From Eubacteriales bacterium (GTDB lineage: Bacteria; Bacillota; Clostridia; Acetivibrionales; JANLFN01): a DNA stretch of 64,000 nt. The position numbers and the translations under genes are program-made. Position 1 is the stretch's first letter; the number at the start of each line of letters is the position of its first letter. Location of the stretch: the NCBI GenBank assembly GCA_024655885.1, contig JANLFN010000001.1, positions 1 to 64,000 of the forward strand, written 5' to 3'. The notes under the pieces are model-generated. The model had not been told where the DNA came from and made no database searches. It worked only from the letters and a program-made list of their open reading frames with translations. Of this stretch, positions 1 through 64,000 are shown piece by piece.

Positions 1-333
1 AGTGAAACAAAGAACCGTCCCCTGTTTTACGGTTTACTAAATTTTATATTTTATATGTTGGGTGTTAATAATAATTGCTGCTTTGTATCCACATTAAATA
101 CTTCTTGAAATTGTAATAATATATATATATAATAAATATGGGACTAAAGGAATATTATTCTAAAATTGTCCGCTATATTATGATAGGAATTTGTTAGGCT
201 CAAAGGCATTTGGAAGGAATCTTGGAATCAGAGGTACCCCCTGCCCCAATAACGGTTAAAACTCCCGAAACTTCAAAGTTTCAGGAATTTAACAATAATC
301 TATTATATTCATGTAAAGAGGAAGGGAAAGAGA
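1..333. other. Gene-free leader region
   Basis: No convincing coding sequence is seen here. The first 30 bases contain a fragment GAACCGTCCCCTGT that resembles GC-rich motifs seen elsewhere in the window. The rest is AT-rich and holds a promoter (105-133) and then a leader of about 190 nt before the flavoprotein gene. The leader contains a short hairpin at 264-285 (arms GAAAC and GTTTC). I compared it by eye with common riboswitch motifs (TPP, FMN, SAM, cobalamin, glycine, c-di-GMP, fluoride) and found no match. Confidence 0.6.
105..133 (+). promoter_or_regulatory. Sigma-A promoter for flavoprotein gene
   Basis: TTGAAA at 105-110 is followed, after a 17-nt spacer, by TATAAT at 128-133. Transcription would start near 140, leaving a leader of about 190 nt before the ATG at 334. 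This was read by eye; no transcript data are available. Confidence 0.55.
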
Positions 334-2250
334 ATGGTTAAAAAGGTAAATGGTATTGCGGCAATAGCCCTGGCTGTAATCATGGTTCTGTCCATGGCGG
401 CCTGTGGGCAGCAGACGAATGCACCTGCACCGGCAAAGGAAAGCTACAAGGCTGGTACTTATACTGGTACGGGTCAAGGCCATGGCGGTCCCATTCAGGT
501 GAAAACTACCTTTACGGCTGATGCAATTACAACAGTTGAGGTAGTTAAACAAACAGAGACTCAGGGAATCGCTGATCCCGCGTTTACAGTTATTCCTGAT
601 GAGATCGTTAAATATCAGGCCTTGGGTGTGGATACGGTAACCGGCGCAACTTTGTCCAGCTATGGCATAATCAACGCTGTAGCTGATTGTGTAAAGCAAG
701 CCGGAGGCGATTCTGACGCATTGAAGGCTAAGAAACAGCCGGCTCCCACACCGGGTCCTGATGTAGAAAAATCTGCTGATGTAATTGTAATAGGAGGCGG
801 TGGAGCCGGTTTATCCGCTTCAGTAAGCGCACTACAGAATAAGGCATCGGTAATACTGGTTGAAAAAGGTGCTGCAGTTGGGGGAAATACCCTTGTAAGC
901 GGCGGCGTCTGGAATGCCGCCGATCCTGAACTTGCTGCAAAGACTCCCAATGACAAAGGAAGAATTGAGACTCTAAAGTCTTTCCTTGACAAGAATGAGA
1001 AGGACGTGGGAGATTATGCCGAAACTCTCAAGACACTGAAAGCACAGATTAGAAAGTATCTCGCGGGAGATACTTCCAAGCTGTTCGACTCAACCGAGCT
1101 GCATATCATGCAGACATATTACGGCGGTTTGCGCCAGGATCTAGACGGCAAATGGATATCAGGCAATTTTGAACTTGTAAAGAATCTTTGTACAAAAAGC
1201 CTTGAAACAAGAAAGTGGGCAGAAAGCCTCGGCACCGTGTTTGCCCCGGCGCTGAATGAGCCAATAGGGTCACTGTGGAAAAGAGCCCTAGCCCCGGCAA
1301 AGGGCAACTTTGAGGGATATATCAAGGTTTTCTCAAATAACATCATTAAAAATGGCGGAGAAATAATGCTGGATACCACGGCAAAGGAATTGATCGTAGA
1401 GAACGGCAGGGTGACAGGAGTTAAGGCAGTAAAGAAGGACGGGACAAAGGTAACACTCCATGCAAACAAGGGTGTCGTAATGGCAACCGGCGGCTTCGGA
1501 GGGAACAAGGAAATGGTGCTCAAGTACAACAACTATTGGAAGGATCTTAATCCCAAAATATTGACAACCAATAGAGAAACCCTTATTCAAGGTGACGGTA
1601 TTGTTATGGGGGAAAAAGCAGGCGCTGCAGTTACAGGAATGGGCTTTATACAGCTGATGCCTCTAGGCTGGGCTAATACCGGAGAGCTGGCAGGAGGAAA
1701 TGGTTCATACTGCATATACATTACTCCGCAGGGCAAGCGCTTTGTGAACGAATATGCGGAAAGGGACGTAATTTCCAAGGCGGCCATCGAACATGGAGAA
1801 TTATTCTATGAACTCCAATCCCAAAAATCCTTCATGGGCTTTGGAACCATCGAAGAATCAAGCGTGGTATTCAAGGCAGATACGCTGGAAGAGCTTGCGA
1901 AAAAACTGGGAATGGATGCAAACACTCTGACACAGGAAGTCAACAAATATAATAGCTATGTTGATGCAGGAAAAGACCCTGATTTCGGCAAGAACGTATT
2001 TACAGCAAAGATTGAAGCCCCATATGTGGCTCGTGCCATGAAGCCTTCCATTCATCATACCATGGGCGGCCTGGTCGTTGATGTGGATGCTCACGTTATT
2101 GACACAAAAGGAAAGGTAATACCCGGCTTCTATGCCGCAGGTGAAGTTACCGGAGGACTGCATGCCGGAAACCGCCTGGGCGGGAATGCCATTGCCGATA
2201 TCTTCACAAACGGCAGGATTGCAGGAGCAAATGCTGCCCTGGGTAAATAA
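334..2250 (+). CDS. FMN-binding flavoprotein reductase lipoprotein (fumarate reductase-like)
   Basis: A 638-residue secreted flavoprotein. It has a lipoprotein signal with lipobox Cys24 (MAAC), so it should be tethered outside the membrane. An FMN_bind domain follows (about 40-122) with the motif DTVTGAT (100-106), whose last Thr is the expected site of covalent FMN attachment by ApbE. The rest is an FAD_binding_2 domain starting at VIVIGGGGAGL (about 150-160) and ending in a GNAIADIFTNGR segment. This layout is that of flavinylated extracellular fumarate/urocanate/acrylate-type reductases. The substrate cannot be told from sequence. No haem CxxCH motif is present, so electrons probably enter through the FMN. 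It stands alone with its own promoter and a terminator at 2310. The ATG at 334 follows a purine-rich site, GGAAGGG. Confidence 0.85.
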   Translation: MVKKVNGIAAIALAVIMVLSMAACGQQTNAPAPAKESYKAGTYTGTGQGHGGPIQVKTTFTADAITTVEVVKQTETQGIADPAFTVIPDEIVKYQALGVDTVTGATLSSYGIINAVADCVKQAGGDSDALKAKKQPAPTPGPDVEKSADVIVIGGGGAGLSASVSALQNKASVILVEKGAAVGGNTLVSGGVWNAADPELAAKTPNDKGRIETLKSFLDKNEKDVGDYAETLKTLKAQIRKYLAGDTSKLFDSTELHIMQTYYGGLRQDLDGKWISGNFELVKNLCTKSLETRKWAESLGTVFAPALNEPIGSLWKRALAPAKGNFEGYIKVFSNNIIKNGGEIMLDTTAKELIVENGRVTGVKAVKKDGTKVTLHANKGVVMATGGFGGNKEMVLKYNNYWKDLNPKILTTNRETLIQGDGIVMGEKAGAAVTGMGFIQLMPLGWANTGELAGGNGSYCIYITPQGKRFVNEYAERDVISKAAIEHGELFYELQSQKSFMGFGTIEESSVVFKADTLEELAKKLGMDANTLTQEVNKYNSYVDAGKDPDFGKNVFTAKIEAPYVARAMKPSIHHTMGGLVVDVDAHVIDTKGKVIPGFYAAGEVTGGLHAGNRLGGNAIADIFTNGRIAGANAALGK

Positions 2251-2309
2251 TTAATTACTTTACAATATTAAAACAGCTTTGTTTTCATGACAAGGCTCAG
2301 GTTTCATGC

Positions 2310-2347
2310 AAACCCCAGGTTCAAAACAAATCTGGGGTTTGTTTTTC
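2310..2347 (+). terminator. Rho-independent terminator
   Basis: Arms AAACCCCAG (2310-2318) and CTGGGGTTT (2332-2340) form a 9-bp stem followed by GTTTTTC. It ends the flavoprotein transcript, and nth starts a new unit downstream. Confidence 0.75.
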
Positions 2348-2501
2348 ATTTGTGCAATTTTTTAAAGCATGGCACTGTTGCATAGAGGCCTGTAAAAAAA
2401 GGTCCCAGCCTGCCCTGCCATACCATACGCTGTCACTAATTTTTGTATGTTCTATTAGTATTCTTTTTGATAATTTGATACAATAGAACCGGGGTGAAAA
2501 A

Positions 2502-3140
2502 ATGACGAAAAAGCAAAGAGTTCTAAAAATTCTGGAGGTATTTAATCAACTTTATAAAGAAGCGGAATGCTCTCTGGACTACCAGGATCCTCTTCAACTG
2601 CTGATTTCCACACAATTGGCCGCCCAGTGCACGGATGCCAGGGTCAATATGGTGACGGAGACGCTTTTTAAAAAATATAAGGATGTTCATGATTTTGCCA
2701 GCGCGGATTTGAAAGAGCTGGAGCAGGATATCAAATCAACAGGCTTCTACAGGAACAAAGCACACAACATCATCAACTGCTGCAAAATGCTCATCGAAAA
2801 GTATGACGGCCGCGTTCCCGGTACACTGGAAGACCTGCTGAAACTGCCCGGAGTGGGCAGAAAAACGGCCAACCTGGTGCTGGGGGATATTTTCAACATA
2901 CCGGGAATTGTTGTGGACACCCATGCCAGAAGGCTTTCCCAAAGAATTGGCTTGACGCAAAATGACGACCCTAAAAAAATTGAATTTGACCTGATGGAAG
3001 TGGTCCCCAAGAAGGATTGGGGGAAATTTTGCCACCAGCTCGTGTATCACGGCAGAGCTGTCTGCAATGCCAGAAAACCGAAATGCGGAGAGTGCGCGAT
3101 AAGTGAATACTGTGACTACCAAAAGAAAAACACAATTTAG
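2502..3140 (+). CDS. nth: Endonuclease III (DNA glycosylase/AP lyase)
   Basis: A 212-residue base-excision-repair enzyme that removes oxidised pyrimidines and nicks the abasic site. The helix-hairpin-helix LPGVGRKTAN (115-124) contains the catalytic Lys121, and VVDTHARR carries the catalytic Asp139. The C-terminal Fe-S loop is intact, with Cys188, Cys195, Cys198 and Cys204 in the C-x6-C-x2-C-x5-C spacing. Length is normal for Nth. ATG at 2502 follows GGGGTGA. The gene lies between the flavoprotein and the FtsA-like gene and looks monocistronic, because the next gene has its own sigma-H-like promoter. Confidence 0.95.
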   Translation: MTKKQRVLKILEVFNQLYKEAECSLDYQDPLQLLISTQLAAQCTDARVNMVTETLFKKYKDVHDFASADLKELEQDIKSTGFYRNKAHNIINCCKMLIEKYDGRVPGTLEDLLKLPGVGRKTANLVLGDIFNIPGIVVDTHARRLSQRIGLTQNDDPKKIEFDLMEVVPKKDWGKFCHQLVYHGRAVCNARKPKCGECAISEYCDYQKKNTI

Positions 3141-3152
3141 TGCTTTTCTAAA

Positions 3153-3181
3153 GAAGGAATTATACATTTATTGTCGAATAA
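3153..3181 (+). promoter_or_regulatory. Candidate sigma-H promoter overlapping a 0A box
   Basis: GAAGGAATT (3153-3161) fits the sigma-H -35 consensus RnAGGAwWW. After 11 nt, GTCGAATAA (3173-3181) fits the -10 consensus RnnGAATww. The -10 overlaps TGTCGAA (3172-3178), the core of the Spo0A binding box. The pair lies 49 nt before the GTG of the FtsA-like gene. In Bacillus subtilis one ftsAZ promoter is sigma-H-dependent, so the placement makes biological sense. Read by eye only. Confidence 0.55.
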
Positions 3182-3229
3182 GTAACTAAACCTTCAAAAA
3201 TTGCCGGATTTGTGTGAGGGGGGGTTATC

Positions 3230-5395
3230 GTGCCTGTAAAAGCTGGACAAGCAGATAAACCGAAGAAAAAAAACAACATAATCAAGCTGGAAGAAAAACA
3301 AGAAGAGGCTGGCAGCGCCAAGACCACGTATAATCCCGATGACCTCATATTTGCACTGGATATAGGCACCAGGACCGTAGTCGGGATTGTAGGCGTGCAG
3401 GAGAAGAACAGGTTAAAAGTGCTGTCGGCGGAAATTTTGGAGCACAAAAGCAGGGCAATGCTGGACGGTCAGATCCATGATATAAACCAAGTGGCTGAAA
3501 TCGCCGGTGAAGTAAAAGAAAAGCTCGAAAAGAAGCTGGGAGTCGGTTTGACAAAAGTGGCCATTGCCGCAGCGGGCAGAGTGCTTAAAACCAGTGAAGC
3601 AAAGGTTGAAAAAGAGCTGGACCAGAGCAGGGAAATTGACCAGGAGTTTGTCTTAGGCCTTGAACTGGAAGGAGTACAGCAGGCCCAGCTGAAATTGGAT
3701 CACGAGGTTTTAAAGGAAGATAAGACCCAATTCTACTGTGTTGGGTACAGTGTCACGAATTATTACTTGAATGGCTATATAATTTCCTCTCTGGTGGGGC
3801 ATAAGGGAAAAAGAATCGGTTTGGAGGTGCTGGCTACCTTTCTACCCCATGTTGTCATAGACAGCCTCTATACGGTTATGAACAAAATTGGGCTTGAGGT
3901 TGTAAGCCTTACCCTTGAACCCATTGCAGCAATTAATGTTACAATTCCCAGGGATTTAAGGCTTTTAAATCTGGCCCTGGTGGATGTGGGGGCAGGGACT
4001 TCCGATATTGCCATTACCAGGGACGGCAGCGTTGTTGCCTATGCCATGGTGCCCATAGCGGGAGACGAGATTACGGAAAGTATCATACGGTCCTTTCTGG
4101 TAGATTTCCCTACAGCTGAAAAAATTAAAGCCTCACTTTCAGGCAGAAATGAGAACATCTCTTTTGGTGATATTCTGGGCAGGCAGCATAATATAGGGAA
4201 GGCAGAGGTTATGGATGCAATAAAACCAACGGTGGAGTTGCTTGCCCAAACGGTATCCGAAAAAATACTGGAATACAATCACAAAGCGCCAAATGCAGTT
4301 TTTCTCATAGGAGGGGGAAGCCAGATTTCTGGATTGACGGATATGGTTGCCAAATATCTTGGGTTACCGGGAGACAGGGTGGTTGTAAGAGACAGAAATG
4401 TAGTGCAGAATGTTGTGTTTAGAAGTAAAAAACTCACCGGACCTGAAGCGGTAACGCCTTTGGGTATTGCGTTTACCGCGTGGATGCAAAAAGGGCAGGA
4501 TTTCATGTCCATAACCTTTAACGGCAAAAAAATAAGGCTTTTTAATACAAAGAGGTTAACTGTGGCCGACGCTCTCATTTTAATAGGCTTTGACCCTGAA
4601 AAGCTCATAGGAAGGACAGGCAAAAGTGTGAGCTTTCAATGGAATGGTACAAAAAAGACCATAAGGGGGGAGTACGGCAGACCTGCGGAAATATTTGTAA
4701 ACGACAGTGTCGCCAGCCTGGAAACCGTTTTAAACACCGGGGACAGTATAAGGGTGAATCCGGCTGAAAACGGAAGAGACGCACAGGTTGTGGTGTCGGA
4801 CTTAATAAGTGCGGAAAAGAAAATGCGAATTACCCTGAACGGCAATGTGGTTGAAATAGGGGCTAAAGTATTTGTCAACGGAAAGATTGCCGGCCCGGAC
4901 GACAGCATTTCCGACGGGGATATAGTGCAAACGGTTGAAAGTGCAACCCTGAAGGACCTGATCATGCTTTCCGAGATAAACCCTGAGAAATTTGACATCA
5001 CTGTAAACGGTCAAACAGTGGAGATGGATTATTCTCTGCAAAACTACGACATTGTAGAGTGCAAAAAAAGGCCGGCGGCGCCAGGAGAGACAGAAGCAGG
5101 ATCGGAGGAGCCTTCTACCGCCCATAATTCTGATAGCGGCCAAGCAAAAAAGGACGGGGATGCTTTGAATTTAAGCGCTTTTAAAGAGACCGGAGCTATC
5201 GAGGTGGTAGTAAACGGAAAGCCTGTTAAAATGAATGGGAATAAGCCCGATTATATTTTTGTGGATATATTCAGTTTTATTGATTTTGATTTGTCAAAAT
5301 CCCATGGTACCATCGTGTTAAAGCTAAACGGAAAAAAGGCAGGATTTACCGACCCTCTCGGACCGGGGGACAGGATAGACATATACTGGGAATAA
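3230..5395 (+). CDS. FtsA/PilM-like actin-fold ATPase with long C-terminal extension
   Basis: A 721-residue protein. Residues about 38-425 form an FtsA-type actin-fold ATPase: phosphate-1 loop ALDIGTRTVVG near 43, VDVGAGTSDIAI near 250 and the adenosine motif FLIGGGSQISG near 360. FtsA proper is about 420 residues. Here about 300 more follow, holding five similar segments of the form (I/V)x(L/V)NGxx(V/K) near 429, 537, 593, 661 and 699, several ending in GDxI. They look like small beta-rich, possibly beta-grasp, modules. There is no obvious FtsA-like C-terminal amphipathic membrane helix. GTG at 3230 has a strong GAGGGGGG site. No ftsZ is next to it. The role is probably division or septum related; the exact role is unknown. 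Confidence 0.7.
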   Translation: MPVKAGQADKPKKKNNIIKLEEKQEEAGSAKTTYNPDDLIFALDIGTRTVVGIVGVQEKNRLKVLSAEILEHKSRAMLDGQIHDINQVAEIAGEVKEKLEKKLGVGLTKVAIAAAGRVLKTSEAKVEKELDQSREIDQEFVLGLELEGVQQAQLKLDHEVLKEDKTQFYCVGYSVTNYYLNGYIISSLVGHKGKRIGLEVLATFLPHVVIDSLYTVMNKIGLEVVSLTLEPIAAINVTIPRDLRLLNLALVDVGAGTSDIAITRDGSVVAYAMVPIAGDEITESIIRSFLVDFPTAEKIKASLSGRNENISFGDILGRQHNIGKAEVMDAIKPTVELLAQTVSEKILEYNHKAPNAVFLIGGGSQISGLTDMVAKYLGLPGDRVVVRDRNVVQNVVFRSKKLTGPEAVTPLGIAFTAWMQKGQDFMSITFNGKKIRLFNTKRLTVADALILIGFDPEKLIGRTGKSVSFQWNGTKKTIRGEYGRPAEIFVNDSVASLETVLNTGDSIRVNPAENGRDAQVVVSDLISAEKKMRITLNGNVVEIGAKVFVNGKIAGPDDSISDGDIVQTVESATLKDLIMLSEINPEKFDITVNGQTVEMDYSLQNYDIVECKKRPAAPGETEAGSEEPSTAHNSDSGQAKKDGDALNLSAFKETGAIEVVVNGKPVKMNGNKPDYIFVDIFSFIDFDLSKSHGTIVLKLNGKKAGFTDPLGPGDRIDIYWE

Positions 5396-5460
5396 GGACC
5401 TGGACTAAGGACCTTTATAATGGCTTTGCCAGGGGTTTGTAATTATTTATAGTTCTGCCT

Positions 5461-6159
5461 CTAATATGTTTTAAAGGAATGGACTATGTCCCAAAATATT
5501 TTGGACTGTGTTTTGTCCCATAGCGCTACAGGTACAAAATAGCTGATTCTGTACATCCGCGTCTCCTTTTTAAAAAAAGCTTCCATACCTTTGATATCAC
5601 TGCCGTCGTTTCCTTTAACGACGTAATCCCATAGATATCCGGCATTTCCATTGATGGTGATTTCTTTGGAGATGAAGCTTTTAAAGTCCTGGGAAGATGC
5701 AGATTTAGATTTTTCCAGGAAGTCTTTCAACGAATACGGCATGTTCCATACCTGCACAAAGCCGTGGGCAGATTTTGAAGGATTGCTGAAGTCGATATGG
5801 TAAAGTATGTCGCTTCCGCCGAAATCTTTTTCCTGCAGAATAAACGGGGAGGGATAGCTGAAGCTGAATTTTCCTGCGAGGGATTTATAATTTGAAAAAT
5901 TTTGCACCAGGGGCTGCTTGTAGGAGGAATTTGTATATATTTCATTATTCTTCAACTCTTGAGATACGTAGATATCGTTTATATATATTGAGCTGGGATA
6001 TGAAAAAGACAAATAGCTGTTTACGGTGATGTTAAAGCTTATACTGTGACGCACTATCAGCCCCGACAAGAAAAACATACACACCCATAAAACCACGATG
6101 GCGCTTGATAACAGCAGCTTTCTTTTATAATTTGCCACAAAAATTACATACAATTTCAA
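5461..6159 (-). CDS. Membrane-anchored exported protein of unknown function
   Basis: A 232-residue protein. The N terminus has a basic stretch then a hydrophobic segment (about 13-38), which predicts a single membrane anchor with the rest outside the cell. The C-terminal half (about 90-232) has a pattern reminiscent of PsbP-like lipocalin/cystatin-type domains common in clostridial surface proteins (FSFSYPSPF near the start of the domain, VHSFKTY at the end), but this is only a resemblance. The gene is convergent with the FtsA-like gene, 65 nt apart, with no clear terminator between. I do not recognise its function. Confidence 0.6.
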   Translation of the reverse strand: MKLYVIFVANYKRKLLLSSAIVVLWVCMFFLSGLIVRHSISFNITVNSYLSFSYPSSIYINDIYVSQELKNNEIYTNSSYKQPLVQNFSNYKSLAGKFSFSYPSPFILQEKDFGGSDILYHIDFSNPSKSAHGFVQVWNMPYSLKDFLEKSKSASSQDFKSFISKEITINGNAGYLWDYVVKGNDGSDIKGMEAFFKKETRMYRISYFVPVALWDKTQSKIFWDIVHSFKTY

Positions 6160-6254
6160 TTCATCCTATCTCTGCATTTATACTATATGTTTATTCAAAA
6201 TTTTTTAATTTAAACCTTTTTAGTAAATAATGTTCCAGTTTAAAAAAAAACAAA

Positions 6255-6283
6255 TTGACAGATAATAAGCCTGCATGTTTTAT
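6255..6283 (+). promoter_or_regulatory. Candidate sigma-A promoter for small membrane protein
   Basis: TTGACA at 6255-6260 and TTTTAT at 6278-6283 are 17 nt apart. The -35 is perfect and the -10 weak. Its position supports the downstream GTG at 6330 as the true start of the next gene. Confidence 0.4.
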
Positions 6284-6329
6284 TTACACTATTTTAGAAG
6301 TATCAGCCCTTAAGAAGGGAGGGATAAAT

Positions 6330-6593
6330 GTGCTGGGATTTATCATTACAATCATTGTAGCAGCATTGGCAGGATGGATAGGAGACGCACTGGTAAAGAA
6401 CGATATGCCCGGGGGCTTTTGGGGAGCACTCCTGGCCGGCCTGGTGGGTTCATGGATCGGTGCGTATATACCCTGGTTCAATAGATTGGGGCCTACAATT
6501 AGTGGAGTAGCCATTATACCCACGATACTTGGAGCGGCAATATTTATATTCATACTTGGACTTTTTAGAAAAACAGCGCACCAAGCCAGGTAA
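6330..6593 (+). CDS. GlsB/YeaQ/YmgE-family small membrane protein
   Basis: An 87-residue protein made of three hydrophobic segments with glycine-rich turns (GWIGD, GGFWGALLAGLVGSWIG, ILGAAIFIFILG), the pattern of the GlsB/YeaQ/YmgE transglycosylase-associated family. Members are stress-linked membrane proteins with no firmly known activity. I chose the GTG at 6330 because AAGGGAGGG lies just upstream (6315-6323). A longer reading from 6255 would start inside the putative -35. A terminator follows at 6634. Confidence 0.8.
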   Translation: MLGFIITIIVAALAGWIGDALVKNDMPGGFWGALLAGLVGSWIGAYIPWFNRLGPTISGVAIIPTILGAAIFIFILGLFRKTAHQAR

Positions 6594-6633
6594 ATAGGAT
6601 CCGGAAAAAATACAGCGAGCAATCACCAAATCA

Positions 6634-6668
6634 CGGCACTTGAATATATTAATAGTGCCGGACCTTTT
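6634..6668 (+). terminator. Rho-independent terminator
   Basis: Arms CGGCACT (6634-6640) and AGTGCCG (6654-6660), then GACC and a run of T. It separates the GlsB-like gene from spoVM. Confidence 0.65.
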
Positions 6669-6686
6669 TTTAGAGAGGTGATTTAA

Positions 6687-6758
6687 GTGAAAATTTTAGT
6701 GGTTAAGTTGCCGAAAGTTTTCGGAAATATACTTCGCAAGGTATTGAGAATGGGGTAA
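6687..6758 (+). CDS. spoVM: SpoVM, spore coat-anchoring peptide
   Basis: A 23-codon gene starting with GTG. The peptide begins MK, has the KLPK core at residues 7-10, then an amphipathic basic helix (about 11-22) and ends RMG. This matches SpoVM, the 26-residue amphipathic peptide that binds the convex forespore membrane and recruits the coat scaffold ATPase SpoIVA. Pro9 in the KLPK turn is the hallmark residue. A GAGAGGTG site (6673-6680) sits 6 nt upstream. It lies tail to tail with rpmB, and spoVM also neighbours rpmB in Bacillus, which supports the call. It is three residues shorter than the Bacillus peptide. Confidence 0.85.
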   Translation: MKILVVKLPKVFGNILRKVLRMG

Positions 6759-6895
6759 ATATGCAGTAAAAACAAAAACAAAGCCTTTCTAAAGATTTAT
6801 TGGGAAGACTTTGTTTTAATGTATTGGACGGAATTGGAAAATTTACCACGGCCACAAATATTGCAGCCGGTAATGATTCGTTACTCAAGCATTAT

Positions 6896-6920
6896 AAAAA
6901 AAGCGGTGACCGCTTTTTTT
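6896..6920. terminator. Bidirectional terminator between spoVM and rpmB
   Basis: AGCGG (6902-6906) and CCGCT (6910-6914) form a stem with a 3-nt loop. It is flanked by seven A (6896-6902) and seven T (6914-6920), so it can serve the plus-strand spoVM and the minus-strand rpmB. Confidence 0.8.
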
Positions 6921-6944
6921 ATTGCGTTTATTTTGATCCAGTTT

Positions 6945-7133
6945 TTAAACTGCCCTTGTTACTCTGTTGGAACGCAGGCATCGGGTACAAACGTTCACTG
7001 ATTTGGGAGCTCCGTTTTCAATAATTCTGACTTTTCTTACATTGGGTTTCCAGGTTCTGTTGGTTTTCCTGTTGGAGTGACTGACCTTCAAACCAAAGCT
7101 GATGCCTTTGTTGCATATATCACACTTTGCCAT
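6945..7133 (-). CDS. rpmB: 50S ribosomal protein L28
   Basis: A 62-residue ribosomal protein of the large subunit. It has the L28 signature: an N-terminal CxxC (Cys4, Cys7), SHSNRKTNRTWKPN in the middle, and a second CTRC pair near residue 48. It is therefore the zinc-ribbon form. AAAGGAGGTGT precedes the ATG on the minus strand. A promoter lies at 7212-7241 and the bidirectional terminator at 6896-6920. Confidence 0.97.
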   Translation of the reverse strand: MAKCDICNKGISFGLKVSHSNRKTNRTWKPNVRKVRIIENGAPKSVNVCTRCLRSNRVTRAV

Positions 7134-7211
7134 TTATGTTACACCTCCTTTAATCCGGAGAAATATACTTTTCTATAAAATTCACGGCCTTCTTTCATGA
7201 AAACAATAACT

Positions 7212-7241
7212 ATTTTAACACATCTGCAAGAAAATTCGCAA
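7212..7241 (-). promoter_or_regulatory. Candidate sigma-A promoter for rpmB
   Basis: On the minus strand TTGCGA (7236-7241) and TAAAAT (7212-7217) are separated by 18 nt, upstream of the rpmB start at 7133. On the plus strand a TATAAT at 7252-7257 may serve recG, but no good -35 was seen for it. Confidence 0.45.
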
Positions 7242-7334
7242 GTTTTTTTTGTATAATGTAGAAAAAAAACCACCCGTATATTAAAATGGATAAAAAGAAA
7301 TGGGGACCGAATTAGAAGCGGAGCTGGTTTATTA

Positions 7335-9416
7335 ATGGAGGAAAACATCGACGGTATTTTGAAAAAGCCGGTACAATTTTTAAAAGGCGTGGGTGAAGCC
7401 AGGGCAAAGCTGTTTCAGAAACTGGGGATATTTACGGTAGAAGATGTGCTTACCCACTTTCCGAGGGAGTATGAAGACAGGAGGAGACTGAAAAAGGCGG
7501 CGGAGATGCAGGATAATGACACCTGTGCCTTTGAAGGCGTTGTCAGGTCTAAAGTGGAGGTGACCAAGCCAAGAAAGGACCTTTCAATCTACAAGCTGAG
7601 TATCGGGGATGATACGGGGATAATCACGGCAGTCTGGTTCAACCAGCATTATATAAAAAATGTGTTTGCCCCGGGGGAAAGGTATGTTTTTTACGGAAGG
7701 ATAAGTAAAAGGTTCAACCGGCTGGAAATGCAAAACCCGGTATATGAAAAAATCGAAGAGGGAGAGATGAAGGATGCCTGCCGGATCGTTCCCATATATC
7801 CCTCTACACATCAGCTGTCCCAGAATATTCTAAGGTCTGTCATAGGCAGTGCCGTTAAAGCGGTGGAGGGAAGCCTTGAGGAAATCCTTCCCCAGTGGAT
7901 TCGCAGCCGGTACAAGCTGAGTGGGGTCAATTACTCTCTCCGGAACATCCATTTCCCCCAGAGTGAGGAAGACTTCAAAAAAGCCAGGTTCAGGCTGGCC
8001 TTTGAAGAATTGCTGCTTCTGCAGCTGGGGCTTTTGAGCATAAAGAGGGCATCGGAGGAGACAAAATCGGGCATCTGCTTTAAAACCGTAGACGAAATGG
8101 CTGCCTTTATGGACAATTTGCCCTTCCAGCTTACAGATGCCCAGAGGAAAGTATTTGCTGAAATTGAAAGGGATATGGAAAAGCCTGTGGTTATGAACAG
8201 GCTTGTACAGGGGGATGTGGGCTCAGGTAAGACCGTGGTGGCCGTACTTGCACTTTATAAAGCGGTGAAAAGCGGGTTCCAGGGGACCCTGATGGTCCCC
8301 ACCGAAATACTGGCGGAGCAGCATTTTTCTTCCATTTCCAGACTCTTAGAAGGCTCGGGCATCAAAACCGCCCTTTTGACGGGGAGCCGGACCGGAAGGC
8401 AAAAGGACCTGCTTTTGGAAGAAATAAGCGAGGGACGTATCGACATTGTCATAGGCACGCATGCCCTGGTCCAGGAAAAAGTGAAATTCAAGAACTTAGG
8501 ACTGGTCGTTACCGATGAGCAGCACCGCTTCGGGGTAAGGCAGAGGGCCGCACTGTCCCGGAAGGGGGATAGTCCCGATGTATTGGTAATGACCGCTACT
8601 CCCATACCGAGAACTCTTGCACTGATTTTATACGGAGATCTGGATATTTCGGTCATAGACCAGCTTCCGCCGGGCCGCAAACCGGTGATGACCTATGCGG
8701 TGGATGAAAGTATGCGGGATAGGGTGAACGGTTTTGTGAGAAAAAAGGTATCGGAGGGAAGGCAGGTATACATCGTATGCCCTCTTGTGGAAGAGTCGGA
8801 TACGGTGGAGGCAAAGTCGGCCATGGAGCTGGCGGACAGGATTGCCGGGCAGGATTTTAAGGACCTTAAAGTGGGGCTTATTCACGGAAAGATGAAATCC
8901 AGGGACAAGGATGAAATCATGAAGAGCTTTGTTGAAGGCAGAATCAGTATTTTAGTGTCTACAACCGTCATTGAAGTGGGTGTGGATGTTCCCAACGCAA
9001 CCCTGATGATTATCGAGAATGCCGAAAGATTCGGCCTTGCCCAGCTTCACCAGCTGAGGGGAAGAGTGGGAAGGGGAGAGCATCAATCCTACTGTATTTT
9101 GTACAACCAGGGCAAAACAAGGATTTCCAGAGAGAGAATGAAAATTATGGAAAAAACCGGCGACGGGTTCCTGATAGCGGAAAAGGACCTTGAACTGAGG
9201 GGGCCGGGAGAGTTTTTCGGAACAAGGCAACACGGGCTCCCCGATTTGAAAATCGCAAACCTGTACAAAGACCTGGATATTTTGAAAATGGCCCAGGAGG
9301 CTGCCCTGGAGCTTATAAAAAATGACAGGTTTCTTAAAAAGGAAGAAAATGCGGGGCTAAAAAAGCGCATAGCTGAAAAATTTAGAGAGAAAATAAACGG
9401 TTTAAGTCTGAATTAA
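7335..9416 (+). CDS. recG: ATP-dependent DNA helicase RecG
   Basis: A 693-residue branch-migrating helicase that remodels stalled replication forks. The N-terminal wedge/OB-fold domain (about 55-250) is followed by a superfamily 2 helicase core: Walker A GDVGSGKT near 297, a DEQH box (motif II), TATPIPRT (motif III), and QLRGRVGRGEHQSYC in the second RecA lobe. The C terminus has the RecG-typical LRGPGEFFGTRQHG. Length is normal. The ATG at 7335 has only a weak site (GGAGCTGG). It is followed by rsmD and coaD on the same strand. Confidence 0.95.
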   Translation: MEENIDGILKKPVQFLKGVGEARAKLFQKLGIFTVEDVLTHFPREYEDRRRLKKAAEMQDNDTCAFEGVVRSKVEVTKPRKDLSIYKLSIGDDTGIITAVWFNQHYIKNVFAPGERYVFYGRISKRFNRLEMQNPVYEKIEEGEMKDACRIVPIYPSTHQLSQNILRSVIGSAVKAVEGSLEEILPQWIRSRYKLSGVNYSLRNIHFPQSEEDFKKARFRLAFEELLLLQLGLLSIKRASEETKSGICFKTVDEMAAFMDNLPFQLTDAQRKVFAEIERDMEKPVVMNRLVQGDVGSGKTVVAVLALYKAVKSGFQGTLMVPTEILAEQHFSSISRLLEGSGIKTALLTGSRTGRQKDLLLEEISEGRIDIVIGTHALVQEKVKFKNLGLVVTDEQHRFGVRQRAALSRKGDSPDVLVMTATPIPRTLALILYGDLDISVIDQLPPGRKPVMTYAVDESMRDRVNGFVRKKVSEGRQVYIVCPLVEESDTVEAKSAMELADRIAGQDFKDLKVGLIHGKMKSRDKDEIMKSFVEGRISILVSTTVIEVGVDVPNATLMIIENAERFGLAQLHQLRGRVGRGEHQSYCILYNQGKTRISRERMKIMEKTGDGFLIAEKDLELRGPGEFFGTRQHGLPDLKIANLYKDLDILKMAQEAALELIKNDRFLKKEENAGLKKRIAEKFREKINGLSLN

Positions 9417-9420
9417 AAGA

Positions 9421-9448
9421 TTGACAATTGAGAATGATATTATAAAAT
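9421..9448 (+). promoter_or_regulatory. Candidate sigma-A promoter for rsmD
   Basis: TTGACA (9421-9426) and TAAAAT (9443-9448) are 16 nt apart, just after the recG stop codon. If used, transcription starts near 9455, close to the ribosome binding sites of rsmD. Confidence 0.4.
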
Positions 9449-9481
9449 AACAATAGGAGACAATTTAATGGAGGAATACAT

Positions 9482-10054
9482 ATTTTAAGAGTAATTTCCG
9501 GCACCGCAAAAGGACATAAGCTCAAGACCGTAAAAGGGGATACAACCAGGCCCACATCGGACAGGGTAAAGGAATCCCTGTTTAATATTCTGGCGGGTCG
9601 GCTGAAGGACGCGGATGTACTTGACATATACGCAGGGACGGGAAATCTTGGGATAGAAGCGCTGAGCAGGGGGGCAGGAACCGCCGTATTCGTGGATAAA
9701 AGCCGGGAGTGTACAGATATCATAAAGGACAACCTGGTGCATACAAAGCTGGTTGAAAAGGCGACGGTTATAACGGCGGATGTGGACACTGCACTCACAA
9801 GGCTGGCCCAAAGCGGGAAACAATTCGACCTGGTTTTTGCGGACCCTCCCTATAATAAAAATATCTTATTCGACACGTTAAATAATTTGGTTAATCATGA
9901 TATAATGAAAGACGGGGGAATTGTTGTTGCCGAAAGAGATGTGGATGACCCGGTTCCTCTGGAAGCAGGGTTCCTGAAGTTGTACCGGGAGCAGAAATAC
10001 GGGGGCACGGTATTGTCGTTTTACATATGGGAAAAAGCGTCGAACGAAAAATAA
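9482..10054 (+). CDS. rsmD: 16S rRNA (guanine(966)-N2)-methyltransferase RsmD, non-canonical start
   Basis: About 190 residues. The protein runs from [10 protein letters not shown] through the SAM-binding [10 protein letters not shown] to the catalytic FADPPYN motif, a full RsmD. It methylates G966 of 16S rRNA during 30S assembly. No ATG, GTG or TTG exists in frame between the stop at 9443 and a GTG deep inside the protein (9692), which would remove the SAM site. GGAGG at 9470-9474 is 7 nt before an ATT at 9482, my tentative start. Alternatively the ATG at 9468 (site AGGAGA) would read MEEYIF then stop; one extra T in the T4 run 9483-9486 would join it to RsmD. A sequencing or assembly indel, or an ATT start, are the options. 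Confidence 0.85.
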
Positions 10055-10068
10055 GGAAGGTAAAGCCA

Positions 10069-10557
10069 TTGAAGATATGCGTGTATCCGGGGAGCTTCGA
10101 CCCGGTAACAAACGGACACCTAGACATCATACACAGGGCATCGAGGCTATGTGACAAGCTGATTGTTGCGGTATTGGTCAACAGCAGCAAAACACCGGTA
10201 TTCACCTTAGACGAGCGTGTGGAACTCATAAAGCGCGTGGTAAAGGATCTCCCTAATGTAGAAATTGAAAGTTTTTCCGGCCTTTTGATCGACTTTATGA
10301 GAAGAAAAAAAGCCACAGTCATCATCAAAGGGCTGAGGGCGGTTTCAGACTTTGAATATGAACTTCAGATGGCACTGCTGAATAAAACGCTGTATCCTGC
10401 CGTCGAAACCCTGTTTATGATGACCAGCATTAGCTACTCGTATTTGAGTTCAAGCTCGGTGCGGGAAATCGCAAAACACGGGGGAAATATTGATGAGCTT
10501 GTGCCTGAGTGCATAAAAGAGGATATCGTAAAAAAATTCAAAGCGCAACCGGTATAA
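10069..10557 (+). CDS. coaD: Phosphopantetheine adenylyltransferase
   Basis: A 162-residue enzyme of coenzyme A synthesis that transfers AMP from ATP to 4-phosphopantetheine. The nucleotidyltransferase motif [11 protein letters not shown] holds the catalytic TxGH-type His17. [12 protein letters not shown] and [16 protein letters not shown] are also typical. I place the start at TTG 10069, 8 nt after AAGGAAGG. This gives the usual [12 protein letters not shown] terminus, whereas a start at 10027 would add 14 residues inside rsmD. The rsmD-coaD pairing is common in Firmicutes. Confidence 0.95.
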
Positions 10558-10652
10558 AAAGCAGATAGAGAATAATAGAGGTGCGGGGAGCAGTCAGAAG
10601 CTTGCGGCGTTGATTTGACTTTGAGGGGCAATGAGCCTGGGAGGTAGACCAT

Positions 10653-11090
10653 ATGGAAATACTGAGTATACTGGAAACCCTGGAGGAAGTTGTGGAAAAG
10701 GGCATAAGTGTTCCTTTATCGGGCAGATGCCTGGTGGACAGGGAGGAAATTCTGGAGATCATCAAGGAAATAAGGCTGAAGCTGCCGGATGATATAAAGC
10801 AGGCGAAATGGGTGAAGGAGGAGAGGCAGAGGATACTTCTGGAAGCTCAGAAGGAGGCCAACAATATCATCAAGGATGCCGAGAATCGAATCCTGGCTCT
10901 TGTGGACGAGCATGAGATAACAAAGAAGGCATACGAACAGGCAAATGAAATCATTGCAAACGCCCAGAAAAATGCAAGGGAAATAAGGCTTGGGACCCGG
11001 GAATATGCGGACAGCATACTGGACAAGGTGGAAGAAATATTAAAGGAAACCATTGAGGTCATCCAGAGCAACAGGGAGGAATTAAAGTAG
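10653..11090 (+). CDS. Coiled-coil protein, conserved clostridial neighbour of coaD/ylbJ
   Basis: A 145-residue, charged, mostly helical protein. After a short N-terminal region (1-50) with a GRCLVDREEI segment, residues about 55-145 form a heptad-rich coiled coil (KEANNIIKDAENRI, ANEIIANAQKNAREI), like ATP synthase stalk subunits or DivIVA-type proteins. There is no Walker motif despite such proteins often being named ATPase. ATG at 10653 follows GGGAGGTAG. Its stop codon abuts the ylbJ stop codon on the other strand with no spacer. Function unknown. Confidence 0.75.
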   Translation: MEILSILETLEEVVEKGISVPLSGRCLVDREEILEIIKEIRLKLPDDIKQAKWVKEERQRILLEAQKEANNIIKDAENRILALVDEHEITKKAYEQANEIIANAQKNAREIRLGTREYADSILDKVEEILKETIEVIQSNREELK

Positions 11091-12377
11091 TTATTTCCCG
11101 AGCATCCCGTGAATAAGGCGGATACATAGGGCGATCATTGCCAGAGCTGTAATAAAAATAAGTGCGCCCAGCAGATAGCCGCATGAGCCCCACAGATAGC
11201 CATACCAGTTTGAATTTACCGGAGCTTGCAGCGGTAAAAAGGCCGGCTTTGTTTTAAACAACACGGAGCCGGCTGTTTTAATGCCTATAAAGGTGTATGC
11301 CGCAGAAAAAATTCCCTGTAGCGTTTTCCCCAGAAGATAGGTCTTAATGCTCATATCGGTCCGGCTTGTTATGCTGGCCACCTGCGCGTGCACTGATAAG
11401 CCCGCCCAGCCGATGACAAGACTGGCCCCTGTCAACTGCTGGATAAGGGGAGCCCTGGAGGCGCTGCTCAGCATGTTTGTGCCGGTGGTAATTTCAAAGA
11501 TTCCGCAGAGGGCAGAAGTGACGATATCCTTATGGATGCCCAGGAAAGAGAGAGGAAAGGAAAACAGCTGTGATAAAAACCCAATGATTCCTGTTTCCAG
11601 CAAAAGGTTGATAATGACCGAAAAAAGTATAATAAATCCTCCGATAGCCAGAATCAGCGTGACCGAATTCCTCACGGCTTCCCCCAAAATGACGCCGAAG
11701 GAGAAGTCTTTTGTGCTCCGGTGGTGCAGCAGTGCTTTTTTGAGCCTTTTCCATAAGTCCTTACGGCCGGCGTCTGGATTTATGTTCCCTTTCCTCCGGC
11801 TGTACAGGCCCAAAACCACACCTACGGTAATGCAGGCCAGAATATGGCATGCAAGCATGAACAGGCCTGCTTCAGGCAGCTTGAACATCCCCACCGATAC
11901 CGACCCGATGATGAACAGGGGACCCGAATTGTTAGAAAAGGCCAAAAGCCTTTCGGCTTCCTCTTTTTTGAGCAGGTTTTCCTCCCTTAAATCCGCTGTA
12001 ATCTTGGCACCTACGGGATAACCGCTGGTGATGCCCATGGCGAAGGCAAAGGAGCCGCAGCCCGGAATATTGAACAGGGGGCGCATGACCGGTTCCAGCA
12101 GGATTCCCACCGCCCTGACAAAGCCCGACCGGTTTAAAAGCTCCGAGGCCACGAAGAAAGGAAAAAGGGAGGGGAAAACAATATTAAACCACAGGTTTAA
12201 GCCTTTCAACGCGGCGCTCACCGCCGTATTTGAAAAAGCGATGAGGCACAGCACGAACAGGATGCTGGCCCCGGGAAGCAAAAGGGTCTTCAGCAGGAAA
12301 ACCCTGCCCGGCCTTAAATATAACAGGGTTAAAAACACGAGGACGGCAAGAATAAACAGGATCAATAAAAGCTTCAT
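11091..12377 (-). CDS. ylbJ: Sporulation integral membrane protein YlbJ
   Basis: A 428-residue polytopic membrane protein with about eight or more hydrophobic segments and the nucleoside-transporter Gate-like pattern of the YlbJ family (LNLWFNIVFPSLFPFFVASELL near 60-80, GITSGYPVGAKI near 115, IQQLTGASLVIGWAGLSVHAQV near 310). In Bacillus ylbJ is a sigma-E gene needed for heat-resistant spores. The ATG at 12377 has AAGGGAG upstream on the minus strand. Its 3 prime end touches the stop of the coiled-coil gene, so the two genes converge with zero spacing. Confidence 0.9.
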   Translation of the reverse strand: MKLLLILFILAVLVFLTLLYLRPGRVFLLKTLLLPGASILFVLCLIAFSNTAVSAALKGLNLWFNIVFPSLFPFFVASELLNRSGFVRAVGILLEPVMRPLFNIPGCGSFAFAMGITSGYPVGAKITADLREENLLKKEEAERLLAFSNNSGPLFIIGSVSVGMFKLPEAGLFMLACHILACITVGVVLGLYSRRKGNINPDAGRKDLWKRLKKALLHHRSTKDFSFGVILGEAVRNSVTLILAIGGFIILFSVIINLLLETGIIGFLSQLFSFPLSFLGIHKDIVTSALCGIFEITTGTNMLSSASRAPLIQQLTGASLVIGWAGLSVHAQVASITSRTDMSIKTYLLGKTLQGIFSAAYTFIGIKTAGSVLFKTKPAFLPLQAPVNSNWYGYLWGSCGYLLGALIFITALAMIALCIRLIHGMLGK

Positions 12378-12445
12378 GGACGCTCCCTTTAAAAATAATT
12401 CTTTAACATCTTATTATGAAAAATGGAAAATATGATTGGCAAGAT

Positions 12446-12483
12446 GTGACAGGGGGATGTGACAGGAAGCAGTCCCCTGTCAC
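12446..12483. repeat. Inverted repeat GTGACAGGGG/CCCCTGTCAC
   Basis: Perfect 10-bp arms at 12446-12455 and 12474-12483. The 18-nt loop contains a further partial copy (TGTGACAGGA). There is no T run on either side, so it is not a normal terminator. It lies between the divergent side of ylbJ and the end of ilvE. Its GGGGACAG-type core recurs near 1-30, 40690 and 50890. Confidence 0.6.
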
Positions 12484-12492
12484 CTTTGTGAC

Positions 12493-12526
12493 AAAAAACG
12501 GCGGGAAGAACGCTCCACGCCGTTTT
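12493..12526 (-). terminator. Terminator of ilvE
   Basis: Read on the minus strand, AAAACGGCG (12518-12526 reversed) pairs with CGCCGTTTT (12495-12503 reversed) around a 14-nt loop and runs into six T. It sits 15 nt past the ilvE stop codon. Confidence 0.75.
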
Positions 12527-12540
12527 AACCTGAAAGTACC

Positions 12541-13608
12541 TTACACTTCCACCGTCCACCCGAATTTATCCTCAATCCTTCCGTTCTGTATGCCGGTGAG
12601 GGTGTTGTACAGCTTCATGGAGGTTTCTCCGATTTTTTCATCGTTGATGAGGATCTTTTTGCCTTCCCAGTTGAGTTCCCCGATGGGGGAGATGACGGCG
12701 GCGGTCCCTGTGCCGAAGGCTTCCTCAAAGGTGCCCCTGGCATGGGCGTCGTACAATTCCTGTATGCTGAGTCTTCTTTCGGTCACTTTCATGCCCCAGG
12801 ACTTTAAGAGCTCAATGACCGAGTCCCTTGTAATTCCGGGAAGGATGCTGCCTTCCAGGGAGGGAGTGATGACCTCGCCGTTTATTTTGAAAAATACATT
12901 CATTGCGCCCACTTCTTCAATATACTTCCTCTCTACGCCGTCAAGCCATAAGACTTGGATATATCCTTTTTTCTCCGCTTCAGCCTGGGCTTTCAGGCTG
13001 GCGGCATAATTTCCCAGGGTTTTGGCAAATCCCGTACCTCCTCTGACGGCACGGACGTATTTGCTTTCCACATATATTTTGACGGGGTTGATCCCTCCGG
13101 GATAATAAGGGCCGCTGGGAGAGAGGATGATAATGAATTTATAGGTATTGGAGGGATGTACTCCCAGGAAAGGGTCACAGGCAAAGATAAAAGGCCTGAT
13201 GTACAAGGATGTCCCCTCCCCTTCAGGTATCCAGTCTTTATCCAGATTTACCAGGGTTTTTACAGCCTCTACCGCAAATTTTTCGTCAATTGGGGGAATA
13301 CACATTCTTTCATTGGAAGAATTCATTCTTTCCATGTTTTTTGAAGGTCTGAAAAGAAGAACCCGTCCGTCCTGTGTCCTGTAAGCCTTAAGTCCTTCAA
13401 AAATCGCCTGCCCGTAGTGCAGCACCATGGTGGATGGGTCAAGGGACAGAGGCCCGTAGGGGACGATGCGCGGGTCGTGCCAGCCCTTTCCTTCAGTATA
13501 ATCCATTATGAACATGTGGTCGGTAAAGTACTTTCCAAAGCCCAGATTCTTCGGATCCGGCTTGGGTTTAGGGTTTTTTGCTTTTTCAATGTTGATTTGG
13601 TAAGACAT
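12541..13608 (-). CDS. ilvE: Branched-chain amino acid aminotransferase
   Basis: A 355-residue fold-type IV PLP enzyme that performs the last step of leucine, isoleucine and valine synthesis. Recognisable are YGQAIFEGLKAY (near 66), the PLP-lysine segment NYAASLKAQ (near 200), WLDGVERKYIEEVGAMN (near 221) and GSILPGITRDS (near 254). Length fits the bacterial long-form BCAT. AAAGGAG precedes the ATG on the minus strand. A long hairpin (13670-13751) lies in the upstream region and a terminator follows the gene. No T-box specifier/antiterminator motif was found upstream. Confidence 0.95.
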   Translation of the reverse strand: MSYQINIEKAKNPKPKPDPKNLGFGKYFTDHMFIMDYTEGKGWHDPRIVPYGPLSLDPSTMVLHYGQAIFEGLKAYRTQDGRVLLFRPSKNMERMNSSNERMCIPPIDEKFAVEAVKTLVNLDKDWIPEGEGTSLYIRPFIFACDPFLGVHPSNTYKFIIILSPSGPYYPGGINPVKIYVESKYVRAVRGGTGFAKTLGNYAASLKAQAEAEKKGYIQVLWLDGVERKYIEEVGAMNVFFKINGEVITPSLEGSILPGITRDSVIELLKSWGMKVTERRLSIQELYDAHARGTFEEAFGTGTAAVISPIGELNWEGKKILINDEKIGETSMKLYNTLTGIQNGRIEDKFGWTVEV

Positions 13609-13669
13609 CTGTAATTTGCTCCTTTCGGTTATTAATCATTACGGCATGCGGTAAGAGGCCGCCTTCTTC

Positions 13670-13751
13670 CGGTGTACAGGTCGAAGTGTCTTAAAAAGCA
13701 CCTGCTTCTGCATGAATAAAGGTTTTAAGGCACTTTGACCGCTATGCGCCG
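13670..13751. repeat. Long imperfect hairpin upstream of ilvE
   Basis: Arms 13679-13696 and 13723-13740 pair over 18 positions with only two G-U pairs. The stem extends outward through 13670-13678 and 13741-13751 with a few mismatches. The total is about 26 bp, with a 26-nt loop. It lies 62 nt upstream of the ilvE start, so it would be in its 5 prime UTR or be a stand-alone palindromic repeat. Confidence 0.65.
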
Positions 13752-13949
13752 AAAACTTATTTCTATTATGATACTTTTCAATAAAAAAATCCATACCTTA
13801 TGCTAATTCTTTCTAAACAAGATAGGATAAAGGAATAATTTTCCCACTATATGAGTGGCGGAAAAGAAATTATATTGCTTTTATTTCCACCCTCTTTCTG
13901 CATAATTGCAGGAAAAGTATCATATCATTCTTTTATGCGACAATACCTG

Positions 13950-13978
13950 TTGCTATGGAAAATCTTATTTGGTAATAT
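13950..13978 (+). promoter_or_regulatory. Candidate sigma-A promoter for yqeG-aroE
   Basis: TTGCTA (13950-13955) and TAATAT (13973-13978) are 17 nt apart, 53 nt before the yqeG start codon. The motif is moderate in quality. Confidence 0.4.
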
Positions 13979-14031
13979 TATCTTAACCCCAATGAGTCTT
14001 AACCAAAGAAAAGCTTTCAGGAGGTTTAAGG

Positions 14032-14544
14032 ATGCTGGAAAAGTTTTTCCCGGGTTTTACAACCGAAAAGGTGCAGGACATTGACCTGGACCTGCTCAGG
14101 AGTCATAACATCAAAGGCCTGATTCTGGATATTGACAATACCCTTGTGCCCAATCATGTAAAGGATGCGGACGAGAATGTGATCCGGTGGATTGAAAGAA
14201 TTAAAAACTCCGGATTCAAGGTGTGCATTGTGTCCAATGCGTCGAAAAAGAGGGTTGTCCGCTTCAATGAACGGTTGAAGCTCTATGCCATCCACAGGGC
14301 ATCGAAGCCGGGGACAGCGGCTTTTAAGAAGGCTCAAAAGCTTATGGGCATTGAGCCCGGGGAAACCGCCGTTGTGGGGGACCAAATTTTCACCGATGTC
14401 TTCGGGGGAAACAGGGCGGGCATGTATACCATACTGGTCAAGCCCATTGACCGGAGGGAGCAGCCGCTGACCAGGGTGAAAAGGGTGGCCGAAGGCTTCG
14501 TTCTCTCAAAATTCAGGAAAAGAAAGTTGAAGGTGTCCAAATAA
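14032..14544 (+). CDS. yqeG: YqeG-family HAD phosphatase
   Basis: A 170-residue HAD-superfamily phosphatase (YqeG, HAD IIIA type). The catalytic DxD motif LDIDNTLVP places Asp33 and Asp35 correctly. VSNAS (motif II) and the Lys/GD segment AVVGDQIFTDVFGGNRAG (motifs III-IV) follow. The physiological substrate is not settled; family members include phosphatidylglycerophosphatase-like enzymes. ATG at 14032 follows CAGGAGGT. It is followed by aroE after 86 nt, a pairing also found in other Firmicutes. Confidence 0.9.
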   Translation: MLEKFFPGFTTEKVQDIDLDLLRSHNIKGLILDIDNTLVPNHVKDADENVIRWIERIKNSGFKVCIVSNASKKRVVRFNERLKLYAIHRASKPGTAAFKKAQKLMGIEPGETAVVGDQIFTDVFGGNRAGMYTILVKPIDRREQPLTRVKRVAEGFVLSKFRKRKLKVSK

Positions 14545-14630
14545 AAGAGCCCACTGAGCACTCCCCACGGATGTGGCAAGGCTGCACTGGCGGCTCTGGC
14601 GGTGGGGCGGGAGACGGAGGTGAGAGGAAC

Positions 14631-15512
14631 ATGGAAATGGAAAACAAGGTGACCGGAAAAACAAAAGTGGTATGCCTCATAGGCAACCCGGTTGAGCATT
14701 CGGTTTCACCTGTGCTCCACAATACAATCAGCGGCTGCCTGGGAGTGGACTTGGTCTATACGGCCTTCAGGGTGGATAAGGAGTGCCTGGAAAGTGCGGT
14801 AAAAGGATTGAAGGCCCTCAACGTGGTGGGCTTTAACGTCACTGTCCCCTATAAAAAGGATATCATTGGGTTTCTGGACCATACCTCAAAGGAGGCCCTC
14901 CTGATGGGGGCCGTAAACACCGTGAAAATCACCGACGGCAGGCTTTACGGATACAACACCGATGCCGAAGGCTTTTCAAGGTCCTTTAAGGAGGAGACGG
15001 GAACCGGCTTTGCAGGGAAGAGTGTTGCAATTATCGGTGCAGGAGGCGCGGCAAGAGCCATCGCAATAAAGGCCGCCATGGAGGGCGCAGGAAAAATATA
15101 TTTGATTAACAGGACGCCGGAAAAGGCAAGGGACATTGCTGAAATGGTCAGCAACAATATGGGGACCTCAACCCAATACTGCAGTACCGGCGAGGACGCT
15201 TACATAGACATTCTGGCAAAGTGCGACATCCTCATAAACTCCACTTCCGCCGGCATGTTTCCCCATACCGACGAAGTGCCAGTCCCCCGGCTCCCGGTTT
15301 TCTCGAAAAACCAGATTGTGTACGACGTCATCTATAACCCTTCCAAGACAAGGTTTTTGGCCGAGGCCGAAAAGGCGGGCTGTAAAACCGTCAACGGACT
15401 GGGAATGCTTTTTTACCAGGGGGTTTATGCCTATGAAATCTGGACCGGCATGAATCTTCCCGAGTCCAAAGTCCGGGACCTGTTCCAATCTTTCATGCGG
15501 ATTAAAACCTAA
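14631..15512 (+). CDS. aroE: Shikimate dehydrogenase
   Basis: A 293-residue NADPH enzyme that reduces 3-dehydroshikimate in aromatic amino acid synthesis. It has the substrate-binding GNPVEHSVSPVLHN near the N terminus, the catalytic-lysine segment NVTVPYK, YNTDAEGF, the Rossmann motif GAGGAARAI and the C-terminal NGLGMLFYQGVYAYE. I start it at ATG 14631, preceded by GGAGGTGAG. A longer frame from 14571 would add a low-complexity Gly-rich tail unlike AroE. It leads directly into the pilus cluster, 40 nt before pilB. Its pathway partner aroQ is at 32846. Confidence 0.95.
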   Translation: MEMENKVTGKTKVVCLIGNPVEHSVSPVLHNTISGCLGVDLVYTAFRVDKECLESAVKGLKALNVVGFNVTVPYKKDIIGFLDHTSKEALLMGAVNTVKITDGRLYGYNTDAEGFSRSFKEETGTGFAGKSVAIIGAGGAARAIAIKAAMEGAGKIYLINRTPEKARDIAEMVSNNMGTSTQYCSTGEDAYIDILAKCDILINSTSAGMFPHTDEVPVPRLPVFSKNQIVYDVIYNPSKTRFLAEAEKAGCKTVNGLGMLFYQGVYAYEIWTGMNLPESKVRDLFQSFMRIKT

Positions 15513-15552
15513 ACGGCAGGATCTTGTATAATTATGGCGAAGGGGGGAATTT

Positions 15553-17253
15553 ATGAACAAGCAGACGAGAAAAAAGCTGGGGGATTTGCTGGTGGAAGTG
15601 GGTATGATCACAAGGGAGCAGCTTGAGAAGTGCCTTGAAATCCAGAAAACCACCGGTGAAAAAATAGGGGAGATACTCATTGCAAACAACTATGTTACCC
15701 AACAGGACATCATCCAGGTGCTGGAGTTCCAGTTGGGCATCCCCCACGTCAACCTTGACAAATATGAAATCGATCCGGCCACATGCCTCATTATCCCGGA
15801 GAACCTTGCCAGGAGGTACGGATTGATTCCCATCAGGAAGGAAAACGGAATACTTACCGTGGCCATGAGCGACCCCATGAATGTTTTTGCAATTGATGAT
15901 GTTCAAATATACTCCGGGATGGAAGTGCAGCCGGTGATCGCTTCCCTGAGCAGTATTACCAAGGCCATAGACAGGTACTACGGCACCCAGAAAGCCATGC
16001 AGGCAGTGGAGGAGTTTAAAAAAGAACTGGGCTCTTCCCTGCGGATCACCTCTGAAACGGCGGATGAGCAGTCGGAGGATGAAATAAACAATGCCCCGGC
16101 CGTGAAGCTGGTAAACTCCATTATCGAACAGGCGGTGAGGAGCAGGGCAAGCGACATCCACATCGAACCCTTTGAACAGTATGTAAAAATAAGATACAGG
16201 ATCGACGGCCAGTTATATGAGGCAATGCGGACTGAAGTAGAGGTTATGCCCGCCATTGCCGCGCGTATAAAAATCATAGGCGGGATGAACATTGCGGAAA
16301 AGAGGCTGCCCCAGGACGGAAGGATCAGCGTGCAGATTGACGACCGGGACCTGGACCTTAGAGTTTCCATCCTTCCCACCGTGTTCGGAGAAAAAATCGT
16401 CATCAGGATTGCAGATAAAAAGGCTTTTATTATTTCCAAGGACAAGCTGGGATTCAACAGTGAAGACAGGGAAAAGTTCGAGAGCATGCTTTTAAACCCT
16501 CACGGCATCATCCTGGTAACCGGCCCCACAGGGAGCGGCAAGACCACCACATTATACAGCGCCATCAATGAAATCAACAGGCCGGGCATAAACCTGGTGA
16601 CCATTGAAGACCCTGTAGAATGCCTGATCGAAGGCGTCAACCAGATGCAGGTGAACTACAAGATCGGCCTGACCTTTGCCTCAGGACTCCGCTCCATCGT
16701 GAGGCAGGACCCGGATGTGATTATGCTCGGTGAAATCAGGGATGCGGAAACCGCTGAAATCGCGGTAAGGGCTGCCGTAACCGGTCATCTTGTGCTGAGC
16801 ACCCTTCATACCAATGACGCCCCCGGCTCGGTAATAAGGCTGATTGATATGGGAATTGAACCTTTTATGGTGGCTTCGGCCGTGGTGGGAGTTATTGCCC
16901 AGAGGCTTGTAAGGAAAATATGTGAAAACTGCCGGAAGGAATATACGGCCAGCGAGGAGCAGCTTGAAATCCTGGGCTGCCAGAGGACGGACAGGATAAC
17001 GCTGTACAAGGGCAGCGGCTGCCCGGTCTGCAATGGGACAGGCTATCTGGGAAGGGTGGGAGTTTACGAGATCATGCCCGTTACCCGGAAACACAGGGAA
17101 CTGATCCGGAAGCGCTGCAGTGAGGATGAACTCCGGGAGCTTTCCACAATGAGCGGCATGAGGACCTTGAGAGAAAATGTGAGGGATGCGGTGCTGAAAG
17201 GGGTAACCACTGTCGATGAGCTGATAAGGATCTCCTATTCCAATGACTATTAG
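15553..17253 (+). CDS. pilB: Type IV pilus assembly ATPase PilB
   Basis: A 566-residue cytoplasmic ATPase that powers pilus extension. The N-terminal GspE/MshEN domain (about 1-150) is followed by the secretion ATPase core: Walker A GPTGSGKTTT near 324, Asp box, and Walker B GEIRDAETAEIA with HLVLSTLHTNDA. A zinc-binding four-Cys insertion is present (CENC near 458 and CPVC near 490), typical of PilB/GspE rather than PilT. ATG at 15553 follows GAAGGGGGGA. It opens the pilus operon, with pilT 9 nt downstream. Confidence 0.95.
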   Translation: MNKQTRKKLGDLLVEVGMITREQLEKCLEIQKTTGEKIGEILIANNYVTQQDIIQVLEFQLGIPHVNLDKYEIDPATCLIIPENLARRYGLIPIRKENGILTVAMSDPMNVFAIDDVQIYSGMEVQPVIASLSSITKAIDRYYGTQKAMQAVEEFKKELGSSLRITSETADEQSEDEINNAPAVKLVNSIIEQAVRSRASDIHIEPFEQYVKIRYRIDGQLYEAMRTEVEVMPAIAARIKIIGGMNIAEKRLPQDGRISVQIDDRDLDLRVSILPTVFGEKIVIRIADKKAFIISKDKLGFNSEDREKFESMLLNPHGIILVTGPTGSGKTTTLYSAINEINRPGINLVTIEDPVECLIEGVNQMQVNYKIGLTFASGLRSIVRQDPDVIMLGEIRDAETAEIAVRAAVTGHLVLSTLHTNDAPGSVIRLIDMGIEPFMVASAVVGVIAQRLVRKICENCRKEYTASEEQLEILGCQRTDRITLYKGSGCPVCNGTGYLGRVGVYEIMPVTRKHRELIRKRCSEDELRELSTMSGMRTLRENVRDAVLKGVTTVDELIRISYSNDY

Positions 17254-17262
17254 GAGGAAGAT

Positions 17263-18321
17263 ATGACGCTGGATGAACTGTTAAAGCATACAGTGGAAAA
17301 AAAGGCCTCCGACCTGCACCTGACCGTGGGTGTACCGCCCACCATCAGGAGGGATGGAAGGCTTGAAAAAATAGGAACCGAAAGATTGCTGCCCGCCGAC
17401 ACCGAAAGGTGTGTGAAAGAAATGCTCACGGGGGAACAGATGGAACAGCTTGAAAGCAGGGGCGAGCTGGACCTGTCCTTTTCCCTCCAGGGGGTAGGGC
17501 GCTTCAGGGTGAATGTGTTCAGGCAAAGAGGGACTTACAGCTGCGCCATAAGGCCTGTGAATTTAAAGATACCCAGGCTGGAGGAGCTGGGGCTTCCGGA
17601 GACGGTGGGCGACCTTGCAAGAAAGACAAAGGGGCTCATCCTGGTTACGGGGCCTACGGGAAGTGGAAAGTCTACGACGCTGGCGGCCATGATTTCCCAG
17701 ATGAATGAAGAGAGGGACTGCCATATCCTTACCCTGGAAGACCCCATTGAATACCTGCACAGGCACAACAAATCCATTGTAAACCAGAGAGAGATAGGAA
17801 ACGACTCCCGGTCCTATGCGGCGGCCTTAAGGGCGGCCCTCAGGGAAGACCCGGATGTGATCCTGGTGGGGGAGATGAGGGACATAGAAACCATATCCAT
17901 TGCTGTCACTGCGGCGGAAACAGGACACCTGGTGCTTTCCACCCTGCATACGGTAGGCGCTGCCAACACCGTGGACAGGGTCATTGACGTTTTTCCTCCC
18001 CACCAGCAGCAGCAGATCAAGGTTCAGCTCTCCATGGTGCTGCAGGGGGTCATTTCCCAGCAGCTTCTCACCAGAAGGGACAGGCCGGGACGGGTTGCGG
18101 CTGTGGAGATCATGGTGGTTACGGCAGCCATCCGGAACCTGATACGGGAGGGGAAGACCCACCAGATAAACTCACTGATACAGACAGGAGGAAAATACGG
18201 CATGCAGACCATGGACGGAAGTCTGGCCAACCTGTACAAGAGAGGGGTAATCTCCCATGAAGACGCCCTGACCTATGCGGCGGACCAGGAAAACCTGTTA
18301 AGGCTTATGGGGATGGGATGA
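17263..18321 (+). CDS. pilT: Type IV pilus retraction ATPase PilT
   Basis: A 352-residue hexameric ATPase that drives pilus disassembly, giving twitching or DNA uptake. It starts MTLDELLKHTVEKKASDLHL, as PilT does. Walker A GPTGSGKST is near 130 and Walker B GEMRDIETI near 205. The PilT-defining motif AIRNLIRE is near 288. The PilB-type zinc cluster is absent. ATG at 17263 has TAGGAGGAAG. Presence of PilT means the pilus is probably retractile. Confidence 0.95.
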   Translation: MTLDELLKHTVEKKASDLHLTVGVPPTIRRDGRLEKIGTERLLPADTERCVKEMLTGEQMEQLESRGELDLSFSLQGVGRFRVNVFRQRGTYSCAIRPVNLKIPRLEELGLPETVGDLARKTKGLILVTGPTGSGKSTTLAAMISQMNEERDCHILTLEDPIEYLHRHNKSIVNQREIGNDSRSYAAALRAALREDPDVILVGEMRDIETISIAVTAAETGHLVLSTLHTVGAANTVDRVIDVFPPHQQQQIKVQLSMVLQGVISQQLLTRRDRPGRVAAVEIMVVTAAIRNLIREGKTHQINSLIQTGGKYGMQTMDGSLANLYKRGVISHEDALTYAADQENLLRLMGMG

Positions 18322-18357
18322 AAAAATGCAATTTTTAACAAAATATGGGATAAAAAT

Positions 18358-18375
18358 CTGCAGTGAATACTGCAG
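18358..18375. repeat. Perfect hairpin between pilT and pilC
   Basis: CTGCAGT and ACTGCAG form a 7-bp stem with loop GAAT, 36 nt past the pilT stop. There is no T run (CTTAATTTAG follows), so it may be a weak terminator, an RNA-stabilising hairpin or an operator. The next 170 nt are AT-rich and include TATAAT at 18516-18521 just before pilC. No c-di-GMP riboswitch motif was seen. Confidence 0.4.
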
Positions 18376-18546
18376 CTTAATTTAGAATCCTGTTAAATTT
18401 TCATTATATTTAATATATTTTTTTATATTTTATCCCGGAAATATGATAAAATAGCCTTAAACGAATAGAATTTTGAAATATAGAGCAGTAAACTGGGGAT
18501 ATTTGTTTTTTGTTTTATAATGCCTAGTGTTCATGGGGGGAAGAAA

Positions 18547-19764
18547 TTGGCCTCATTCAACTACAAAGCGAAAACCTTGGCCGGAGAAGTGGTGACGGGC
18601 AGGTTTGACGCCGCCGACAAAAACATGGTTGTTTCACTGCTCCGGAACAAGGGTTTTTATCCCATCCAGATTACAGAAGATAAAGCCGCAGGAAGACAGA
18701 TAAAGGCAAGCACCTTTAAAAAAGTGACCACCAGGGACCTGGCCATTTACTGCAGGCAGTTCCACACCATGATCAATGCGGGTGTTTCAGTGCTGGGCTG
18801 CCTGGACATGCTCAGAAAGCAGACCGAAAACCGGAAGCTGGTGGAAGTCACCGGCAGGGTGTTTGACGACGTGCAGAAGGGAAGGACCCTTTCGGAATCC
18901 ATGGCGGCTTTTCCCGATGTGTTTCCCGCCATATTCACCAGCATGGTGGCGGCGGGAGAGGTGAGCGGTACCCTGGACAGCGTGCTGGACAGGCTGTCGG
19001 TGCACTTCGAAAAGGAAAACAAAATGAGGCAGAAAATAAAGACAGCCATGATGTACCCGACAGTCATAGGCGTGATCGCTCTGGTGATGGTGGTGTTCAT
19101 GCTGGCCTTCATCGTGCCCCGCTTTGTGGAGATGTTCAACTCCTTCGGGGCGAAGCTTCCGGTGCCCACCCGGATCCTGCTTAACATCAGCGGCACCGTT
19201 ACCAATCTGTGGTTTGTCCTGACAGCGGTGGTGTGCATCGGTGTATTCACCTATCTTTTCGGAAGGTTCAAAAAAAGTGAAGCCGGAAGGGACATCCTTG
19301 ACACCTTCACATTAAGGCTGCCTCTGGTAGGCAGAAATGTACGCAAAATTCTGGCTTCCCGCTTTACCAGGACCTTAAGCTCCCTTCTTGCCACCGGAGT
19401 TCCTTTAATCCAGGCCCTCGAGGTGGTGGACAGGGTGGTGGACAACCAGCTGGTAGCGAAAGGAATGGTAAAGGTTAAAGAAGAGATAAAAAGAGGCTCC
19501 AACCTGGCGGGACCTCTGGAAACCCTGGGGATATTCCCCGTCATGGTTACGCAGATGATCCGCGTAGGGGAAGAGTCGGGCGCGCTGGACTCCATCATGG
19601 GAAAGGTGGCGGATTTCTATGATGACGAGGTGGACGCAGCCATCAGCCAGCTCATAGGCATGCTGGAACCCATCATGATCATGCTGATCGCGGTCATGGT
19701 AGGCTCCATCGTAATTGCTATGGTATTGCCGATATTCGGCATGTACAGCAATGTTGGACAATAA
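18547..19764 (+). CDS. pilC: Type IV pilus inner-membrane platform protein PilC
   Basis: A 405-residue polytopic membrane protein, the platform on which PilB and PilT act. It has two copies of the T2SSF domain (about 65-190 and 270-392), each with the FxxxFxxMxxAG-type signature (QFHTMINAGVSVL in the first, FTRTLSSLLATGVPL in the second), and three membrane segments. I favour TTG 18547, placed 6 nt after GGGGGGAAG. The upstream ATG at 18520 overlaps a TATAAT. The gene has 225 nt of upstream spacer, so it may have its own promoter. Confidence 0.92.
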   Translation: MASFNYKAKTLAGEVVTGRFDAADKNMVVSLLRNKGFYPIQITEDKAAGRQIKASTFKKVTTRDLAIYCRQFHTMINAGVSVLGCLDMLRKQTENRKLVEVTGRVFDDVQKGRTLSESMAAFPDVFPAIFTSMVAAGEVSGTLDSVLDRLSVHFEKENKMRQKIKTAMMYPTVIGVIALVMVVFMLAFIVPRFVEMFNSFGAKLPVPTRILLNISGTVTNLWFVLTAVVCIGVFTYLFGRFKKSEAGRDILDTFTLRLPLVGRNVRKILASRFTRTLSSLLATGVPLIQALEVVDRVVDNQLVAKGMVKVKEEIKRGSNLAGPLETLGIFPVMVTQMIRVGEESGALDSIMGKVADFYDDEVDAAISQLIGMLEPIMIMLIAVMVGSIVIAMVLPIFGMYSNVGQ

Positions 19765-19798
19765 CCAATGTCGACAATTTTTTAAGGGGGAATGGAAA

Positions 19799-20269
19799 AT
19801 GTTCAAATTATGGCACAAAATGAGGAAGAGCAAGGCAGGCTACACCCTGACCGAATTGATCGTGGTTGTAGCCATACTGGGCGTACTGGCGGCCGTTGCG
19901 ACGCCGATAGTAGTAAATCAGGTCGGAAAAGCACGCGACGCTGCAGACGCGGCAAATGCGAGGTCAATAGAGAATGCTATCAAGGTTGCAGTTGTAAATG
20001 GTGATCTTGATACCCAAGAGACATCTGATGGTTCCGGGATATTTCAAATTAAATCAACTGACGTTAGTGAAATAATTACGAATACAAAGGGTATACCCGG
20101 TGATATGATTGCAGAGTCAACATCAGGCAGTACTACAACTTATAAACTTAAAGCATGCCAAGATACGAGCAACTATTTCTTTTTAAACCGTCAAACATAT
20201 GAGGTTAGAGTGGCATCAGAGTCTCCAGATGGTAATAGCAATTCTACTCTCTGGGTTAAATTGAATTAA
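19799..20269 (+). CDS. pilA: Major type IV pilin (PilA-like)
   Basis: A 156-residue prepilin. The 14-residue basic leader ends in Gly14, and cleavage gives a mature protein starting YTLTE, with the conserved Glu5 and a 20-residue hydrophobic helix. The first mature residue is Tyr rather than the usual Phe or Met. The helix continues into NQVGKARDAADAANARSIENA. The C-terminal globular part (about 70-156) has AT-rich codons unlike the 5 prime end, which suggests faster divergence. I start at ATG 19799, after AAGGGGGAA. It lies between pilC and the prepilin peptidase and is the likely main fibre subunit. Confidence 0.88.
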   Translation: MFKLWHKMRKSKAGYTLTELIVVVAILGVLAAVATPIVVNQVGKARDAADAANARSIENAIKVAVVNGDLDTQETSDGSGIFQIKSTDVSEIITNTKGIPGDMIAESTSGSTTTYKLKACQDTSNYFFLNRQTYEVRVASESPDGNSNSTLWVKLN

Positions 20270-20293
20270 ATAAATTATACTTATGATATATTT

Positions 20294-21079
20294 ATGATAT
20301 TTTTGATTTTATGCATGGGCCTCATCATCGGCTCCTTCCTGAACGTATGCATCTACCGCATACCGCTGGGAGAGTCGGTCGTAGAGCCGCCGTCACACTG
20401 CACGAACTGCGGTACGAGGCTGAAGCCTGTTGACCTCGTACCGGTTTTGAGCTTTATGTTTTTGAAAGGCAAGTGCCGCTACTGCGGGGCCAAAGTCTCC
20501 GCCAGATACCCCGCCGTAGAACTGATTACAGCACTTGTTTTTATGCTATTGTTTTCCAGGTATGGACTGACCGTAGACTTCCTGGCAGCCATCTATTTGA
20601 TGTCCATCCTGATAGCGGTTTTTTTTATCGACATGGACCACAAAATCATACCCGATGGTTTGGTTCTGGCCGGATTAGCCGGAGGGGTCCTGCTGACGGC
20701 ATACAATATTTTTAACCGCGTTGGGATTTACGGGGACAGGAACTGGTGGAACCCTCTGCTGGGAGGAGTGGCCGGTTCAGGGTTTTTGTTCCTGGTAGCC
20801 CTCATAGGGGCGCTGGCTTACAAGACCGATGAAGCCATGGGCATGGGGGATGTGAAAATATTTCTTCCCATCGGGATGTTCCTGGGATGGAGAATGACCG
20901 TCATCGCACTGCTCCTCTCCATTTTTGCGGGAGGAATTGCGAGCCTGTTCCTGATCCTTACGCGTAAAAAGGAAAGAAGGGGGACCATCCCTTTCGGGCC
21001 GTTTATAGCGACAGGCACATTTATGGCTTTGATGTGGGGATGGGACCTGCTTGGATGGTATGTTTTCCGATTTTATTGA
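20294..21079 (+). CDS. pilD: Prepilin peptidase PilD
   Basis: A 261-residue membrane aspartyl protease that cleaves prepilin leaders and methylates the new N terminus. Two CxxC pairs in the cytoplasmic loop (CTNC near 37, CRYC near 62) mark the bifunctional type with the methyltransferase domain. The catalytic Asp residues lie in DMDHKIIPDG near 115 and GMGDVKIFLP near 185. About seven membrane segments follow. No clear ribosome binding site precedes the ATG at 20294, which lies 24 nt after the pilin stop. Confidence 0.93.
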   Translation: MIFLILCMGLIIGSFLNVCIYRIPLGESVVEPPSHCTNCGTRLKPVDLVPVLSFMFLKGKCRYCGAKVSARYPAVELITALVFMLLFSRYGLTVDFLAAIYLMSILIAVFFIDMDHKIIPDGLVLAGLAGGVLLTAYNIFNRVGIYGDRNWWNPLLGGVAGSGFLFLVALIGALAYKTDEAMGMGDVKIFLPIGMFLGWRMTVIALLLSIFAGGIASLFLILTRKKERRGTIPFGPFIATGTFMALMWGWDLLGWYVFRFY

Positions 21080-21160
21080 AGTGAAAATAAAAATAGTTTA
21101 CATAAAATAAAAATCAAGTTGGCAGTTCACCGCTCTCAACTAAAGAAATGGAGGTAGCTT

Positions 21161-21427
21161 ATGCCGCAGATTAAAAACTATATGGAAGAGATTGTGTTCA
21201 ACCTTATAAAAGAAGTGCTGGCCGATATAAACGTGTGCACCTGCGAAAAGTGTGTTCTGGACATTGCGGCCGTTGCGCTGAACGACCTGCCGCCCAAGTA
21301 CATAGTAACCGAACGGGGCGAGATCTACTCCAGGATCGAAACGTTGAAGCAGCAGTTCGAGGTGGACGTGATCGCGGCTATAACCAAGGCGGCGGTATTG
21401 GTAAAGAGAAAGCCGAGGCATGAATAA
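21161..21427 (+). CDS. ComFB-family protein
   Basis: An 88-residue protein with the ComFB pattern: N-terminal KNYMEEIVFNLIKEVL, two Cys in CTCEKC (near 27-31), then DIAAVALNDLPPKYIV. ComFB lies in the comF late competence operon of Bacillus. In cyanobacteria, family members have been described as cyclic di-nucleotide receptors affecting pilus motility. ATG 21161 follows GGAGG. Its place between pilD and pilM suggests it tunes the pilus, but that is inference. Confidence 0.8.
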   Translation: MPQIKNYMEEIVFNLIKEVLADINVCTCEKCVLDIAAVALNDLPPKYIVTERGEIYSRIETLKQQFEVDVIAAITKAAVLVKRKPRHE

Positions 21428-21505
21428 AGGCCGGACTGAAGCCGCCTGCAAATATTTTCAGGAAATCCGGCTGTGTTCTGAAAAAATGTGTTTTGGAGGA
21501 ATGCG

Positions 21506-22642
21506 ATGTTTGGGAACCAGTACCTGGCCGTGGATATAGGAAACAGGAACATAAAGGCTGTCCACGGGGGAGTGAGCAACAAAAAGATTGAGATAAAAGA
21601 ATATGGAATTTTTGACACGCCGGCAAACTCCATCAGGGACGGAAAGATTACCAACGTAAGCGCCGTAGCCGATTCAATAAGGATGTTTGTTGAGAAGAAC
21701 CGCATCAAGGCAAAGAAGCTCATTCTCAATGTCACGGGCACAGGCGTCATTACCAGGGATATCCTGCTTCCCCAATCCAATGAAGACGAAGTGGAAAAAA
21801 TGCTTGAGTATGAGGCACAGCAGTATTTCCCCGTGGATCTGAAAAACTATGTCCTTGATTTTAAGCTTATGGAAGATATAACCAGTGACGAAGGCCGCTT
21901 CACCAGGGTCCTCTTGGTTGCCGTTCCGGTAAAGCAGGTGGATGAGTATATGAAACTGCCCGGGCTGATGAAAATGGAGCCTGCGGCTGTTGACATTCCC
22001 GCCAATTGCATTTCCAAGCTTGTTTCTTATCTTGACTTCCATTTAACGGATGAAACGGCGGCCGAATATGCCGTTGTGGACATAGGCTGCGAGACGGTGG
22101 GGGTTTCTATTTTTAACCGGAACGTATTGAAGTTCAACCGCATTTTACTAAACGGAAGCGGGGACATAGACCGGCTGATCTCTGAAAATTATTCCATGAG
22201 CCCGGCGGAGGCGGAAAAAAAGAAAATAGCTTCCGCCCTTGTCGTCCCGGAGGAATCCGACGGCAGCCTTTCAATCGAAGATGCACGAATGAGCAACATA
22301 GTCAAACCTGCGGTGGACGCTGTCATCAGCGACATAAACAGGTTTTTCGATTTTTATCTTTCACGGAGCACCGGCAACAAAATCGGAAGGATTTATTTAT
22401 GCGGGGGTGGGAGCCGGCTGAAGGGACTGCCGGAGTATATATCCGCTTATTTCAACATTCCTGTGGAGTTTTTGACGCCTGGCTCCAATATTGTCTACAG
22501 GGGGAGCAAAGGACAGGAGGCCTTCCTCAATGACTATGTGCTCATCACGGGCGCTGTTGGGGCAACCGTCAGGAACGGAAGTGCCGGCAGGGGAATTTCC
22601 GGTGTTCTAAAAGACCTCTTGAAGCCGGGAAAGCCATTATAA
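21506..22642 (+). CDS. pilM: Type IV pilus assembly protein PilM
   Basis: A 378-residue cytoplasmic actin-fold protein that binds the PilN N terminus. AVDIGNRNIKAVHG opens the ATP site, VDIGCETVGVSIF is the second phosphate loop and LCGGGSRLKGLPEY the adenosine loop. It is a homologue of FtsA and of the long FtsA-like protein at 3230, but of normal length. ATG 21506 lies 5 nt after GGAGGAA; a GTG at 21488 would overlap that site. It leads into the minor pilin, pilN and pilO genes. Confidence 0.93.
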   Translation: MFGNQYLAVDIGNRNIKAVHGGVSNKKIEIKEYGIFDTPANSIRDGKITNVSAVADSIRMFVEKNRIKAKKLILNVTGTGVITRDILLPQSNEDEVEKMLEYEAQQYFPVDLKNYVLDFKLMEDITSDEGRFTRVLLVAVPVKQVDEYMKLPGLMKMEPAAVDIPANCISKLVSYLDFHLTDETAAEYAVVDIGCETVGVSIFNRNVLKFNRILLNGSGDIDRLISENYSMSPAEAEKKKIASALVVPEESDGSLSIEDARMSNIVKPAVDAVISDINRFFDFYLSRSTGNKIGRIYLCGGGSRLKGLPEYISAYFNIPVEFLTPGSNIVYRGSKGQEAFLNDYVLITGAVGATVRNGSAGRGISGVLKDLLKPGKPL

Positions 22643-22655
22643 GGAGAGACAGGAT

Positions 22656-23189
22656 ATGGCACAGGGAGGACAAAAGGGGATCACTCTGACCGAGCTGCTG
22701 GTGACCGTTGCCATCCTGATGGTGGTGATGCTCCCCATATCCATGGTCCTGCTCCAGGGGGATAAAAACTACAGGATTGAGAAAGATACCTCGGATTCGC
22801 AAAGGGCTGTAAGAGAAGCCATGGACTTGATCATGGAGGACTTGAGGCAAAACGACAGCAGCAGTATAAGTGTGTACAAGAATAACAACAGTTCCGACGC
22901 AGCAATCCCTGCCTTAGGGGCCCCTCAAAACAGCGGGGATGTACTTTACGGGGATGTGCTTTATATAAAGCCGGACATCATATACTTCTTAGGGAAGGAC
23001 GGACTGTATAAAAATGATGGAACCAGCAGCAATTTGGCTGTTATAGGTATCACAGGTTTTACCGTTTCAAAAAGATTATCGGACAGTAATACTGTAAGCA
23101 CCATAATCGATATTGACTTGTATGCAAAAAAAAGCCCCAAGGACAGAGGAATTAATTTGAAAAGCAGCTACCGGATCAAATCCAATTAA
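22656..23189 (+). CDS. Minor prepilin (PulJ/PilW-like)
   Basis: A 177-residue prepilin-like protein. The seven-residue leader ends in Gly8, and cleavage gives ITLTELLVTVAIL with Glu5. The hydrophobic helix runs into QGDKNYRIEKDTSDSQRAVREAMDLIMEDLRQ, the motif of PulJ/PilW-type minor pilins. The remainder is a small beta-rich domain. It overlaps nothing and follows pilM by 13 nt. It is probably a tip or priming subunit. Confidence 0.82.
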   Translation: MAQGGQKGITLTELLVTVAILMVVMLPISMVLLQGDKNYRIEKDTSDSQRAVREAMDLIMEDLRQNDSSSISVYKNNNSSDAAIPALGAPQNSGDVLYGDVLYIKPDIIYFLGKDGLYKNDGTSSNLAVIGITGFTVSKRLSDSNTVSTIIDIDLYAKKSPKDRGINLKSSYRIKSN

Positions 23190-23241
23190 AACCGGTTATA
23201 GATGCAATAATGATTCAGACCAATATGAGGGTGGGACAACA

Positions 23242-23814
23242 TTGAAGGATCTAAACCTGATACCGAAAAGCTATATCCTGGAAAAAAAGAAGGCCGCTAA
23301 AAGGGTGTATATGGCTGTGGGAGCTGCGGCTGCTTGCGTGCTGCTGCTTGTGATGATAGGGGGACCCCTGGGCCTCAAATACAGCCTTAAAGCGCAGCGC
23401 GACAGCCTTGAAGCGAAGATCATGGCAACGGACAACTACGTTGCCATGGAAAACCAGTTCAACAGGATCAATAACATGTACAAGATGAGGGAAGAGGAAG
23501 GGAAGAAGCTGTCCCGGTATGGAATAGACGTTCCTGCCATCATTGACAGCATTGAAAAGGCGACCCCCGAAAAGCTTTTTTTTACGAATTTGAGCGTTAG
23601 GACGGACAATAACGGATCGGTTTTAGTTACTCTTACGGGGATTTCCTCTTCCATGGAAGATATTGCGTCTTTTGTAAACAAAATAAGGACAGACGGCTGC
23701 TTCGGGAGTGTGACGATTGGCGCGGTCAATAAAGAAGCGGCTGCGTCGGCACAATATGATTTCAATATAAGCATGAGCGGTTACCGGAAAAAGGATGGGG
23801 CAAAGCAAAACTGA
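23242..23814 (+). CDS. pilN: Type IV pilus alignment protein PilN
   Basis: A 190-residue bitopic membrane protein. The N terminus KDLNLIPKSYI is the PilM-binding motif (consensus xxINLLP). A hydrophobic segment covers about 22-42, then a coiled coil and a ferredoxin-like periplasmic domain (about 90-180). The start is TTG 23242, preceded by GAGGGTGGG. It lies directly upstream of pilO, as in most pilus clusters. Confidence 0.88.
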   Translation: MKDLNLIPKSYILEKKKAAKRVYMAVGAAAACVLLLVMIGGPLGLKYSLKAQRDSLEAKIMATDNYVAMENQFNRINNMYKMREEEGKKLSRYGIDVPAIIDSIEKATPEKLFFTNLSVRTDNNGSVLVTLTGISSSMEDIASFVNKIRTDGCFGSVTIGAVNKEAAASAQYDFNISMSGYRKKDGAKQN

Positions 23815-23855
23815 AATTTTACGGACACTAAAACATACTGGCAGGGAGTGATGGC

Positions 23856-25202
23856 GTGAAGCTAACAACCAGGGAAATAAGACTGATGGCTTTATTAGGG
23901 GTTCTCCTGCTTCTGGCCGCATATGTAAACCTGTTTCTAAAGCCGCAGCTTGCGGCCATAAGTAAACTCAGGGAAGAAATAAGCAAAGACAGGGACAGCT
24001 ACAACCTGAACCTGAGCGTAAAGGAAAAAGTGAAAAACATGGGCACGGATGTAAAAATCCTGATGCAAAAGCTGAAGGATTTAAGGACTGTTTTCCCTCC
24101 CGTTGTCAACTACGACGAAATTCTTCTGGTGGTCCGGGATCAGGCGAAGCGTGCGGGCCTTCAAATAGAAAGCTTAAATTTTACCGATGCGGTGGAGGCG
24201 GGAAGTGCCGCTTCCTCCAACAAGAACAATGAAGCGGTTGCCGCGGGGAAACAAAACGGAACTGCCTCCGGCAATGTACAAATTACCGACGATTCACTGA
24301 AAAAGGCGCTGGCAAACCTGGGTATGGGGGATGGGAACAGCCTTGACGGCAGTAAGACAGGACAGGGTAAAGCCCTGATCCCCGACGGGAAAGGGTATTC
24401 CGTGAGCATCAAGGTGAATGCCAAGGGGACAAACAGCCAGGTGAAGGCGTTTATTAACAATATCCTGGGCTTGAAAAACAAGATGGCTTTTAAGGATGTC
24501 CAGATCAGCAACAGTGGAGGCGGACAGCTGACCGCCAATATGACGCTGGAAATGTACGGGATCATGGACAGGAACGCCGAGGAGTATACCATGCTGTATG
24601 ACAGCTCCCTGGCGCCCCCCGCCCCTGAAGGGAAGGAAAACGTGTTCAGCCCCTTTGAAGGGTTTGTGGGACAGATAAGCTCCCCCGGGGGAAGCGGGGA
24701 TGCCGTTTCCCGGGAAGAGACGGATACGGGCAAACCTCTTTCCCTGGAGGAGCTTCAAGCCTATGACTTCTCCCTCGGTGCGCTGCCCTATGGAGAGAGC
24801 CTGGCCCCTCCGAGCGTTTCCATTACGGCAAAACATCTGGCGGCAGGCGATGGCACGTTCCGCATACCCATCATATACGGCGACAGCAAAGGCGAGGAGA
24901 AGGCGGAAATATACGTGGAGGAGAAGGATGGCAGGTTTTACTGCAAATACAAGACCGGGAATGAGGCTTTCCCCGATCCGGCGTATAAGCAGCTTGCCGA
25001 GTTTAAGCCTGCGGGGGATGAGATACAAATGATTGTGAACTCTACCCCAAGGAAGTTCAATGAAGACAAGAATTCGGTAAGTATAGGCATCATCAACAAG
25101 ACCTCTAAGGCTTTTATTGTAAGGGTGGTTGACGAGGACAAGTCCCAGCCCAGGGTAAAAATAGACAAAACAGAGGGAGACGTAAAGGTAGAGTATAAAT
25201 AA
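23856..25202 (+). CDS. pilO: PilO-like pilus alignment protein with long C-terminal extension
   Basis: A 448-residue protein. Residues 1-240 match PilO: membrane anchor (about 8-28), coiled coil, and a ferredoxin-like domain (VFPPVVNYDEILLVVRDQAKRAG to NMTLEMYGI). PilO is normally about 200 residues. Here another 200 residues (about 245-448) follow: a Pro/Gly-rich linker and a beta-rich domain ending DVKVEYK, which I do not recognise. GTG 23856 follows GGGAGTGATG. The extra domain may contact minor pilins or the cell wall. Confidence 0.8.
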   Translation: MKLTTREIRLMALLGVLLLLAAYVNLFLKPQLAAISKLREEISKDRDSYNLNLSVKEKVKNMGTDVKILMQKLKDLRTVFPPVVNYDEILLVVRDQAKRAGLQIESLNFTDAVEAGSAASSNKNNEAVAAGKQNGTASGNVQITDDSLKKALANLGMGDGNSLDGSKTGQGKALIPDGKGYSVSIKVNAKGTNSQVKAFINNILGLKNKMAFKDVQISNSGGGQLTANMTLEMYGIMDRNAEEYTMLYDSSLAPPAPEGKENVFSPFEGFVGQISSPGGSGDAVSREETDTGKPLSLEELQAYDFSLGALPYGESLAPPSVSITAKHLAAGDGTFRIPIIYGDSKGEEKAEIYVEEKDGRFYCKYKTGNEAFPDPAYKQLAEFKPAGDEIQMIVNSTPRKFNEDKNSVSIGIINKTSKAFIVRVVDEDKSQPRVKIDKTEGDVKVEYK

Positions 25203-25216
25203 GCTCGGATGACGAC

Positions 25217-26143
25217 ATGGAAAAGTATAGTAGCCATAGGGAGGCATATAGGAGAATATTGAAGGGCAATCAGGGGGTAACACTGGTAGAACTGCTGGTC
25301 TCCATTGCGATACTGGCTTTAGTGGTCGCACCCTTTTTAGGCAGCTTCCTTTCAGCGGAAAGAAACAATCAGCTTTCAAAGGACAGGCTCACTGCAGCGG
25401 CCGCAGCCCAGAAGGCCATGGAAAAGATCAAGGCAACCCCTTCCCTGGTGGATGAAGCGGTTAATCAGACTGTAAACCTGAAAAGTTATGTGCCCGACGG
25501 TTTTTTCCCGGAAGGTTATGAAGTGAATTACAGCGTCACGGAGGTTTCCCAGGGGATAAGCACGGGTGACCCGGCTTACACTTTTCAAAATCTGGAGGAT
25601 ATACCCGATAATATTGTGCTTACCATTGATAAAAAAGAGAATGAGGATGATCAATACGCTGTTTCGGGGAAATTTTATTACGGGGACAAACAATATAAGA
25701 GCACAAACATTGATATGGGTGAAGATGCGGAGGATAACCGCTTCACACTCACAATTAACAAAAATGGTGGGGACTATGATTGTGATTTTTTTAAAACTCA
25801 AGGGGAAGCTGGGAATAAAAATACGGTTATAGCGAACCCAGAGGGCAAATATGCAAAGATCTTTGCCGTCAAAGTGGTCTTTAAGCAGGAGGCTTCACCG
25901 GGCCTGACGCTGGCTGTGAAGGTGGATAGCGGGGTGGACAAGGATGTGTGTTTTTATATTGCCGGAGACAGTGTGTCCTCTCCAAAGCTGACACTGGTCA
26001 ATGACAACGGAGAGGACTTTTATACTTATTACAACATCAGTACAAATTCGGTGGATACAGGAACCGGGGTGTACCGGATTGAGGTGCGCGTGACAAAAAA
26101 CGGAGAGCCGGTGGATAGCCTGGTCTCCTATGTGAACAGGTAG
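25217..26143 (+). CDS. Minor prepilin (PilV/PulI-like) with large globular domain
   Basis: A 308-residue prepilin-like protein. A leader of about 20 residues ends in NQG, and cleavage gives VTLVELLVSIAILALVVAPFL with Glu5. SAERNNQLSKDRLTAAAAAQKAMEKIK follows, typical of PilV/PulI. The C-terminal half (about 150-308) is beta-rich, with two segments resembling a small jelly-roll (FTLTINKNGGDYDC; YRIEVRVTKNGE). It starts 14 nt after pilO and ends 12 nt before the PilX-like gene. Confidence 0.8.
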   Translation: MEKYSSHREAYRRILKGNQGVTLVELLVSIAILALVVAPFLGSFLSAERNNQLSKDRLTAAAAAQKAMEKIKATPSLVDEAVNQTVNLKSYVPDGFFPEGYEVNYSVTEVSQGISTGDPAYTFQNLEDIPDNIVLTIDKKENEDDQYAVSGKFYYGDKQYKSTNIDMGEDAEDNRFTLTINKNGGDYDCDFFKTQGEAGNKNTVIANPEGKYAKIFAVKVVFKQEASPGLTLAVKVDSGVDKDVCFYIAGDSVSSPKLTLVNDNGEDFYTYYNISTNSVDTGTGVYRIEVRVTKNGEPVDSLVSYVNR

Positions 26144-26155
26144 CAGGTGGGTTTT

Positions 26156-28705
26156 ATGCAGCAGCGGTTGTTAAAATCAAACAGGGGTTCATCTTTGGTA
26201 ATGGTCATGCTGATCATCACCATCATGACGACGGTGGGGATGGCTATTATGCTGCTTACTTGGAGTGAATTCAGGATGAGCCTTCTGTCCAGCGACCGGA
26301 ATAAGGCTTACTATATTGCGGAAGCGGGCGTGGAGAGGGTTGCGAAGGCCCTGGACGACAAGGTGGCTGAAATACAGGAAGCAGCCAGGGAGGCTGTGTC
26401 CGATTATATCATGAAAAAAATTCAAGCCAGGAGTGAGGACAGGAACGCTGATGAGAATGGGGACGGGGAGAACTGGTTCAATAAGGACGGCTCCCTGAAC
26501 AATGCGTATGTGCAGAAAAGATTCAATGAACTTTATATGGCATCCGATCCGGATACTGAAAACGGAGAGCCGGAGTCTTTTGTCTTTTTACTTAAAAAGG
26601 CTTTTTTACAAACCGATGATATCAACCAGCTCCTGACAGGCGAAGACCTGACCGTCAAGGATGATACGGGAATGAAAGTCATTGGAAGCTTCCAGTGGAA
26701 ACTGAAGGAGTTTACTGAAGAAACTAATAACAATAACGGTGAACCTGCCTATATGGCCACCGTAGAAGTAGCAGGGACCTACGGGGGGCATTACAAAAAA
26801 ACCCTGACGGTCAAATTCAACCTGCTGCCCGTGACTTCCCAGACTCCCTACCAGGTGATGGAAAAGGCCGTGGTAAAAAATCCGGTCATCCCTCCTCTTC
26901 TGACAAAGGCTGTGGCGGCGGAAAAAAATATCGTTTCAGCAGGAGGCACTGTCTCCATCGGGGGGGATGTGACCTGCTTCGGGACCCTGCCCCTAAAGGA
27001 CGGCAGCGAGGACATGGACGCACCCATGTCCATGTACGGAGGGATTGTGGCAGGGATCAAGAGGGAGGCTATAACCTATACCAATGAAGCAGGCAGTACG
27101 GTGACCACCTCCCAAAAGGAGTGCTTGGGAATTAACAATGACAGTGTCCCGGCAGGAAGCGCAGGAAGTTTTGTCATCGACGGCAGTGCTTCCACCATGG
27201 GGTACGTACAGACCATGTACGGAGATGACGAAAGCGGCAAGCATTCGGATATTACGGTCAATAGAGAGACCTTTGCCCGGTCAGTGAGGGCGGATGATGA
27301 GTCGTATTCCTCCAGCATCAGCCTGAAGGGGGATGTGTATACCACCGACAATGTCCAGATCGATTCCAGCAATTCGGAAGTGACGGTGGGCAGCGATAGC
27401 AGGCCCGCCAATTATTACGGCTTTGTGGATGCGGGCTATGAAACCCTGGACTATGATGAAAAATCCGAATGGCAGGAAAAAAGGACCAGCAGCATTGTTG
27501 TGAACGGAAATTCAAAGCTTAATCTCTACGGGCCGGTTTATATCGGGGGCAGCACCTTTCTTACGGATTATAGGAAAGATGCGGCAGGTCCTGACGACCC
27601 TGAGGCCGGACATCCCTATATGACCGGGCTGGCTGCGGCAAAATCCGGCAAGAACGTGGCGTATGCCTTTACCGAATATAAAAAAGGCAGCACAACCGGG
27701 AAAAACAATCTTTACTATTATGACAGTTCGACGAGCTACCCTTACATTAGTTCGACAAACTCTGACATTATTTACAATTCCTACAGTGGGATCAATATGA
27801 TTGTGGGGACGCTGACCCAAAAATTTGGAATGCAGCAGCGAGGAGTCCATGTAAAAGGCATTTGGAACCAGTGGAAGACTGAATGGGAGCAGAATTCCCA
27901 ATCGGAAGGATTTGTTGATAACATGAGCAACATTACAACCGATAATATTAGAATCCTGGGGACGGGCGTCTATGATGAAAACAGGCTGATCGGCTATTCC
28001 AACGGGGCTATTGCCGCCAACGGCAAGGTTTACGGACCCTATGACGTTGTCTATAAAGATATTAAAGATAATTCCTTGAAGAGATATGCACCCGATGAAT
28101 GGAAAGCCATCAAGGATGACTGTATGGTGCGATACTTCAATGCGGTAAAAGGGTTGATTCCGCCCAAGGATTCCTATGAAACCTTTTATGAAAACGTTAA
28201 AGCGGAGAGTATGGAAGACAGTTTGATGAATACCGATACCGGAGCTCCGGACAGTGCATTCAGCGAAATTAACGCTCCTGCCGATAGCCCTGCGGGCCGG
28301 TATTTCTTTTTTCATTCAACAGGGGATGTCACTATCAAGTACTCGGGAGGCACATGGGAGATTAACGGTATGCCTTTTCCGGCAAGCTGTAAGGACACGT
28401 ATGGATATTATTACGGGCTTATCTACACCGGGGGGAACATATATGTGGACAGTACGAATGCACCGCCAGGCGGGTTCAAGCTCAAGGGTTCCCTCCTGGC
28501 GTCGGGAAATGTTGTATTTATCGGCGATGCCTACATAGGGTACAGTGAAGACGTTGTCAAAAACCTTATAACCAACTCTGCAACCGCCGACTTTTTCAAG
28601 GACACCACCTATATCACCCCCGCGTATGCTTCGGGGGACAAGCTGCAGAGCCAGCGCGTCCAGGTTAGAAACATCCAGGTGGCTGACTGGAAGGAAACGA
28701 AATGA
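26156..28705 (+). CDS. Very large PilX-like minor pilin / surface protein
   Basis: An 849-residue protein. The N terminus has the PilX signature: basic leader, SSLVMVMLIITIMTTVGMAI helix, then RNKAYYIAEAGVERVAKALD. PilX homologues are usually about 200 residues; here about 600 more follow. That part has repeated short strands such as GGTVSIGGDV, SSISLKGDVYTTDNV, NGNSKLNLYGPVYIGG and GGNIYVDSTN, which suggest a beta-helix or bactofilin-like solenoid. No prepilin-type Glu5 motif is clear. Start ATG 26156 is favoured over GTG 26147, which overlaps CAGGTGGG. It lies directly before the CBM3 protein, where PilY1-type tip adhesins follow PilX in other systems. Confidence 0.78.
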   Translation: MQQRLLKSNRGSSLVMVMLIITIMTTVGMAIMLLTWSEFRMSLLSSDRNKAYYIAEAGVERVAKALDDKVAEIQEAAREAVSDYIMKKIQARSEDRNADENGDGENWFNKDGSLNNAYVQKRFNELYMASDPDTENGEPESFVFLLKKAFLQTDDINQLLTGEDLTVKDDTGMKVIGSFQWKLKEFTEETNNNNGEPAYMATVEVAGTYGGHYKKTLTVKFNLLPVTSQTPYQVMEKAVVKNPVIPPLLTKAVAAEKNIVSAGGTVSIGGDVTCFGTLPLKDGSEDMDAPMSMYGGIVAGIKREAITYTNEAGSTVTTSQKECLGINNDSVPAGSAGSFVIDGSASTMGYVQTMYGDDESGKHSDITVNRETFARSVRADDESYSSSISLKGDVYTTDNVQIDSSNSEVTVGSDSRPANYYGFVDAGYETLDYDEKSEWQEKRTSSIVVNGNSKLNLYGPVYIGGSTFLTDYRKDAAGPDDPEAGHPYMTGLAAAKSGKNVAYAFTEYKKGSTTGKNNLYYYDSSTSYPYISSTNSDIIYNSYSGINMIVGTLTQKFGMQQRGVHVKGIWNQWKTEWEQNSQSEGFVDNMSNITTDNIRILGTGVYDENRLIGYSNGAIAANGKVYGPYDVVYKDIKDNSLKRYAPDEWKAIKDDCMVRYFNAVKGLIPPKDSYETFYENVKAESMEDSLMNTDTGAPDSAFSEINAPADSPAGRYFFFHSTGDVTIKYSGGTWEINGMPFPASCKDTYGYYYGLIYTGGNIYVDSTNAPPGGFKLKGSLLASGNVVFIGDAYIGYSEDVVKNLITNSATADFFKDTTYITPAYASGDKLQSQRVQVRNIQVADWKETK

Positions 28706-28771
28706 GGGATAAGCCGTTGAGGGCGTGAACTGCCCGGGAGATATTGATTTATTGCGCAAGGAGGTATCCAA

Positions 28772-31700
28772 ATGACTCATAGGTTTAAAGGTATAGTTTC
28801 ATTACTGCTGACGGTTGCATTTATTACATCCAACTTGGCCTTTACTTTTCTAAGGGATGCATTTGCCGGCAGCAGCGATCAGGTGGAGCTTTACATGTAT
28901 AACGGCGACAGGTCGGACTGGACCGACGTGATGACGCCCCGCTTCAAGCTGGTAAACAAGGGAGGGGATTTGAACCTTTCCAGGGTCAAGATCAGGTATT
29001 ATTACAAATCCATTTGGGAACTGCCCAATACCTTTGAATGCGAGAAAATCTCCGTAACCAACGGGACTACCAAGGATTTATCCACTTCCACAGTCACGGC
29101 CCAATTTACACGTGTGTCCAATGCACTGCTGAGTAATTACTATTACTGCGAGCTGTCTTTTTCCCCGGAAGCAGGTACACTGAGCCGGGACGGCTATGTG
29201 GTGGTCCAGGCAAGAATGAAGCACCGCAGGAGTTGCGTTTACCTTTACCAGAGGGATGATTATTCCTTCAATTCAGTGGCGACGGACTTTGTGAAATGGG
29301 ACAAGGCTACAGCCTATCTTACCTCCGGAAGTAGCTACAGTATTATCTGGGGAAGAGAGCCCGACGGGACCACCGTCCTGCCATTGCCTGAGCAGAAATC
29401 CCTGAAAGTGCAGATGTACAACGTGGACAGGAGTTCCTGGGTTACCGTTGAAAATCCCAAAATAAGGATTATTAATACAGGAACCAAAGATATTCCGCTG
29501 TCCGAAATTACTGTAAGATATTTCTTTACAACTGTATTCAGCAGGAGTTTTAGCTGCAGCAGCGCCGTGCTGACCAATGGTACTGCCTCAACCTCGCTGG
29601 ATACTTCTCATGTGACGGGTACCTTTGAAAGGATCAACAATGGTTTTATTTTAGATGATTACCAGTTGAAAATCGGCTTCAGCAGCACGTCGGCCGGCCT
29701 GAGCCTTAAGCCGGGAGGATATGTGGAACTGCAGTCCGTTATTCGGTTTACCTCGTGGCCGTTCAAAGAATATCAGCCGAATGACTATTCCTTCAATTCC
29801 AGCGCAACAGGTTATGTGGACTGGAAAAAGACCACCGGCTACATTAATAACGTGCTTATGTGGGGAACAGAACCCGACGGGACAGAGGCCCCGACGGTGC
29901 CCGTACCGGACAAGCCTCTAAACCTTACTGCGGTCCCCGGTGACACCAGTGTCTCCCTTACCTGGTCGCCCTCATTTGGAGCCCAAACCTATACGGTGAA
30001 AAGGAGCACCACAAAAGGCGGGCCTTATACTGCCTGCGGAGGATTGCTGGATACTACCTATACCGACACAGGACTGACCAACGGCGTCACTTACTATTAT
30101 GTAGTGAGTGCATCCAGTGCGGGGGGGGAAAGTGCCAATTCCAGTGAAGTGAGCGTTATGCCCACAAGCAACAAAATAAAGATCATGACCTACAGCATGG
30201 ACCCTTCAGAAAATGTGGATGTCATAAAAACCGGGGTAAGAATAGAGAATACGGGCTTAAATCCAATCGACTTGAGCCGTATTACGGCAAATTACTATTA
30301 TACGCAGAATGGAGGAGATATCCAAAAGAGCACATTCCGAACCAAAGCCGCAGTTAAGAATTCTTATACGGGTGATAATCGATTTGATACAACGCCAATA
30401 AATACTTCTTATGTAACCTCTAAAATTGAAAATTTTGCACCCAAGGCATACAAAACGGACGCCTACTTCCAGATAGGCTTCCAAAGCTCGGCAGGCACAC
30501 TTACACCCGGCAGCAGCGTGGTCCTTGAAATAGAGTTTGAGAAAGACAAAAACGGTCAAGGAAACGCTATGTTCAACCAGCCAGATGACTATTCCTTCAA
30601 CAGCAGCACATCCGGCTATACCGATTGGATGTATATGACCGGGTACATTGACGGCAAGCTGGTATGGGGGATGGAACCGGGGGCTGTTCCGGTGCCGACA
30701 GTCACACTGACTTCTCCCAAAAATGGAGACACCTATGCAGTCAATTCCGTCATACCTATAAAAGCCGACGGCACATACTGCGACCACATGGCCGCAGTGG
30801 TCCTTGACAGCAAGCAAACTGAAATCCAGCTTCCTTCAAGCGAAGGCAACAATCCGGTACAGCAGGGGAACCGCTTTTCGTATAATTTCACTCCGACAGC
30901 GCCCGGAACATATACCATTTATGTAGTAGGCAGGAGCACACCTGATGAATCTCCCAATTCTGTGAAAGGAATGTCGGACCCGGTGACCATATCGGTGACA
31001 GCAGCGTCCCTGGCTGCGCCTGTGGATGTAGCGGCTGCACTGGGAGACGGGCAGGTGAGCCTCAAATGGTCGCCGGTAGCGGGGGCGCTGTCCTACAAAG
31101 TAAAAAGAGCAGAAATCCGCGGAGGCCCTTACACGGAAATCGCTTCAAGTGTCACAAATACGTCTTATGTGGATGCAGCAGTAGAGCCGGGCAAAACCTA
31201 TTATTATGTTGTCAGCGCTGTAAATGAAATAGCTGAAAGCCCTAATTCCCCCGAGGCAGCCGCAGGCCCCGTGTATGAAAACGTCTTCTACACCGATGAC
31301 GGGAGCTTTTCCTACAGGCTTTTGACAGGCAGTAACGACGACAATTACAACAAGATTGTGCTGGGGGAATATATCCCCCTGGAGATGAGCCTGAAGCTGA
31401 AAAAGGCCATCGTTGACCCTGTATTTACCTTTGATGAAAATATACGGCCTGAGAAGGGGGGCCCGGACACCGGCTTTACTGTGAACAAAATTGCTGCGGG
31501 GGATCACTTCCTGGATTATTTACAGGTTTATAAAAACGGGAACAGGATGACGGAGGATTTAATCCAGGAGATGGACACGGCTTCCACCAGAATGAGCTTC
31601 CGGATCAAGGGCAGCTTTAGTGTGGGTGACACCCTCAAGATCAACTGTATTGTCAAGATAGCCTCCAAGTGCAAGAATCTGACCTTTGATAAGGAAAACC

Positions 31701-31813
31701 AGGTGCTGTTCTGCATGGAGAGCTGGCAATATAGCGAAGGGGGAGAGAAAATAGGCTCCTCCGATTGGTTCAGGGTGGACGTGATTATTGAAAAGCCCAA
31801 TATCATGCAGTAG
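28772..31813 (+). CDS. Secreted multi-CBM3/FnIII surface protein, candidate pilus-linked cellulose adhesin
   Basis: A 1013-residue secreted protein. A Sec signal ends near AFA (30-32). In order come CBM3 (about 37-205), CBM3 (210-372), FnIII (379-463), CBM3 (468-640), an Ig-like domain (642-745), FnIII (747-833) and a C-terminal domain of unknown type (834-1013). The CBM3 repeats show the family pattern: PRFKLVNKGG or similar, RYYY, then DDYSFNSxAT and WGxEPDG. There is no catalytic domain, dockerin, cohesin, LPXTG or SLH motif, so it binds but does not cut, and how it is held on the cell is unclear. It is the last gene of the pilus cluster, 66 nt after the PilX-like gene and just before a terminator. 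I infer an adhesin that works with the pilus on cellulose. ATG 28772 follows AAGGAGG. Confidence 0.85.
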   Translation: MTHRFKGIVSLLLTVAFITSNLAFTFLRDAFAGSSDQVELYMYNGDRSDWTDVMTPRFKLVNKGGDLNLSRVKIRYYYKSIWELPNTFECEKISVTNGTTKDLSTSTVTAQFTRVSNALLSNYYYCELSFSPEAGTLSRDGYVVVQARMKHRRSCVYLYQRDDYSFNSVATDFVKWDKATAYLTSGSSYSIIWGREPDGTTVLPLPEQKSLKVQMYNVDRSSWVTVENPKIRIINTGTKDIPLSEITVRYFFTTVFSRSFSCSSAVLTNGTASTSLDTSHVTGTFERINNGFILDDYQLKIGFSSTSAGLSLKPGGYVELQSVIRFTSWPFKEYQPNDYSFNSSATGYVDWKKTTGYINNVLMWGTEPDGTEAPTVPVPDKPLNLTAVPGDTSVSLTWSPSFGAQTYTVKRSTTKGGPYTACGGLLDTTYTDTGLTNGVTYYYVVSASSAGGESANSSEVSVMPTSNKIKIMTYSMDPSENVDVIKTGVRIENTGLNPIDLSRITANYYYTQNGGDIQKSTFRTKAAVKNSYTGDNRFDTTPINTSYVTSKIENFAPKAYKTDAYFQIGFQSSAGTLTPGSSVVLEIEFEKDKNGQGNAMFNQPDDYSFNSSTSGYTDWMYMTGYIDGKLVWGMEPGAVPVPTVTLTSPKNGDTYAVNSVIPIKADGTYCDHMAAVVLDSKQTEIQLPSSEGNNPVQQGNRFSYNFTPTAPGTYTIYVVGRSTPDESPNSVKGMSDPVTISVTAASLAAPVDVAAALGDGQVSLKWSPVAGALSYKVKRAEIRGGPYTEIASSVTNTSYVDAAVEPGKTYYYVVSAVNEIAESPNSPEAAAGPVYENVFYTDDGSFSYRLLTGSNDDNYNKIVLGEYIPLEMSLKLKKAIVDPVFTFDENIRPEKGGPDTGFTVNKIAAGDHFLDYLQVYKNGNRMTEDLIQEMDTASTRMSFRIKGSFSVGDTLKINCIVKIASKCKNLTFDKENQVLFCMESWQYSEGGEKIGSSDWFRVDVIIEKPNIMQ

Positions 31814-31829
31814 GATACAAATTTACAAT

Positions 31830-31857
31830 AAAAGGAGAGTTCCCTCCTTTTATTTTT
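31830..31857 (+). terminator. Terminator at end of pilus cluster
   Basis: AAAAGGAG (31830-31837) pairs with CTCCTTTT (31844-31851) around a 6-nt loop, followed by ATTTTT. It closes the transcript ending with the CBM3 gene. Confidence 0.8.
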
Positions 31858-31889
31858 GGGCAATTAAGTATATAATAGGCAATGTGTAA

Positions 31890-31918
31890 TTGACATTGGG
31901 CAATGGGCCGGCTATAAT
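31890..31918 (+). promoter_or_regulatory. Consensus sigma-A promoter
   Basis: TTGACA (31890-31895), 17-nt spacer, TATAAT (31913-31918): a perfect match. Transcription would start near 31925, 62 nt before the TIM-barrel gene, and may include aroQ and the peptidase gene. Confidence 0.85.
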
Positions 31919-31986
31919 ATCGAAGGCTTTTGTAATTTTTCAAATTCTGGAGCGCCATATCTATCAGAGGCAAAAGGAGCGAATAT

Positions 31987-32841
31987 ATGATCAGGTTCGG
32001 ACCGGCAGGAAATTCGGACAGCTTTTATGAACAGGGGTACAATTCTTCGGTGCAAATGCCCGGCTGGCTTAAAAGCATGGGATTGAGCGCCTATGAATAC
32101 CAGTGCGGCAAAGGGGTCAAAATAAAGGAGCCCACCGCAAGGCAGATGGGCGAGCAGGCGGCGGTGCACGATATTTTTCTCAGCATCCACGCGCCCTATT
32201 ATATAAACCTGGCCAGCGAAGAAAGGGAAAAGAGAGAAAAATCCAAGGGCTATATCATACAAACCCTGGCTGCGGCCGCATGGATGGGCGCAAAGAGGAT
32301 TACGGTGCATCCGGGCTCATACGGCAAGGTGGACAAGAGGTGGGCACTGGATACGGCGGTGCAGGTGCTGGGGGAAGTGCTGGCGGAAGCGGATGCGGCA
32401 GGATATTCGGACATTGCCATCTGCCCGGAGACACTTGGAAAAATAAACCAGTTGGGCTCCCTGGAGGAGGTCCTGGAGCTGTGTAAAATAGACGAGAGGC
32501 TCATTCCCACTATAGATTTCGGGCACCTGCACGTGAGAGGACTGGGGTGCTTGAACTCGGCTGCGGATTTTGAAGCGGTGTTCGACAAAATTGAAAAGGT
32601 CCTGGGGTCTTACAGGTTAAAGCATCTCCATTGCCATTTCAGCCGGATAGAGTTTACCTCCGCGGGAGAAAAAAAGCACTGGACCCTGGATGACGTCCAG
32701 TTCGGCCCCAATTTCGAGCCACTGGCGGAAGTGCTCTACAAGAGAGCCATGGAACCGGTGATTATATGTGAATCAAGGGACTGTATGGCTGAGGACGCTT
32801 TAGAACTCAAACACATATATGAAAAGGAGGCAGGGGGGTGA
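31987..32841 (+). CDS. AP endonuclease 2/xylose isomerase-like TIM-barrel protein
   Basis: A 284-residue TIM-barrel protein of the endonuclease IV (Nfo)/xylose isomerase-like superfamily. Likely metal ligands follow the family order: SIHAPYYIN, TVHPGSYG, CPETLGK, TIDFGHLH, HLHCHFS and ICES, giving several His, Glu and Asp. Nfo would cleave DNA at abasic sites, using three Zn ions. The N terminus (RFGPAGNSDSF) is typical of a clostridial subgroup, so true Nfo activity is likely but not certain. Its start codon ATG 31987 has GCAAAAGGAGC upstream. aroQ follows almost immediately. Confidence 0.8.
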   Translation: MIRFGPAGNSDSFYEQGYNSSVQMPGWLKSMGLSAYEYQCGKGVKIKEPTARQMGEQAAVHDIFLSIHAPYYINLASEEREKREKSKGYIIQTLAAAAWMGAKRITVHPGSYGKVDKRWALDTAVQVLGEVLAEADAAGYSDIAICPETLGKINQLGSLEEVLELCKIDERLIPTIDFGHLHVRGLGCLNSAADFEAVFDKIEKVLGSYRLKHLHCHFSRIEFTSAGEKKHWTLDDVQFGPNFEPLAEVLYKRAMEPVIICESRDCMAEDALELKHIYEKEAGG

Positions 32842-32845
32842 TCCT

Positions 32846-33274
32846 ATGAAAAAGGTCCTGATTGTAAACGGACCGAACTTGAATCTGCTGGGTACCCGGG
32901 AAAAGGATGTCTATGGGACCGAGACCCTGGAGGACATTGCCAAAAGGGTCAGCATTGAGGCGGAAAAGCTGAGGCTGGATATCCGGTTTATCCAGACAAA
33001 CCATGAGGGCGAGATTATAGATAAAATCCATGAAGCCAAAGGGAAATTTGATGTTTTGATTATCAATCCGGGCGCCTATACCCACTACAGCATCGCCATA
33101 AGAGACGCCATCAAAGCGGTGGAGATTGCGGCAATTGAAGTACACCTGTCCAATATATATTCAAGGGAAGAGTTCAGGCACCAATCGGTGATTGCACCGG
33201 TGTGCAAAGGTCAGATCTGCGGCTTCGGAGGATATGGGTATATCCTGGCCCTCAATGCTGCAGCGAACCTGTAG
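32846..33274 (+). CDS. aroQ: Type II 3-dehydroquinate dehydratase
   Basis: A 142-residue dodecameric enzyme of the shikimate pathway; its product is reduced by AroE (14631). The N terminus NGPNLNLLGTRE is diagnostic, and the Tyr shortly after it is catalytic. NPGAYTHYSIAIRDA and EVHLSNIYSREEFRHQS hold the substrate-binding and His residues. ATG 32846 follows AGGGGGGTGAT, and an upstream ATG at 32819 lies inside the previous gene. It is cotranscribed with the TIM-barrel gene, 4 nt away. Confidence 0.95.
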   Translation: MKKVLIVNGPNLNLLGTREKDVYGTETLEDIAKRVSIEAEKLRLDIRFIQTNHEGEIIDKIHEAKGKFDVLIINPGAYTHYSIAIRDAIKAVEIAAIEVHLSNIYSREEFRHQSVIAPVCKGQICGFGGYGYILALNAAANL

Positions 33275-33292
33275 AAAGGAGTGTTTATTAAA

Positions 33293-34378
33293 ATGGAAAA
33301 CACAAACATCATCGAAAACAGGCTGGCCAGGTTCAGGGCCAAGCTGGCGGAAAAAGGAATGGATGCCGCACTGATTACCAAGAGGGAGAGCTACATATAC
33401 CTTTCAGGTTTTACCGGTACTTCCGCCTACCTGGTTATTACCCGGGACCAAGCCGTCCTGGTGACGGATTTCCGGTATCGCCAGCAGGCGTCGGAACAGG
33501 CTCCCATGTACAAGATTGTCCAGTACCAGGGAAGCCTGCTGGCTGAGCTGAATGCGGTTATCAAGGACATGAATGTCCACAACGTCGGATTTGAAGACAG
33601 GCACATGACGTACAGTTACTACAACGAGTGTAAAAATAACCTGGAAATAAAGGAATTGGTTCCTCTTGGGGATATGGTGGAGAGCCTCAGGATGGTAAAG
33701 GATGCCTGCGAAATTGAAAGCATAAAGAAAGCGGTAAAAATTGCCGATGACGCTTTTACCCATATCCTCGGTTTTATCAAACCCGGCCGGACCGAAATGG
33801 AAGTGGCTGCAGAGCTGGAATATTTTATGAAAACAAAGGGGGCCAGCGGAGCTTCCTTTGAAACCATTGTGGCCTCGGGTACCCGGGCCTCCATGCCCCA
33901 CGGGGTTGCCTCCGGGAAAAAGCTGGAAATGGGGGATGTAATCACTCTTGATTTTGGGGCCCTGTACGAACAATACTGCTCCGACATGACCCGGACGGTT
34001 TTTTTAGGGGATCCAGGCGCAAAAATGAAGGAAATTTACGGCATCGTACTGGAGGCACAGCTTGAGGCGGAAAAGGGAGCCAAAAAAGGTATGACCGGAA
34101 AGGAGATAGATTCCATTGCCAGGAGCATCATTTCAGACAGGGGTTTCGGAAACCAATTCGGACACGGACTGGGACACGGGGTGGGACTGGAGATTCATGA
34201 AGAACCCAGATTTTCTCCTTCCGGGAAGTTTGTTATGGAAAACAACATGGTGGTGACGGTGGAACCTGGCATCTACATTGAAGGGCTGGGAGGAGTGCGG
34301 ATTGAGGATATCATCGTTATTTCCGATGACAAGCCCCAGATACTTACAGGTTCTACCAAGGAGATCATCATACTGTAA
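33293..34378 (+). CDS. Xaa-Pro aminopeptidase-like M24 metallopeptidase
   Basis: A 361-residue pita-bread fold peptidase. A creatinase-like N domain (about 1-130) is followed by the M24 domain. The five metal ligands are visible: Asp in LDFGALY, Asp in CSDMTRT, His in GHGLGHGVGLEIHE, Glu in VEPGIY and Glu in VRIED. Family members remove N-terminal residues before proline. ATG 33293 follows AAAGGAG. It is often next to efp in Firmicutes, as here; EF-P helps translate proline stretches, so the pairing is functionally suggestive. Confidence 0.92.
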   Translation: MENTNIIENRLARFRAKLAEKGMDAALITKRESYIYLSGFTGTSAYLVITRDQAVLVTDFRYRQQASEQAPMYKIVQYQGSLLAELNAVIKDMNVHNVGFEDRHMTYSYYNECKNNLEIKELVPLGDMVESLRMVKDACEIESIKKAVKIADDAFTHILGFIKPGRTEMEVAAELEYFMKTKGASGASFETIVASGTRASMPHGVASGKKLEMGDVITLDFGALYEQYCSDMTRTVFLGDPGAKMKEIYGIVLEAQLEAEKGAKKGMTGKEIDSIARSIISDRGFGNQFGHGLGHGVGLEIHEEPRFSPSGKFVMENNMVVTVEPGIYIEGLGGVRIEDIIVISDDKPQILTGSTKEIIIL

Positions 34379-34396
34379 GGCTACATAAAAAATTTC

Positions 34397-34425
34397 TTGA
34401 AATATATTGAATTATAATTTAATAT
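34397..34425 (+). promoter_or_regulatory. Candidate promoter for efp
   Basis: TTGAAA (34397-34402) and TAATAT (34420-34425) are 17 nt apart in an AT-rich spacer. A TATAAT at 34441-34446 is an alternative -10 without a clear -35. Confidence 0.35.
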
Positions 34426-34526
34426 AAACTAGGAATGATATATAATGGTAAATATTAATGGCTTTTAACTTAAAATGTGCCGTTAATAACTATTAAGCGA
34501 CATTTCTATAAACTGGAGGTATAAAA

Positions 34527-35084
34527 ATGATAACAGCCGGAGATTTTAGAAACGGAATAACCTTTGAATTAGACGGACAAATATACCAGGTGGTAGAGTT
34601 TCAGCATGTAAAACCGGGAAAAGGGGCCGCTTTTGTCAGGACAAAGCTTAAAAACATTGTAACGGGAGCTACTGTTGAAAGAACTTTCAATCCGACGGAT
34701 AAGTTTGAAAATGCCATTATTGAGAGAAAGGACATGCAGTACCTGTATAATGACGGAGACCTGTATTATTTCATGGACACGGAGACATATGAACAGATGC
34801 CCCTTAACAAGGCTTCCATAGGTGATTCCTTGAAGTTCGTCAAAGAAAATGTGGTGGTTAAAATCCTCTCTCATAAGGGAAATGTTTTTGGTATTGAACC
34901 TCCCACATTTGTTGAACTGGCTGTGATTAATACCGAGCCGGGCTTTAAGGGGGATACCGCCACTGGAGCTACCAAACCTGCCACCGTTGAAACCGGCGCT
35001 GTTATCAAGGTTCCGTTGTTTGTAAATGAGGGAGACATGGTCAGGATCGATACAAGGACGGGAGAGTACATGGAAAGAGTCTAA
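34527..35084 (+). CDS. efp: Elongation factor P
   Basis: A 185-residue translation factor that relieves ribosome stalling at polyproline. All three beta-barrel domains are present (KOW-like 1-65, OB 68-125, C-terminal OB 130-185). The modified-residue loop KPGKGAAF carries Lys32 at its tip, the residue modified in many bacteria. ATG 34527 follows CTGGAGGT. Next to it lies a zinc-ribbon gene that commonly follows efp in Clostridia. Confidence 0.97.
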
Positions 35085-35106
35085 GGACTGGAACGGAGGA
35101 TATTGC

Positions 35107-35520
35107 ATGAGTTATTTAAAAGAAAGGGTTTCTTATTTGAAGGGCTTGGCGGAAGGCTTGCAGATCAGCGACACGACAAATGAGGGGAAGCTGATCAAGG
35201 CCCTCATCGACGTAATGGATGATTTTGCTATTGCGGTAGATGACCTGGAAGAATTGCACGATCAGATGAGTGAGCAGCTGGACAGCATTGATGAAGGCCT
35301 GGCGGAGGTTGAAAGAGCTGTTTTTGACGATGAAGAGGACGAGGATGAAGAGGATGAGGAGGACGGTTTTATCGAAATTGAATGTCCTCACTGCCACGAG
35401 GATATCCATATCAGTGCGGACATGATGGATGAAGAAAAGAATACCGTGGAATGCCCCAACTGCCATGAAACCATTGAACTCCACTGGGAATGCGATTGTG
35501 AAGAACATAAGCATGAATGA
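35107..35520 (+). CDS. Zinc-ribbon protein with CD1247-type N-terminal domain
   Basis: A 137-residue protein. The helical N-terminal half (1-75: SYLKERVSYLKGLAEGLQI) matches the CD1247 N-terminal domain found in Clostridia. An acidic stretch of Asp/Glu (about 76-90) links it to a zinc ribbon with CPHC and CPNC pairs, then a Cys/His-rich tail. ATG 35107 follows GGAGG; a longer reading from 35026 overlaps efp. It has a terminator downstream. The molecular role is unknown. Confidence 0.8.
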   Translation: MSYLKERVSYLKGLAEGLQISDTTNEGKLIKALIDVMDDFAIAVDDLEELHDQMSEQLDSIDEGLAEVERAVFDDEEDEDEEDEEDGFIEIECPHCHEDIHISADMMDEEKNTVECPNCHETIELHWECDCEEHKHE

Positions 35521-35578
35521 AAAAGGAGCTGTCAAAGGGAGAAATTTAATATTCATGCAAAAGTAAGAGTTGTCCATA

Positions 35579-35612
35579 GAAAAATGACCGGTTCGTTGAA
35601 CCGGTCATTTTT
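35579..35612 (+). terminator. Rho-independent terminator before spoIIIA
   Basis: AAAATGACCGGTTC (35581-35594) pairs perfectly with GAACCGGTCATTTT around a tiny loop, followed by TTGTTG. It insulates efp and the zinc-ribbon gene from the sporulation operon. Confidence 0.85.
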
Positions 35613-35739
35613 GTTGTCATAAATGTGGACAAAGATAAATATGTATATAAAGTAAGGAGACAGAACTCTGTGAGCAAGAAGTATTCCTTCCATTACCATG
35701 AGGAATGTCCCCTTTCTACCGGAACGGAGGAATTGCCAG

Positions 35740-36771
35740 GTGCTTGCGGAAGATAAAAGAAACGGGGCTCCAAAACCGGCAAGGAATTTGGAGCAGGAAG
35801 TGTTCAAATTCATCTCTCAGGATGTAAGAAGCGTTTTAAAAAGACTGGGCCCGGAAAAAACGGCAGCACTGGAGGAAATCAGGCTGCGGGCAAACAAACC
35901 GCTGGTTGTACAGAACTACAGCGGCGACTATTTTTTGAGTACTGACGGGAGATTGACGGATCAATACGGCAGCGGACTATATGCGGTGCCCCAGGAGGAA
36001 ATTTTCAAAACCCTTGAATTGATGAGTGAAAATTCAATTTATGCGTACCAGGATGAAATAAAAAGCGGGTTTTTGACATTGAAAGGGGGCCACAGGGTAG
36101 GAATTGCAGGAAAAATAGTCATAGAAGGCGGCCAGGTTAAAAATATCAAGGATATCTCAAGCCTGAACATAAGAATTTCCAGGGAGGTCCCGGGGTGCTC
36201 CGCCGGGGTGATAAAGTATTTAATCAAGAACAGCCGGGAGGTTTTCAACACCCTTGTCGTATCGCCTCCCCAGTGCGGAAAAACCACCATGCTCCGGGAT
36301 ATGACCAGGCTTTTGAGCGACGGCATCCCTGAGATGAACTTTAAAGGGGTAAAAATCGGTGTGGTGGATGAGAGATCCGAAATCGCAGCCTGTTACAAAG
36401 GCATACCCCAGAATAACGTGGGCGTCCGCACCGATGTGCTGGATGCATGTCCCAAATCCCTGGGTATGGCCATGCTGCTTAGATCCATGTCTCCCCAGGT
36501 CATCGTAACCGATGAGATAGGCGGCCGGGGGGACAAGGAAGCGGTTATGGAGGTTATCAACGCCGGTGTGAAGCTCATAACCACCGCCCACGGATACAAT
36601 ATTTCGGAGCTGAAATCAAGGCAGGAGGTGCTAAGCCTGATGGAAGGCAGAGTGTTTGAGAGGTATATTGTGCTAAGTAATAGAAACGGCCCTGGAACCG
36701 TTGAGGAAATTATTGACGGCAAGGACATGTCGCCGCTGGTAAAAAGAAAAGGAGATTGGCATGCTGTTTAA
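35740..36771 (+). CDS. spoIIIAA: Stage III sporulation protein AA (ATPase)
   Basis: A 343-residue secretion-ATPase-like protein, the motor of the SpoIIIA-SpoIIQ channel in the mother cell. Walker A is PPQCGKTTM and Walker B VVDERSEIA; QVIVTDEIGGRGDKEA and TTAHGYN follow. I favour GTG 35740, 9 nt after GGAGG. An ATG at 35698 has no site. The operon should be sigma-E-dependent, but I found only a weak candidate (GTCATAAAT near 35616 and GTATATAA near 35643, spacer too long). It overlaps spoIIIAB by 11 nt. Confidence 0.93.
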   Translation: MLAEDKRNGAPKPARNLEQEVFKFISQDVRSVLKRLGPEKTAALEEIRLRANKPLVVQNYSGDYFLSTDGRLTDQYGSGLYAVPQEEIFKTLELMSENSIYAYQDEIKSGFLTLKGGHRVGIAGKIVIEGGQVKNIKDISSLNIRISREVPGCSAGVIKYLIKNSREVFNTLVVSPPQCGKTTMLRDMTRLLSDGIPEMNFKGVKIGVVDERSEIAACYKGIPQNNVGVRTDVLDACPKSLGMAMLLRSMSPQVIVTDEIGGRGDKEAVMEVINAGVKLITTAHGYNISELKSRQEVLSLMEGRVFERYIVLSNRNGPGTVEEIIDGKDMSPLVKRKGDWHAV

Positions 36772-37282
36772 AATCGTCGGAAGCCTATTGATTCTGTCCG
36801 CCTCCAGCCTGCTGGGCTATATCTGTTCCAAGGACTGCGCCCGGAGGCCCCAGGAGCTCAGGACGCTGCAGGGGCTGCTGCAGATGCTTGAAAATGAAAT
36901 GTGCTTTTTATCAAACCTTTTGACGGATTCCTTTGAAAGAATACATAAAAGCAGTGACTCGGAGGTTGCAAGGTTTTTTTACTCCACGGTCGAAAATTTA
37001 AAGAACAATGAAGGCATGGACGCCGCTGCGGCGTGGGAGATGGCCGTCAGGGAGAACAGGAGCAGAACCGGACTGAATGAGGAAGACGAACAGATACTCA
37101 TATCTTTTGGAAAGATGCTGGGGAGTTCGGACCTGGAGGGACAAATAAAAAATATCAGGCTAACTTTGACCCACCTTAGGATGCAGGAGCAAAAAGCGGA
37201 GGAGGTGAGGAAAAAGAACGAGGCAATGTACAGGAGTCTTGGTGTTTTAGGTGGACTTGCAGTTGTCATTATATTACTATAA
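36761..37282 (+). CDS. spoIIIAB: Stage III sporulation protein AB
   Basis: A 173-residue protein with an N-terminal membrane segment (about 3-20) and a last hydrophobic segment at the C terminus (LGGLAVVIILL). The body is helical and resembles a type II secretion F domain (LRTLQGLLQMLENEM near 35; EQILISFGKMLGSSDLEGQ near 110). It is thought to act like a GspF platform for SpoIIIAA. It overlaps the end of spoIIIAA. Confidence 0.92.
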   Translation: MLFKIVGSLLILSASSLLGYICSKDCARRPQELRTLQGLLQMLENEMCFLSNLLTDSFERIHKSSDSEVARFFYSTVENLKNNEGMDAAAAWEMAVRENRSRTGLNEEDEQILISFGKMLGSSDLEGQIKNIRLTLTHLRMQEQKAEEVRKKNEAMYRSLGVLGGLAVVIILL

Positions 37283-37427
37283 AGGGCTGTAGGTGATGGG
37301 TTACCGGTTTCGCTTTCGGCTCTGGACTTCTCTTGGAGGCCATTGCCTGGATAATCGCCGATTGAAAGCATCTTGTGCGCAAACCTTAACCTCTATAAAT
37401 TACCAATAGCCGGTATTCGGAGGGCAT

Positions 37428-37622
37428 ATGGGAATTGATTTGATTTTCAGGATAGCAGCTATAGGAATTTTAGTGTCGGTCTTAAACGCGGTTCTCAATA
37501 AATCAGGCCGGGACGAGCAAGCCATGATGACAACGCTTGCCGGGTTGATCGTCGTCTTATTGCTGGTTGTTAAGGAAATAGTAAACCTGTTCAACACCAT
37601 AAAAACCATGTTCAATTTTTAA
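37428..37622 (+). CDS. spoIIIAC: Stage III sporulation protein AC
   Basis: A 64-residue protein of two membrane helices (about 4-24 and 33-55), the expected SpoIIIAC size. The family pattern IDLIFRIAAIGI and SGRDEQAMMTTLAGLIVVLLL is clear. A 145-nt spacer separates it from spoIIIAB; it has no ORF or clear hairpin. ATG 37428 follows CGGAGGG. Confidence 0.93.
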   Translation: MGIDLIFRIAAIGILVSVLNAVLNKSGRDEQAMMTTLAGLIVVLLLVVKEIVNLFNTIKTMFNF

Positions 37623-37679
37623 ACATGAGACAGAGGTAGAAATCAGGTATAAATACTGAAGCAGAGGTGGAGAGTCCAG

Positions 37680-38066
37680 GTGGAGATACTACAGATCGTC
37701 GGGTTGGGTATCGTTGCTACGGTAATCATATTGGTCGTTAAAACGCAGAGGCCTGAAATAGCCATCCAGATAAGCATTATCACAGGGATTATCCTTTTTT
37801 TGCTCGTTGCCGGCAAACTGGCTTCGGTGATTGCCCTGCTTGAAAAATATACCGGAAGGGTCAACATCGACATGTCGTACCTGACGGTGCTGCTTAAGAT
37901 TATAGGTATTGCGTATATAGCGGAATTCGGTGCGGAGGTGTGCAAGGATGCGGGGGAAAGCTCTATTGCGTCCAAAATAGAGATGGCCGGGAAAATAGTT
38001 ATTGCGGTGCTGGCAGTCCCCATTGTAACTTCTATGCTGGACCTGATCATAAAAATAATGCCATAA
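37680..38066 (+). CDS. spoIIIAD: Stage III sporulation protein AD
   Basis: A 128-residue protein with four predicted membrane segments, including LQIVGLGIVATVIILVV and IAGKIVIAVLAVPIVTSML. SpoIIIAC/AD/AE are membrane parts of the feeding channel that joins mother cell and forespore. GTG 37680 lies after AGAGGTGG. Confidence 0.93.
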   Translation: MEILQIVGLGIVATVIILVVKTQRPEIAIQISIITGIILFLLVAGKLASVIALLEKYTGRVNIDMSYLTVLLKIIGIAYIAEFGAEVCKDAGESSIASKIEMAGKIVIAVLAVPIVTSMLDLIIKIMP

Positions 38067-38125
38067 AAAAGGGATTGAACTTGTTGTCCGGGTGTTTTTT
38101 GCCCATACAAGAGAAAAGGAGCAAT

Positions 38126-39343
38126 ATGTTAAACAAAAGGCACATAAAAGTTCGGATAAAATTTTATATTCTGCTGCTTGCCGTTGCTTCGGCAATCCTG
38201 TGGGGCCTGTTTTTTACGGCAGATGTTTTCGCTGCGCAAGCGGAGGAGGAAGCCGGCATTATTGAAGGGCAGCTGAACACCAATGAGGTGGGAAAAATAA
38301 AAGAACAGCTGGAGAAGCTGCCCCAGGAAGATGCAAAAGAGATTATCCCCGAATTTGACCCTGAAAAGATAATAAAAGAAACTATAAAAGGGAATTCTAT
38401 TTTCGATGCGACCGGAATCATCAATAAAGCACTTTTTTACCTCTTGAATGAAATTTATGTGAATGTTCACGTCCTTATCAAGCTAATTGTCCTTGTGGTG
38501 CTGTGCGCCGTTTTAAAAAACCTGCAAACTTCTTTTTTGAGTGACAGTGTGGGAGAGCTTGCTTTCTATGTATGCTATGTGGTTCTGATATCCATACTGG
38601 TTGTCGGCTTTAATACCGCCTTAAACCTGTGCAGGGATGTTATCGACGGCATGGTGAACTTCATGCATGCCTGCATACCCCCTCTTTTGACACTGCTCAT
38701 GTCCGGGGGCAGCATCACCACGGCAGGGATATTCCAGCCTGTGCTTATTACGATTGTGGAAATTTCCGCATCAATAATTAAAACCGTATTCATTCCCGTA
38801 ATTTTTATCTCAACCATACTCAGCATTGTCAACAATATCTCCGATAAGTTGCAGATTTCAAAGCTGGCCGGTTTTTTAAAGCTGATTTCGGGCTGGGGCG
38901 TCGGCCTGTTGCTTACTGTATTTGTGGCCGTGGTGTCGACCCAGGGGTCCTTAGGAGCCGTTGTAGATGGAGTTACCGGCAAAACCGCCAAGTATGCCGT
39001 CAGCACATTTATACCGGTGGTGGGTAAAAGCCTTTCGGATGCGGCAGAAGCCGTGGCGGGGTGTACGGTTTTGATAAAAAATGCGGCGGGAGTCGCCATT
39101 ATGGCGGGTATCATCATTATCTGCCTTATTCCGCTACTGAAGATTCTTGCGCTGATCCTGCTGTACAAGCTTGCCTGTGCCGTGGTGGAACCCATATCCG
39201 AACCGAGGATTACAAATTGTATCAATGAAATGGCCGCCTCCCTTACCCTTCTCCTGGGAATAGCGGCTTCCGTCATGTTTATGTTCCTCATTATCGTGAC
39301 GGTAATTATCAGCGCGGGGAATTCAAGCGCCATGATCCGGTAA
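38126..39343 (+). CDS. spoIIIAE: Stage III sporulation protein AE
   Basis: A 405-residue polytopic protein. The N-terminal signal-like segment (13-34, ending VFAAQA) is followed by an acidic region and then about seven membrane segments. VSTQGSLGAVVDGVTGKTAKYAVSTFIPVVG near 270-300 is the best-conserved stretch of the family. I start at ATG 38126 after AAAAGGAG; a frame from 37940 would overlap spoIIIAD. A perfect palindrome TTGCTGCGCAGCAA lies just after the stop. Confidence 0.93.
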   Translation: MLNKRHIKVRIKFYILLLAVASAILWGLFFTADVFAAQAEEEAGIIEGQLNTNEVGKIKEQLEKLPQEDAKEIIPEFDPEKIIKETIKGNSIFDATGIINKALFYLLNEIYVNVHVLIKLIVLVVLCAVLKNLQTSFLSDSVGELAFYVCYVVLISILVVGFNTALNLCRDVIDGMVNFMHACIPPLLTLLMSGGSITTAGIFQPVLITIVEISASIIKTVFIPVIFISTILSIVNNISDKLQISKLAGFLKLISGWGVGLLLTVFVAVVSTQGSLGAVVDGVTGKTAKYAVSTFIPVVGKSLSDAAEAVAGCTVLIKNAAGVAIMAGIIIICLIPLLKILALILLYKLACAVVEPISEPRITNCINEMAASLTLLLGIAASVMFMFLIIVTVIISAGNSSAMIR

Positions 39344-39438
39344 GCGGAAGAACCTTTTTGCTGCGCAGCAAATAGTTTCATCACAGGTGCAGAGAAATCA
39401 AAGGTTTATAAAGTGAGGGAAGGAAAAAAGAAAAAGTC

Positions 39439-40050
39439 ATGGTTGAATTTTTAAAAAACTGGGTTGTAAACCTAATCATTCTGGCTATTTTCATGGTGCT
39501 TTTAGAAATCATTGTGCCCTCGGGGAAAATTAAAAAATTTATTACCCTGACATCCGGGTTTATCCTGATTATTGCTATTATCAATCCCTTCCTGGGCCTG
39601 TTTTACAAGGGAATGGACATGAAGGAATTCATGGTGTCAAGCAGCAGCTTTATTGATAAAAGGGAGATCCAGGAAAACAGCAAGGTTTTTCAGGAAAAAC
39701 AAATGAAGCAGGTTACCGAAGTATACAGAGACAAGCTTATCAGGCAAATTGAGGAGTGTGTGGGGCAAATGGAGGGCATATCCTCCGTAAAGGCGGATGT
39801 AATAATCAATGAGGACTACAAATCTGCCGATTTCGGAGCGATAAAAAGGGTGTACGTCTTTTTGAAGCCGGGAGAAGGAGCCCGCAGTATAAAGCCTGTA
39901 GCTGGTATTGAAAAAATCAAAATTGACGGAAAGAATAAAGAAAACAACCAAAAAAAGGAGGTAGATGCGGGCATAAAGAGCCAGGTTGAAGAAAAGATCA
40001 AAAATACCTTTGAGGTTTCAAAGGAAAATATTGTGATCAGTGCAATGTGA
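39439..40050 (+). CDS. spoIIIAF: Stage III sporulation protein AF
   Basis: A 203-residue protein with two N-terminal membrane helices (about 7-25 and 33-55) and a soluble domain facing the intermembrane space. That domain (about 110-200) has the ring-building-motif character known for SpoIIIAF/AG. VEEKIKNTFEVSKENIVISAM is the usual C terminus. It lies 95 nt after spoIIIAE and 32 nt before spoIIIAG. Confidence 0.9.
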   Translation: MVEFLKNWVVNLIILAIFMVLLEIIVPSGKIKKFITLTSGFILIIAIINPFLGLFYKGMDMKEFMVSSSSFIDKREIQENSKVFQEKQMKQVTEVYRDKLIRQIEECVGQMEGISSVKADVIINEDYKSADFGAIKRVYVFLKPGEGARSIKPVAGIEKIKIDGKNKENNQKKEVDAGIKSQVEEKIKNTFEVSKENIVISAM

Positions 40051-40082
40051 TCCGGTAAAAAAGCTACCAAGGAGGAAATCAT

Positions 40083-40694
40083 ATGGGACAGCTTAAAAGG
40101 ATAAAAGAATTCTTCAACAGTTTGCTAAGCAGTAAGAACAAGAGAAAAATAATTGAAAACGCCCTGATTGTGATTGCTATCGGAATCATCCTGGTGATTG
40201 CAGGAGGGGCTTTCTTTCAGAAGGACTCCTCAAAAACTCCCGCTCCCAACCCTGATGAAGGGATGACCGGGCAGGAAGTGGGAAAGATGATGGCTGGCAA
40301 TGACAAGAGCGACATAGAAAAAGAATTGGAGGAAATCCTTTCCCAGATAAAAGGGGCAGGGAGGGTGAGCGTAATGATTACCTATGAATCGGGGAAGGAA
40401 ATAGTGCCTGCGACGGATGCCTCCAAAAAGGAAAACGACGTGCAGGAAAAGGATTCCGGCGGGGGAAGCCGGAATACCAGCCAGGACGAGTATGAAACCA
40501 AGATTGTTTTTGAAGAACAGAGCGGAATAAAAAAGCCGGTTGTTTTAAAGGAGCTGCAGCCTGCGGTCAAAGGGGTCATCGTTGTAGCGGAAGGAGCCAC
40601 GGACCCCAGCGTCAGGGAGAACCTGAGCAAAGCGGTGCAGGTAATTACAGGTGTACCTATTCATAAGGTGCAGGTATTTGAAAGGACAAAGTAA
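40083..40694 (+). CDS. spoIIIAG: Stage III sporulation protein AG
   Basis: A 203-residue protein. A single membrane helix (about 26-44) is followed by a ring-building-motif domain: DIEKELEEILSQIKGAGRVSVMITYESG, then a linker, then GVIVVAEGATDPSVRENLSKAVQVITGVPIHKVQVF. In Bacillus SpoIIIAG forms a large ring in the intermembrane space. ATG 40083 follows AAGGAGG. A 288-nt spacer to spoIIIAH is unusual for this operon. Confidence 0.92.
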   Translation: MGQLKRIKEFFNSLLSSKNKRKIIENALIVIAIGIILVIAGGAFFQKDSSKTPAPNPDEGMTGQEVGKMMAGNDKSDIEKELEEILSQIKGAGRVSVMITYESGKEIVPATDASKKENDVQEKDSGGGSRNTSQDEYETKIVFEEQSGIKKPVVLKELQPAVKGVIVVAEGATDPSVRENLSKAVQVITGVPIHKVQVFERTK

Positions 40695-40783
40695 AGGGGA
40701 CGGGGAGCACTATATTTTATCAAGATGAAAAAATGAGATATAAACAAGCAATGTGGTGAATATATTTTTATGGAAAGGTTTTA

Positions 40784-40891
40784 ATGCCTAAAGACAGAGC
40801 ACTTAAACCTTATGATGAACAAGATGGGAAACCATCCGACTTTAAGGGCGCTGGAGCAGCCGGGAAGTTTGATTCTAAAGGGCGATGCTAA
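40784..40891 (+). CDS. Possible 35-codon ORF in spoIIIAG-AH spacer
   Basis: A small frame of 35 codons, MPKDRALKPYD at its start, with a GGAAAGG site 6 nt upstream. It is hydrophilic, Lys/Gly/Asp-rich, with no membrane segment or Cys except the last residue. I do not recognise it. It could be chance, a decayed fragment, or a sporulation-specific small protein. The rest of the 288-nt spacer starts with GGGGACGGGGAGC right after the spoIIIAG stop. Confidence 0.25.
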   Translation: MPKDRALKPYDEQDGKPSDFKGAGAAGKFDSKGRC

Positions 40892-40982
40892 AAACAGAAG
40901 GCCGTTTATTGACGAGATGAATGATTTAGCTTCTCATTTTTAACGTGGGTTGGAATCTATAAAATTTAGGAGGGGATCGGAT

Positions 40983-41579
40983 ATGGTAGTTTTTAAAAGA
41001 AAACAGATCGTTGTCTTGTCGCTGGTATTGATGATCATGGTGGCAGGGTATTTGCAGTACAGCTATAAAAGAAGCAGTATATCCGTTAATGGGAAAGACA
41101 GCGGAAAGATCGGGGAAGCCGTATATGTGGAGAACACCAAGTCCAATGCGGAGTCAGCCACCGCAAAGACCGCAGACGGTGCAAATGCTTCAGGCAGTAA
41201 AAGTGCCGCTGTGGCTTCAAAGCAGGCAAACGATTTCTTTGCCCAGGCTAAGCTGGACAGGGAGGTTACCCGCAGCAAGAATACGGATGAATTGAAGAAA
41301 ATTGCTGAAGACGCGAGCCTGAGCAAGGAAGAAAAGACAAAGGCCTATGATCAGATGGTAAAACTAGCAAGCAATTCGGATAAAGAAATGAGGATAGAAA
41401 ATCTGATAAAAGAAAAGGGGTATCTTGACGCCATTGTGCTGTTCGGAGACGATGGGAGCCTGGATGTGGTAATTAAATCATCCACCCTGACGGCCGCACA
41501 GGCGGCGCAGATTGCGGATATAGTTTCGCGTCAGGCAAACGTTGCGATGGATAAAATACATATTCGAAATATATTCTAA
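40983..41579 (+). CDS. spoIIIAH: Stage III sporulation protein AH
   Basis: A 198-residue protein. A membrane helix (about 7-25) is followed by a low-complexity linker and a YscJ/FliF-like domain (about 80-198). SpoIIIAH meets SpoIIQ across the intermembrane space to form the channel. ATG 40983 follows AGGAGGGG; an earlier frame from 40950 lacks a site. The C terminus DIVSRQANVAMDKIHIRNIF is family-typical. No clear terminator follows; the asp23 promoter is 44 nt later. Confidence 0.93.
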   Translation: MVVFKRKQIVVLSLVLMIMVAGYLQYSYKRSSISVNGKDSGKIGEAVYVENTKSNAESATAKTADGANASGSKSAAVASKQANDFFAQAKLDREVTRSKNTDELKKIAEDASLSKEEKTKAYDQMVKLASNSDKEMRIENLIKEKGYLDAIVLFGDDGSLDVVIKSSTLTAAQAAQIADIVSRQANVAMDKIHIRNIF

Positions 41580-41623
41580 TAAAAACCTTGTTTTTGTGCA
41601 GGCCGTAAAATGTGGACTGCCTA

Positions 41624-41653
41624 TTGCTAATCCATTATTTATAGTGGTATAAT
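41624..41653 (+). promoter_or_regulatory. Sigma-A promoter for asp23
   Basis: TTGCTA (41624-41629), 18-nt spacer, TATAAT (41648-41653). The start codon at 41725 lies about 65 nt past the expected transcription start. Confidence 0.6.
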
Positions 41654-41724
41654 GTTTTTGCTGGCTTTTCTATACAAATGGGTATTTGGAATATGAAGAG
41701 TTCCGGCAAGGAGGGGAAATACGG

Positions 41725-42129
41725 TTGGAAGAGATAGGTACAAGTATTACGGATGAATTAGGCGCTGTTAAAATTACGGATGAGGTAGTTGCCATAATTG
41801 CTGGAATTGCTGCTACGGAGGTGCCGGGAGTGGCGGGCATGAGCGGCGGGATTGCCGGTGGTATCGCGGAAATGCTCGGGAGAAAGAACCTGTCAAAGGG
41901 TGTCAAAGTGGAAGTGGGAGAGAAAGAGGCTGCCATAGACCTCTATATCATTGTTGACTACGGCTGTAGAATCCCCGATATTGCCTGGGAGATCCAGGAG
42001 AAAGTGAAAAAATCCGTAGAAACCATGACCGGTTTGGAAGTAGTTGAGGTTAATATCCATATACAGGGAGTTAACATTGAGAAGGAGCACAAGAAAGAGG
42101 CTGTGGATGAGGCGCCGAGGGTAAAGTGA
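41725..42129 (+). CDS. Asp23/Gls24 envelope stress protein
   Basis: A 134-residue protein of the Asp23 (YloU/YqhY) family: GAVKITDEVVAIIAGIAATEVPGV, then SKGVKVEVGEKEAAIDLYIIVDYG and EIQEKVKKSVETMTGLEV. The group is abundant and membrane associated in Firmicutes and has been linked to envelope stress and fatty acid synthesis. TTG 41725 follows AAGGAGGGG and fits better than TTG 41686. A strong terminator separates it from amaP, its usual membrane-anchor partner. Confidence 0.9.
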   Translation: MEEIGTSITDELGAVKITDEVVAIIAGIAATEVPGVAGMSGGIAGGIAEMLGRKNLSKGVKVEVGEKEAAIDLYIIVDYGCRIPDIAWEIQEKVKKSVETMTGLEVVEVNIHIQGVNIEKEHKKEAVDEAPRVK

Positions 42130-42207
42130 GCGCCGTGGAGGAAATGCGTTGACGAAAATGGGAGAAAACCAGGGATGAACTATAGTTTTTCCATACATTT
42201 TAAAAAG

Positions 42208-42236
42208 AAAACCCGTCAGGGTTTATTTTTTTTTTT
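42208..42236 (+). terminator. Rho-independent terminator between asp23 and amaP
   Basis: AAACCC and GGGTTT form a 6-bp stem with loop GTCA, followed by a run of 11 T. Read-through would make amaP less abundant than Asp23. Confidence 0.75.
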
Positions 42237-42322
42237 AAATAAACTATAATGTAATCGTATACTTCCACAGGCAATAATTACTGCATAGGATGAAAAATAG
42301 AGTGTAGAGGTGATTCAAAATT

Positions 42323-42871
42323 ATGAATTTGGTATTTAGAGTTTTACTGGCCGTTTATGCGTTTTTTCTCACGGTTTTATCCCTTTTCGCAATGGTGGTG
42401 ACATTAAAACCCCAGCTGTTCGACCGGTTTACCAGTTATATATCTTATTACCTGTTGCAGGGGCTTGGCACAATCATTGCTACTTTTTTGGTTGAGTTCA
42501 TATTTTTTGCCCTCAGCCTGCTGTTCCTTTTTTCCGGATTTAAAAACGACAAGGATAAAAAATTCATCAGCAAACATACTAATATTGGAGAAATAAAAAT
42601 ATCATTAAATTCTATAGAGAATATTGCGTTGACTGCCTCAAAAAGGTTGAACGGGGTCAGAGAAACTAAAGCCTATGTCAATAAGCTTGCGGAAGGAATC
42701 TCTATACTTGTAAAGATTGTTGTCCTGCCGGATATTAATATACCCGTACTTTCAGAAGACATACAGCAAAAAGTAAAAAAAGCGGTTGAAGAAAGCTCCG
42801 GAATACAGGTCAATGAGGTGAGTGTGGTGGTTGAGAACCTATATGCCGGATATAAATCAAGGGTAGAGTAA
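42323..42871 (+). CDS. amaP: Alkaline shock response membrane anchor AmaP
   Basis: A 182-residue protein with two N-terminal membrane helices (about 5-28 and 50-72) and a soluble Asp23-like tail (NTNIGEIKISLNSIENIA, then IQQKVKKAVEESSGIQVNEV). AmaP anchors Asp23 to the membrane in staphylococci. ATG 42323 follows AGAGGTGA. The next gene (DUF2273) belongs to the same conserved set. Confidence 0.88.
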   Translation: MNLVFRVLLAVYAFFLTVLSLFAMVVTLKPQLFDRFTSYISYYLLQGLGTIIATFLVEFIFFALSLLFLFSGFKNDKDKKFISKHTNIGEIKISLNSIENIALTASKRLNGVRETKAYVNKLAEGISILVKIVVLPDINIPVLSEDIQQKVKKAVEESSGIQVNEVSVVVENLYAGYKSRVE

Positions 42872-42886
42872 ACGGGGGTAACTGGA

Positions 42887-43117
42887 ATGGATAAAGAAAA
42901 AATCCTTAGTTTTTATGATTCCCACCGCGGGGGTATCAATGGGGCGGCTATCGGCCTGGCAATTGCAGTTGCCATATTGATTTTAGGATTTTTCAGGGCC
43001 CTCTTTGTTGCATTATGCGTAGGAATAGGATATCATATAGGAAAGAAATTGTATGAAGACAAGAATTATTTAAAAAATTTACTTGACAGGATACTGCCGC
43101 CTGGAACATACAGGTAA
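42887..43117 (+). CDS. DUF2273 small membrane protein
   Basis: A 76-residue protein with two adjoining hydrophobic segments (GGINGAAIGLAIAVAILILGFF and ALFVALCVGIGYHIG) and a basic tail. DUF2273 genes accompany asp23 and amaP in many Firmicutes. It starts 15 nt after amaP with GGGGGTAACTGG upstream. The role is unknown but probably tied to the Asp23 membrane complex. Confidence 0.85.
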   Translation: MDKEKILSFYDSHRGGINGAAIGLAIAVAILILGFFRALFVALCVGIGYHIGKKLYEDKNYLKNLLDRILPPGTYR

Positions 43118-43214
43118 CATACGGATTTGCTTTATCGTTTGAGGTTTAAAGTTTCCTGATGGAGCAGACGTTAAACGTTCAATGTCAAACAGGTTTACTA
43201 GGAGGAATGTTTTA

Positions 43215-43631
43215 ATGGGAAGGAGAGCGTCCAGAGAGATTGCAATGAAGCTCTTATACCAGTTGGAGCTGCAGAAGGAAGACAGGGAAGAACAGTTAAG
43301 GTATGCGCTGGAGGAAAACGCTTTAACGGATAGCGATAAAAACTATATCCTTGATGTAGTCGATGGAGTGCATAAGAACCTTGAGGCCATCGACAAAATC
43401 ATTGAAACCTATTCCAAAGGATGGAAGATCAATAGAATCTCAAAGGTGGATCTTTCCATTTTAAGACTAAGCATTTATGAGATGAATTACAGGAACGATA
43501 TTCCTTTTAATGTTTCCATCAATGAGGCGGTTGAACTGGCAAAACGCTACAGCAGTGACGATGCCGGGTCCTTTGTCAACGGAATACTGGGAAAAGTAGC
43601 CAAAGTGAAGGCCATACCCACGGACAGTTGA
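43215..43631 (+). CDS. nusB: Transcription antitermination protein NusB
   Basis: A 138-residue helical RNA-binding protein that joins S10 in rRNA antitermination. It starts MGRRASREIAMKLLYQLE, the typical N terminus, and has NDIPFNVSINEAVELAKRYSSDDAGSFVNGILGKV at the C terminus. ATG 43215 follows GGAGGAA; a frame from 43182 is longer than the family. A terminator-like hairpin follows at 43686. Confidence 0.95.
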   Translation: MGRRASREIAMKLLYQLELQKEDREEQLRYALEENALTDSDKNYILDVVDGVHKNLEAIDKIIETYSKGWKINRISKVDLSILRLSIYEMNYRNDIPFNVSINEAVELAKRYSSDDAGSFVNGILGKVAKVKAIPTDS

Positions 43632-43685
43632 CTGAATGGGACTGGTCCTGCCGGATTTGCAGAAAAAATGGTAACCAATTCTTTG

Positions 43686-43715
43686 CCGGTAAGTTAACAA
43701 AACATACCGGTTTTT
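43686..43715 (+). terminator. Probable terminator after nusB
   Basis: CCGGTA (43686-43691) and TACCGG (43705-43710) form a 6-bp stem with a 13-nt loop, then TTTTTA. The stem is short, so read-through into xseA is likely. Confidence 0.5.
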
Positions 43716-43766
43716 AGTTGCATTTAAAGGGAACCTCAAGTGGGGGGCAAGGCGAAGGGTGAATTT

Positions 43767-44990
43767 ATGCAGTACGTATTAACGGTTTCTCAAATAAATA
43801 AGTATTTGAAAGAGTTGATTTCCAAGGACCTGGTTCTTTCCAACCTCTGGGTTAAGGGTGAAATCTCCAATTACAAGGTCCATTATTCCGGACATATATA
43901 TTTCACAATAAAAGATGAGGGCGGAATTTTAAGATGCGTCATGTTTAAATCCCATGCCTCCGGCTTGAGATTTGTGCCTGAAAACGGAACAAAGGTTACT
44001 ATTAAAGGGTATGTTTCAGTATTTGAACGAGACGGCCAGTACCAGCTCTATGTAGAAGAAATGCAGCCTGAGGGCGTAGGCGGCCTTCACCTTGCCTTTG
44101 AACAGCTTAAAAGAAAGCTTAAGGAGGAAGGCCTGTTTGACAGGGAGCATAAAAAGAAGATCCCTTTTTTGCCGAGGAGCATTGGCGTTGTGACATCTCC
44201 CACCGGTGCCGTTATAAGGGATATTATCCACGTGACGGGCAGAAGGTTCGGGAAGATAGGCATAAAGGTATTTGCCGTTGCGGTGCAAGGGGAGCAGGCC
44301 CCCCTTCAAATTGCCAGAGCCATTCAAAAACTGAATGAAGCAAACTGCGTCGATGTCATCATTGTGGCCAGAGGCGGTGGGTCTTTGGAGGAATTGTGGG
44401 CGTTCAACGAGGAAGTTGTCGCCAGAAGCATCTATGAATCCAGAATACCTGTAATTTCTGCCGTGGGACATGAGACGGATTTTACAATCGCCGATTTTGT
44501 GGCGGATGTAAGGGCACCTACCCCGTCAGCCGCAGCAGAACTGGCGGTGCCGGACAAAGCGGCCCTTGTAAGCAGGATATCCGATTTACATACAAGACTT
44601 CGAAATTCGGTGATGAAAAACCTGGATTTGAAACGGGAAAAGTACAGGCAGCTTGCGGACAGCACTGTTTTTAAGCAGCCTTATAACAGGCTGTACCAGG
44701 AGAGGATGCGGGTGGACGTTTTCAGCAAGTACCTGTTTAAGGAGATCAGAATAAAGCATGAAAGATCAGGCTCACGCCTGTCCTTCCTGGCAGGCAAGCT
44801 TAACGCCTTGAGTCCCCTGGCTATCCTCTCCAGGGGATACAGTGTGGCCAGGGAGAAAGAAAAGGGAAGTCTTGTAAAATCCATCCGGGCTGTGAAACCG
44901 GGAGATATACTTGAAATTACCGTACAGGACGGCAGGATCGACTGCCTTGTACAGCAAACAGGAGAGAGGGAGTTCAATGAAGGAGAATGA
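43767..44990 (+). CDS. xseA: Exodeoxyribonuclease VII large subunit
   Basis: A 407-residue catalytic subunit of the single-strand DNA exonuclease. N-terminal OB fold (about 1-95), then the catalytic domain with VTSPTGAVIRDI, VARGGGSLEELWAFNEE and AVGHETDFTIADFVADVRAPTPSAAAE, and a long coiled coil (about 270-340). I prefer ATG 43767 after AAGGGTGAA; GTG 43740 would add nine odd residues. It overlaps the start of xseB by 14 nt. Confidence 0.95.
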   Translation: MQYVLTVSQINKYLKELISKDLVLSNLWVKGEISNYKVHYSGHIYFTIKDEGGILRCVMFKSHASGLRFVPENGTKVTIKGYVSVFERDGQYQLYVEEMQPEGVGGLHLAFEQLKRKLKEEGLFDREHKKKIPFLPRSIGVVTSPTGAVIRDIIHVTGRRFGKIGIKVFAVAVQGEQAPLQIARAIQKLNEANCVDVIIVARGGGSLEELWAFNEEVVARSIYESRIPVISAVGHETDFTIADFVADVRAPTPSAAAELAVPDKAALVSRISDLHTRLRNSVMKNLDLKREKYRQLADSTVFKQPYNRLYQERMRVDVFSKYLFKEIRIKHERSGSRLSFLAGKLNALSPLAILSRGYSVAREKEKGSLVKSIRAVKPGDILEITVQDGRIDCLVQQTGEREFNEGE

Positions 44991-45222
44991 GAAGACCTTT
45001 GAAGAGGCCATAAGTGAACTGGAAGAAGTGGTAAAAAAGCTTGAAAATGGAGATTTGCCGCTGGATGAATCCATTGAGTTATTTCAAAAAGGTTTGGAAC
45101 TGTCCAGGTGCTGCAGTAAAAAACTGGATGAAGTGGAGAAGAAGATCAGCCGGCTTATTGAAAGTGAGGACGGGGATATTATAGAAACGGCATTTGACCC
45201 GGCCGGAGCAGCGGAGGATTAA
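44977..45222 (+). CDS. xseB: Exodeoxyribonuclease VII small subunit
   Basis: An 81-residue helical subunit that binds the XseA coiled coil. FEEAISELEEVVKKLENGDLPLDESIELFQKGLEL is the family signature. It overlaps the last codons of xseA, which implies translational coupling. A longer frame from 44911 is not needed. Confidence 0.95.
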   Translation: MKENEKTFEEAISELEEVVKKLENGDLPLDESIELFQKGLELSRCCSKKLDEVEKKISRLIESEDGDIIETAFDPAGAAED

Positions 45223-45223
45223 A

Positions 45224-46114
45224 ATGGACTTCAAAAGCAGATATGGAGAATGGCTGAACCTGATAAATCAATCCCTTGAGGCATACGTGCAGGAAAAAAA
45301 TACTCCCGAAAAAAGCATATACCGCTCCATGAGATACAGCCTCCTGGCAGGGGGGAAAAGACTGAGGCCCGTCTTGGCCCTTGCGGTCTGCGAGCTGCTG
45401 AACGGCGACATGAGAGAAGTTATTCCTTTTGCCTGCGCATTGGAAATGATTCACACCTATTCCTTAATCCACGATGATCTTCCCGCCATGGACAACGATG
45501 ATTACAGGAGGGGAAGGCTCACAAACCATAAGGTTTTCGGCGAAGCCCAGGCCATACTGGCAGGGGATGCTCTCCTCAATTATGCTTTTGAACTGATGCT
45601 GTCCCATGCTTTGTCGGAGGCAGGCAGTACATATAAAAAAACAAAAGCGGCATTAGTTATTGCAAGCGCTTCCGGAGCAGGAGGCATGATCGGCGGACAG
45701 GTTATGGACATTGAATGGGAAGGAAAAAGGATTGAGGCGGAAGCCCTGGAGCATATGCACAAGTGCAAGACCGGAGCACTGATTAAGGCGGCGGTTGTTT
45801 CGTCCGCTATTTTATGCAATGCCGGAGAGAAAGAACTGGAAGTTCTTGAAAAATATGCTGAAAAGCTGGGACTTGCTTTTCAGATAAAAGATGATATTCT
45901 AGATATTGAAGGCAGTGCCGCCGTTATGGGCAAGGAAGCGGGGAGCGACGCCAGGAAAAACAAGTCGACGTACGTAACGGTTTATGGAATTTCACAAGCC
46001 GGGCATTTATTGGACCGTACAATAGAAAGCGCATTATCCGATGTAATTTATTTTGGAGAAAAGGCATATTTTTTGAAAGGGTTAGCCGAATACGTAGCAG
46101 CAAGAGAAAATTAG
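45224..46114 (+). CDS. ispA: Polyprenyl (farnesyl) diphosphate synthase
   Basis: A 296-residue isoprenoid chain-elongation enzyme. The first Asp-rich motif is DDLPAMDNDD, with two extra residues between the Asp pairs as in bacterial FPP synthases. The second is DDILD. KRLRPVLALAVCELL is near the N terminus. The product is probably farnesyl diphosphate, used for undecaprenol and other lipids. ATG 45224 follows GGAGGA. With dxs (48151) it frames the OLE RNA. Confidence 0.94.
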   Translation: MDFKSRYGEWLNLINQSLEAYVQEKNTPEKSIYRSMRYSLLAGGKRLRPVLALAVCELLNGDMREVIPFACALEMIHTYSLIHDDLPAMDNDDYRRGRLTNHKVFGEAQAILAGDALLNYAFELMLSHALSEAGSTYKKTKAALVIASASGAGGMIGGQVMDIEWEGKRIEAEALEHMHKCKTGALIKAAVVSSAILCNAGEKELEVLEKYAEKLGLAFQIKDDILDIEGSAAVMGKEAGSDARKNKSTYVTVYGISQAGHLLDRTIESALSDVIYFGEKAYFLKGLAEYVAAREN

Positions 46115-46124
46115 GGGGTTTGTT

Positions 46125-46568
46125 TTGTTGGGCTTTTTAAATGATATGTTACTCAATAAAACCGTGGTTGTGCCTGCTCTGTCGTTTTTAATCGCACAGA
46201 CACTGAAGGTTTTGACAGTGATTGCTTTTCAGAAAAAATTCGACTTCAGGAGGTTTATCGGTTCAGGAGGAATGCCAAGTTCCCACTCGGCTTTTATTGT
46301 TTCCCTTGCTACGGTGGTAGGAAAGACTTACGGCTTGAAATCAGGACTTTTCGGAGTCTCCATGGCGGTAGCCATTATAGTGATGTATGATGCGGCCGGG
46401 GTTAGAAGAGCGGCCGGAAAGCAGGCCAAGGTATTGAATAAGCTTATTTGTTCCATGGATGATAAAACCCGGTTTGATGAAAATTTAAAGGAATTGATCG
46501 GCCACACACCTTTTGAAGTACTGATAGGGGCTATTCTTGGAGTTGCGGTAGGGCTGCTGTTCAGCTGA
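46125..46568 (+). CDS. Divergent PAP2/DUF212 (YuiD-type) membrane protein
   Basis: A 147-residue membrane protein with about four hydrophobic segments. The phosphatase-like motif GSGGMPSSHSAFIVSLATVVG (near 46-66) and YDAAGVRRAAGKQA are diagnostic of the DUF212/YuiD group, which is distantly related to acid phosphatases of the PAP2 type. The usual first PAP2 Lys-Arg motif is absent, so activity is uncertain. TTG 46125 lies 10 nt after ispA and about 200 nt before the OLE RNA; it may act on isoprenoid phosphates. Confidence 0.85.
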   Translation: MLGFLNDMLLNKTVVVPALSFLIAQTLKVLTVIAFQKKFDFRRFIGSGGMPSSHSAFIVSLATVVGKTYGLKSGLFGVSMAVAIIVMYDAAGVRRAAGKQAKVLNKLICSMDDKTRFDENLKELIGHTPFEVLIGAILGVAVGLLFS

Positions 46569-46712
46569 AAGGAGACCGGAGGGGAATTCAAAAACTCGGC
46601 GGTAAGTTGTGTGATAAGGTATACACAATGAATATAAGGAAGAATAAGTGTTCTTGTACGATATAAAACTATAATCCAGTTCTTTTGGGTTGAATTTAAC
46701 CTATAGCCGCAG

Positions 46713-46741
46713 TTTATGGAAATACTTTTATATGCTATAAT
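46713..46741 (+). promoter_or_regulatory. Candidate promoter for the OLE RNA
   Basis: TATAAT at 46736-46741 is good; TTTATG at 46713-46718, 17 nt upstream, is a poor -35. Transcription would start near 46748, about 20 nt before the structured region. Confidence 0.4.
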
Positions 46742-46770
46742 TATTTAACGAATTCAATAACGTATATAAC

Positions 46771-47402
46771 CGGGGTGGTACAGTATTCTAGTCAGGACTC
46801 CCGATTCTGAAGACGGGCCTAAAAATCCGTTTAAGGGCACAACGATGAAGTTCCTTGTGCCGGCTTGCTACGCCCAGTGGTGGGCTGGTGCTGGGAGTTA
46901 AGGTTTAGGGGCGATCTGCAATGGCATGCAGGCGTTGACCCCTCTACCGTGGAGACCCTTCCTTGTGGAAGAAAAGCCGGCGGTAAAACGCAGGAAAAAC
47001 CGGGAGATAAAAAGCCCGGGAAGAGTCCCGCGTTGCATGCCGACACATCTCGACTACGAGAAGGGATTAAACCTGTTACGCGGTACCGCAAGATGCTGTG
47101 GACAGAGTAGCCTGCCTTGAGTGAAATGGGTGGATAGCGGATCAGATGTATGGGTATTTGGCCAATATACATACATTATTGCTGCTTGAAACCTCTTTTG
47201 CAAAAGAGGCTAGGAATCGGCCAGCCTGTTGAGGAAAACTCCTAGACTGTTCTTATTGGAAATATATTGGGGATTACAGTGTGGACTAAGTGGTAATCAG
47301 GCCCCGGCAGTGGTAACACTCCGGCGGAAGATTTAAAGGGAAACCGCTGGTATGGCGACATGTCAGTATTTTCCGGGGAAATCCTGCCTGACCTAAGCCG
47401 CA
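46771..47402 (+). ncRNA. ole: OLE RNA (ornate, large, extremophilic noncoding RNA)
   Basis: A roughly 630-nt GC-rich, hairpin-dense stretch that does not code. It lies between ispA/yuiD and oapA-dxs, the setting known for OLE RNA, and has its usual length of about 600 nt. Visible helices include GGCACAA/TTGTGCC (46836-46842/46855-46861), GCCCA/TGGGC (46872-46876/46881-46885), CTGCA/TGCAG (46916-46920/46927-46931), CTTCC/GGAAG (46958-46962/46967-46971), CCTCTT/AAGAGG (47192-47197/47204-47209) and CTAGGA/TCCTAG (47210-47215/47240-47245). The ends may close through GTCAGG/CCTGAC (46792-46797/47387-47392). OLE RNA forms a membrane-bound complex with OapA and is linked to ethanol, cold and Mg2+ tolerance in Bacillus halodurans. 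Exact ends are estimates; no terminator follows, so it may be processed from a longer transcript. Confidence 0.88.
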
Positions 47403-47452
47403 AAATTTACTCAATGTGTTGCCACCCGGTTTTATTTATAAGGTGAATTTTA

Positions 47453-47479
47453 ATACTCGACGGCATTTTAGCCGGGTAT
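47453..47479 (+). promoter_or_regulatory. Hairpin just upstream of oapA ribosome binding site
   Basis: ATACT (47453-47457) with GGTAT (47475-47479) and CGGC (47461-47464) with GCCG (47471-47474) form a bulged stem with a 6-nt loop. It ends 9 nt before the GGAGG of oapA. There is no T run. It may affect OapA translation or mark the RNA 3 prime processing site. Confidence 0.4.
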
Positions 47480-47503
47480 AATTAAAATGGAGGTTTCAAC
47501 AGC

Positions 47504-48133
47504 TTGGGAGCAGACGGTAAACACCCTTATGACGAAAAAAAAGTGAAATTCAGGGTGAATATGCTTGGCTCACAAAAAAATAACACTAAATGGATCATTA
47601 CTATAACTACGGTTTCGTTTTTGCTTTCCGCTTCACTGTCATTTGCCTCGTCCAATGCATTGAAAAATGTCAATAATGTTTTTGCCTTGCTAATCGTGTT
47701 AGTCATCATCTTTATTGGAATAATATTCGATATGGTGGGAATAGCTGTGACTGCAGCCGATGAAGCCCCTTTTCATGCCATGGCGTCCAGAAAGATGTAT
47801 GGAGCAAAACAGGCCATCAAGCTCATCAGAAACGCAAACAAGGTGTCCAGTTTTTGCAACGATGTGGTTGGCGACATCGCAGGAGTCATCAGCGGTACGG
47901 CGAGTGCCATTATAATAGTAAAGATTACCGGCAGCAGCAGCGGGGAAATAACCCTGGCCGGGCTGGCTATTACTGCGCTGGTTGCTTCTATTACGGTGGG
48001 TGGAAAAGCCCTGGGAAAGACCATTGCAATACATAACAGCAATTACATAACCTATAGAGTGGGTGTAATGGTAAGTTTTTTTACAGGAAAGATACCCTGG
48101 ATAAGGCTAAAAAGGAATAACAAAAAAATCTGA
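47504..48133 (+). CDS. oapA: OLE-associated membrane protein OapA
   Basis: A 209-residue integral membrane protein with four predicted membrane segments (about 31-50, 58-82, 121-142, 149-172) and basic ends (WIRLKRNNKKI), suited to RNA binding. It contains the DxxxD motif Asp120-Val-Val-Gly-Asp124; as I recall, the matching Asp pair in Bacillus halodurans OapA is where mutations disturb Mg2+ tolerance. The start is TTG 47504, 10 nt after GGAGG (47489-47493); a shorter start at ATG 47561 would also keep the membrane segments. It lies directly after the OLE RNA and 17 nt before dxs. Confidence 0.9.
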   Translation: MGADGKHPYDEKKVKFRVNMLGSQKNNTKWIITITTVSFLLSASLSFASSNALKNVNNVFALLIVLVIIFIGIIFDMVGIAVTAADEAPFHAMASRKMYGAKQAIKLIRNANKVSSFCNDVVGDIAGVISGTASAIIIVKITGSSSGEITLAGLAITALVASITVGGKALGKTIAIHNSNYITYRVGVMVSFFTGKIPWIRLKRNNKKI

Positions 48134-48150
48134 AAGAGGGATGAAACTGA

Positions 48151-50010
48151 GTGAGTAAAATATTAAAGGGAATAAACTCACCAGAAGATATAAAAAAATT
48201 GAATATACCGCAAATTGAAGAACTGTGCGGGGAAATAAGGGAGTTTTTGATAGAAAAGGTGTCAAAAACCGGGGGACATCTTGCATCCAACCTTGGTGTG
48301 GTTGAATTGACCCTGTCGCTGCATACGGTTTTTGACAGTCCGAAGGACAAAATTATCTGGGATGTGGGACACCAGTCCTATGTACATAAGATCATTACAG
48401 GAAGGAAGGACCAGTTCGACTATTTAAGACAGTTGAACGGCATTTCCGGGTTCCCCAAGAGCAAGGAGTGCATCCATGACTGTTTCGATACAGGGCACAG
48501 CAGCACATCCATTTCAGCTGCACTGGGGCTTGCCCGTGCCAGGGACATTAAGAAAGAAAAATTTTATGTGGTCGCGGTCATAGGGGACGGAGCCCTTACG
48601 GGAGGAATGGCCTTTGAGGCGTTGAATGATGCTGGAAGGTCAAACAACAGCCTCATTGTCGTACTTAACGACAATGAAATGTCCATTTCAAAGAATGTGG
48701 GGGGACTGTCCAAGTATTTAAGCAGAATAAGAACCCAGCCTTTTTACTACAAGGTGAAGGAAGACCTGGATGCTATACTCAATAAAATACCGGCGCTGGG
48801 AAAAACCACGGTAAAAGTGTTAGGCAGGGCAAAAGACATCATAAAATACATTGTCATGCCCAACATATTGTTTGAAGAGCTGGGCTTTAAATACCTGGGC
48901 CCCATAGACGGCCATAATGTGGAAGAATTGAACAACGTTTTTGAAAGGGCAAAGACGTTAAAAGGTCCTGTGCTGGTTCATGTCTGCACTCAAAAGGGAA
49001 AAGGATACCCCTATGCGGAAAAAAGCCCTCACAAATTCCACGGAATTTCGCCCTTTGAGGTGGAAACAGGAGAAATAAAAGAAGATAACGGCCCGGTGTT
49101 TTCCGACCTTTTCGGCAAGACAATGGTGGAGATCGCCGAACAGGACAGCTCTGTAGTCGCTGTGACGGCTGCGATGCCTCACGGGACAGGACTGGCGCCT
49201 TTTTCAAAAAGATTCGCAGACAGGTTTTATGATGTGGGTATCGCGGAGCAGCACGCCGTCACTTTTTCGGCGGGCCTGGCCAAAGGAGGACTTAAACCGG
49301 TATTTGCGGTTTATTCCTCTTTCCTGCAAAGGGCATATGACCAGATCATACACGATGTGGCGCTGCAAAACCTGCATGTGGTATTTGCAATTGACAGGGC
49401 CGGGATCGTGGGAGAAGACGGTGAAACCCACCAGGGGATCTATGATCTTTCATACCTCAGGCACATACCGAACATGGCGGTCATGAGTCCCTGCGATTAC
49501 AGCGAGTTTGAAGGAATGCTGAAGTTTGCGCTGCAGGAATATGAAAGGCCTGTGGCCCTCCGGTATCCCAGGGGCAAGGGCCCTGAAAAATTGGCTGAAA
49601 CCGCTCCCATAAAGCTTGGAAGAGGTGTTTCTATCAGGGAAGGAAGAGACCTGACAATAGTCGCATTGGGCCTTATGGTGGAAACTGCTTTAAAGGTGGC
49701 CGATATGCTTGCAGAGGTGGGGATCGAGGCGGAGGTGATCAACGCCAGGTTTGTGAAGCCCCTGGATGAAAAGCTGATCATCCAGTCGGCCTTTAAAACC
49801 GGTAAGGTGGTAACCCTGGAGGACAACACGGTGGTTGGGGGTTTTGGAAGCTGCATATTGGAAGCACTGAACAGGAACAACATCCATGCAAAATTGAAAA
49901 TTATCGGGTTCCCGGATGAGTTTATTCCCCATGGCTCAAGAAGTGACCTGATGAAGTTGTTTAAGCTGGACGCGGAATCGATTTTTTCAGAGGTAATGCG
50001 AATACTATAA
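48151..50010 (+). CDS. dxs: 1-deoxy-D-xylulose-5-phosphate synthase
   Basis: A 619-residue thiamine-diphosphate enzyme, first step of the MEP isoprenoid pathway (pyruvate plus glyceraldehyde 3-phosphate). GDGALTGGMAFEALNDAG and NDNEMSIS bind ThDP-Mg; GIAEQHAVTFSAGLA carries the cofactor-activating Glu; GEDGETHQG is typical of DXS. GTG 48151 has GAGGGATGA upstream. It continues the OLE-oapA unit and is followed by tlyA. Confidence 0.96.
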   Translation: MSKILKGINSPEDIKKLNIPQIEELCGEIREFLIEKVSKTGGHLASNLGVVELTLSLHTVFDSPKDKIIWDVGHQSYVHKIITGRKDQFDYLRQLNGISGFPKSKECIHDCFDTGHSSTSISAALGLARARDIKKEKFYVVAVIGDGALTGGMAFEALNDAGRSNNSLIVVLNDNEMSISKNVGGLSKYLSRIRTQPFYYKVKEDLDAILNKIPALGKTTVKVLGRAKDIIKYIVMPNILFEELGFKYLGPIDGHNVEELNNVFERAKTLKGPVLVHVCTQKGKGYPYAEKSPHKFHGISPFEVETGEIKEDNGPVFSDLFGKTMVEIAEQDSSVVAVTAAMPHGTGLAPFSKRFADRFYDVGIAEQHAVTFSAGLAKGGLKPVFAVYSSFLQRAYDQIIHDVALQNLHVVFAIDRAGIVGEDGETHQGIYDLSYLRHIPNMAVMSPCDYSEFEGMLKFALQEYERPVALRYPRGKGPEKLAETAPIKLGRGVSIREGRDLTIVALGLMVETALKVADMLAEVGIEAEVINARFVKPLDEKLIIQSAFKTGKVVTLEDNTVVGGFGSCILEALNRNNIHAKLKIIGFPDEFIPHGSRSDLMKLFKLDAESIFSEVMRIL

Positions 50011-50083
50011 TCGTACTTCACGAGTGACCTGTGGAGCTAAATACCCGGATCAATCAAGCCGGGCCGCAAACGGAGGAGTGGAT

Positions 50084-50887
50084 TTGCAGAAGCAAAGGCT
50101 GGATGTTTTACTTGTAGACAGAGGGTATTTTAAGAGCCGGGAAAAGGCCAGAACCGCAATTATGGCGGGAACGGTTTTTGTCAATAAGGTCCGGGAGGAC
50201 AAGCCGGGGGCGAATTTCCCGGAGGACTGCGAAATAGAAATCAAGGAAAATATAAACCCTTACGTGAGCAGGGGGGGGTTAAAGCTGGAAAAAGCTTTAA
50301 AAACCTTCAACCTGGATTTAAGAGGAAAAACCGCCATTGATGTTGGAGCTTCAACGGGCGGATTTACAGACTGCATGCTGAAAAACGGCGCAGCAAGGGT
50401 GTTCGCCGTGGATGTGGGATACGGACAGCTTGCCTGGGAACTCCGGCAGGATGCGCGGGTGGTATGCATGGAAAGGACCAACATCCGGTATGTGAAACCG
50501 TCCCACATTGGTGTTTTAGCCGATTTTTCAACGGTGGACGTCTCTTTCATTTCACTAAAAAAAGTACTGCCTGTGGTTAAGGAGCTGTTGACTGAGAAGG
50601 GGGAGGTTGTATGCCTGGTCAAGCCGCAATTTGAAGCAGGCCGTGAAAAAGTGGGGAAAAAAGGGGTGGTAAGGGAGCCTGCCGTACATATTGAAGTGCT
50701 GGGCTCCATTACAGCCTTTGCGCTGGAAAACGGGTTTAAAATCAGGGGTATCACCTATTCTCCTGTAAAAGGTCCGGAGGGAAATATTGAATACCTGGTC
50801 CACCTGGCTAAAACGGGAGAGTCGGTGGAAAAATTGGAGAAAAGCATTGACACGGTAGTGGCGGAAGCCCATAACAGCTTGAAGTAA
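50084..50887 (+). CDS. tlyA: TlyA-family rRNA 2-O-ribose methyltransferase
   Basis: A 267-residue RNA methyltransferase. An S4 RNA-binding domain (1-62: RLDVLLVDRGYFKSREKARTAI) is followed by an FtsJ-type Rossmann domain with DVGASTGGFTDCML (SAM binding) and VDVSFISL. The family methylates cytidine ribose in 16S and/or 23S rRNA. Although often named haemolysin A, it is an rRNA enzyme. The start is TTG 50084, after CGGAGGAG. A terminator follows the stop directly. Confidence 0.92.
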   Translation: MQKQRLDVLLVDRGYFKSREKARTAIMAGTVFVNKVREDKPGANFPEDCEIEIKENINPYVSRGGLKLEKALKTFNLDLRGKTAIDVGASTGGFTDCMLKNGAARVFAVDVGYGQLAWELRQDARVVCMERTNIRYVKPSHIGVLADFSTVDVSFISLKKVLPVVKELLTEKGEVVCLVKPQFEAGREKVGKKGVVREPAVHIEVLGSITAFALENGFKIRGITYSPVKGPEGNIEYLVHLAKTGESVEKLEKSIDTVVAEAHNSLK

Positions 50888-50928
50888 AAGGGGACAGGGG
50901 ATGAGGATTCGTTTCCTGTCCCTTTTTA
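50886..50928 (+). terminator. Terminator after tlyA
   Basis: AAAAGGGGACAGG (50886-50898) pairs with CCTGTCCCTTTTT (50915-50927) around a 16-nt loop, with T run. The stem core GGGGACAGG is the same motif seen near 12450. It overlaps the tlyA stop codon. Confidence 0.75.
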
Positions 50929-50935
50929 TAAATGT

Positions 50936-50964
50936 TTGTACTTTTTTTGTTTATCCTATATAAT
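50936..50964 (+). promoter_or_regulatory. Sigma-A promoter for nadK-argR-recN
   Basis: TTGTAC (50936-50941), 17-nt spacer, TATAAT (50959-50964), directly after the tlyA terminator and 58 nt before the nadK start codon. Confidence 0.6.
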
Positions 50965-51021
50965 TATTATGTGAAACTATTACCATTGGAATTGCATGTT
51001 TCCAATGCCATGAGGTATGTG

Positions 51022-51903
51022 ATGAAGACAGTCGGAGTTATTACAAACAGAGAGAAAGATGAAAATTTGGTACATACCCGGATCCTTGTGGAAAGCATCC
51101 TTGAGTTTGGAGGCAGGGTCCACATGGACTCCGAAATATCGGAAGCCCTTGGACTTGAGAACAGTCCAATGGACGGTGAAAATGTTTTTTTGAACGCAGA
51201 CCTGCTGATATGCCTCGGAGGGGACGGGACTTTCCTGAAGGCGGCAAGAAAAGCGGTTCCAAGAAATTTGCCCATGCTGGGCATCAATTTGGGAAGCCTT
51301 GGCTTTTTAACGGAAGTGGAAAGAAAAGACATACGCAACACAATTTCCCATATTTTTCAAGGCAATTACACGGTTGAAGAAAGAATGCTGCTGGAAGTTT
51401 CAATTAAGAATGGAGAAAAAGAAATTGCAAGGGATACGGCCATAAATGACATTGTGGTTTCAAAAGAGGCCCTGTCAAGAATACTTCATGTTAAAACCTA
51501 CATAAATGATGCTTTTATTGATACGTTTCCGGGAGACGGCCTGATCATTTCCACCCCTACAGGGTCTACGGCCTATTCGCTGTCTGCAGGCGGCCCCATT
51601 GTGGAGCCGGATGTGGACCTCATCCTTGTAACCCCAATATGTCCGCACATACTCTATTCCAGGTCCATTATAAGCTCGGGAGAAAAGGCCGTAAAGGCTG
51701 TTCTGGACGAAAAACGCAGATACCGGGCCATGGTGACCGTAGACGGTCAAAAGGGATATAAAATCAAAGGCGGATACAGTATTGAAGTCAGACGTTCCAA
51801 ACAAAGGATAAAAATTATAAGGGTAGGCTCAAGGAACTTTTATAGTATTTTAAGAACAAAGATTTATGACCGAGGAGAGTGCTTGAGAAAAAATGAAATA
51901 TAA
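51022..51903 (+). CDS. nadK: NAD kinase
   Basis: A 293-residue enzyme making NADP from NAD. The GGDGT motif is at 66-70 and holds the catalytic Asp. [34 protein letters not shown] and VTPICPH complete the active site. ATG 51022, with GAGGT upstream, gives the normal [10 protein letters not shown] start; the longer frame from 50932 would include the promoter. It overlaps argR by 11 nt. Confidence 0.95.
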
Positions 51904-52339
51904 CAGACATTCCAAAATTCTTGAAATCATCGAAAAGTATGAAATCGAGACACAGGAAGAAATTGCCGAGAAGCTTAAAGAAATGGGAATGGATGTGACC
52001 CAGGCCACAGTGTCCAGGGATATAAAAGAGCTCAGGCTTATAAAAGTGATGGCGGAAGACGGACGTTACAAATACGCTCCCTTTTCGAAGACCGAGAATG
52101 TCACATCCAATAAGCTTCTTACGATTTTTTCCGAAGCCTATGTGTCCAGTGATTATGCAAACAACATTGTGGTGATAAAAACACTGCCGGGAATGGCTCC
52201 GGCGGCAGCTTCCGCAATAGATTCCCTCAGGTGGCCTGAAATTGTGGGCACAATTGCAGGCGACGATACCATCATGATTGTATGCAGGGCTGAAAAGATA
52301 GCAGAGGAACTGGTAAACAAATTTAGCAAGCTGGCTTGA
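51893..52339 (+). CDS. argR: Arginine repressor ArgR
   Basis: A 148-residue hexameric regulator. The N-terminal winged helix (1-70) includes [28 protein letters not shown]. The C-terminal domain (80-148) carries [13 protein letters not shown] and [11 protein letters not shown], the arginine-binding and trimer motifs. It overlaps nadK and precedes recN, an order common in Firmicutes. No ARG box was searched for in detail. Confidence 0.95.
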
Positions 52340-52431
52340 ATGCCGTTTAGCGTTTAAGGGTTAGTGTGTTTAAGGCTTAATGAGCCTAAATAGAAACTAT
52401 TAAACAGAAGTCAGGTGGAGAGTGAGTATCT

Positions 52432-54141
52432 TTGCTGCAGAGATTGACAATTAACAATATCGCTTTGATGGACAGGGTGGAAATAGAATTTGACAGCGGC
52501 CTGAATATTTTAACGGGAGAAACAGGAGCAGGAAAGTCCATTATCATCGATTCTATAAATGCCGTCCTGGGAGAACGCCTTTCCAAGGAGCAGATAAGGT
52601 CCGGAAAGGAAAAGGCCGCAGCAGAAGCCATGTTTCTTGTCAATGACGACAATCTGTGGGAAATGTTGGAAAAATTGGGAATAGAGCCGGAGGAAGACGG
52701 GACACTGATCATTTCACGGGAATTTTCGCTGAACGGAAAAAACAACTGCAGAATAAACGGAAAAATGGCCACGGTATCCATGCTGAAAGAGATCGGTGAA
52801 AAATTGATGGATATCCACGGACAGCATGACAATCAATCCCTCCTTCACACCGAAAAGCACATAGAACTGTTGGATTCCTTCGGAGGGGACAGGATTCATG
52901 AATTAAAGCGGGAATACTCCAATCTCCTGTCTTATTATAAGAGCCTAAAAGGCAGACTCAAGTCTTTAACCGGCGATAAAAACGATAGAGAACGCAAAAT
53001 TGATCTTCTCAAATTTCAAATCGATGAAATCAAAAAGGCTAAACTCAATGCCAGGGAGGAAGAAGAACTGAACAAGCAGAGGATACGGCTGTCAAACTCC
53101 GAAAAGATCACCGAAACGCTGTCCGGTGTCTACGAAACGCTATTTACCGGAAGCCAGGTTCAAAAATCGGCTCTAGACAGTATCCGCCAGGCTGCCCGGG
53201 ACCTCGATTCCATCAGCCGGCTGGACGAGAAATTTGGCAATATTTCAAAGGAAGTTGAAGAAATTTCATACCAACTGGAAGATGCCATAGAGAAAATACG
53301 CAGGGAAAGGGACCAGACCGAATACGATCCCGGTTTGCTTGAACAGATTGAGGAAAGGCTTGACTTGATATATAAATTGAAAAAGAAATACGGAAACACC
53401 ATCGAGGAAGTTCTAAACTACCTTGAAAGAATAGAAAATGAGCTTGAGGAAATTGAAAAAAATGAAGAAACGGTAAGAGTATTAAACGAGGAATTAAATA
53501 GAACAGAAGAGGAACTTTATAGCAAGGCCAGGGAATTGAACCGGGAAAGGAGAAATTGTTCAGTCATACTTGAAAAAAGCATAGGGAAAGAGCTTGAAGA
53601 CCTGGAAATGAAAAAGGCGCAGTTTAAGGTGGATATAAGTTTTGAGGATGGGACGGAAGGGGGTGCGGAAAGAAGGTATTTGCCTAACGGTCTGGACAGG
53701 GTTGAGTTCCTCATCTCACTGAATGTGGGAGAACCTTTAAAACCGCTGTCTAAAATAGCCTCAGGCGGTGAAATGTCCAGAGTCATGCTTGCAATTAAGA
53801 ATATACTGGCGGATGTGGATAAGGTGCCGGTGCTTGTTTTCGATGAAATTGACGTAGGAATCAGCGGCAGAGCTGCCCAGAAAGTGGGTGAAAAGCTGTC
53901 CTCCATTTCTAAAAGCCATCAGGTGATCTGTGTGACCCACCTGGCGCAAATAGCCTGCATGGCGGATAACCACTACCTCATAGAAAAGGTTTCGGATGAA
54001 GACAGCACCCGGACCCGGGTAAAAAAGCTTCACGGCAGGGAAATCGCCGAAGAGATAGCGAGAATATTGGGAGGCGCCAGCATTTCCGCCATTACCTTGA
54101 AGCATGCGGAAGAAATGCTTGAAAATGCAAGAAAAAAATAA
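52432..54141 (+). CDS. recN: DNA repair protein RecN
   Basis: A 569-residue SMC-like protein acting early at double-strand breaks. Walker A GETGAGKSII near 30-40, a long coiled coil (about 155-375), then the ABC signature SKIASGGEMSRVMLAIK and Walker B VLVFDEIDVGISG. Start TTG 52432, with weak GGTGGAGAG upstream. A long terminator hairpin follows at 54176. Confidence 0.95.
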   Translation: MLQRLTINNIALMDRVEIEFDSGLNILTGETGAGKSIIIDSINAVLGERLSKEQIRSGKEKAAAEAMFLVNDDNLWEMLEKLGIEPEEDGTLIISREFSLNGKNNCRINGKMATVSMLKEIGEKLMDIHGQHDNQSLLHTEKHIELLDSFGGDRIHELKREYSNLLSYYKSLKGRLKSLTGDKNDRERKIDLLKFQIDEIKKAKLNAREEEELNKQRIRLSNSEKITETLSGVYETLFTGSQVQKSALDSIRQAARDLDSISRLDEKFGNISKEVEEISYQLEDAIEKIRRERDQTEYDPGLLEQIEERLDLIYKLKKKYGNTIEEVLNYLERIENELEEIEKNEETVRVLNEELNRTEEELYSKARELNRERRNCSVILEKSIGKELEDLEMKKAQFKVDISFEDGTEGGAERRYLPNGLDRVEFLISLNVGEPLKPLSKIASGGEMSRVMLAIKNILADVDKVPVLVFDEIDVGISGRAAQKVGEKLSSISKSHQVICVTHLAQIACMADNHYLIEKVSDEDSTRTRVKKLHGREIAEEIARILGGASISAITLKHAEEMLENARKK

Positions 54142-54449
54142 AAAAGCAGCATAAAACTAAAAACAGCGTTTATAGAAATAGAAAGGGAAAATTCGTTGAG
54201 AATTTTCCCTTTCTATTTATTATAAGGCAGAATCAATTCAAATATGCCTGTCATGCATGAATCTGTTTGAATAATTAACTTCACAAAAGGTTAATTTAAG
54301 CTAAGAAGAATGACATTAAAATAAGTTTTGCCATGTCGCGCCTTTGGGCTCTGGGCGTGACATTTATTGTCTGTACAATAAAAGTTCATTCGCATGAAAC
54401 AAGAGACTAGATCTGATCACAGAAAAAGATGCATCAGGAGAGTGAATCT
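54142..54449. other. Spacer between recN and spoIVB
   Basis: About 308 nt without a gene. It contains the recN terminator (54176-54220) and then AT-rich sequence. spoIVB should be read from a forespore (sigma-F or sigma-G) promoter here, but I found no convincing -35/-10 pair by eye. Confidence 0.6.
54176..54220 (+). terminator. Strong terminator after recN
   Basis: A perfect 19-bp stem (54176-54194 with 54200-54218) around loop GTTGA. The base is A/T-rich and the centre GGGAAAATTC. The 3 prime side ends TTTCTATTTAT. Confidence 0.8.
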
Positions 54450-55772
54450 ATGGACTTTTTAAAAAACAGGAAAAATAGATTAATTATTTTTTTTATAGTA
54501 AGCTTTCTAGTACTGGCGATGAGTTACGGGGCTGCGGTATTGGCTCTGCCCAGTGAAGTCGTATTAATTGAAGGAGAAGAGTACAGCTATAATTTTAAAA
54601 GCCCCCTGCTGGTGAATATAAGCTCGGATAAAGATGGCATCCTGAAGTTAAATAATGGGGACATTACCGCAAACCGAGGTTTTTATAAATTGTCGGACCC
54701 ACTGGTTTTCAAAAGCCAAAAATACGGAAGTGTGAATCTAAATTTTAAGGCCTTCGGCTTAATTCCCCTTCGCACCATCCATGTGGACATCGTGCCCAAT
54801 AAAAAGGTGGTTGCCTGCGGGAGCACCATAGGTGTAAAAATCAAAATTGACGGTGTTCTTGTGGTGGGCTATTCCAACGTTGAATCGGTAGACGGAAGGT
54901 CTGTGCTTCCCGTAAAAGACACGGGCATTAGGCCGGGAGATTTGATCACAAAAATAAATGATAAGGAAGTATACTCTATTGACGAACTTGTCAGAGAAAT
55001 AGAGAAAAGTGGTGGAAATCCGATAAAAATCAGGTATAAGCGTGAAAATGAATATCGGGATATAAGTGTTAAACCCGAAAGGTCCATGGACGATAAGAAA
55101 TACCATATTGGCCTGTGGGTGCGGGACAGCAGTGCAGGTATCGGGACATTGACATTTTATGACCCCCAGACCAATTATTTCGGTGCCCTGGGACACGGAA
55201 TAACGGATATAGATACCGCCACCCTTATGCCTTCCAACAAAGGAGAAATTGTTGAGTGCAAAATACTATCCATAAAAAAAGGCAGGCAGGGCAGTCCGGG
55301 CGAGCTTAAAGGAGTGTTTGTAGAGGACAAGAACAGCCTGGGGGAGATCAAATCCAACTGCAGCAACGGAATCTACGGGATTATAAACAGAGACTCATTA
55401 ACCGCCCTGCCTACCAGGACCTATTCCATCGGGACAAAATCACAGATTAAGGAAGGGGCCGCCACAATACTTGCGAACATAGACGGAAATAAGGTGGAGG
55501 AATTTACAATAGAGGTGCAGAAGGTGCTTAACCAGAATACAAACAGTTCAAAAGGCATGACTATAAAGATTACGGATAAAAGACTGCTGGACACAACAGG
55601 AGGAATAGTTCAGGGGATGTCGGGGAGTCCGATTATACAAAACGATAGGATTATAGGAGCTGTAACCCATGTTCTGGTGAATGATCCGACGCGCGGATAC
55701 GGGATATGCATTGAGCAGATGATTAAATCCATGAACAGCCTCATTACAAATCCCCTGCAAAAAGCAGGATAA
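54450..55772 (+). CDS. spoIVB: SpoIVB peptidase
   Basis: A 440-residue serine peptidase (S55) made in the forespore. It signals across the intermembrane space to activate pro-sigma-K processing. An N-terminal membrane anchor (about 12-32) is followed by a PDZ domain (about 125-205: GVLVVGYSNVES, GIRPGDLI) and the peptidase domain with His249 in GALGHGITD and Ser390 in GMSGSP. ATG 54450 follows AGGAGAGTG; ATG 54429 is less likely. It lies upstream of spo0A, the usual order in Firmicutes. Confidence 0.95.
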   Translation: MDFLKNRKNRLIIFFIVSFLVLAMSYGAAVLALPSEVVLIEGEEYSYNFKSPLLVNISSDKDGILKLNNGDITANRGFYKLSDPLVFKSQKYGSVNLNFKAFGLIPLRTIHVDIVPNKKVVACGSTIGVKIKIDGVLVVGYSNVESVDGRSVLPVKDTGIRPGDLITKINDKEVYSIDELVREIEKSGGNPIKIRYKRENEYRDISVKPERSMDDKKYHIGLWVRDSSAGIGTLTFYDPQTNYFGALGHGITDIDTATLMPSNKGEIVECKILSIKKGRQGSPGELKGVFVEDKNSLGEIKSNCSNGIYGIINRDSLTALPTRTYSIGTKSQIKEGAATILANIDGNKVEEFTIEVQKVLNQNTNSSKGMTIKITDKRLLDTTGGIVQGMSGSPIIQNDRIIGAVTHVLVNDPTRGYGICIEQMIKSMNSLITNPLQKAG

Positions 55773-55799
55773 TAGGTATGACAAATATTTCCTGAAAAT

Positions 55800-55834
55800 G
55801 ACCCGACAGATTAAGGCCTGTTGGGCCGTTTTTA
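55800..55834 (+). terminator. Terminator after spoIVB
   Basis: ACCCGACAG (55801-55809) pairs with CTGTTGGGC (55818-55826), with G-U pairs, and is followed by CGTTTTTA. Confidence 0.65.
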
Positions 55835-55995
55835 TTCTCTGATATCCACTTGCGCACCAGGTAAAAATAAACTCCATAAAGCCTTTTTTACACATATCTT
55901 AACCATTTAGACGAAAACAGGACTGTTTTATATAAATTATATAAAATGTTAATATGGTTATTATTTTCTAAAAATTAGCAAATAAGTCTTGAATT

Positions 55996-56005
55996 TTTGT
56001 CGAAA
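55996..56005 (+). promoter_or_regulatory. 0A box upstream of spo0A
   Basis: TTTGTCGAAA contains TGTCGAA (55998-56004), the Spo0A-binding core, 50 nt before the spo0A start. A sigma-H-like -10 (GAATTT, 55991-55996) overlaps it, but the matching -35 region is weak. This suggests Spo0A controls its own gene. Confidence 0.6.
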
Positions 56006-56054
56006 GGAAAATATAATTAAAGCATAAGTTTGCAGAAATTAAGGGGGAGTCAAA

Positions 56055-56858
56055 GTGGTGTCCAAAAAAATTCAAGTTGTCATTGCGGATGATAATAGAG
56101 AATTCGGAGATATTTTATGCGAATACTTGAGCAACCAGAGCGACATCGAAGTGGTTGGCGTTGCAAGAGACGGTATGGAAGCTGTTGAATTGATTACCAG
56201 CAAGATGCCGGATATTGCAGTATTGGATATAATCATGCCGCATCTGGACGGATTGGGAGTATTGGAAAAAATCAATGGCACTCAGATGCAGAAACGACCT
56301 CTATTTATCATACTTTCTGCCGTAGGACAGGATAAAATAACCCAAAGGGCGTTGGCTTTGGGAGCCGAATACTATGTTGTAAAGCCTTTCGACATGGAAG
56401 TCTTGGTATCAAGAATCAGACAGATGAAGGACATAAAACAGGCCAATGTAATAAAGTCGGATTATTCAAATGAGGGTAAGGTGCCTCATCACATGCAGTC
56501 ACCTAAGAATCTTGAGGCCGAAGTGACAAGCATTATGCACGAAATCGGCGTTCCGGCTCATATAAAAGGCTATCAGTATTTAAGAGATGCGATTTTGATG
56601 GTAATAAAGGATTTGGATATCATAAATTCCATAACGAAGCAGCTCTACCCCACCATAGCAAGAGAGTATAATACTACTCCCAGCCGCGTAGAAAGGGCTA
56701 TCCGGCATGCCATCGAGGTGGCATGGAGCAGGGGACAGGTAGATACCATCGATTCTCTATTTGGATATACCGTCAGTTTGGGAAAAGGAAAACCGACCAA
56801 TTCGGAATTTATTGCAATGGTTGCAGACAAATTGAGGCTTGAATTAAAGGTCAGCTGA
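56055..56858 (+). CDS. spo0A: Sporulation master regulator Spo0A
   Basis: A 267-residue response regulator. Receiver domain 1-125 with acidic pocket Asp12-Asp13, phosphoacceptor Asp58 in [11 protein letters not shown] and Lys in YVVKPFD. The C-terminal effector domain (about 150-267) contains [22 protein letters not shown], the DNA-recognition helix region. It starts sporulation when phosphorylated. GTG 56055 (or the next GTG at 56058) follows AAGGGGGAG. It has a 0A box upstream and a terminator-like hairpin downstream. Confidence 0.97.
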
Positions 56859-56891
56859 AAAGCTTGCGGCTTCTGGGAGGAAAAAGGTACT

Positions 56892-56930
56892 AAAAAGCAC
56901 TAGACTTTTATAGAGTTTAGTGCTTTATCT
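56892..56930. terminator. Terminator-like hairpin between spo0A and the MerR-like gene
   Basis: AAAGCACTAGACT pairs with AGTTTAGTGCTTT around a 7-nt loop. The A and T ends let it act in both directions, between the convergent genes. Confidence 0.6.
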
Positions 56931-56988
56931 ATAATATTTCAAATTACTCCAGGGAAACAGATAAACTGACAGTGTAAACGGGATATTT

Positions 56989-57561
56989 TTATTTCAAAAC
57001 CCTTTTTACCCAGCGCTTGAAAAAGCCTGCCCTGTTTTTTTCCCTCCATTCGCCGATAGAACGGTCTACTTCAATGAAGTGCTTTTCCATTTTTGTTTCG
57101 AGTTTTCTTATGCTATTTTCCATGCATGCTCCCAGTTCAAGCTTGGATTTGTTGATTTCTTTGCTCAGGTGTTCCTTTGCGGCGGTAAGTTCACAGGAAA
57201 TGCTGCTTGTGATTTCATCCTTGAATTCATTAAAAAACTGCTTTATTTCATTGGACGCATAGCCGTAATCTACCGGGACCAAAGAAGAGGAAGTGCCTTC
57301 CAGAACCACGGGCGGAGGGGGATTGATCATATTTTCCGATATAAGTATCTTTTTTATAGCCTTAATTTCAAGGCCGTCATCCCTCATGGTCTTTATCTGA
57401 TACATAATATTGGCCAGTTCAGGAGTATAGTAGCGTCTGCCGCGGCTGTCCTTGGGGACTGCGAGGCTAAACTCCTTCTCATAATACCTCAAGGCATGGT
57501 CTGTAACGTTAAGACGCTCACTCAGTTCGGTAATGGTGTATTTCTCCTTTAAAACCTCCAT
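56989..57561 (-). CDS. MerR-type HTH protein with coiled coil (RacA-like layout)
   Basis: A 190-residue protein. The N-terminal MerR helix-turn-helix (about 5-72: YTITELSERLNVTDHALRYYEKE, then RRYYTPELANIMYQIK) is followed by a Pro-rich linker and a coiled coil (about 115-170). The tail REKNRAGFFKRWVKRVLK is basic and hydrophobic. MerR head plus coiled coil at this size resembles RacA, which anchors the chromosome at the pole during sporulation, but I cannot prove it. The start at 57561 is backed by CAGGGGGT; a longer frame from 57714 looks spurious. It is next to spo0A. Confidence 0.7.
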   Translation of the reverse strand: MEVLKEKYTITELSERLNVTDHALRYYEKEFSLAVPKDSRGRRYYTPELANIMYQIKTMRDDGLEIKAIKKILISENMINPPPPVVLEGTSSSLVPVDYGYASNEIKQFFNEFKDEITSSISCELTAAKEHLSKEINKSKLELGACMENSIRKLETKMEKHFIEVDRSIGEWREKNRAGFFKRWVKRVLK

Positions 57562-57743
57562 ATCATACCCCCTGTTTTCTTTGGTAAAATATCTGTGCCC
57601 CGCAATAACATGAAGTGCCACGCCATGAAGTACACGGGCCTGCGCAAAAGAATACACCGGCTTTAGAATATCCACTATGGATATTGTGCTGCAAGTGCAT
57701 ATATATAATAACATTAATGGTATTATATGTAAACAGAGCGGGG

Positions 57744-58685
57744 CTATTTTCTTAATATTTCCAGAACCTGCTTCATATCCTCCGGTATAGGGGCTTCTAT
57801 TTCAAGGCTCTTTTTTGTAATGGGATGAATAAGACTTGTTTTATGCGAATGCAGCGCCTGTCTGTCTATGAATTGCATTATATTTCCTGAACCTGCCTGG
57901 CCGCTTACCGAAGGGCAGCCCTCATTCTCATGAAAAGGGTACAATGTATCGCCCAATATAGGATGCCCCAGTGCCTGGCAATGGACCCTGATTTGATGGG
58001 TTCTTCCGGTCTCCAGCCGGAATTTTAATAGGGAGGCGTTTTCCAGGTACTCCAGCACCTCATAGTGGGTGACGGCAGGAGAACCGTCAGGGGAAACATG
58101 CCTTAGCATAATGCTGCCCGGCTTTCGCGTAATAGGAAGGTTAATGGTTCCCCTGCGGTTTTCAACCAAGCCGCAGACAATGCCCAGGTACTCCTTCTTG
58201 AAAGTGTGGTCTTGCATCTGCTTTATCAGGGCTTCCTGTACGTACTGGTTTTTCGCAAAAATTATGACTCCCGAGGTATCCCTGTCCAACCGGTTGACAG
58301 GCCTTATCTTTTTCGGCTCGTCCTTGCAGAAGAGGTAGTACATTACGGCATTGGCAATGGTGCCGGAAGGGTGCCCGCTGGTAGGATGCACAACCCTATG
58401 GGGCTGTTTGTTTAATGCAATTATACAGTCATCTTCATATAAAATATCAATTTCTATTTTTTCGGGTATTATTTCACCGGGATCTTCAGGCAGGTCCATA
58501 ACCGCTTCTATAATATCGCCTGCTTCAACAGGCGCGTTTATATGGACGGGAAGGGAATTACACAGGACCTTGTTGCCGTACTTCAGTTTTTTTACAAGCC
58601 TTTCGGAAAGCTCAAGCTTGTTTTTCAAAATGTATTTGATGGTTTTTCCACCGGTCTCTTCATCTACCACATACTTTAAAATCAA
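57744..58685 (-). CDS. RluA/RluD-family pseudouridine synthase
   Basis: A 313-residue RNA pseudouridine synthase. An S4-like domain (about 15-70) is followed by the catalytic domain with the motif RPVNRLDRDTSG (catalytic Asp) and GRTHQIRVHCQALGHPILGD. The exact RNA target (23S rRNA or tRNA) is not clear. I start at TTG 58685, preceded by TGGTGA on the minus strand; a longer frame to 58730 would run into a likely -10 (58704-58709). The transcript leader would then be only about a dozen bases. Confidence 0.9.
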   Translation of the reverse strand: MILKYVVDEETGGKTIKYILKNKLELSERLVKKLKYGNKVLCNSLPVHINAPVEAGDIIEAVMDLPEDPGEIIPEKIEIDILYEDDCIIALNKQPHRVVHPTSGHPSGTIANAVMYYLFCKDEPKKIRPVNRLDRDTSGVIIFAKNQYVQEALIKQMQDHTFKKEYLGIVCGLVENRRGTINLPITRKPGSIMLRHVSPDGSPAVTHYEVLEYLENASLLKFRLETGRTHQIRVHCQALGHPILGDTLYPFHENEGCPSVSGQAGSGNIMQFIDRQALHSHKTSLIHPITKKSLEIEAPIPEDMKQVLEILRK

Positions 58686-58703
58686 AGGTATCACCAAAAA
58701 AAT

Positions 58704-58731
58704 ATTATACCAGGCCTGTCTTAAATTCAAG
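58704..58731 (-). promoter_or_regulatory. Candidate promoter for the pseudouridine synthase gene
   Basis: On the minus strand CTTGAA (58726-58731) and TATAAT (58704-58709) are 16 nt apart. The position fits a start codon at 58685 with a very short leader. Confidence 0.4.
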
Positions 58732-58823
58732 TACTCAAAAAATTCTTTTTGTGGTATTATTAATTATGGTATAACCGATGGGAAAAAACAGCAAAGAATT
58801 AAGGACAGACGGAAAGGACGAGC

Positions 58824-60116
58824 ATGAATTACAAGACCCACAATTTCCTGAAAAATGAGTTTGGAATCAGCGAGGCTATAATTAAAATAGCCGATATAAC
58901 CGAAAATGAAATAGAGCAAATATTTGACGGAATCGATTCCGTCAAAGCTTACAACCAGTTTAAGGTCATCCGGTCCATGCAGCAAAACAACGTGAGTGAT
59001 ACCCACTTTTCCGGGACTACGGGTTACGGGTATGACGACCGGGGACGTGAGGTGCTTGACGCGGTCTATGCAGATGTTTTTAAAGCCGAGGATGCTCTGG
59101 TCAGGCATCAGATCGTATCCGGGACCCATGCCCTCGCTCTATGCCTGTTTGGAAACCTGAGACCGGGCCAGGAGCTTCTTTCCATTACCGGAAAGCCTTA
59201 CGACACCCTGGAAGAACTGATCGGAATCAGGGGAGAAGGCGGAGGCTCCTTAAGGGAGTTCGGAGTATCCTATAGACAGGTAGACCTTCTTGAGGACGGA
59301 AGTATTGACTTTAACGGAATTAAAAATTCCATCAGCGATAAGACCTCGGTAGTGCTTGTTCAGCGTTCAAGGGGCTACGGCTGGAGGCCGTCCTTTAAAA
59401 TGGACGATATGGGCAAAGCTATAGCTTTGGTAAAAAGGATTAAGAACGATGTTGTGGTCCTTGTTGACAATTGCTACGGCGAATTTGTGGAGACAAGTGA
59501 ACCTACCGAGGCAGGCGCGGACCTAATTGCAGGCTCCCTTATTAAAAACCCGGGAGGAGGACTGGCCCTCACAGGCGGTTATGTAGCAGGCAAAAAAGAA
59601 TTTGTGGCTAAAGCCGCGTACAGGCTCACAACTCCGGGGATAGGCAAAAAGGTAGGTTCGTCTCTGGGGCACAACAGGCCGATGTTCCAAGGATTGTTTC
59701 TGGCGCCCCATGTTGTGGCGGAAAGTTTGAAGGGGGCCGTGTTCTGCGCCGCCCTCATGCAAAAGCTGGGGTTTGAGACCTCTCCCCTGCCAGATGAAAA
59801 AAGGGGAGATATTATACAGGCCATTAAGTTCAATGACCCTGAAACCCTTATCCTGTTCTGCCAGGGCATACAAAAGGGATCGCCGGTAGACGCCTATGTG
59901 ACTCCCCAGCCGTGGGACATGCCCGGCTATGATTCTCCGGTGATTATGGCGGCCGGTACCTTTATCCAGGGGGCGTCCATAGAGCTGAGTGCCGACGCGC
60001 CCATAAAGCCTCCTTATACGGCGTATATGCAGGGTGGGCTTGTGTATGAGCATGTAAAACTTGGAATTTTGATTTCGGTGCAGATGATGGTGGACAGGGG
60101 GATTCTCAAATTGTAG
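58824..60116 (+). CDS. Methionine gamma-lyase/aluminium resistance family PLP enzyme
   Basis: A 430-residue fold-type I PLP protein (YnbB family). VLVQRSRGYGWRPS, VDNCYGEFVETSEP (cofactor Asp) and GSLIKNPGGGLA (PLP Lys) are the family motifs. It is annotated elsewhere as aluminium resistance protein or methionine gamma-lyase family; the true substrate is not known. It reads from a divergent promoter region and is followed by an HlyD-like gene 20 nt away. Confidence 0.88.
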   Translation: MNYKTHNFLKNEFGISEAIIKIADITENEIEQIFDGIDSVKAYNQFKVIRSMQQNNVSDTHFSGTTGYGYDDRGREVLDAVYADVFKAEDALVRHQIVSGTHALALCLFGNLRPGQELLSITGKPYDTLEELIGIRGEGGGSLREFGVSYRQVDLLEDGSIDFNGIKNSISDKTSVVLVQRSRGYGWRPSFKMDDMGKAIALVKRIKNDVVVLVDNCYGEFVETSEPTEAGADLIAGSLIKNPGGGLALTGGYVAGKKEFVAKAAYRLTTPGIGKKVGSSLGHNRPMFQGLFLAPHVVAESLKGAVFCAALMQKLGFETSPLPDEKRGDIIQAIKFNDPETLILFCQGIQKGSPVDAYVTPQPWDMPGYDSPVIMAAGTFIQGASIELSADAPIKPPYTAYMQGGLVYEHVKLGILISVQMMVDRGILKL

Positions 60117-60136
60117 TTTAGGACGGGAAGACAGTT

Positions 60137-61399
60137 ATGGATTTACAGAACAAAAGAAAAAAAATGAGGGCCGGAAGCTTTTTAGTAATAATGTTTTTAC
60201 TCATCTACATGCCGTCGCTGGTTCACTGGCTTTGGGGAAAAAGCGTGGACACTGAAATTTTAAAGATGGGGACCATAGAGGATGTGGTCAGCGCCGAGGC
60301 ATACCTTGTCCGGGATGAGGAAGTGCTCAAGACCCCTTTTGAGGGGAAATGCATTACCGGAGTGAAGGAAGGAGACAAGGTTCCGGCAGGCTATAAAGTG
60401 GCGACTATTCTCAATGAATCGTCGGAAAAGGTCCTGGAAAAAATCAGGGAGCTGGATGTTGAAATAATCAAGGCGCAGAAGGAAAAGTTCCAGAACCAAG
60501 AGATATTTATGGAAGATATTGGTAAAATTGAAGACGAGATCGCACAAAAGGTTGAATTAATTCAGGAAGAAAGCAGCAGAAACAGCCTTGTGAACGTCAA
60601 GCAGTTGAGGGAGGATATTAACGGCCTAATCCAGAAAAAGGCGTCTATTTTCGGCCAGACGAGTACTTCCGATACGTTTATTAATTCCCTCAAGGCTCAG
60701 AAGCTTAAACTGCAGGAACAGATCAATTCCAATACAAGGGAGATTTACTCAAGCACTCCGGGCATAATATCTTATATGATCGATGGAAATGAGGGCACAT
60801 TAACGCCTGCGGCCATAAGCAATCTAACTCCGGAATCCTTAAAAGGGCTCAAAACGGACAAAGTGGAAAACACGGCCCTGCGGAACCATGTGGAGGCCAA
60901 TAAGCCTTTTGCGAAAATAATAAAGGATGTTTACAGCTATATGGTATTTGTGCTTGAGCCTGAAAGGGCGAAGAAATTTAAGGTTGACGACGCCGTGAAA
61001 GTGAGAGTGGGCGAAATCAGCAGAGAAATGGACGGAGTGGTGGACTACAAATCGGATGAAGAAGAGGGCAAATTTATAATAGCGGTAAAAATAGACCGCG
61101 GCATAAGTGAAATGGCAGGACTCAGAAAGGTAAATGCGGATATTGTCAGGAATTCATACAAAGGACTGAAGATTCCTCTGAAGAGCTTGAAAGACATCAG
61201 TCCGGACGGTACACGGGCAAAAATAGTACTGGTAGATGCAAATTATGCTAAGACCAGGGAAGTAAAAATTGTGGGCAGGGATGAGGAATTTGCCATAATT
61301 GCCAATGCAGAGGAGAAGGCCACGGACGGCATAAGCTTATACTGCACTTATGTGGCTAATCCGGGAAATGTTCAGGAAGGGCAGGTTATAAATCAATGA
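60137..61399 (+). CDS. HlyD-like membrane-anchored protein
   Basis: A 420-residue protein with a basic N terminus, one membrane helix (about 13-34), a barrel-sandwich segment (TPFEGKCITGVKEGDKVPAG), a coiled coil (about 100-200) and a beta-rich C-terminal half. This is the layout of HlyD-type adaptor proteins, but no ABC or RND partner gene is adjacent. It overlaps the start of yggS by 4 nt and thus belongs to the sepF cluster. The role in division or envelope is a guess from place only. Confidence 0.75.
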   Translation: MDLQNKRKKMRAGSFLVIMFLLIYMPSLVHWLWGKSVDTEILKMGTIEDVVSAEAYLVRDEEVLKTPFEGKCITGVKEGDKVPAGYKVATILNESSEKVLEKIRELDVEIIKAQKEKFQNQEIFMEDIGKIEDEIAQKVELIQEESSRNSLVNVKQLREDINGLIQKKASIFGQTSTSDTFINSLKAQKLKLQEQINSNTREIYSSTPGIISYMIDGNEGTLTPAAISNLTPESLKGLKTDKVENTALRNHVEANKPFAKIIKDVYSYMVFVLEPERAKKFKVDDAVKVRVGEISREMDGVVDYKSDEEEGKFIIAVKIDRGISEMAGLRKVNADIVRNSYKGLKIPLKSLKDISPDGTRAKIVLVDANYAKTREVKIVGRDEEFAIIANAEEKATDGISLYCTYVANPGNVQEGQVINQ

Positions 61400-62100
61400 G
61401 CAGTAAAAACGGAAACATAGCCGAAAACGTAGAGGATGTAAAAGCAAGGATTGAAGCTGCCGCAAGAAAAAGCGGAAGGAATGCCGGTGAAATCACGGTG
61501 GTTGCGGTAACAAAAACAGTGGATACGGATAGAATGGTGGAGGCCATCGATGCGGGGCTGGTCAATGTGGGAGAAAATAGGGTTCAGGAATTGTGCTCCA
61601 AATACGATAAAATTAATAGAAAATGCAACTGGCATTTAATCGGACACCTGCAGACCAATAAAGTCAAATATATTGTGGACAAGGTGAGCATGATCCACTC
61701 GGTGGACAGTCTCGAGCTTGCCCGGGAAATTGATAAAAGAGCTGAAAAAGTCCATAGGATAGTGGACGTGCTGGTTCAGGTCAATGTGGCGGGAGAGGAC
61801 ACGAAATTCGGCATAGAGCCCGCGAAGACGGAGGATTTCATAAGGGAGCTCAGCTGTCTTAGAAATATAAAAGTGAAGGGACTGATGACCATTGCGCCTT
61901 TTTATGAAAACCCGGAGGACGCAAGATACGTTTTTAGAGAATTAAATAAAAAATTTATTGACATAAAGAGGGAAAATATTGATAATATAGATATGGCTTT
62001 CCTATCCATGGGTATGAGCAACGATTTCGAAGTTGCCATTGAAGAAGGTGCGAATATTGTCAGGATAGGGACAGCTATATTCGGAAAGCGGCATCCATAG
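61396..62100 (+). CDS. YggS-family pyridoxal phosphate homeostasis protein
   Basis: A 234-residue TIM-barrel PLP-binding protein (YggS/YlmE). VAVTKTVDTDRM carries the PLP Lys; GENRVQELCSKYD and WHLIGHLQTNK follow; the C terminus has FLSMGMSNDFEVAIEEGANIVRIGTAIFG. It balances free PLP and affects amino acid pools. It sits upstream of sepF as ylmE does in Bacillus. Confidence 0.93.
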   Translation: MSSKNGNIAENVEDVKARIEAAARKSGRNAGEITVVAVTKTVDTDRMVEAIDAGLVNVGENRVQELCSKYDKINRKCNWHLIGHLQTNKVKYIVDKVSMIHSVDSLELAREIDKRAEKVHRIVDVLVQVNVAGEDTKFGIEPAKTEDFIRELSCLRNIKVKGLMTIAPFYENPEDARYVFRELNKKFIDIKRENIDNIDMAFLSMGMSNDFEVAIEEGANIVRIGTAIFGKRHP

Positions 62101-62154
62101 GAAGGAATAAAAATATGATTATTTTACAAAAGATAAACAGGGAGGTTGTGTACA

Positions 62155-62619
62155 GTGGCTAAACTATTTAACAAAATGCTTAATTTTGTCGGATGGGAGT
62201 CAGAAGAAGAAGAGGAAGAGGAAGAAGAGATAATCCAGGAACAGGAAGAAGAAAAGGAAGAAATTCATAAGAACCAATTTTTAAAGACCAATCCAAGCAA
62301 GTCCCAGGGGAAAGTGGTAAATATCCATTCGGCTTCCCAGCTCAAAGTGGTTATTATGCAGCCTGAAAATTTCGATGATGCCCAGGACATATGCGACCAT
62401 TTAAAGAATAAAAAGCCGGTTGTTATTAATTTAGAAGACATTGAGAAGGATACGGCGCAGAGGATTGTAGACTTTTTGAGCGGGTCCATTTACGCCCTGG
62501 ACGGGAGTATACAGAAAGTGTCCAGCGGCATATTTGTGATTGCTCCCAATAACGTGGATATTATGAGTGATTTTAAGGAGGAACTTAAGAATAAAGGCGT
62601 TTTTCCCTGGATAAAATAG
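62155..62619 (+). CDS. sepF: Cell division protein SepF
   Basis: A 154-residue division protein that bends membranes and links FtsZ to them. The N-terminal amphipathic helix MAKLFNKMLNFVGW binds membrane; a strongly acidic linker (about 17-40) follows; the C-terminal domain has KPVVINLEDIEKDTAQRIVDFLSG and IFVIAPNNVDI. GTG 62155 lies 9 nt after GGAGG; the upstream TTG 62146 is too close to that site. Confidence 0.95.
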   Translation: MAKLFNKMLNFVGWESEEEEEEEEEIIQEQEEEKEEIHKNQFLKTNPSKSQGKVVNIHSASQLKVVIMQPENFDDAQDICDHLKNKKPVVINLEDIEKDTAQRIVDFLSGSIYALDGSIQKVSSGIFVIAPNNVDIMSDFKEELKNKGVFPWIK

Positions 62620-62631
62620 AGGGGGATTGGA

Positions 62632-62919
62632 ATGTACTTACTGCCAAAGGCAATTGTCGGAGTGCTGGAACTGATTGAAATTGCAATTGTTATACGTGCT
62701 GTTATATCCTGGTTTCCCATTTCAGGCGACAATGCATTTGTAAAAATTTTAAACCAGATAACAGAACCCGTGCTTTCTCCAATAAGAGGTATAATCAACA
62801 GGTCGTCTGTAGGAAGGAATATAGTAGTGGATTTTTCGCCGATTATTGCATTTTTTTTGATTGAACTGGTTATACGCATTATTGCTGGCGCTTTGCGGGT
62901 TCAGCCGTTTATATTTTGA
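62632..62919 (+). CDS. YggT-family membrane protein
   Basis: A 95-residue protein with two membrane segments (about 3-26 and 70-90) and the conserved PVLSPIRGII between them (YggT/YlmG). The family is linked to division-site or nucleoid organisation and sits in the sepF-divIVA cluster in most Firmicutes. It starts 12 nt after sepF with GGGGGATTGG upstream. Confidence 0.92.
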   Translation: MYLLPKAIVGVLELIEIAIVIRAVISWFPISGDNAFVKILNQITEPVLSPIRGIINRSSVGRNIVVDFSPIIAFFLIELVIRIIAGALRVQPFIF

Positions 62920-62925
62920 TTTGGT

Positions 62926-63720
62926 ATGATAAGCAAAGAGAATATATTAAAGAGAATTTCAAAGCCGGATGATAAGTTGTTTTTGTCAAAGATTATAGAT
63001 AAAGCCATCAAGTCTGAAGAAGTACACAATGTTATTTTTTCAGACTTTTTGGATCCTTATCAAAAAAAGATGGTTGCAGATGCTTTTTCTTCCGTGAAAG
63101 AAGTAAACCATACTTTTAATGGAGGCTATTCGGGGGCGGAAAGGGAAATAGTTCTATTTTGCCCCGAAGGCATGTCTATTGAGGATTTTTCCAACTTCAA
63201 ATATCCTTTCAAGATTTTGAATATAAAAATAAAAGCCAGGAGCAGTTTGACTCACAGAGATTTTTTAGGGGCTTTGATGTCTTTGGGAATTAAACGGGAA
63301 AAAATAGGGGATATTTTAGTAAAGGAAGATACAGGCACAATTGTGGTTTTAGGGGATATGGCGGATTATATAAAATGTAACCTGGCCCAAGTGGGCGATG
63401 CAAGTGTGGATGTAGAGGTCAGGGAGGCTGAAAACATAGAGGCACCCGAGTCTAAAGTGAAAGAGATTACTACAACCGTTGCGTCTCTCAGACTAGACAG
63501 CATATCCAGTGCAGGTTTTGGGATATCCAGGAGCAAAATAGTGGAGTTCATTAGAGCGGAAAAGGTCAGTTTGAACTGGGAACCCACCGGCAGTCTGACA
63601 AAGCTTGTAAAGGAAGGAGATGTCATATCCATAAAGGGTAAGGGCAGAGTGGTTGTTGACAAAATAGGGGGAACAACAAAAAAAGGAAGGATCGGTATTA
63701 CTTTGAAAAAATTAGTTTAG
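62926..63720 (+). CDS. YlmH-type S4-domain RNA-binding protein
   Basis: A 264-residue protein. The N-terminal two thirds match YlmH (DFLDPYQKKMVADAF, RDFLGALMSLGIKREKIGDI). The C-terminal S4 domain (about 185-255) has LRLDSISSAGFGISRSKIVEFI and GDVISIKGKGRV. YlmH has been linked to rescue of stalled ribosomal subunits, an S4 protein role. It lies 6 nt after yggT and 13 nt before divIVA. Confidence 0.92.
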   Translation: MISKENILKRISKPDDKLFLSKIIDKAIKSEEVHNVIFSDFLDPYQKKMVADAFSSVKEVNHTFNGGYSGAEREIVLFCPEGMSIEDFSNFKYPFKILNIKIKARSSLTHRDFLGALMSLGIKREKIGDILVKEDTGTIVVLGDMADYIKCNLAQVGDASVDVEVREAENIEAPESKVKEITTTVASLRLDSISSAGFGISRSKIVEFIRAEKVSLNWEPTGSLTKLVKEGDVISIKGKGRVVVDKIGGTTKKGRIGITLKKLV

Positions 63721-63733
63721 CGAGGTGGAAGTA

Positions 63734-64000
63734 ATGAATTATACTCCGAATGATCTGCAGAATATCGTCTTTAAAAAAAAAGTGATGGGCTACAGCGAGG
63801 ACATGGTCAATGAGGTGCTGGATAAAATCATCGAGGATTACAGCAGTTACATACATGAGAACATAGAGCTGAAAGACAGGGTTTCGGTGCTGAATGAGGG
63901 AATACAGCACTACAAAACAATAGAGGAATCCCTTCAAAACACCTTGCTGGTCGCACAGCAAACAGGAGAAGACATAAAGAAAAATGCCTACCAAAAGGCG
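63734..64000 (+). CDS. divIVA: DivIVA-family protein (partial, runs off the window)
   Basis: The first 89 codons of a DivIVA-type coiled-coil protein. It starts MNYTPNDLQNIVFKKKVMGY, matching the membrane-binding N terminus (consensus TPxDIxNKxFxxxxxGYD). SVLNEGIQHYKTIEESLQNTLLVAQQ continues into the coiled coil. DivIVA marks curved membranes at poles and septa. ATG 63734 follows CGAGGTGG. The 3 prime end is outside the window. Confidence 0.93.
   Translation, partial: MNYTPNDLQNIVFKKKVMGYSEDMVNEVLDKIIEDYSSYIHENIELKDRVSVLNEGIQHYKTIEESLQNTLLVAQQTGEDIKKNAYQKA

Follow-up and report, generated by a model that had tools for sequence, protein, structure and literature searches.

A full-length OLE RNA gene with a long P7 arm between yuiD and oapA

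Among conserved bacterial RNAs whose biochemical role has yet to be settled, OLE RNAs are some of the largest, and complete examples are therefore of help. They have been catalogued in 2,822 Bacillota genomes (PMC11332333), and the same report describes a full-length type (Fernando and Breaker 2024) and two variants that are commonest in the TANB77 and RF39 clades. Variant 1 is described there as having a shortened P7-P9 region and often no OapB site, and variant 2 as being devoid of P7 and P8. Cryo-EM of the OLE RNAs of two Clostridium species has revealed a dimer joined by the A-rich P4 loops, by P5/P6 kissing loops and by a palindromic P9 loop (PMC12286853; PMC12265935). Binding regions have been reported for OapB in P12.2/P13 (PMC12265935), for OapC at a kink turn (PMC9723947) and for the ribosomal protein bS21 in P6 (PMC12054373). 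GOLLD and ROOL RNAs, which occur in bacteria and phages, are likewise described as noncoding RNAs of large size and ornate structure that assemble into homo-oligomers (PMC12286853). The transporter MpfA has been reported to be anticorrelated with OLE.

Here, we describe the OLE RNA gene found in a 64-kb stretch of DNA that was analysed as a whole and is referred to as the window. With the full-length type it shares the covariance model, the helices, the loops, the oapA-dxs neighbourhood and the partner proteins. It differs from a typical full-length OLE in a P7 arm of 108 nt and in an extent from P1 strand to P1 strand of 660 nt (46770-47429), as compared to medians of 43 and 597 nt among 215 OLE sequences. 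Membership in either variant was considered and rejected, as P7 is lengthened rather than shortened or absent, P8 (30 nt) and P9 are of normal size and the OapB region is present. The window OLE is thus a complete and ordinary copy, one further example of a class known from thousands of genomes. It comes from a genome with the genes of all four partners in which no MpfA was found.

Family membership and secondary structure

A scan of the whole window against Rfam 15 matched the OLE family RF01071 (gathering score 50) at 46759-47441 on the forward strand, with 547.2 bits, an E-value of 1.1e-157 and all 616 model positions (1-616) covered. No other Rfam family, GOLLD and ROOL included, reached its threshold within the 64 kb, and a search of the genome found a single ole copy. 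An earlier note, made from the sequence alone, had proposed a probable OLE RNA and named this covariance model as the check and another large RNA class as the alternative; its proposal is confirmed by the match over the full model, by synteny, by the partner genes and by the dimer-contact loops. The interval that it gave, 46771-47402, lies inside the OLE match, starts within P1 and misses the 3' P1 strand (47422-47429), which is cut off by the end at 47402. Its description of a noncoding, hairpin-dense stretch agrees with the long gap between yuiD and oapA and with a structure beyond chance: the minimum free energy of 46770-47429 was -248.7 kcal/mol as compared to -214.6 (sd 6.0) for dinucleotide shuffles (z -5.7), none of 20 of which was as low. 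In the unconstrained minimum free energy fold of the same stretch, P1, P2, P3 and most of the Rfam arms could be recognized by eye. The features of the locus are listed in Table 1.

Table 1. Genes and RNA elements of the OLE locus, in positions of the window
Feature	Position	Strand	Basis
yuiD (divergent PAP2 family), upstream	46125..46568	+	Pfam PF02681 (DUF212), 5.2e-48
ole, OLE RNA gene	46759..47441	+	Rfam RF01071 full-length match
P1 5' strand, one bulged G	46770..46778	+	pairs with 47422-47429
P2 5' strand	46780..46791 (46780-46784 and 46788-46791, three-base bulge)	+	complementary to 47242-47250
P3 5' strand	46801..46808	+	covaries with 47213-47220
P4 hairpin, A-rich loop (published dimer contact)	46812..46831	+	Rfam pairs
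P5 arm; loop core GCCCA at 46872-46876 (published kissing loop)	46857..46891	+	Rfam, covariation
P6 arm; loop GGC at 46923-46925, complementary to P5 loop GCC	46904..46947	+	Rfam, covariation
Enlarged P7 arm	46955..47066	+	Rfam alignment, fold; at the tip 7 Rfam positions replaced by 73 nt
P8 arm, 30 nt	47074..47103	+	Rfam, alignment
P9 arm, 75 nt; loop palindrome GGCC at 47160-47163 (published symmetric kissing loop)	47124..47198	+	Rfam, alignment
P3 3' strand	47213..47220	+	covariation
Hairpin, probably P10 of the published numbering (own assignment)	47226..47241	+	Rfam, alignment
P2 3' strand	47242..47250	+	complementarity
11-bp 3'-domain helix, 5' strand	47261..47271	+	pairs with 47410-47420
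Partner strand of 47386-47391	47297..47302	+	pairs with 47386-47391
Stem; GNRA-capped hairpin 47338-47345 and hairpin 47348-47365; probably P12.2 and P13 (own assignment), for which OapB binding has been published	47325..47375	+	Rfam, covariation
11-bp 3'-domain helix, 3' strand	47410..47420	+	complementarity
P1 3' strand	47422..47429	+	covariation, complementarity
oapA (OLE-associated protein A), probable TTG start after GGAGG (by eye)	47504..48133	+	sub-cut-off Pfam CNNM, E 1.8e-4
dxs, downstream	48151..50010	+	TIGR00204, 1.5e-248

The comparison rests on 215 distinct OLE sequences aligned with MAFFT, which uses no covariance model, and covariation was scored as a home-made, APC-corrected mutual information in place of R-scape. 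Loose matches to two anchor motifs were required of every row; loci that did not contain both anchors or were cut by an edge (15 in number) were omitted, 12 duplicates were merged, and seven further loci were left out, namely a second copy of the window OLE (L001) and six loci of the genome itself (L150-L155). Of the rows, 106 had been picked by an exact 21-base pattern over 46775-46795 from at least 119 matching stretches, so that invariance in this region is partly built in, and counts were redone on the 109 sequences outside the pattern-chosen set (the 109-sequence subset).

The RNA is closed by P1, P2 and P3, of which P1 and P3 are backed by covariation. In P1, the pairs 46774-47426 and 46773-47427 covary in the full alignment and the segment 46773-46778 with 47422-47427 is paired in 621 of 654 cells of the 109-sequence subset, while conservation does not extend to the outermost pairs in the register that was examined. 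P2 is complementary in 976 of 978 cells of the subset and hardly covaries because its columns are nearly invariant, and P3 is paired in 809 of 869. The Rfam consensus line leaves all three helices unpaired; their names follow published usage (PMC12265935) and their fit to these coordinates is our own assignment. The 3' domain contains a further helix of 11 bp (47261-47271 with 47410-47420), paired in 1163 of 1195 cells of the subset.

A long-range closing pair between 46792-46797 and 47387-47392, put forward in the earlier note, did not hold: as written only two of its six places pair in the window, the register being off by one base. The complementary register, 46791-46796 with 47387-47392, was rejected as well, as its pairs 4 and 6 form in only 63 of 215 and 21 of 168 sequences, respectively, and 486 of 651 cells are paired in the 109-sequence subset. 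Complementarity is frequent at its remaining pairs and complete (215 of 215 sequences) at the first two, yet the columns concerned hardly vary. The 3' strand is instead accounted for by a helix of 47386-47391 with 47297-47302, which is paired in 649 of 654 cells of the subset and covaries at four of six pairs. The 215-sequence comparison thus allows the extra helix to be dropped.

It has been proposed that P3 spans the membrane, in part because the helix is of sufficient length (PMC12265935). Its 5' strand measures 12-13 nt in 211 of the 215 sequences, with a mean identity of 0.44 and a length sd of 1.30. The 5' strand of the 11-bp helix is 11 nt long in 205 of the 215, with an identity of 0.50 and a length sd of 0.31. 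P3 is therefore not alone in combining a constant length with a free sequence, and as the 3'-domain helix is about as constant or more so, constant length is by itself no evidence for a membrane crossing.

In sequence, the window OLE has canonical loops at the dimer contacts L4, L5/L6 and L9, and each of the four arms carries the loop form that is commonest among the 215 sequences. The P4 loop CTAAAAAT is identical in 190 of them and the P5 loop core GCCCA is found in 204, while the P6 loop AATGGCAT occurs in 161 and the GGCC of the P9 loop in 164. The region near P5, where the OapC kink turn has been placed, is conserved in the Rfam alignment. Within the putative OapB region, positions 47338-47345 form a two-pair hairpin with a GAAA loop that is unpaired in the Rfam consensus. 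Its outer pair covaries and is paired in 211 of 214 sequences (as G-C, A-U or C-G), and the hairpin is probably P12.2 of the published OapB site.

The enlarged P7 arm

The long P7 is the sole unusual trait of the window OLE and lies in an arm that is known to vary. The P7 segment 46955-47069 measures 115 nt against a median of 50 nt, and three of the 215 sequences, the window included, have at least 115 nt; within the 109-sequence subset the median is 64 nt and two sequences reach 115 nt. The rank depends on the stretch that is measured, as six of 193 sequences are at or above the window length when half of P6 and half of P8 are added to P7. All these lengths were read from the alignment (for example, 43 nt for L028). 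Folded separately, 46952-47067 gave -44.7 kcal/mol (z -4.7) in the form of one extended, irregular stem.

P7 was also the most variable of all stretches measured (sd 25.5 nt). As it is in addition shortened or absent in the published variants, drift in length is the simplest reading of the long arm. A trait of the window's own family was considered and rejected, since the one same-family relative (L002) has 67 nt. Seven other sequences have at least 95 nt, and five of these (L143, L147, L174, L181 and L183) come from f8, a different family of the same order. The longest P7 segment among the 215, at 285 nt, was found in L031, where the OLE match at 3875-4719 spans 845 nt.

It is also conceivable, albeit unlikely, that the P7 extension is an accessory domain, for instance one at which an additional protein docks onto the OLE dimer. 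P7 lies outside the published dimer contacts and would therefore be free to gain such a role. The base of P7 looks alike in the window, in the same-family relative and in the five f8 relatives, and the rest of the arm differs in length; a constant base with a variable remainder would fit a fixed platform that carries a variable module.

Gene neighbourhood, partner proteins and mode of action

The gene order xseA-xseB-ispA-yuiD upstream and oapA-dxs-tlyA-nadK-argR-recN downstream of ole, in which ispA encodes farnesyl diphosphate synthase and an ORF with RecF/RecN/SMC domains was taken as recN, fits the OLE cluster described in PMC12265935. The location between ispA/yuiD and oapA-dxs had been recognized in the earlier note, and Pfam and NCBIfam matches bear it out. 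For OapA, CNNM was the only Pfam match at E-values up to 0.001. The protein is thus weakly similar to the MpfA/CNNM transporters, from which it differs in having neither a CBS nor a CorC domain, and the weak match fits the distant relation between OapA and MpfA reported in PMC11332333. OLE loci for which 900 nt or more of downstream sequence were available numbered 137, counted with duplicates kept and with an OapA match accepted anywhere in the locus; a homologue of OapA was present in 131 of them, and its median distance to the 3' anchor was 113 nt. No OapA match was present in L005, L020, L021, L052, L061 and L111 despite at least 900 nt of downstream sequence. The OapA match of L087 seems to be located on the opposite side of ole.

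Upstream of ole, a consensus scan of the forward strand found no sigma-70-type promoter. An extended -10-like element, TGCTATAAT, can be made out by eye near 46732. Between the OLE 3' end and oapA (47441-47500), a hairpin that is not followed by a U tract is visible by eye, and a promoter and terminator scan found neither on the forward strand.

Genes for all four partners, OapA, OapB, OapC and bS21, are encoded in the genome. OapB was assigned to a 95-codon ORF beside infA, with an ORF that reads as map as its other neighbour, which matched the solved OapB structure 7k9b (2.4e-11) ahead of archaeal L14e (6e-6). A genome search with the KOW model PF00467, intended for OapB, returned only an L24-reading ORF of 116 aa and a second KOW protein, a 179-aa frame that is probably NusG. 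OapC was assigned to an 80-codon ORF of the L7Ae type between rpoC-reading and rpsL-reading ORFs, the best match of which was the solved YbxF. The genome encodes a second L7Ae protein, and for the L7Ae protein and bS21 any OLE-specific roles would be inseparable from general ones by sequence alone. A CNNM search of the genome found OapA, below the cut-off, as its sole match and no MpfA-type transporter, while 12 of 14 control genomes were positive. This absence of an MpfA-type CNNM match fits the reported anticorrelation between MpfA and OLE, which is a tendency rather than a strict rule.

In the explanation that we favour, two copies of the OLE RNA most likely pair with each other through their P4, P5/P6 and P9 loops, OapA would hold the RNA at the cell membrane, and OapB, OapC and bS21 would help it to fold, as described in published work on other species. 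The resulting complex would probably adjust the handling of divalent metals (Mg2+) and growth under stress, and may thereby do part of the work that MpfA-type transporters perform in species without OLE. By analogy with those other species, the window OLE would be transcribed, form dimers, be placed at the membrane and function in its host organism. We consider it almost certain that 46759-47441 is a full-length OLE RNA gene, the product of which is a trans-acting structural RNA.

The position of ole upstream of oapA and in the same direction would also suit a cis-acting leader of an oapA-dxs mRNA from which no free RNA is made, and the cluster of H. halodurans has been reported to be transcribed as one polycistronic RNA (PMC12265935). 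The same report describes OLE in another species as abundant and part of a membrane complex, and the locus L087, with its OapA match apparently on the other side of ole, would not conform to a leader arrangement; we regard this reading as very unlikely, while effects in cis may exist besides the free RNA. A decayed copy that is non-functional and merely kept as sequence could explain the expanded P7 tip, and is made highly improbable by a score of 547.2 bits that ranks 13th among the 53 OLE genomes of the order, by the intact contact loops and conserved positions and by the presence of oapA and the other partner genes.

A protein-coding region can be practically dismissed. Three ORFs of at least 60 codons (81, 64 and 113 codons) exist in the stretch, and 13 of 43 relatives have some open frame across the region of the 64-codon ORF. 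Against this, none of the three has a Pfam match, the two that were scanned have no NCBIfam match, and an open frame across the regions of the 81- and 113-codon ORFs is seen in no more than 1 and 6 of the 43 relatives, respectively, when the best of three frames is taken and relatives are those of 49 order-level loci with a row of their own. The sequence variation, moreover, follows the base pairs. The view of the earlier note that the small ORFs are no genes is thereby upheld. The full-length, trans-acting OLE RNA remains the preferred reading.

Distribution and other features of the window

OLE was present in both genomes of the family (the window's own included), in 53 of the 58 order genomes searched and in 164 of 393 genomes sampled from the class, the latter being a drawn sample that includes the order genomes and of whose further matches 60 were retrieved. 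A mobile origin of the window OLE was considered and rejected, as no phage record matched and the one matching plasmid record carries the OLE of another species. This record, the 504-kb replicon pMM59_01 of Pusillibacter faecalis (L250, NZ_AP023421.1), has a full-model OLE match of 399.8 bits at 5979-6643, followed by genes annotated as CNNM-domain protein, dxs, TlyA family, NAD kinase, argR and recN. It is recorded as a plasmid and typed as conjugative, and may be a chromosome-like second replicon.

The earlier characterization of the host as spore-forming and cellulose-associated is in agreement with the presence of spoIIIAA, spoIIIAE, spoIIIAH, spoIVB, spo0A and a CBM3 protein in the window. 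The stretch 15553-31813 contains a type IV pilus-like cluster with two T2SSE ATPases, T2SSF and a PilX-type protein at 26147-28705. Directly after the pilus-like genes, at 28772-31813, lies a protein of 1013 codons with CBM3 cellulose-binding and fn3 domains, an arrangement that suggests a cellulose-binding, pilus-associated adhesin.
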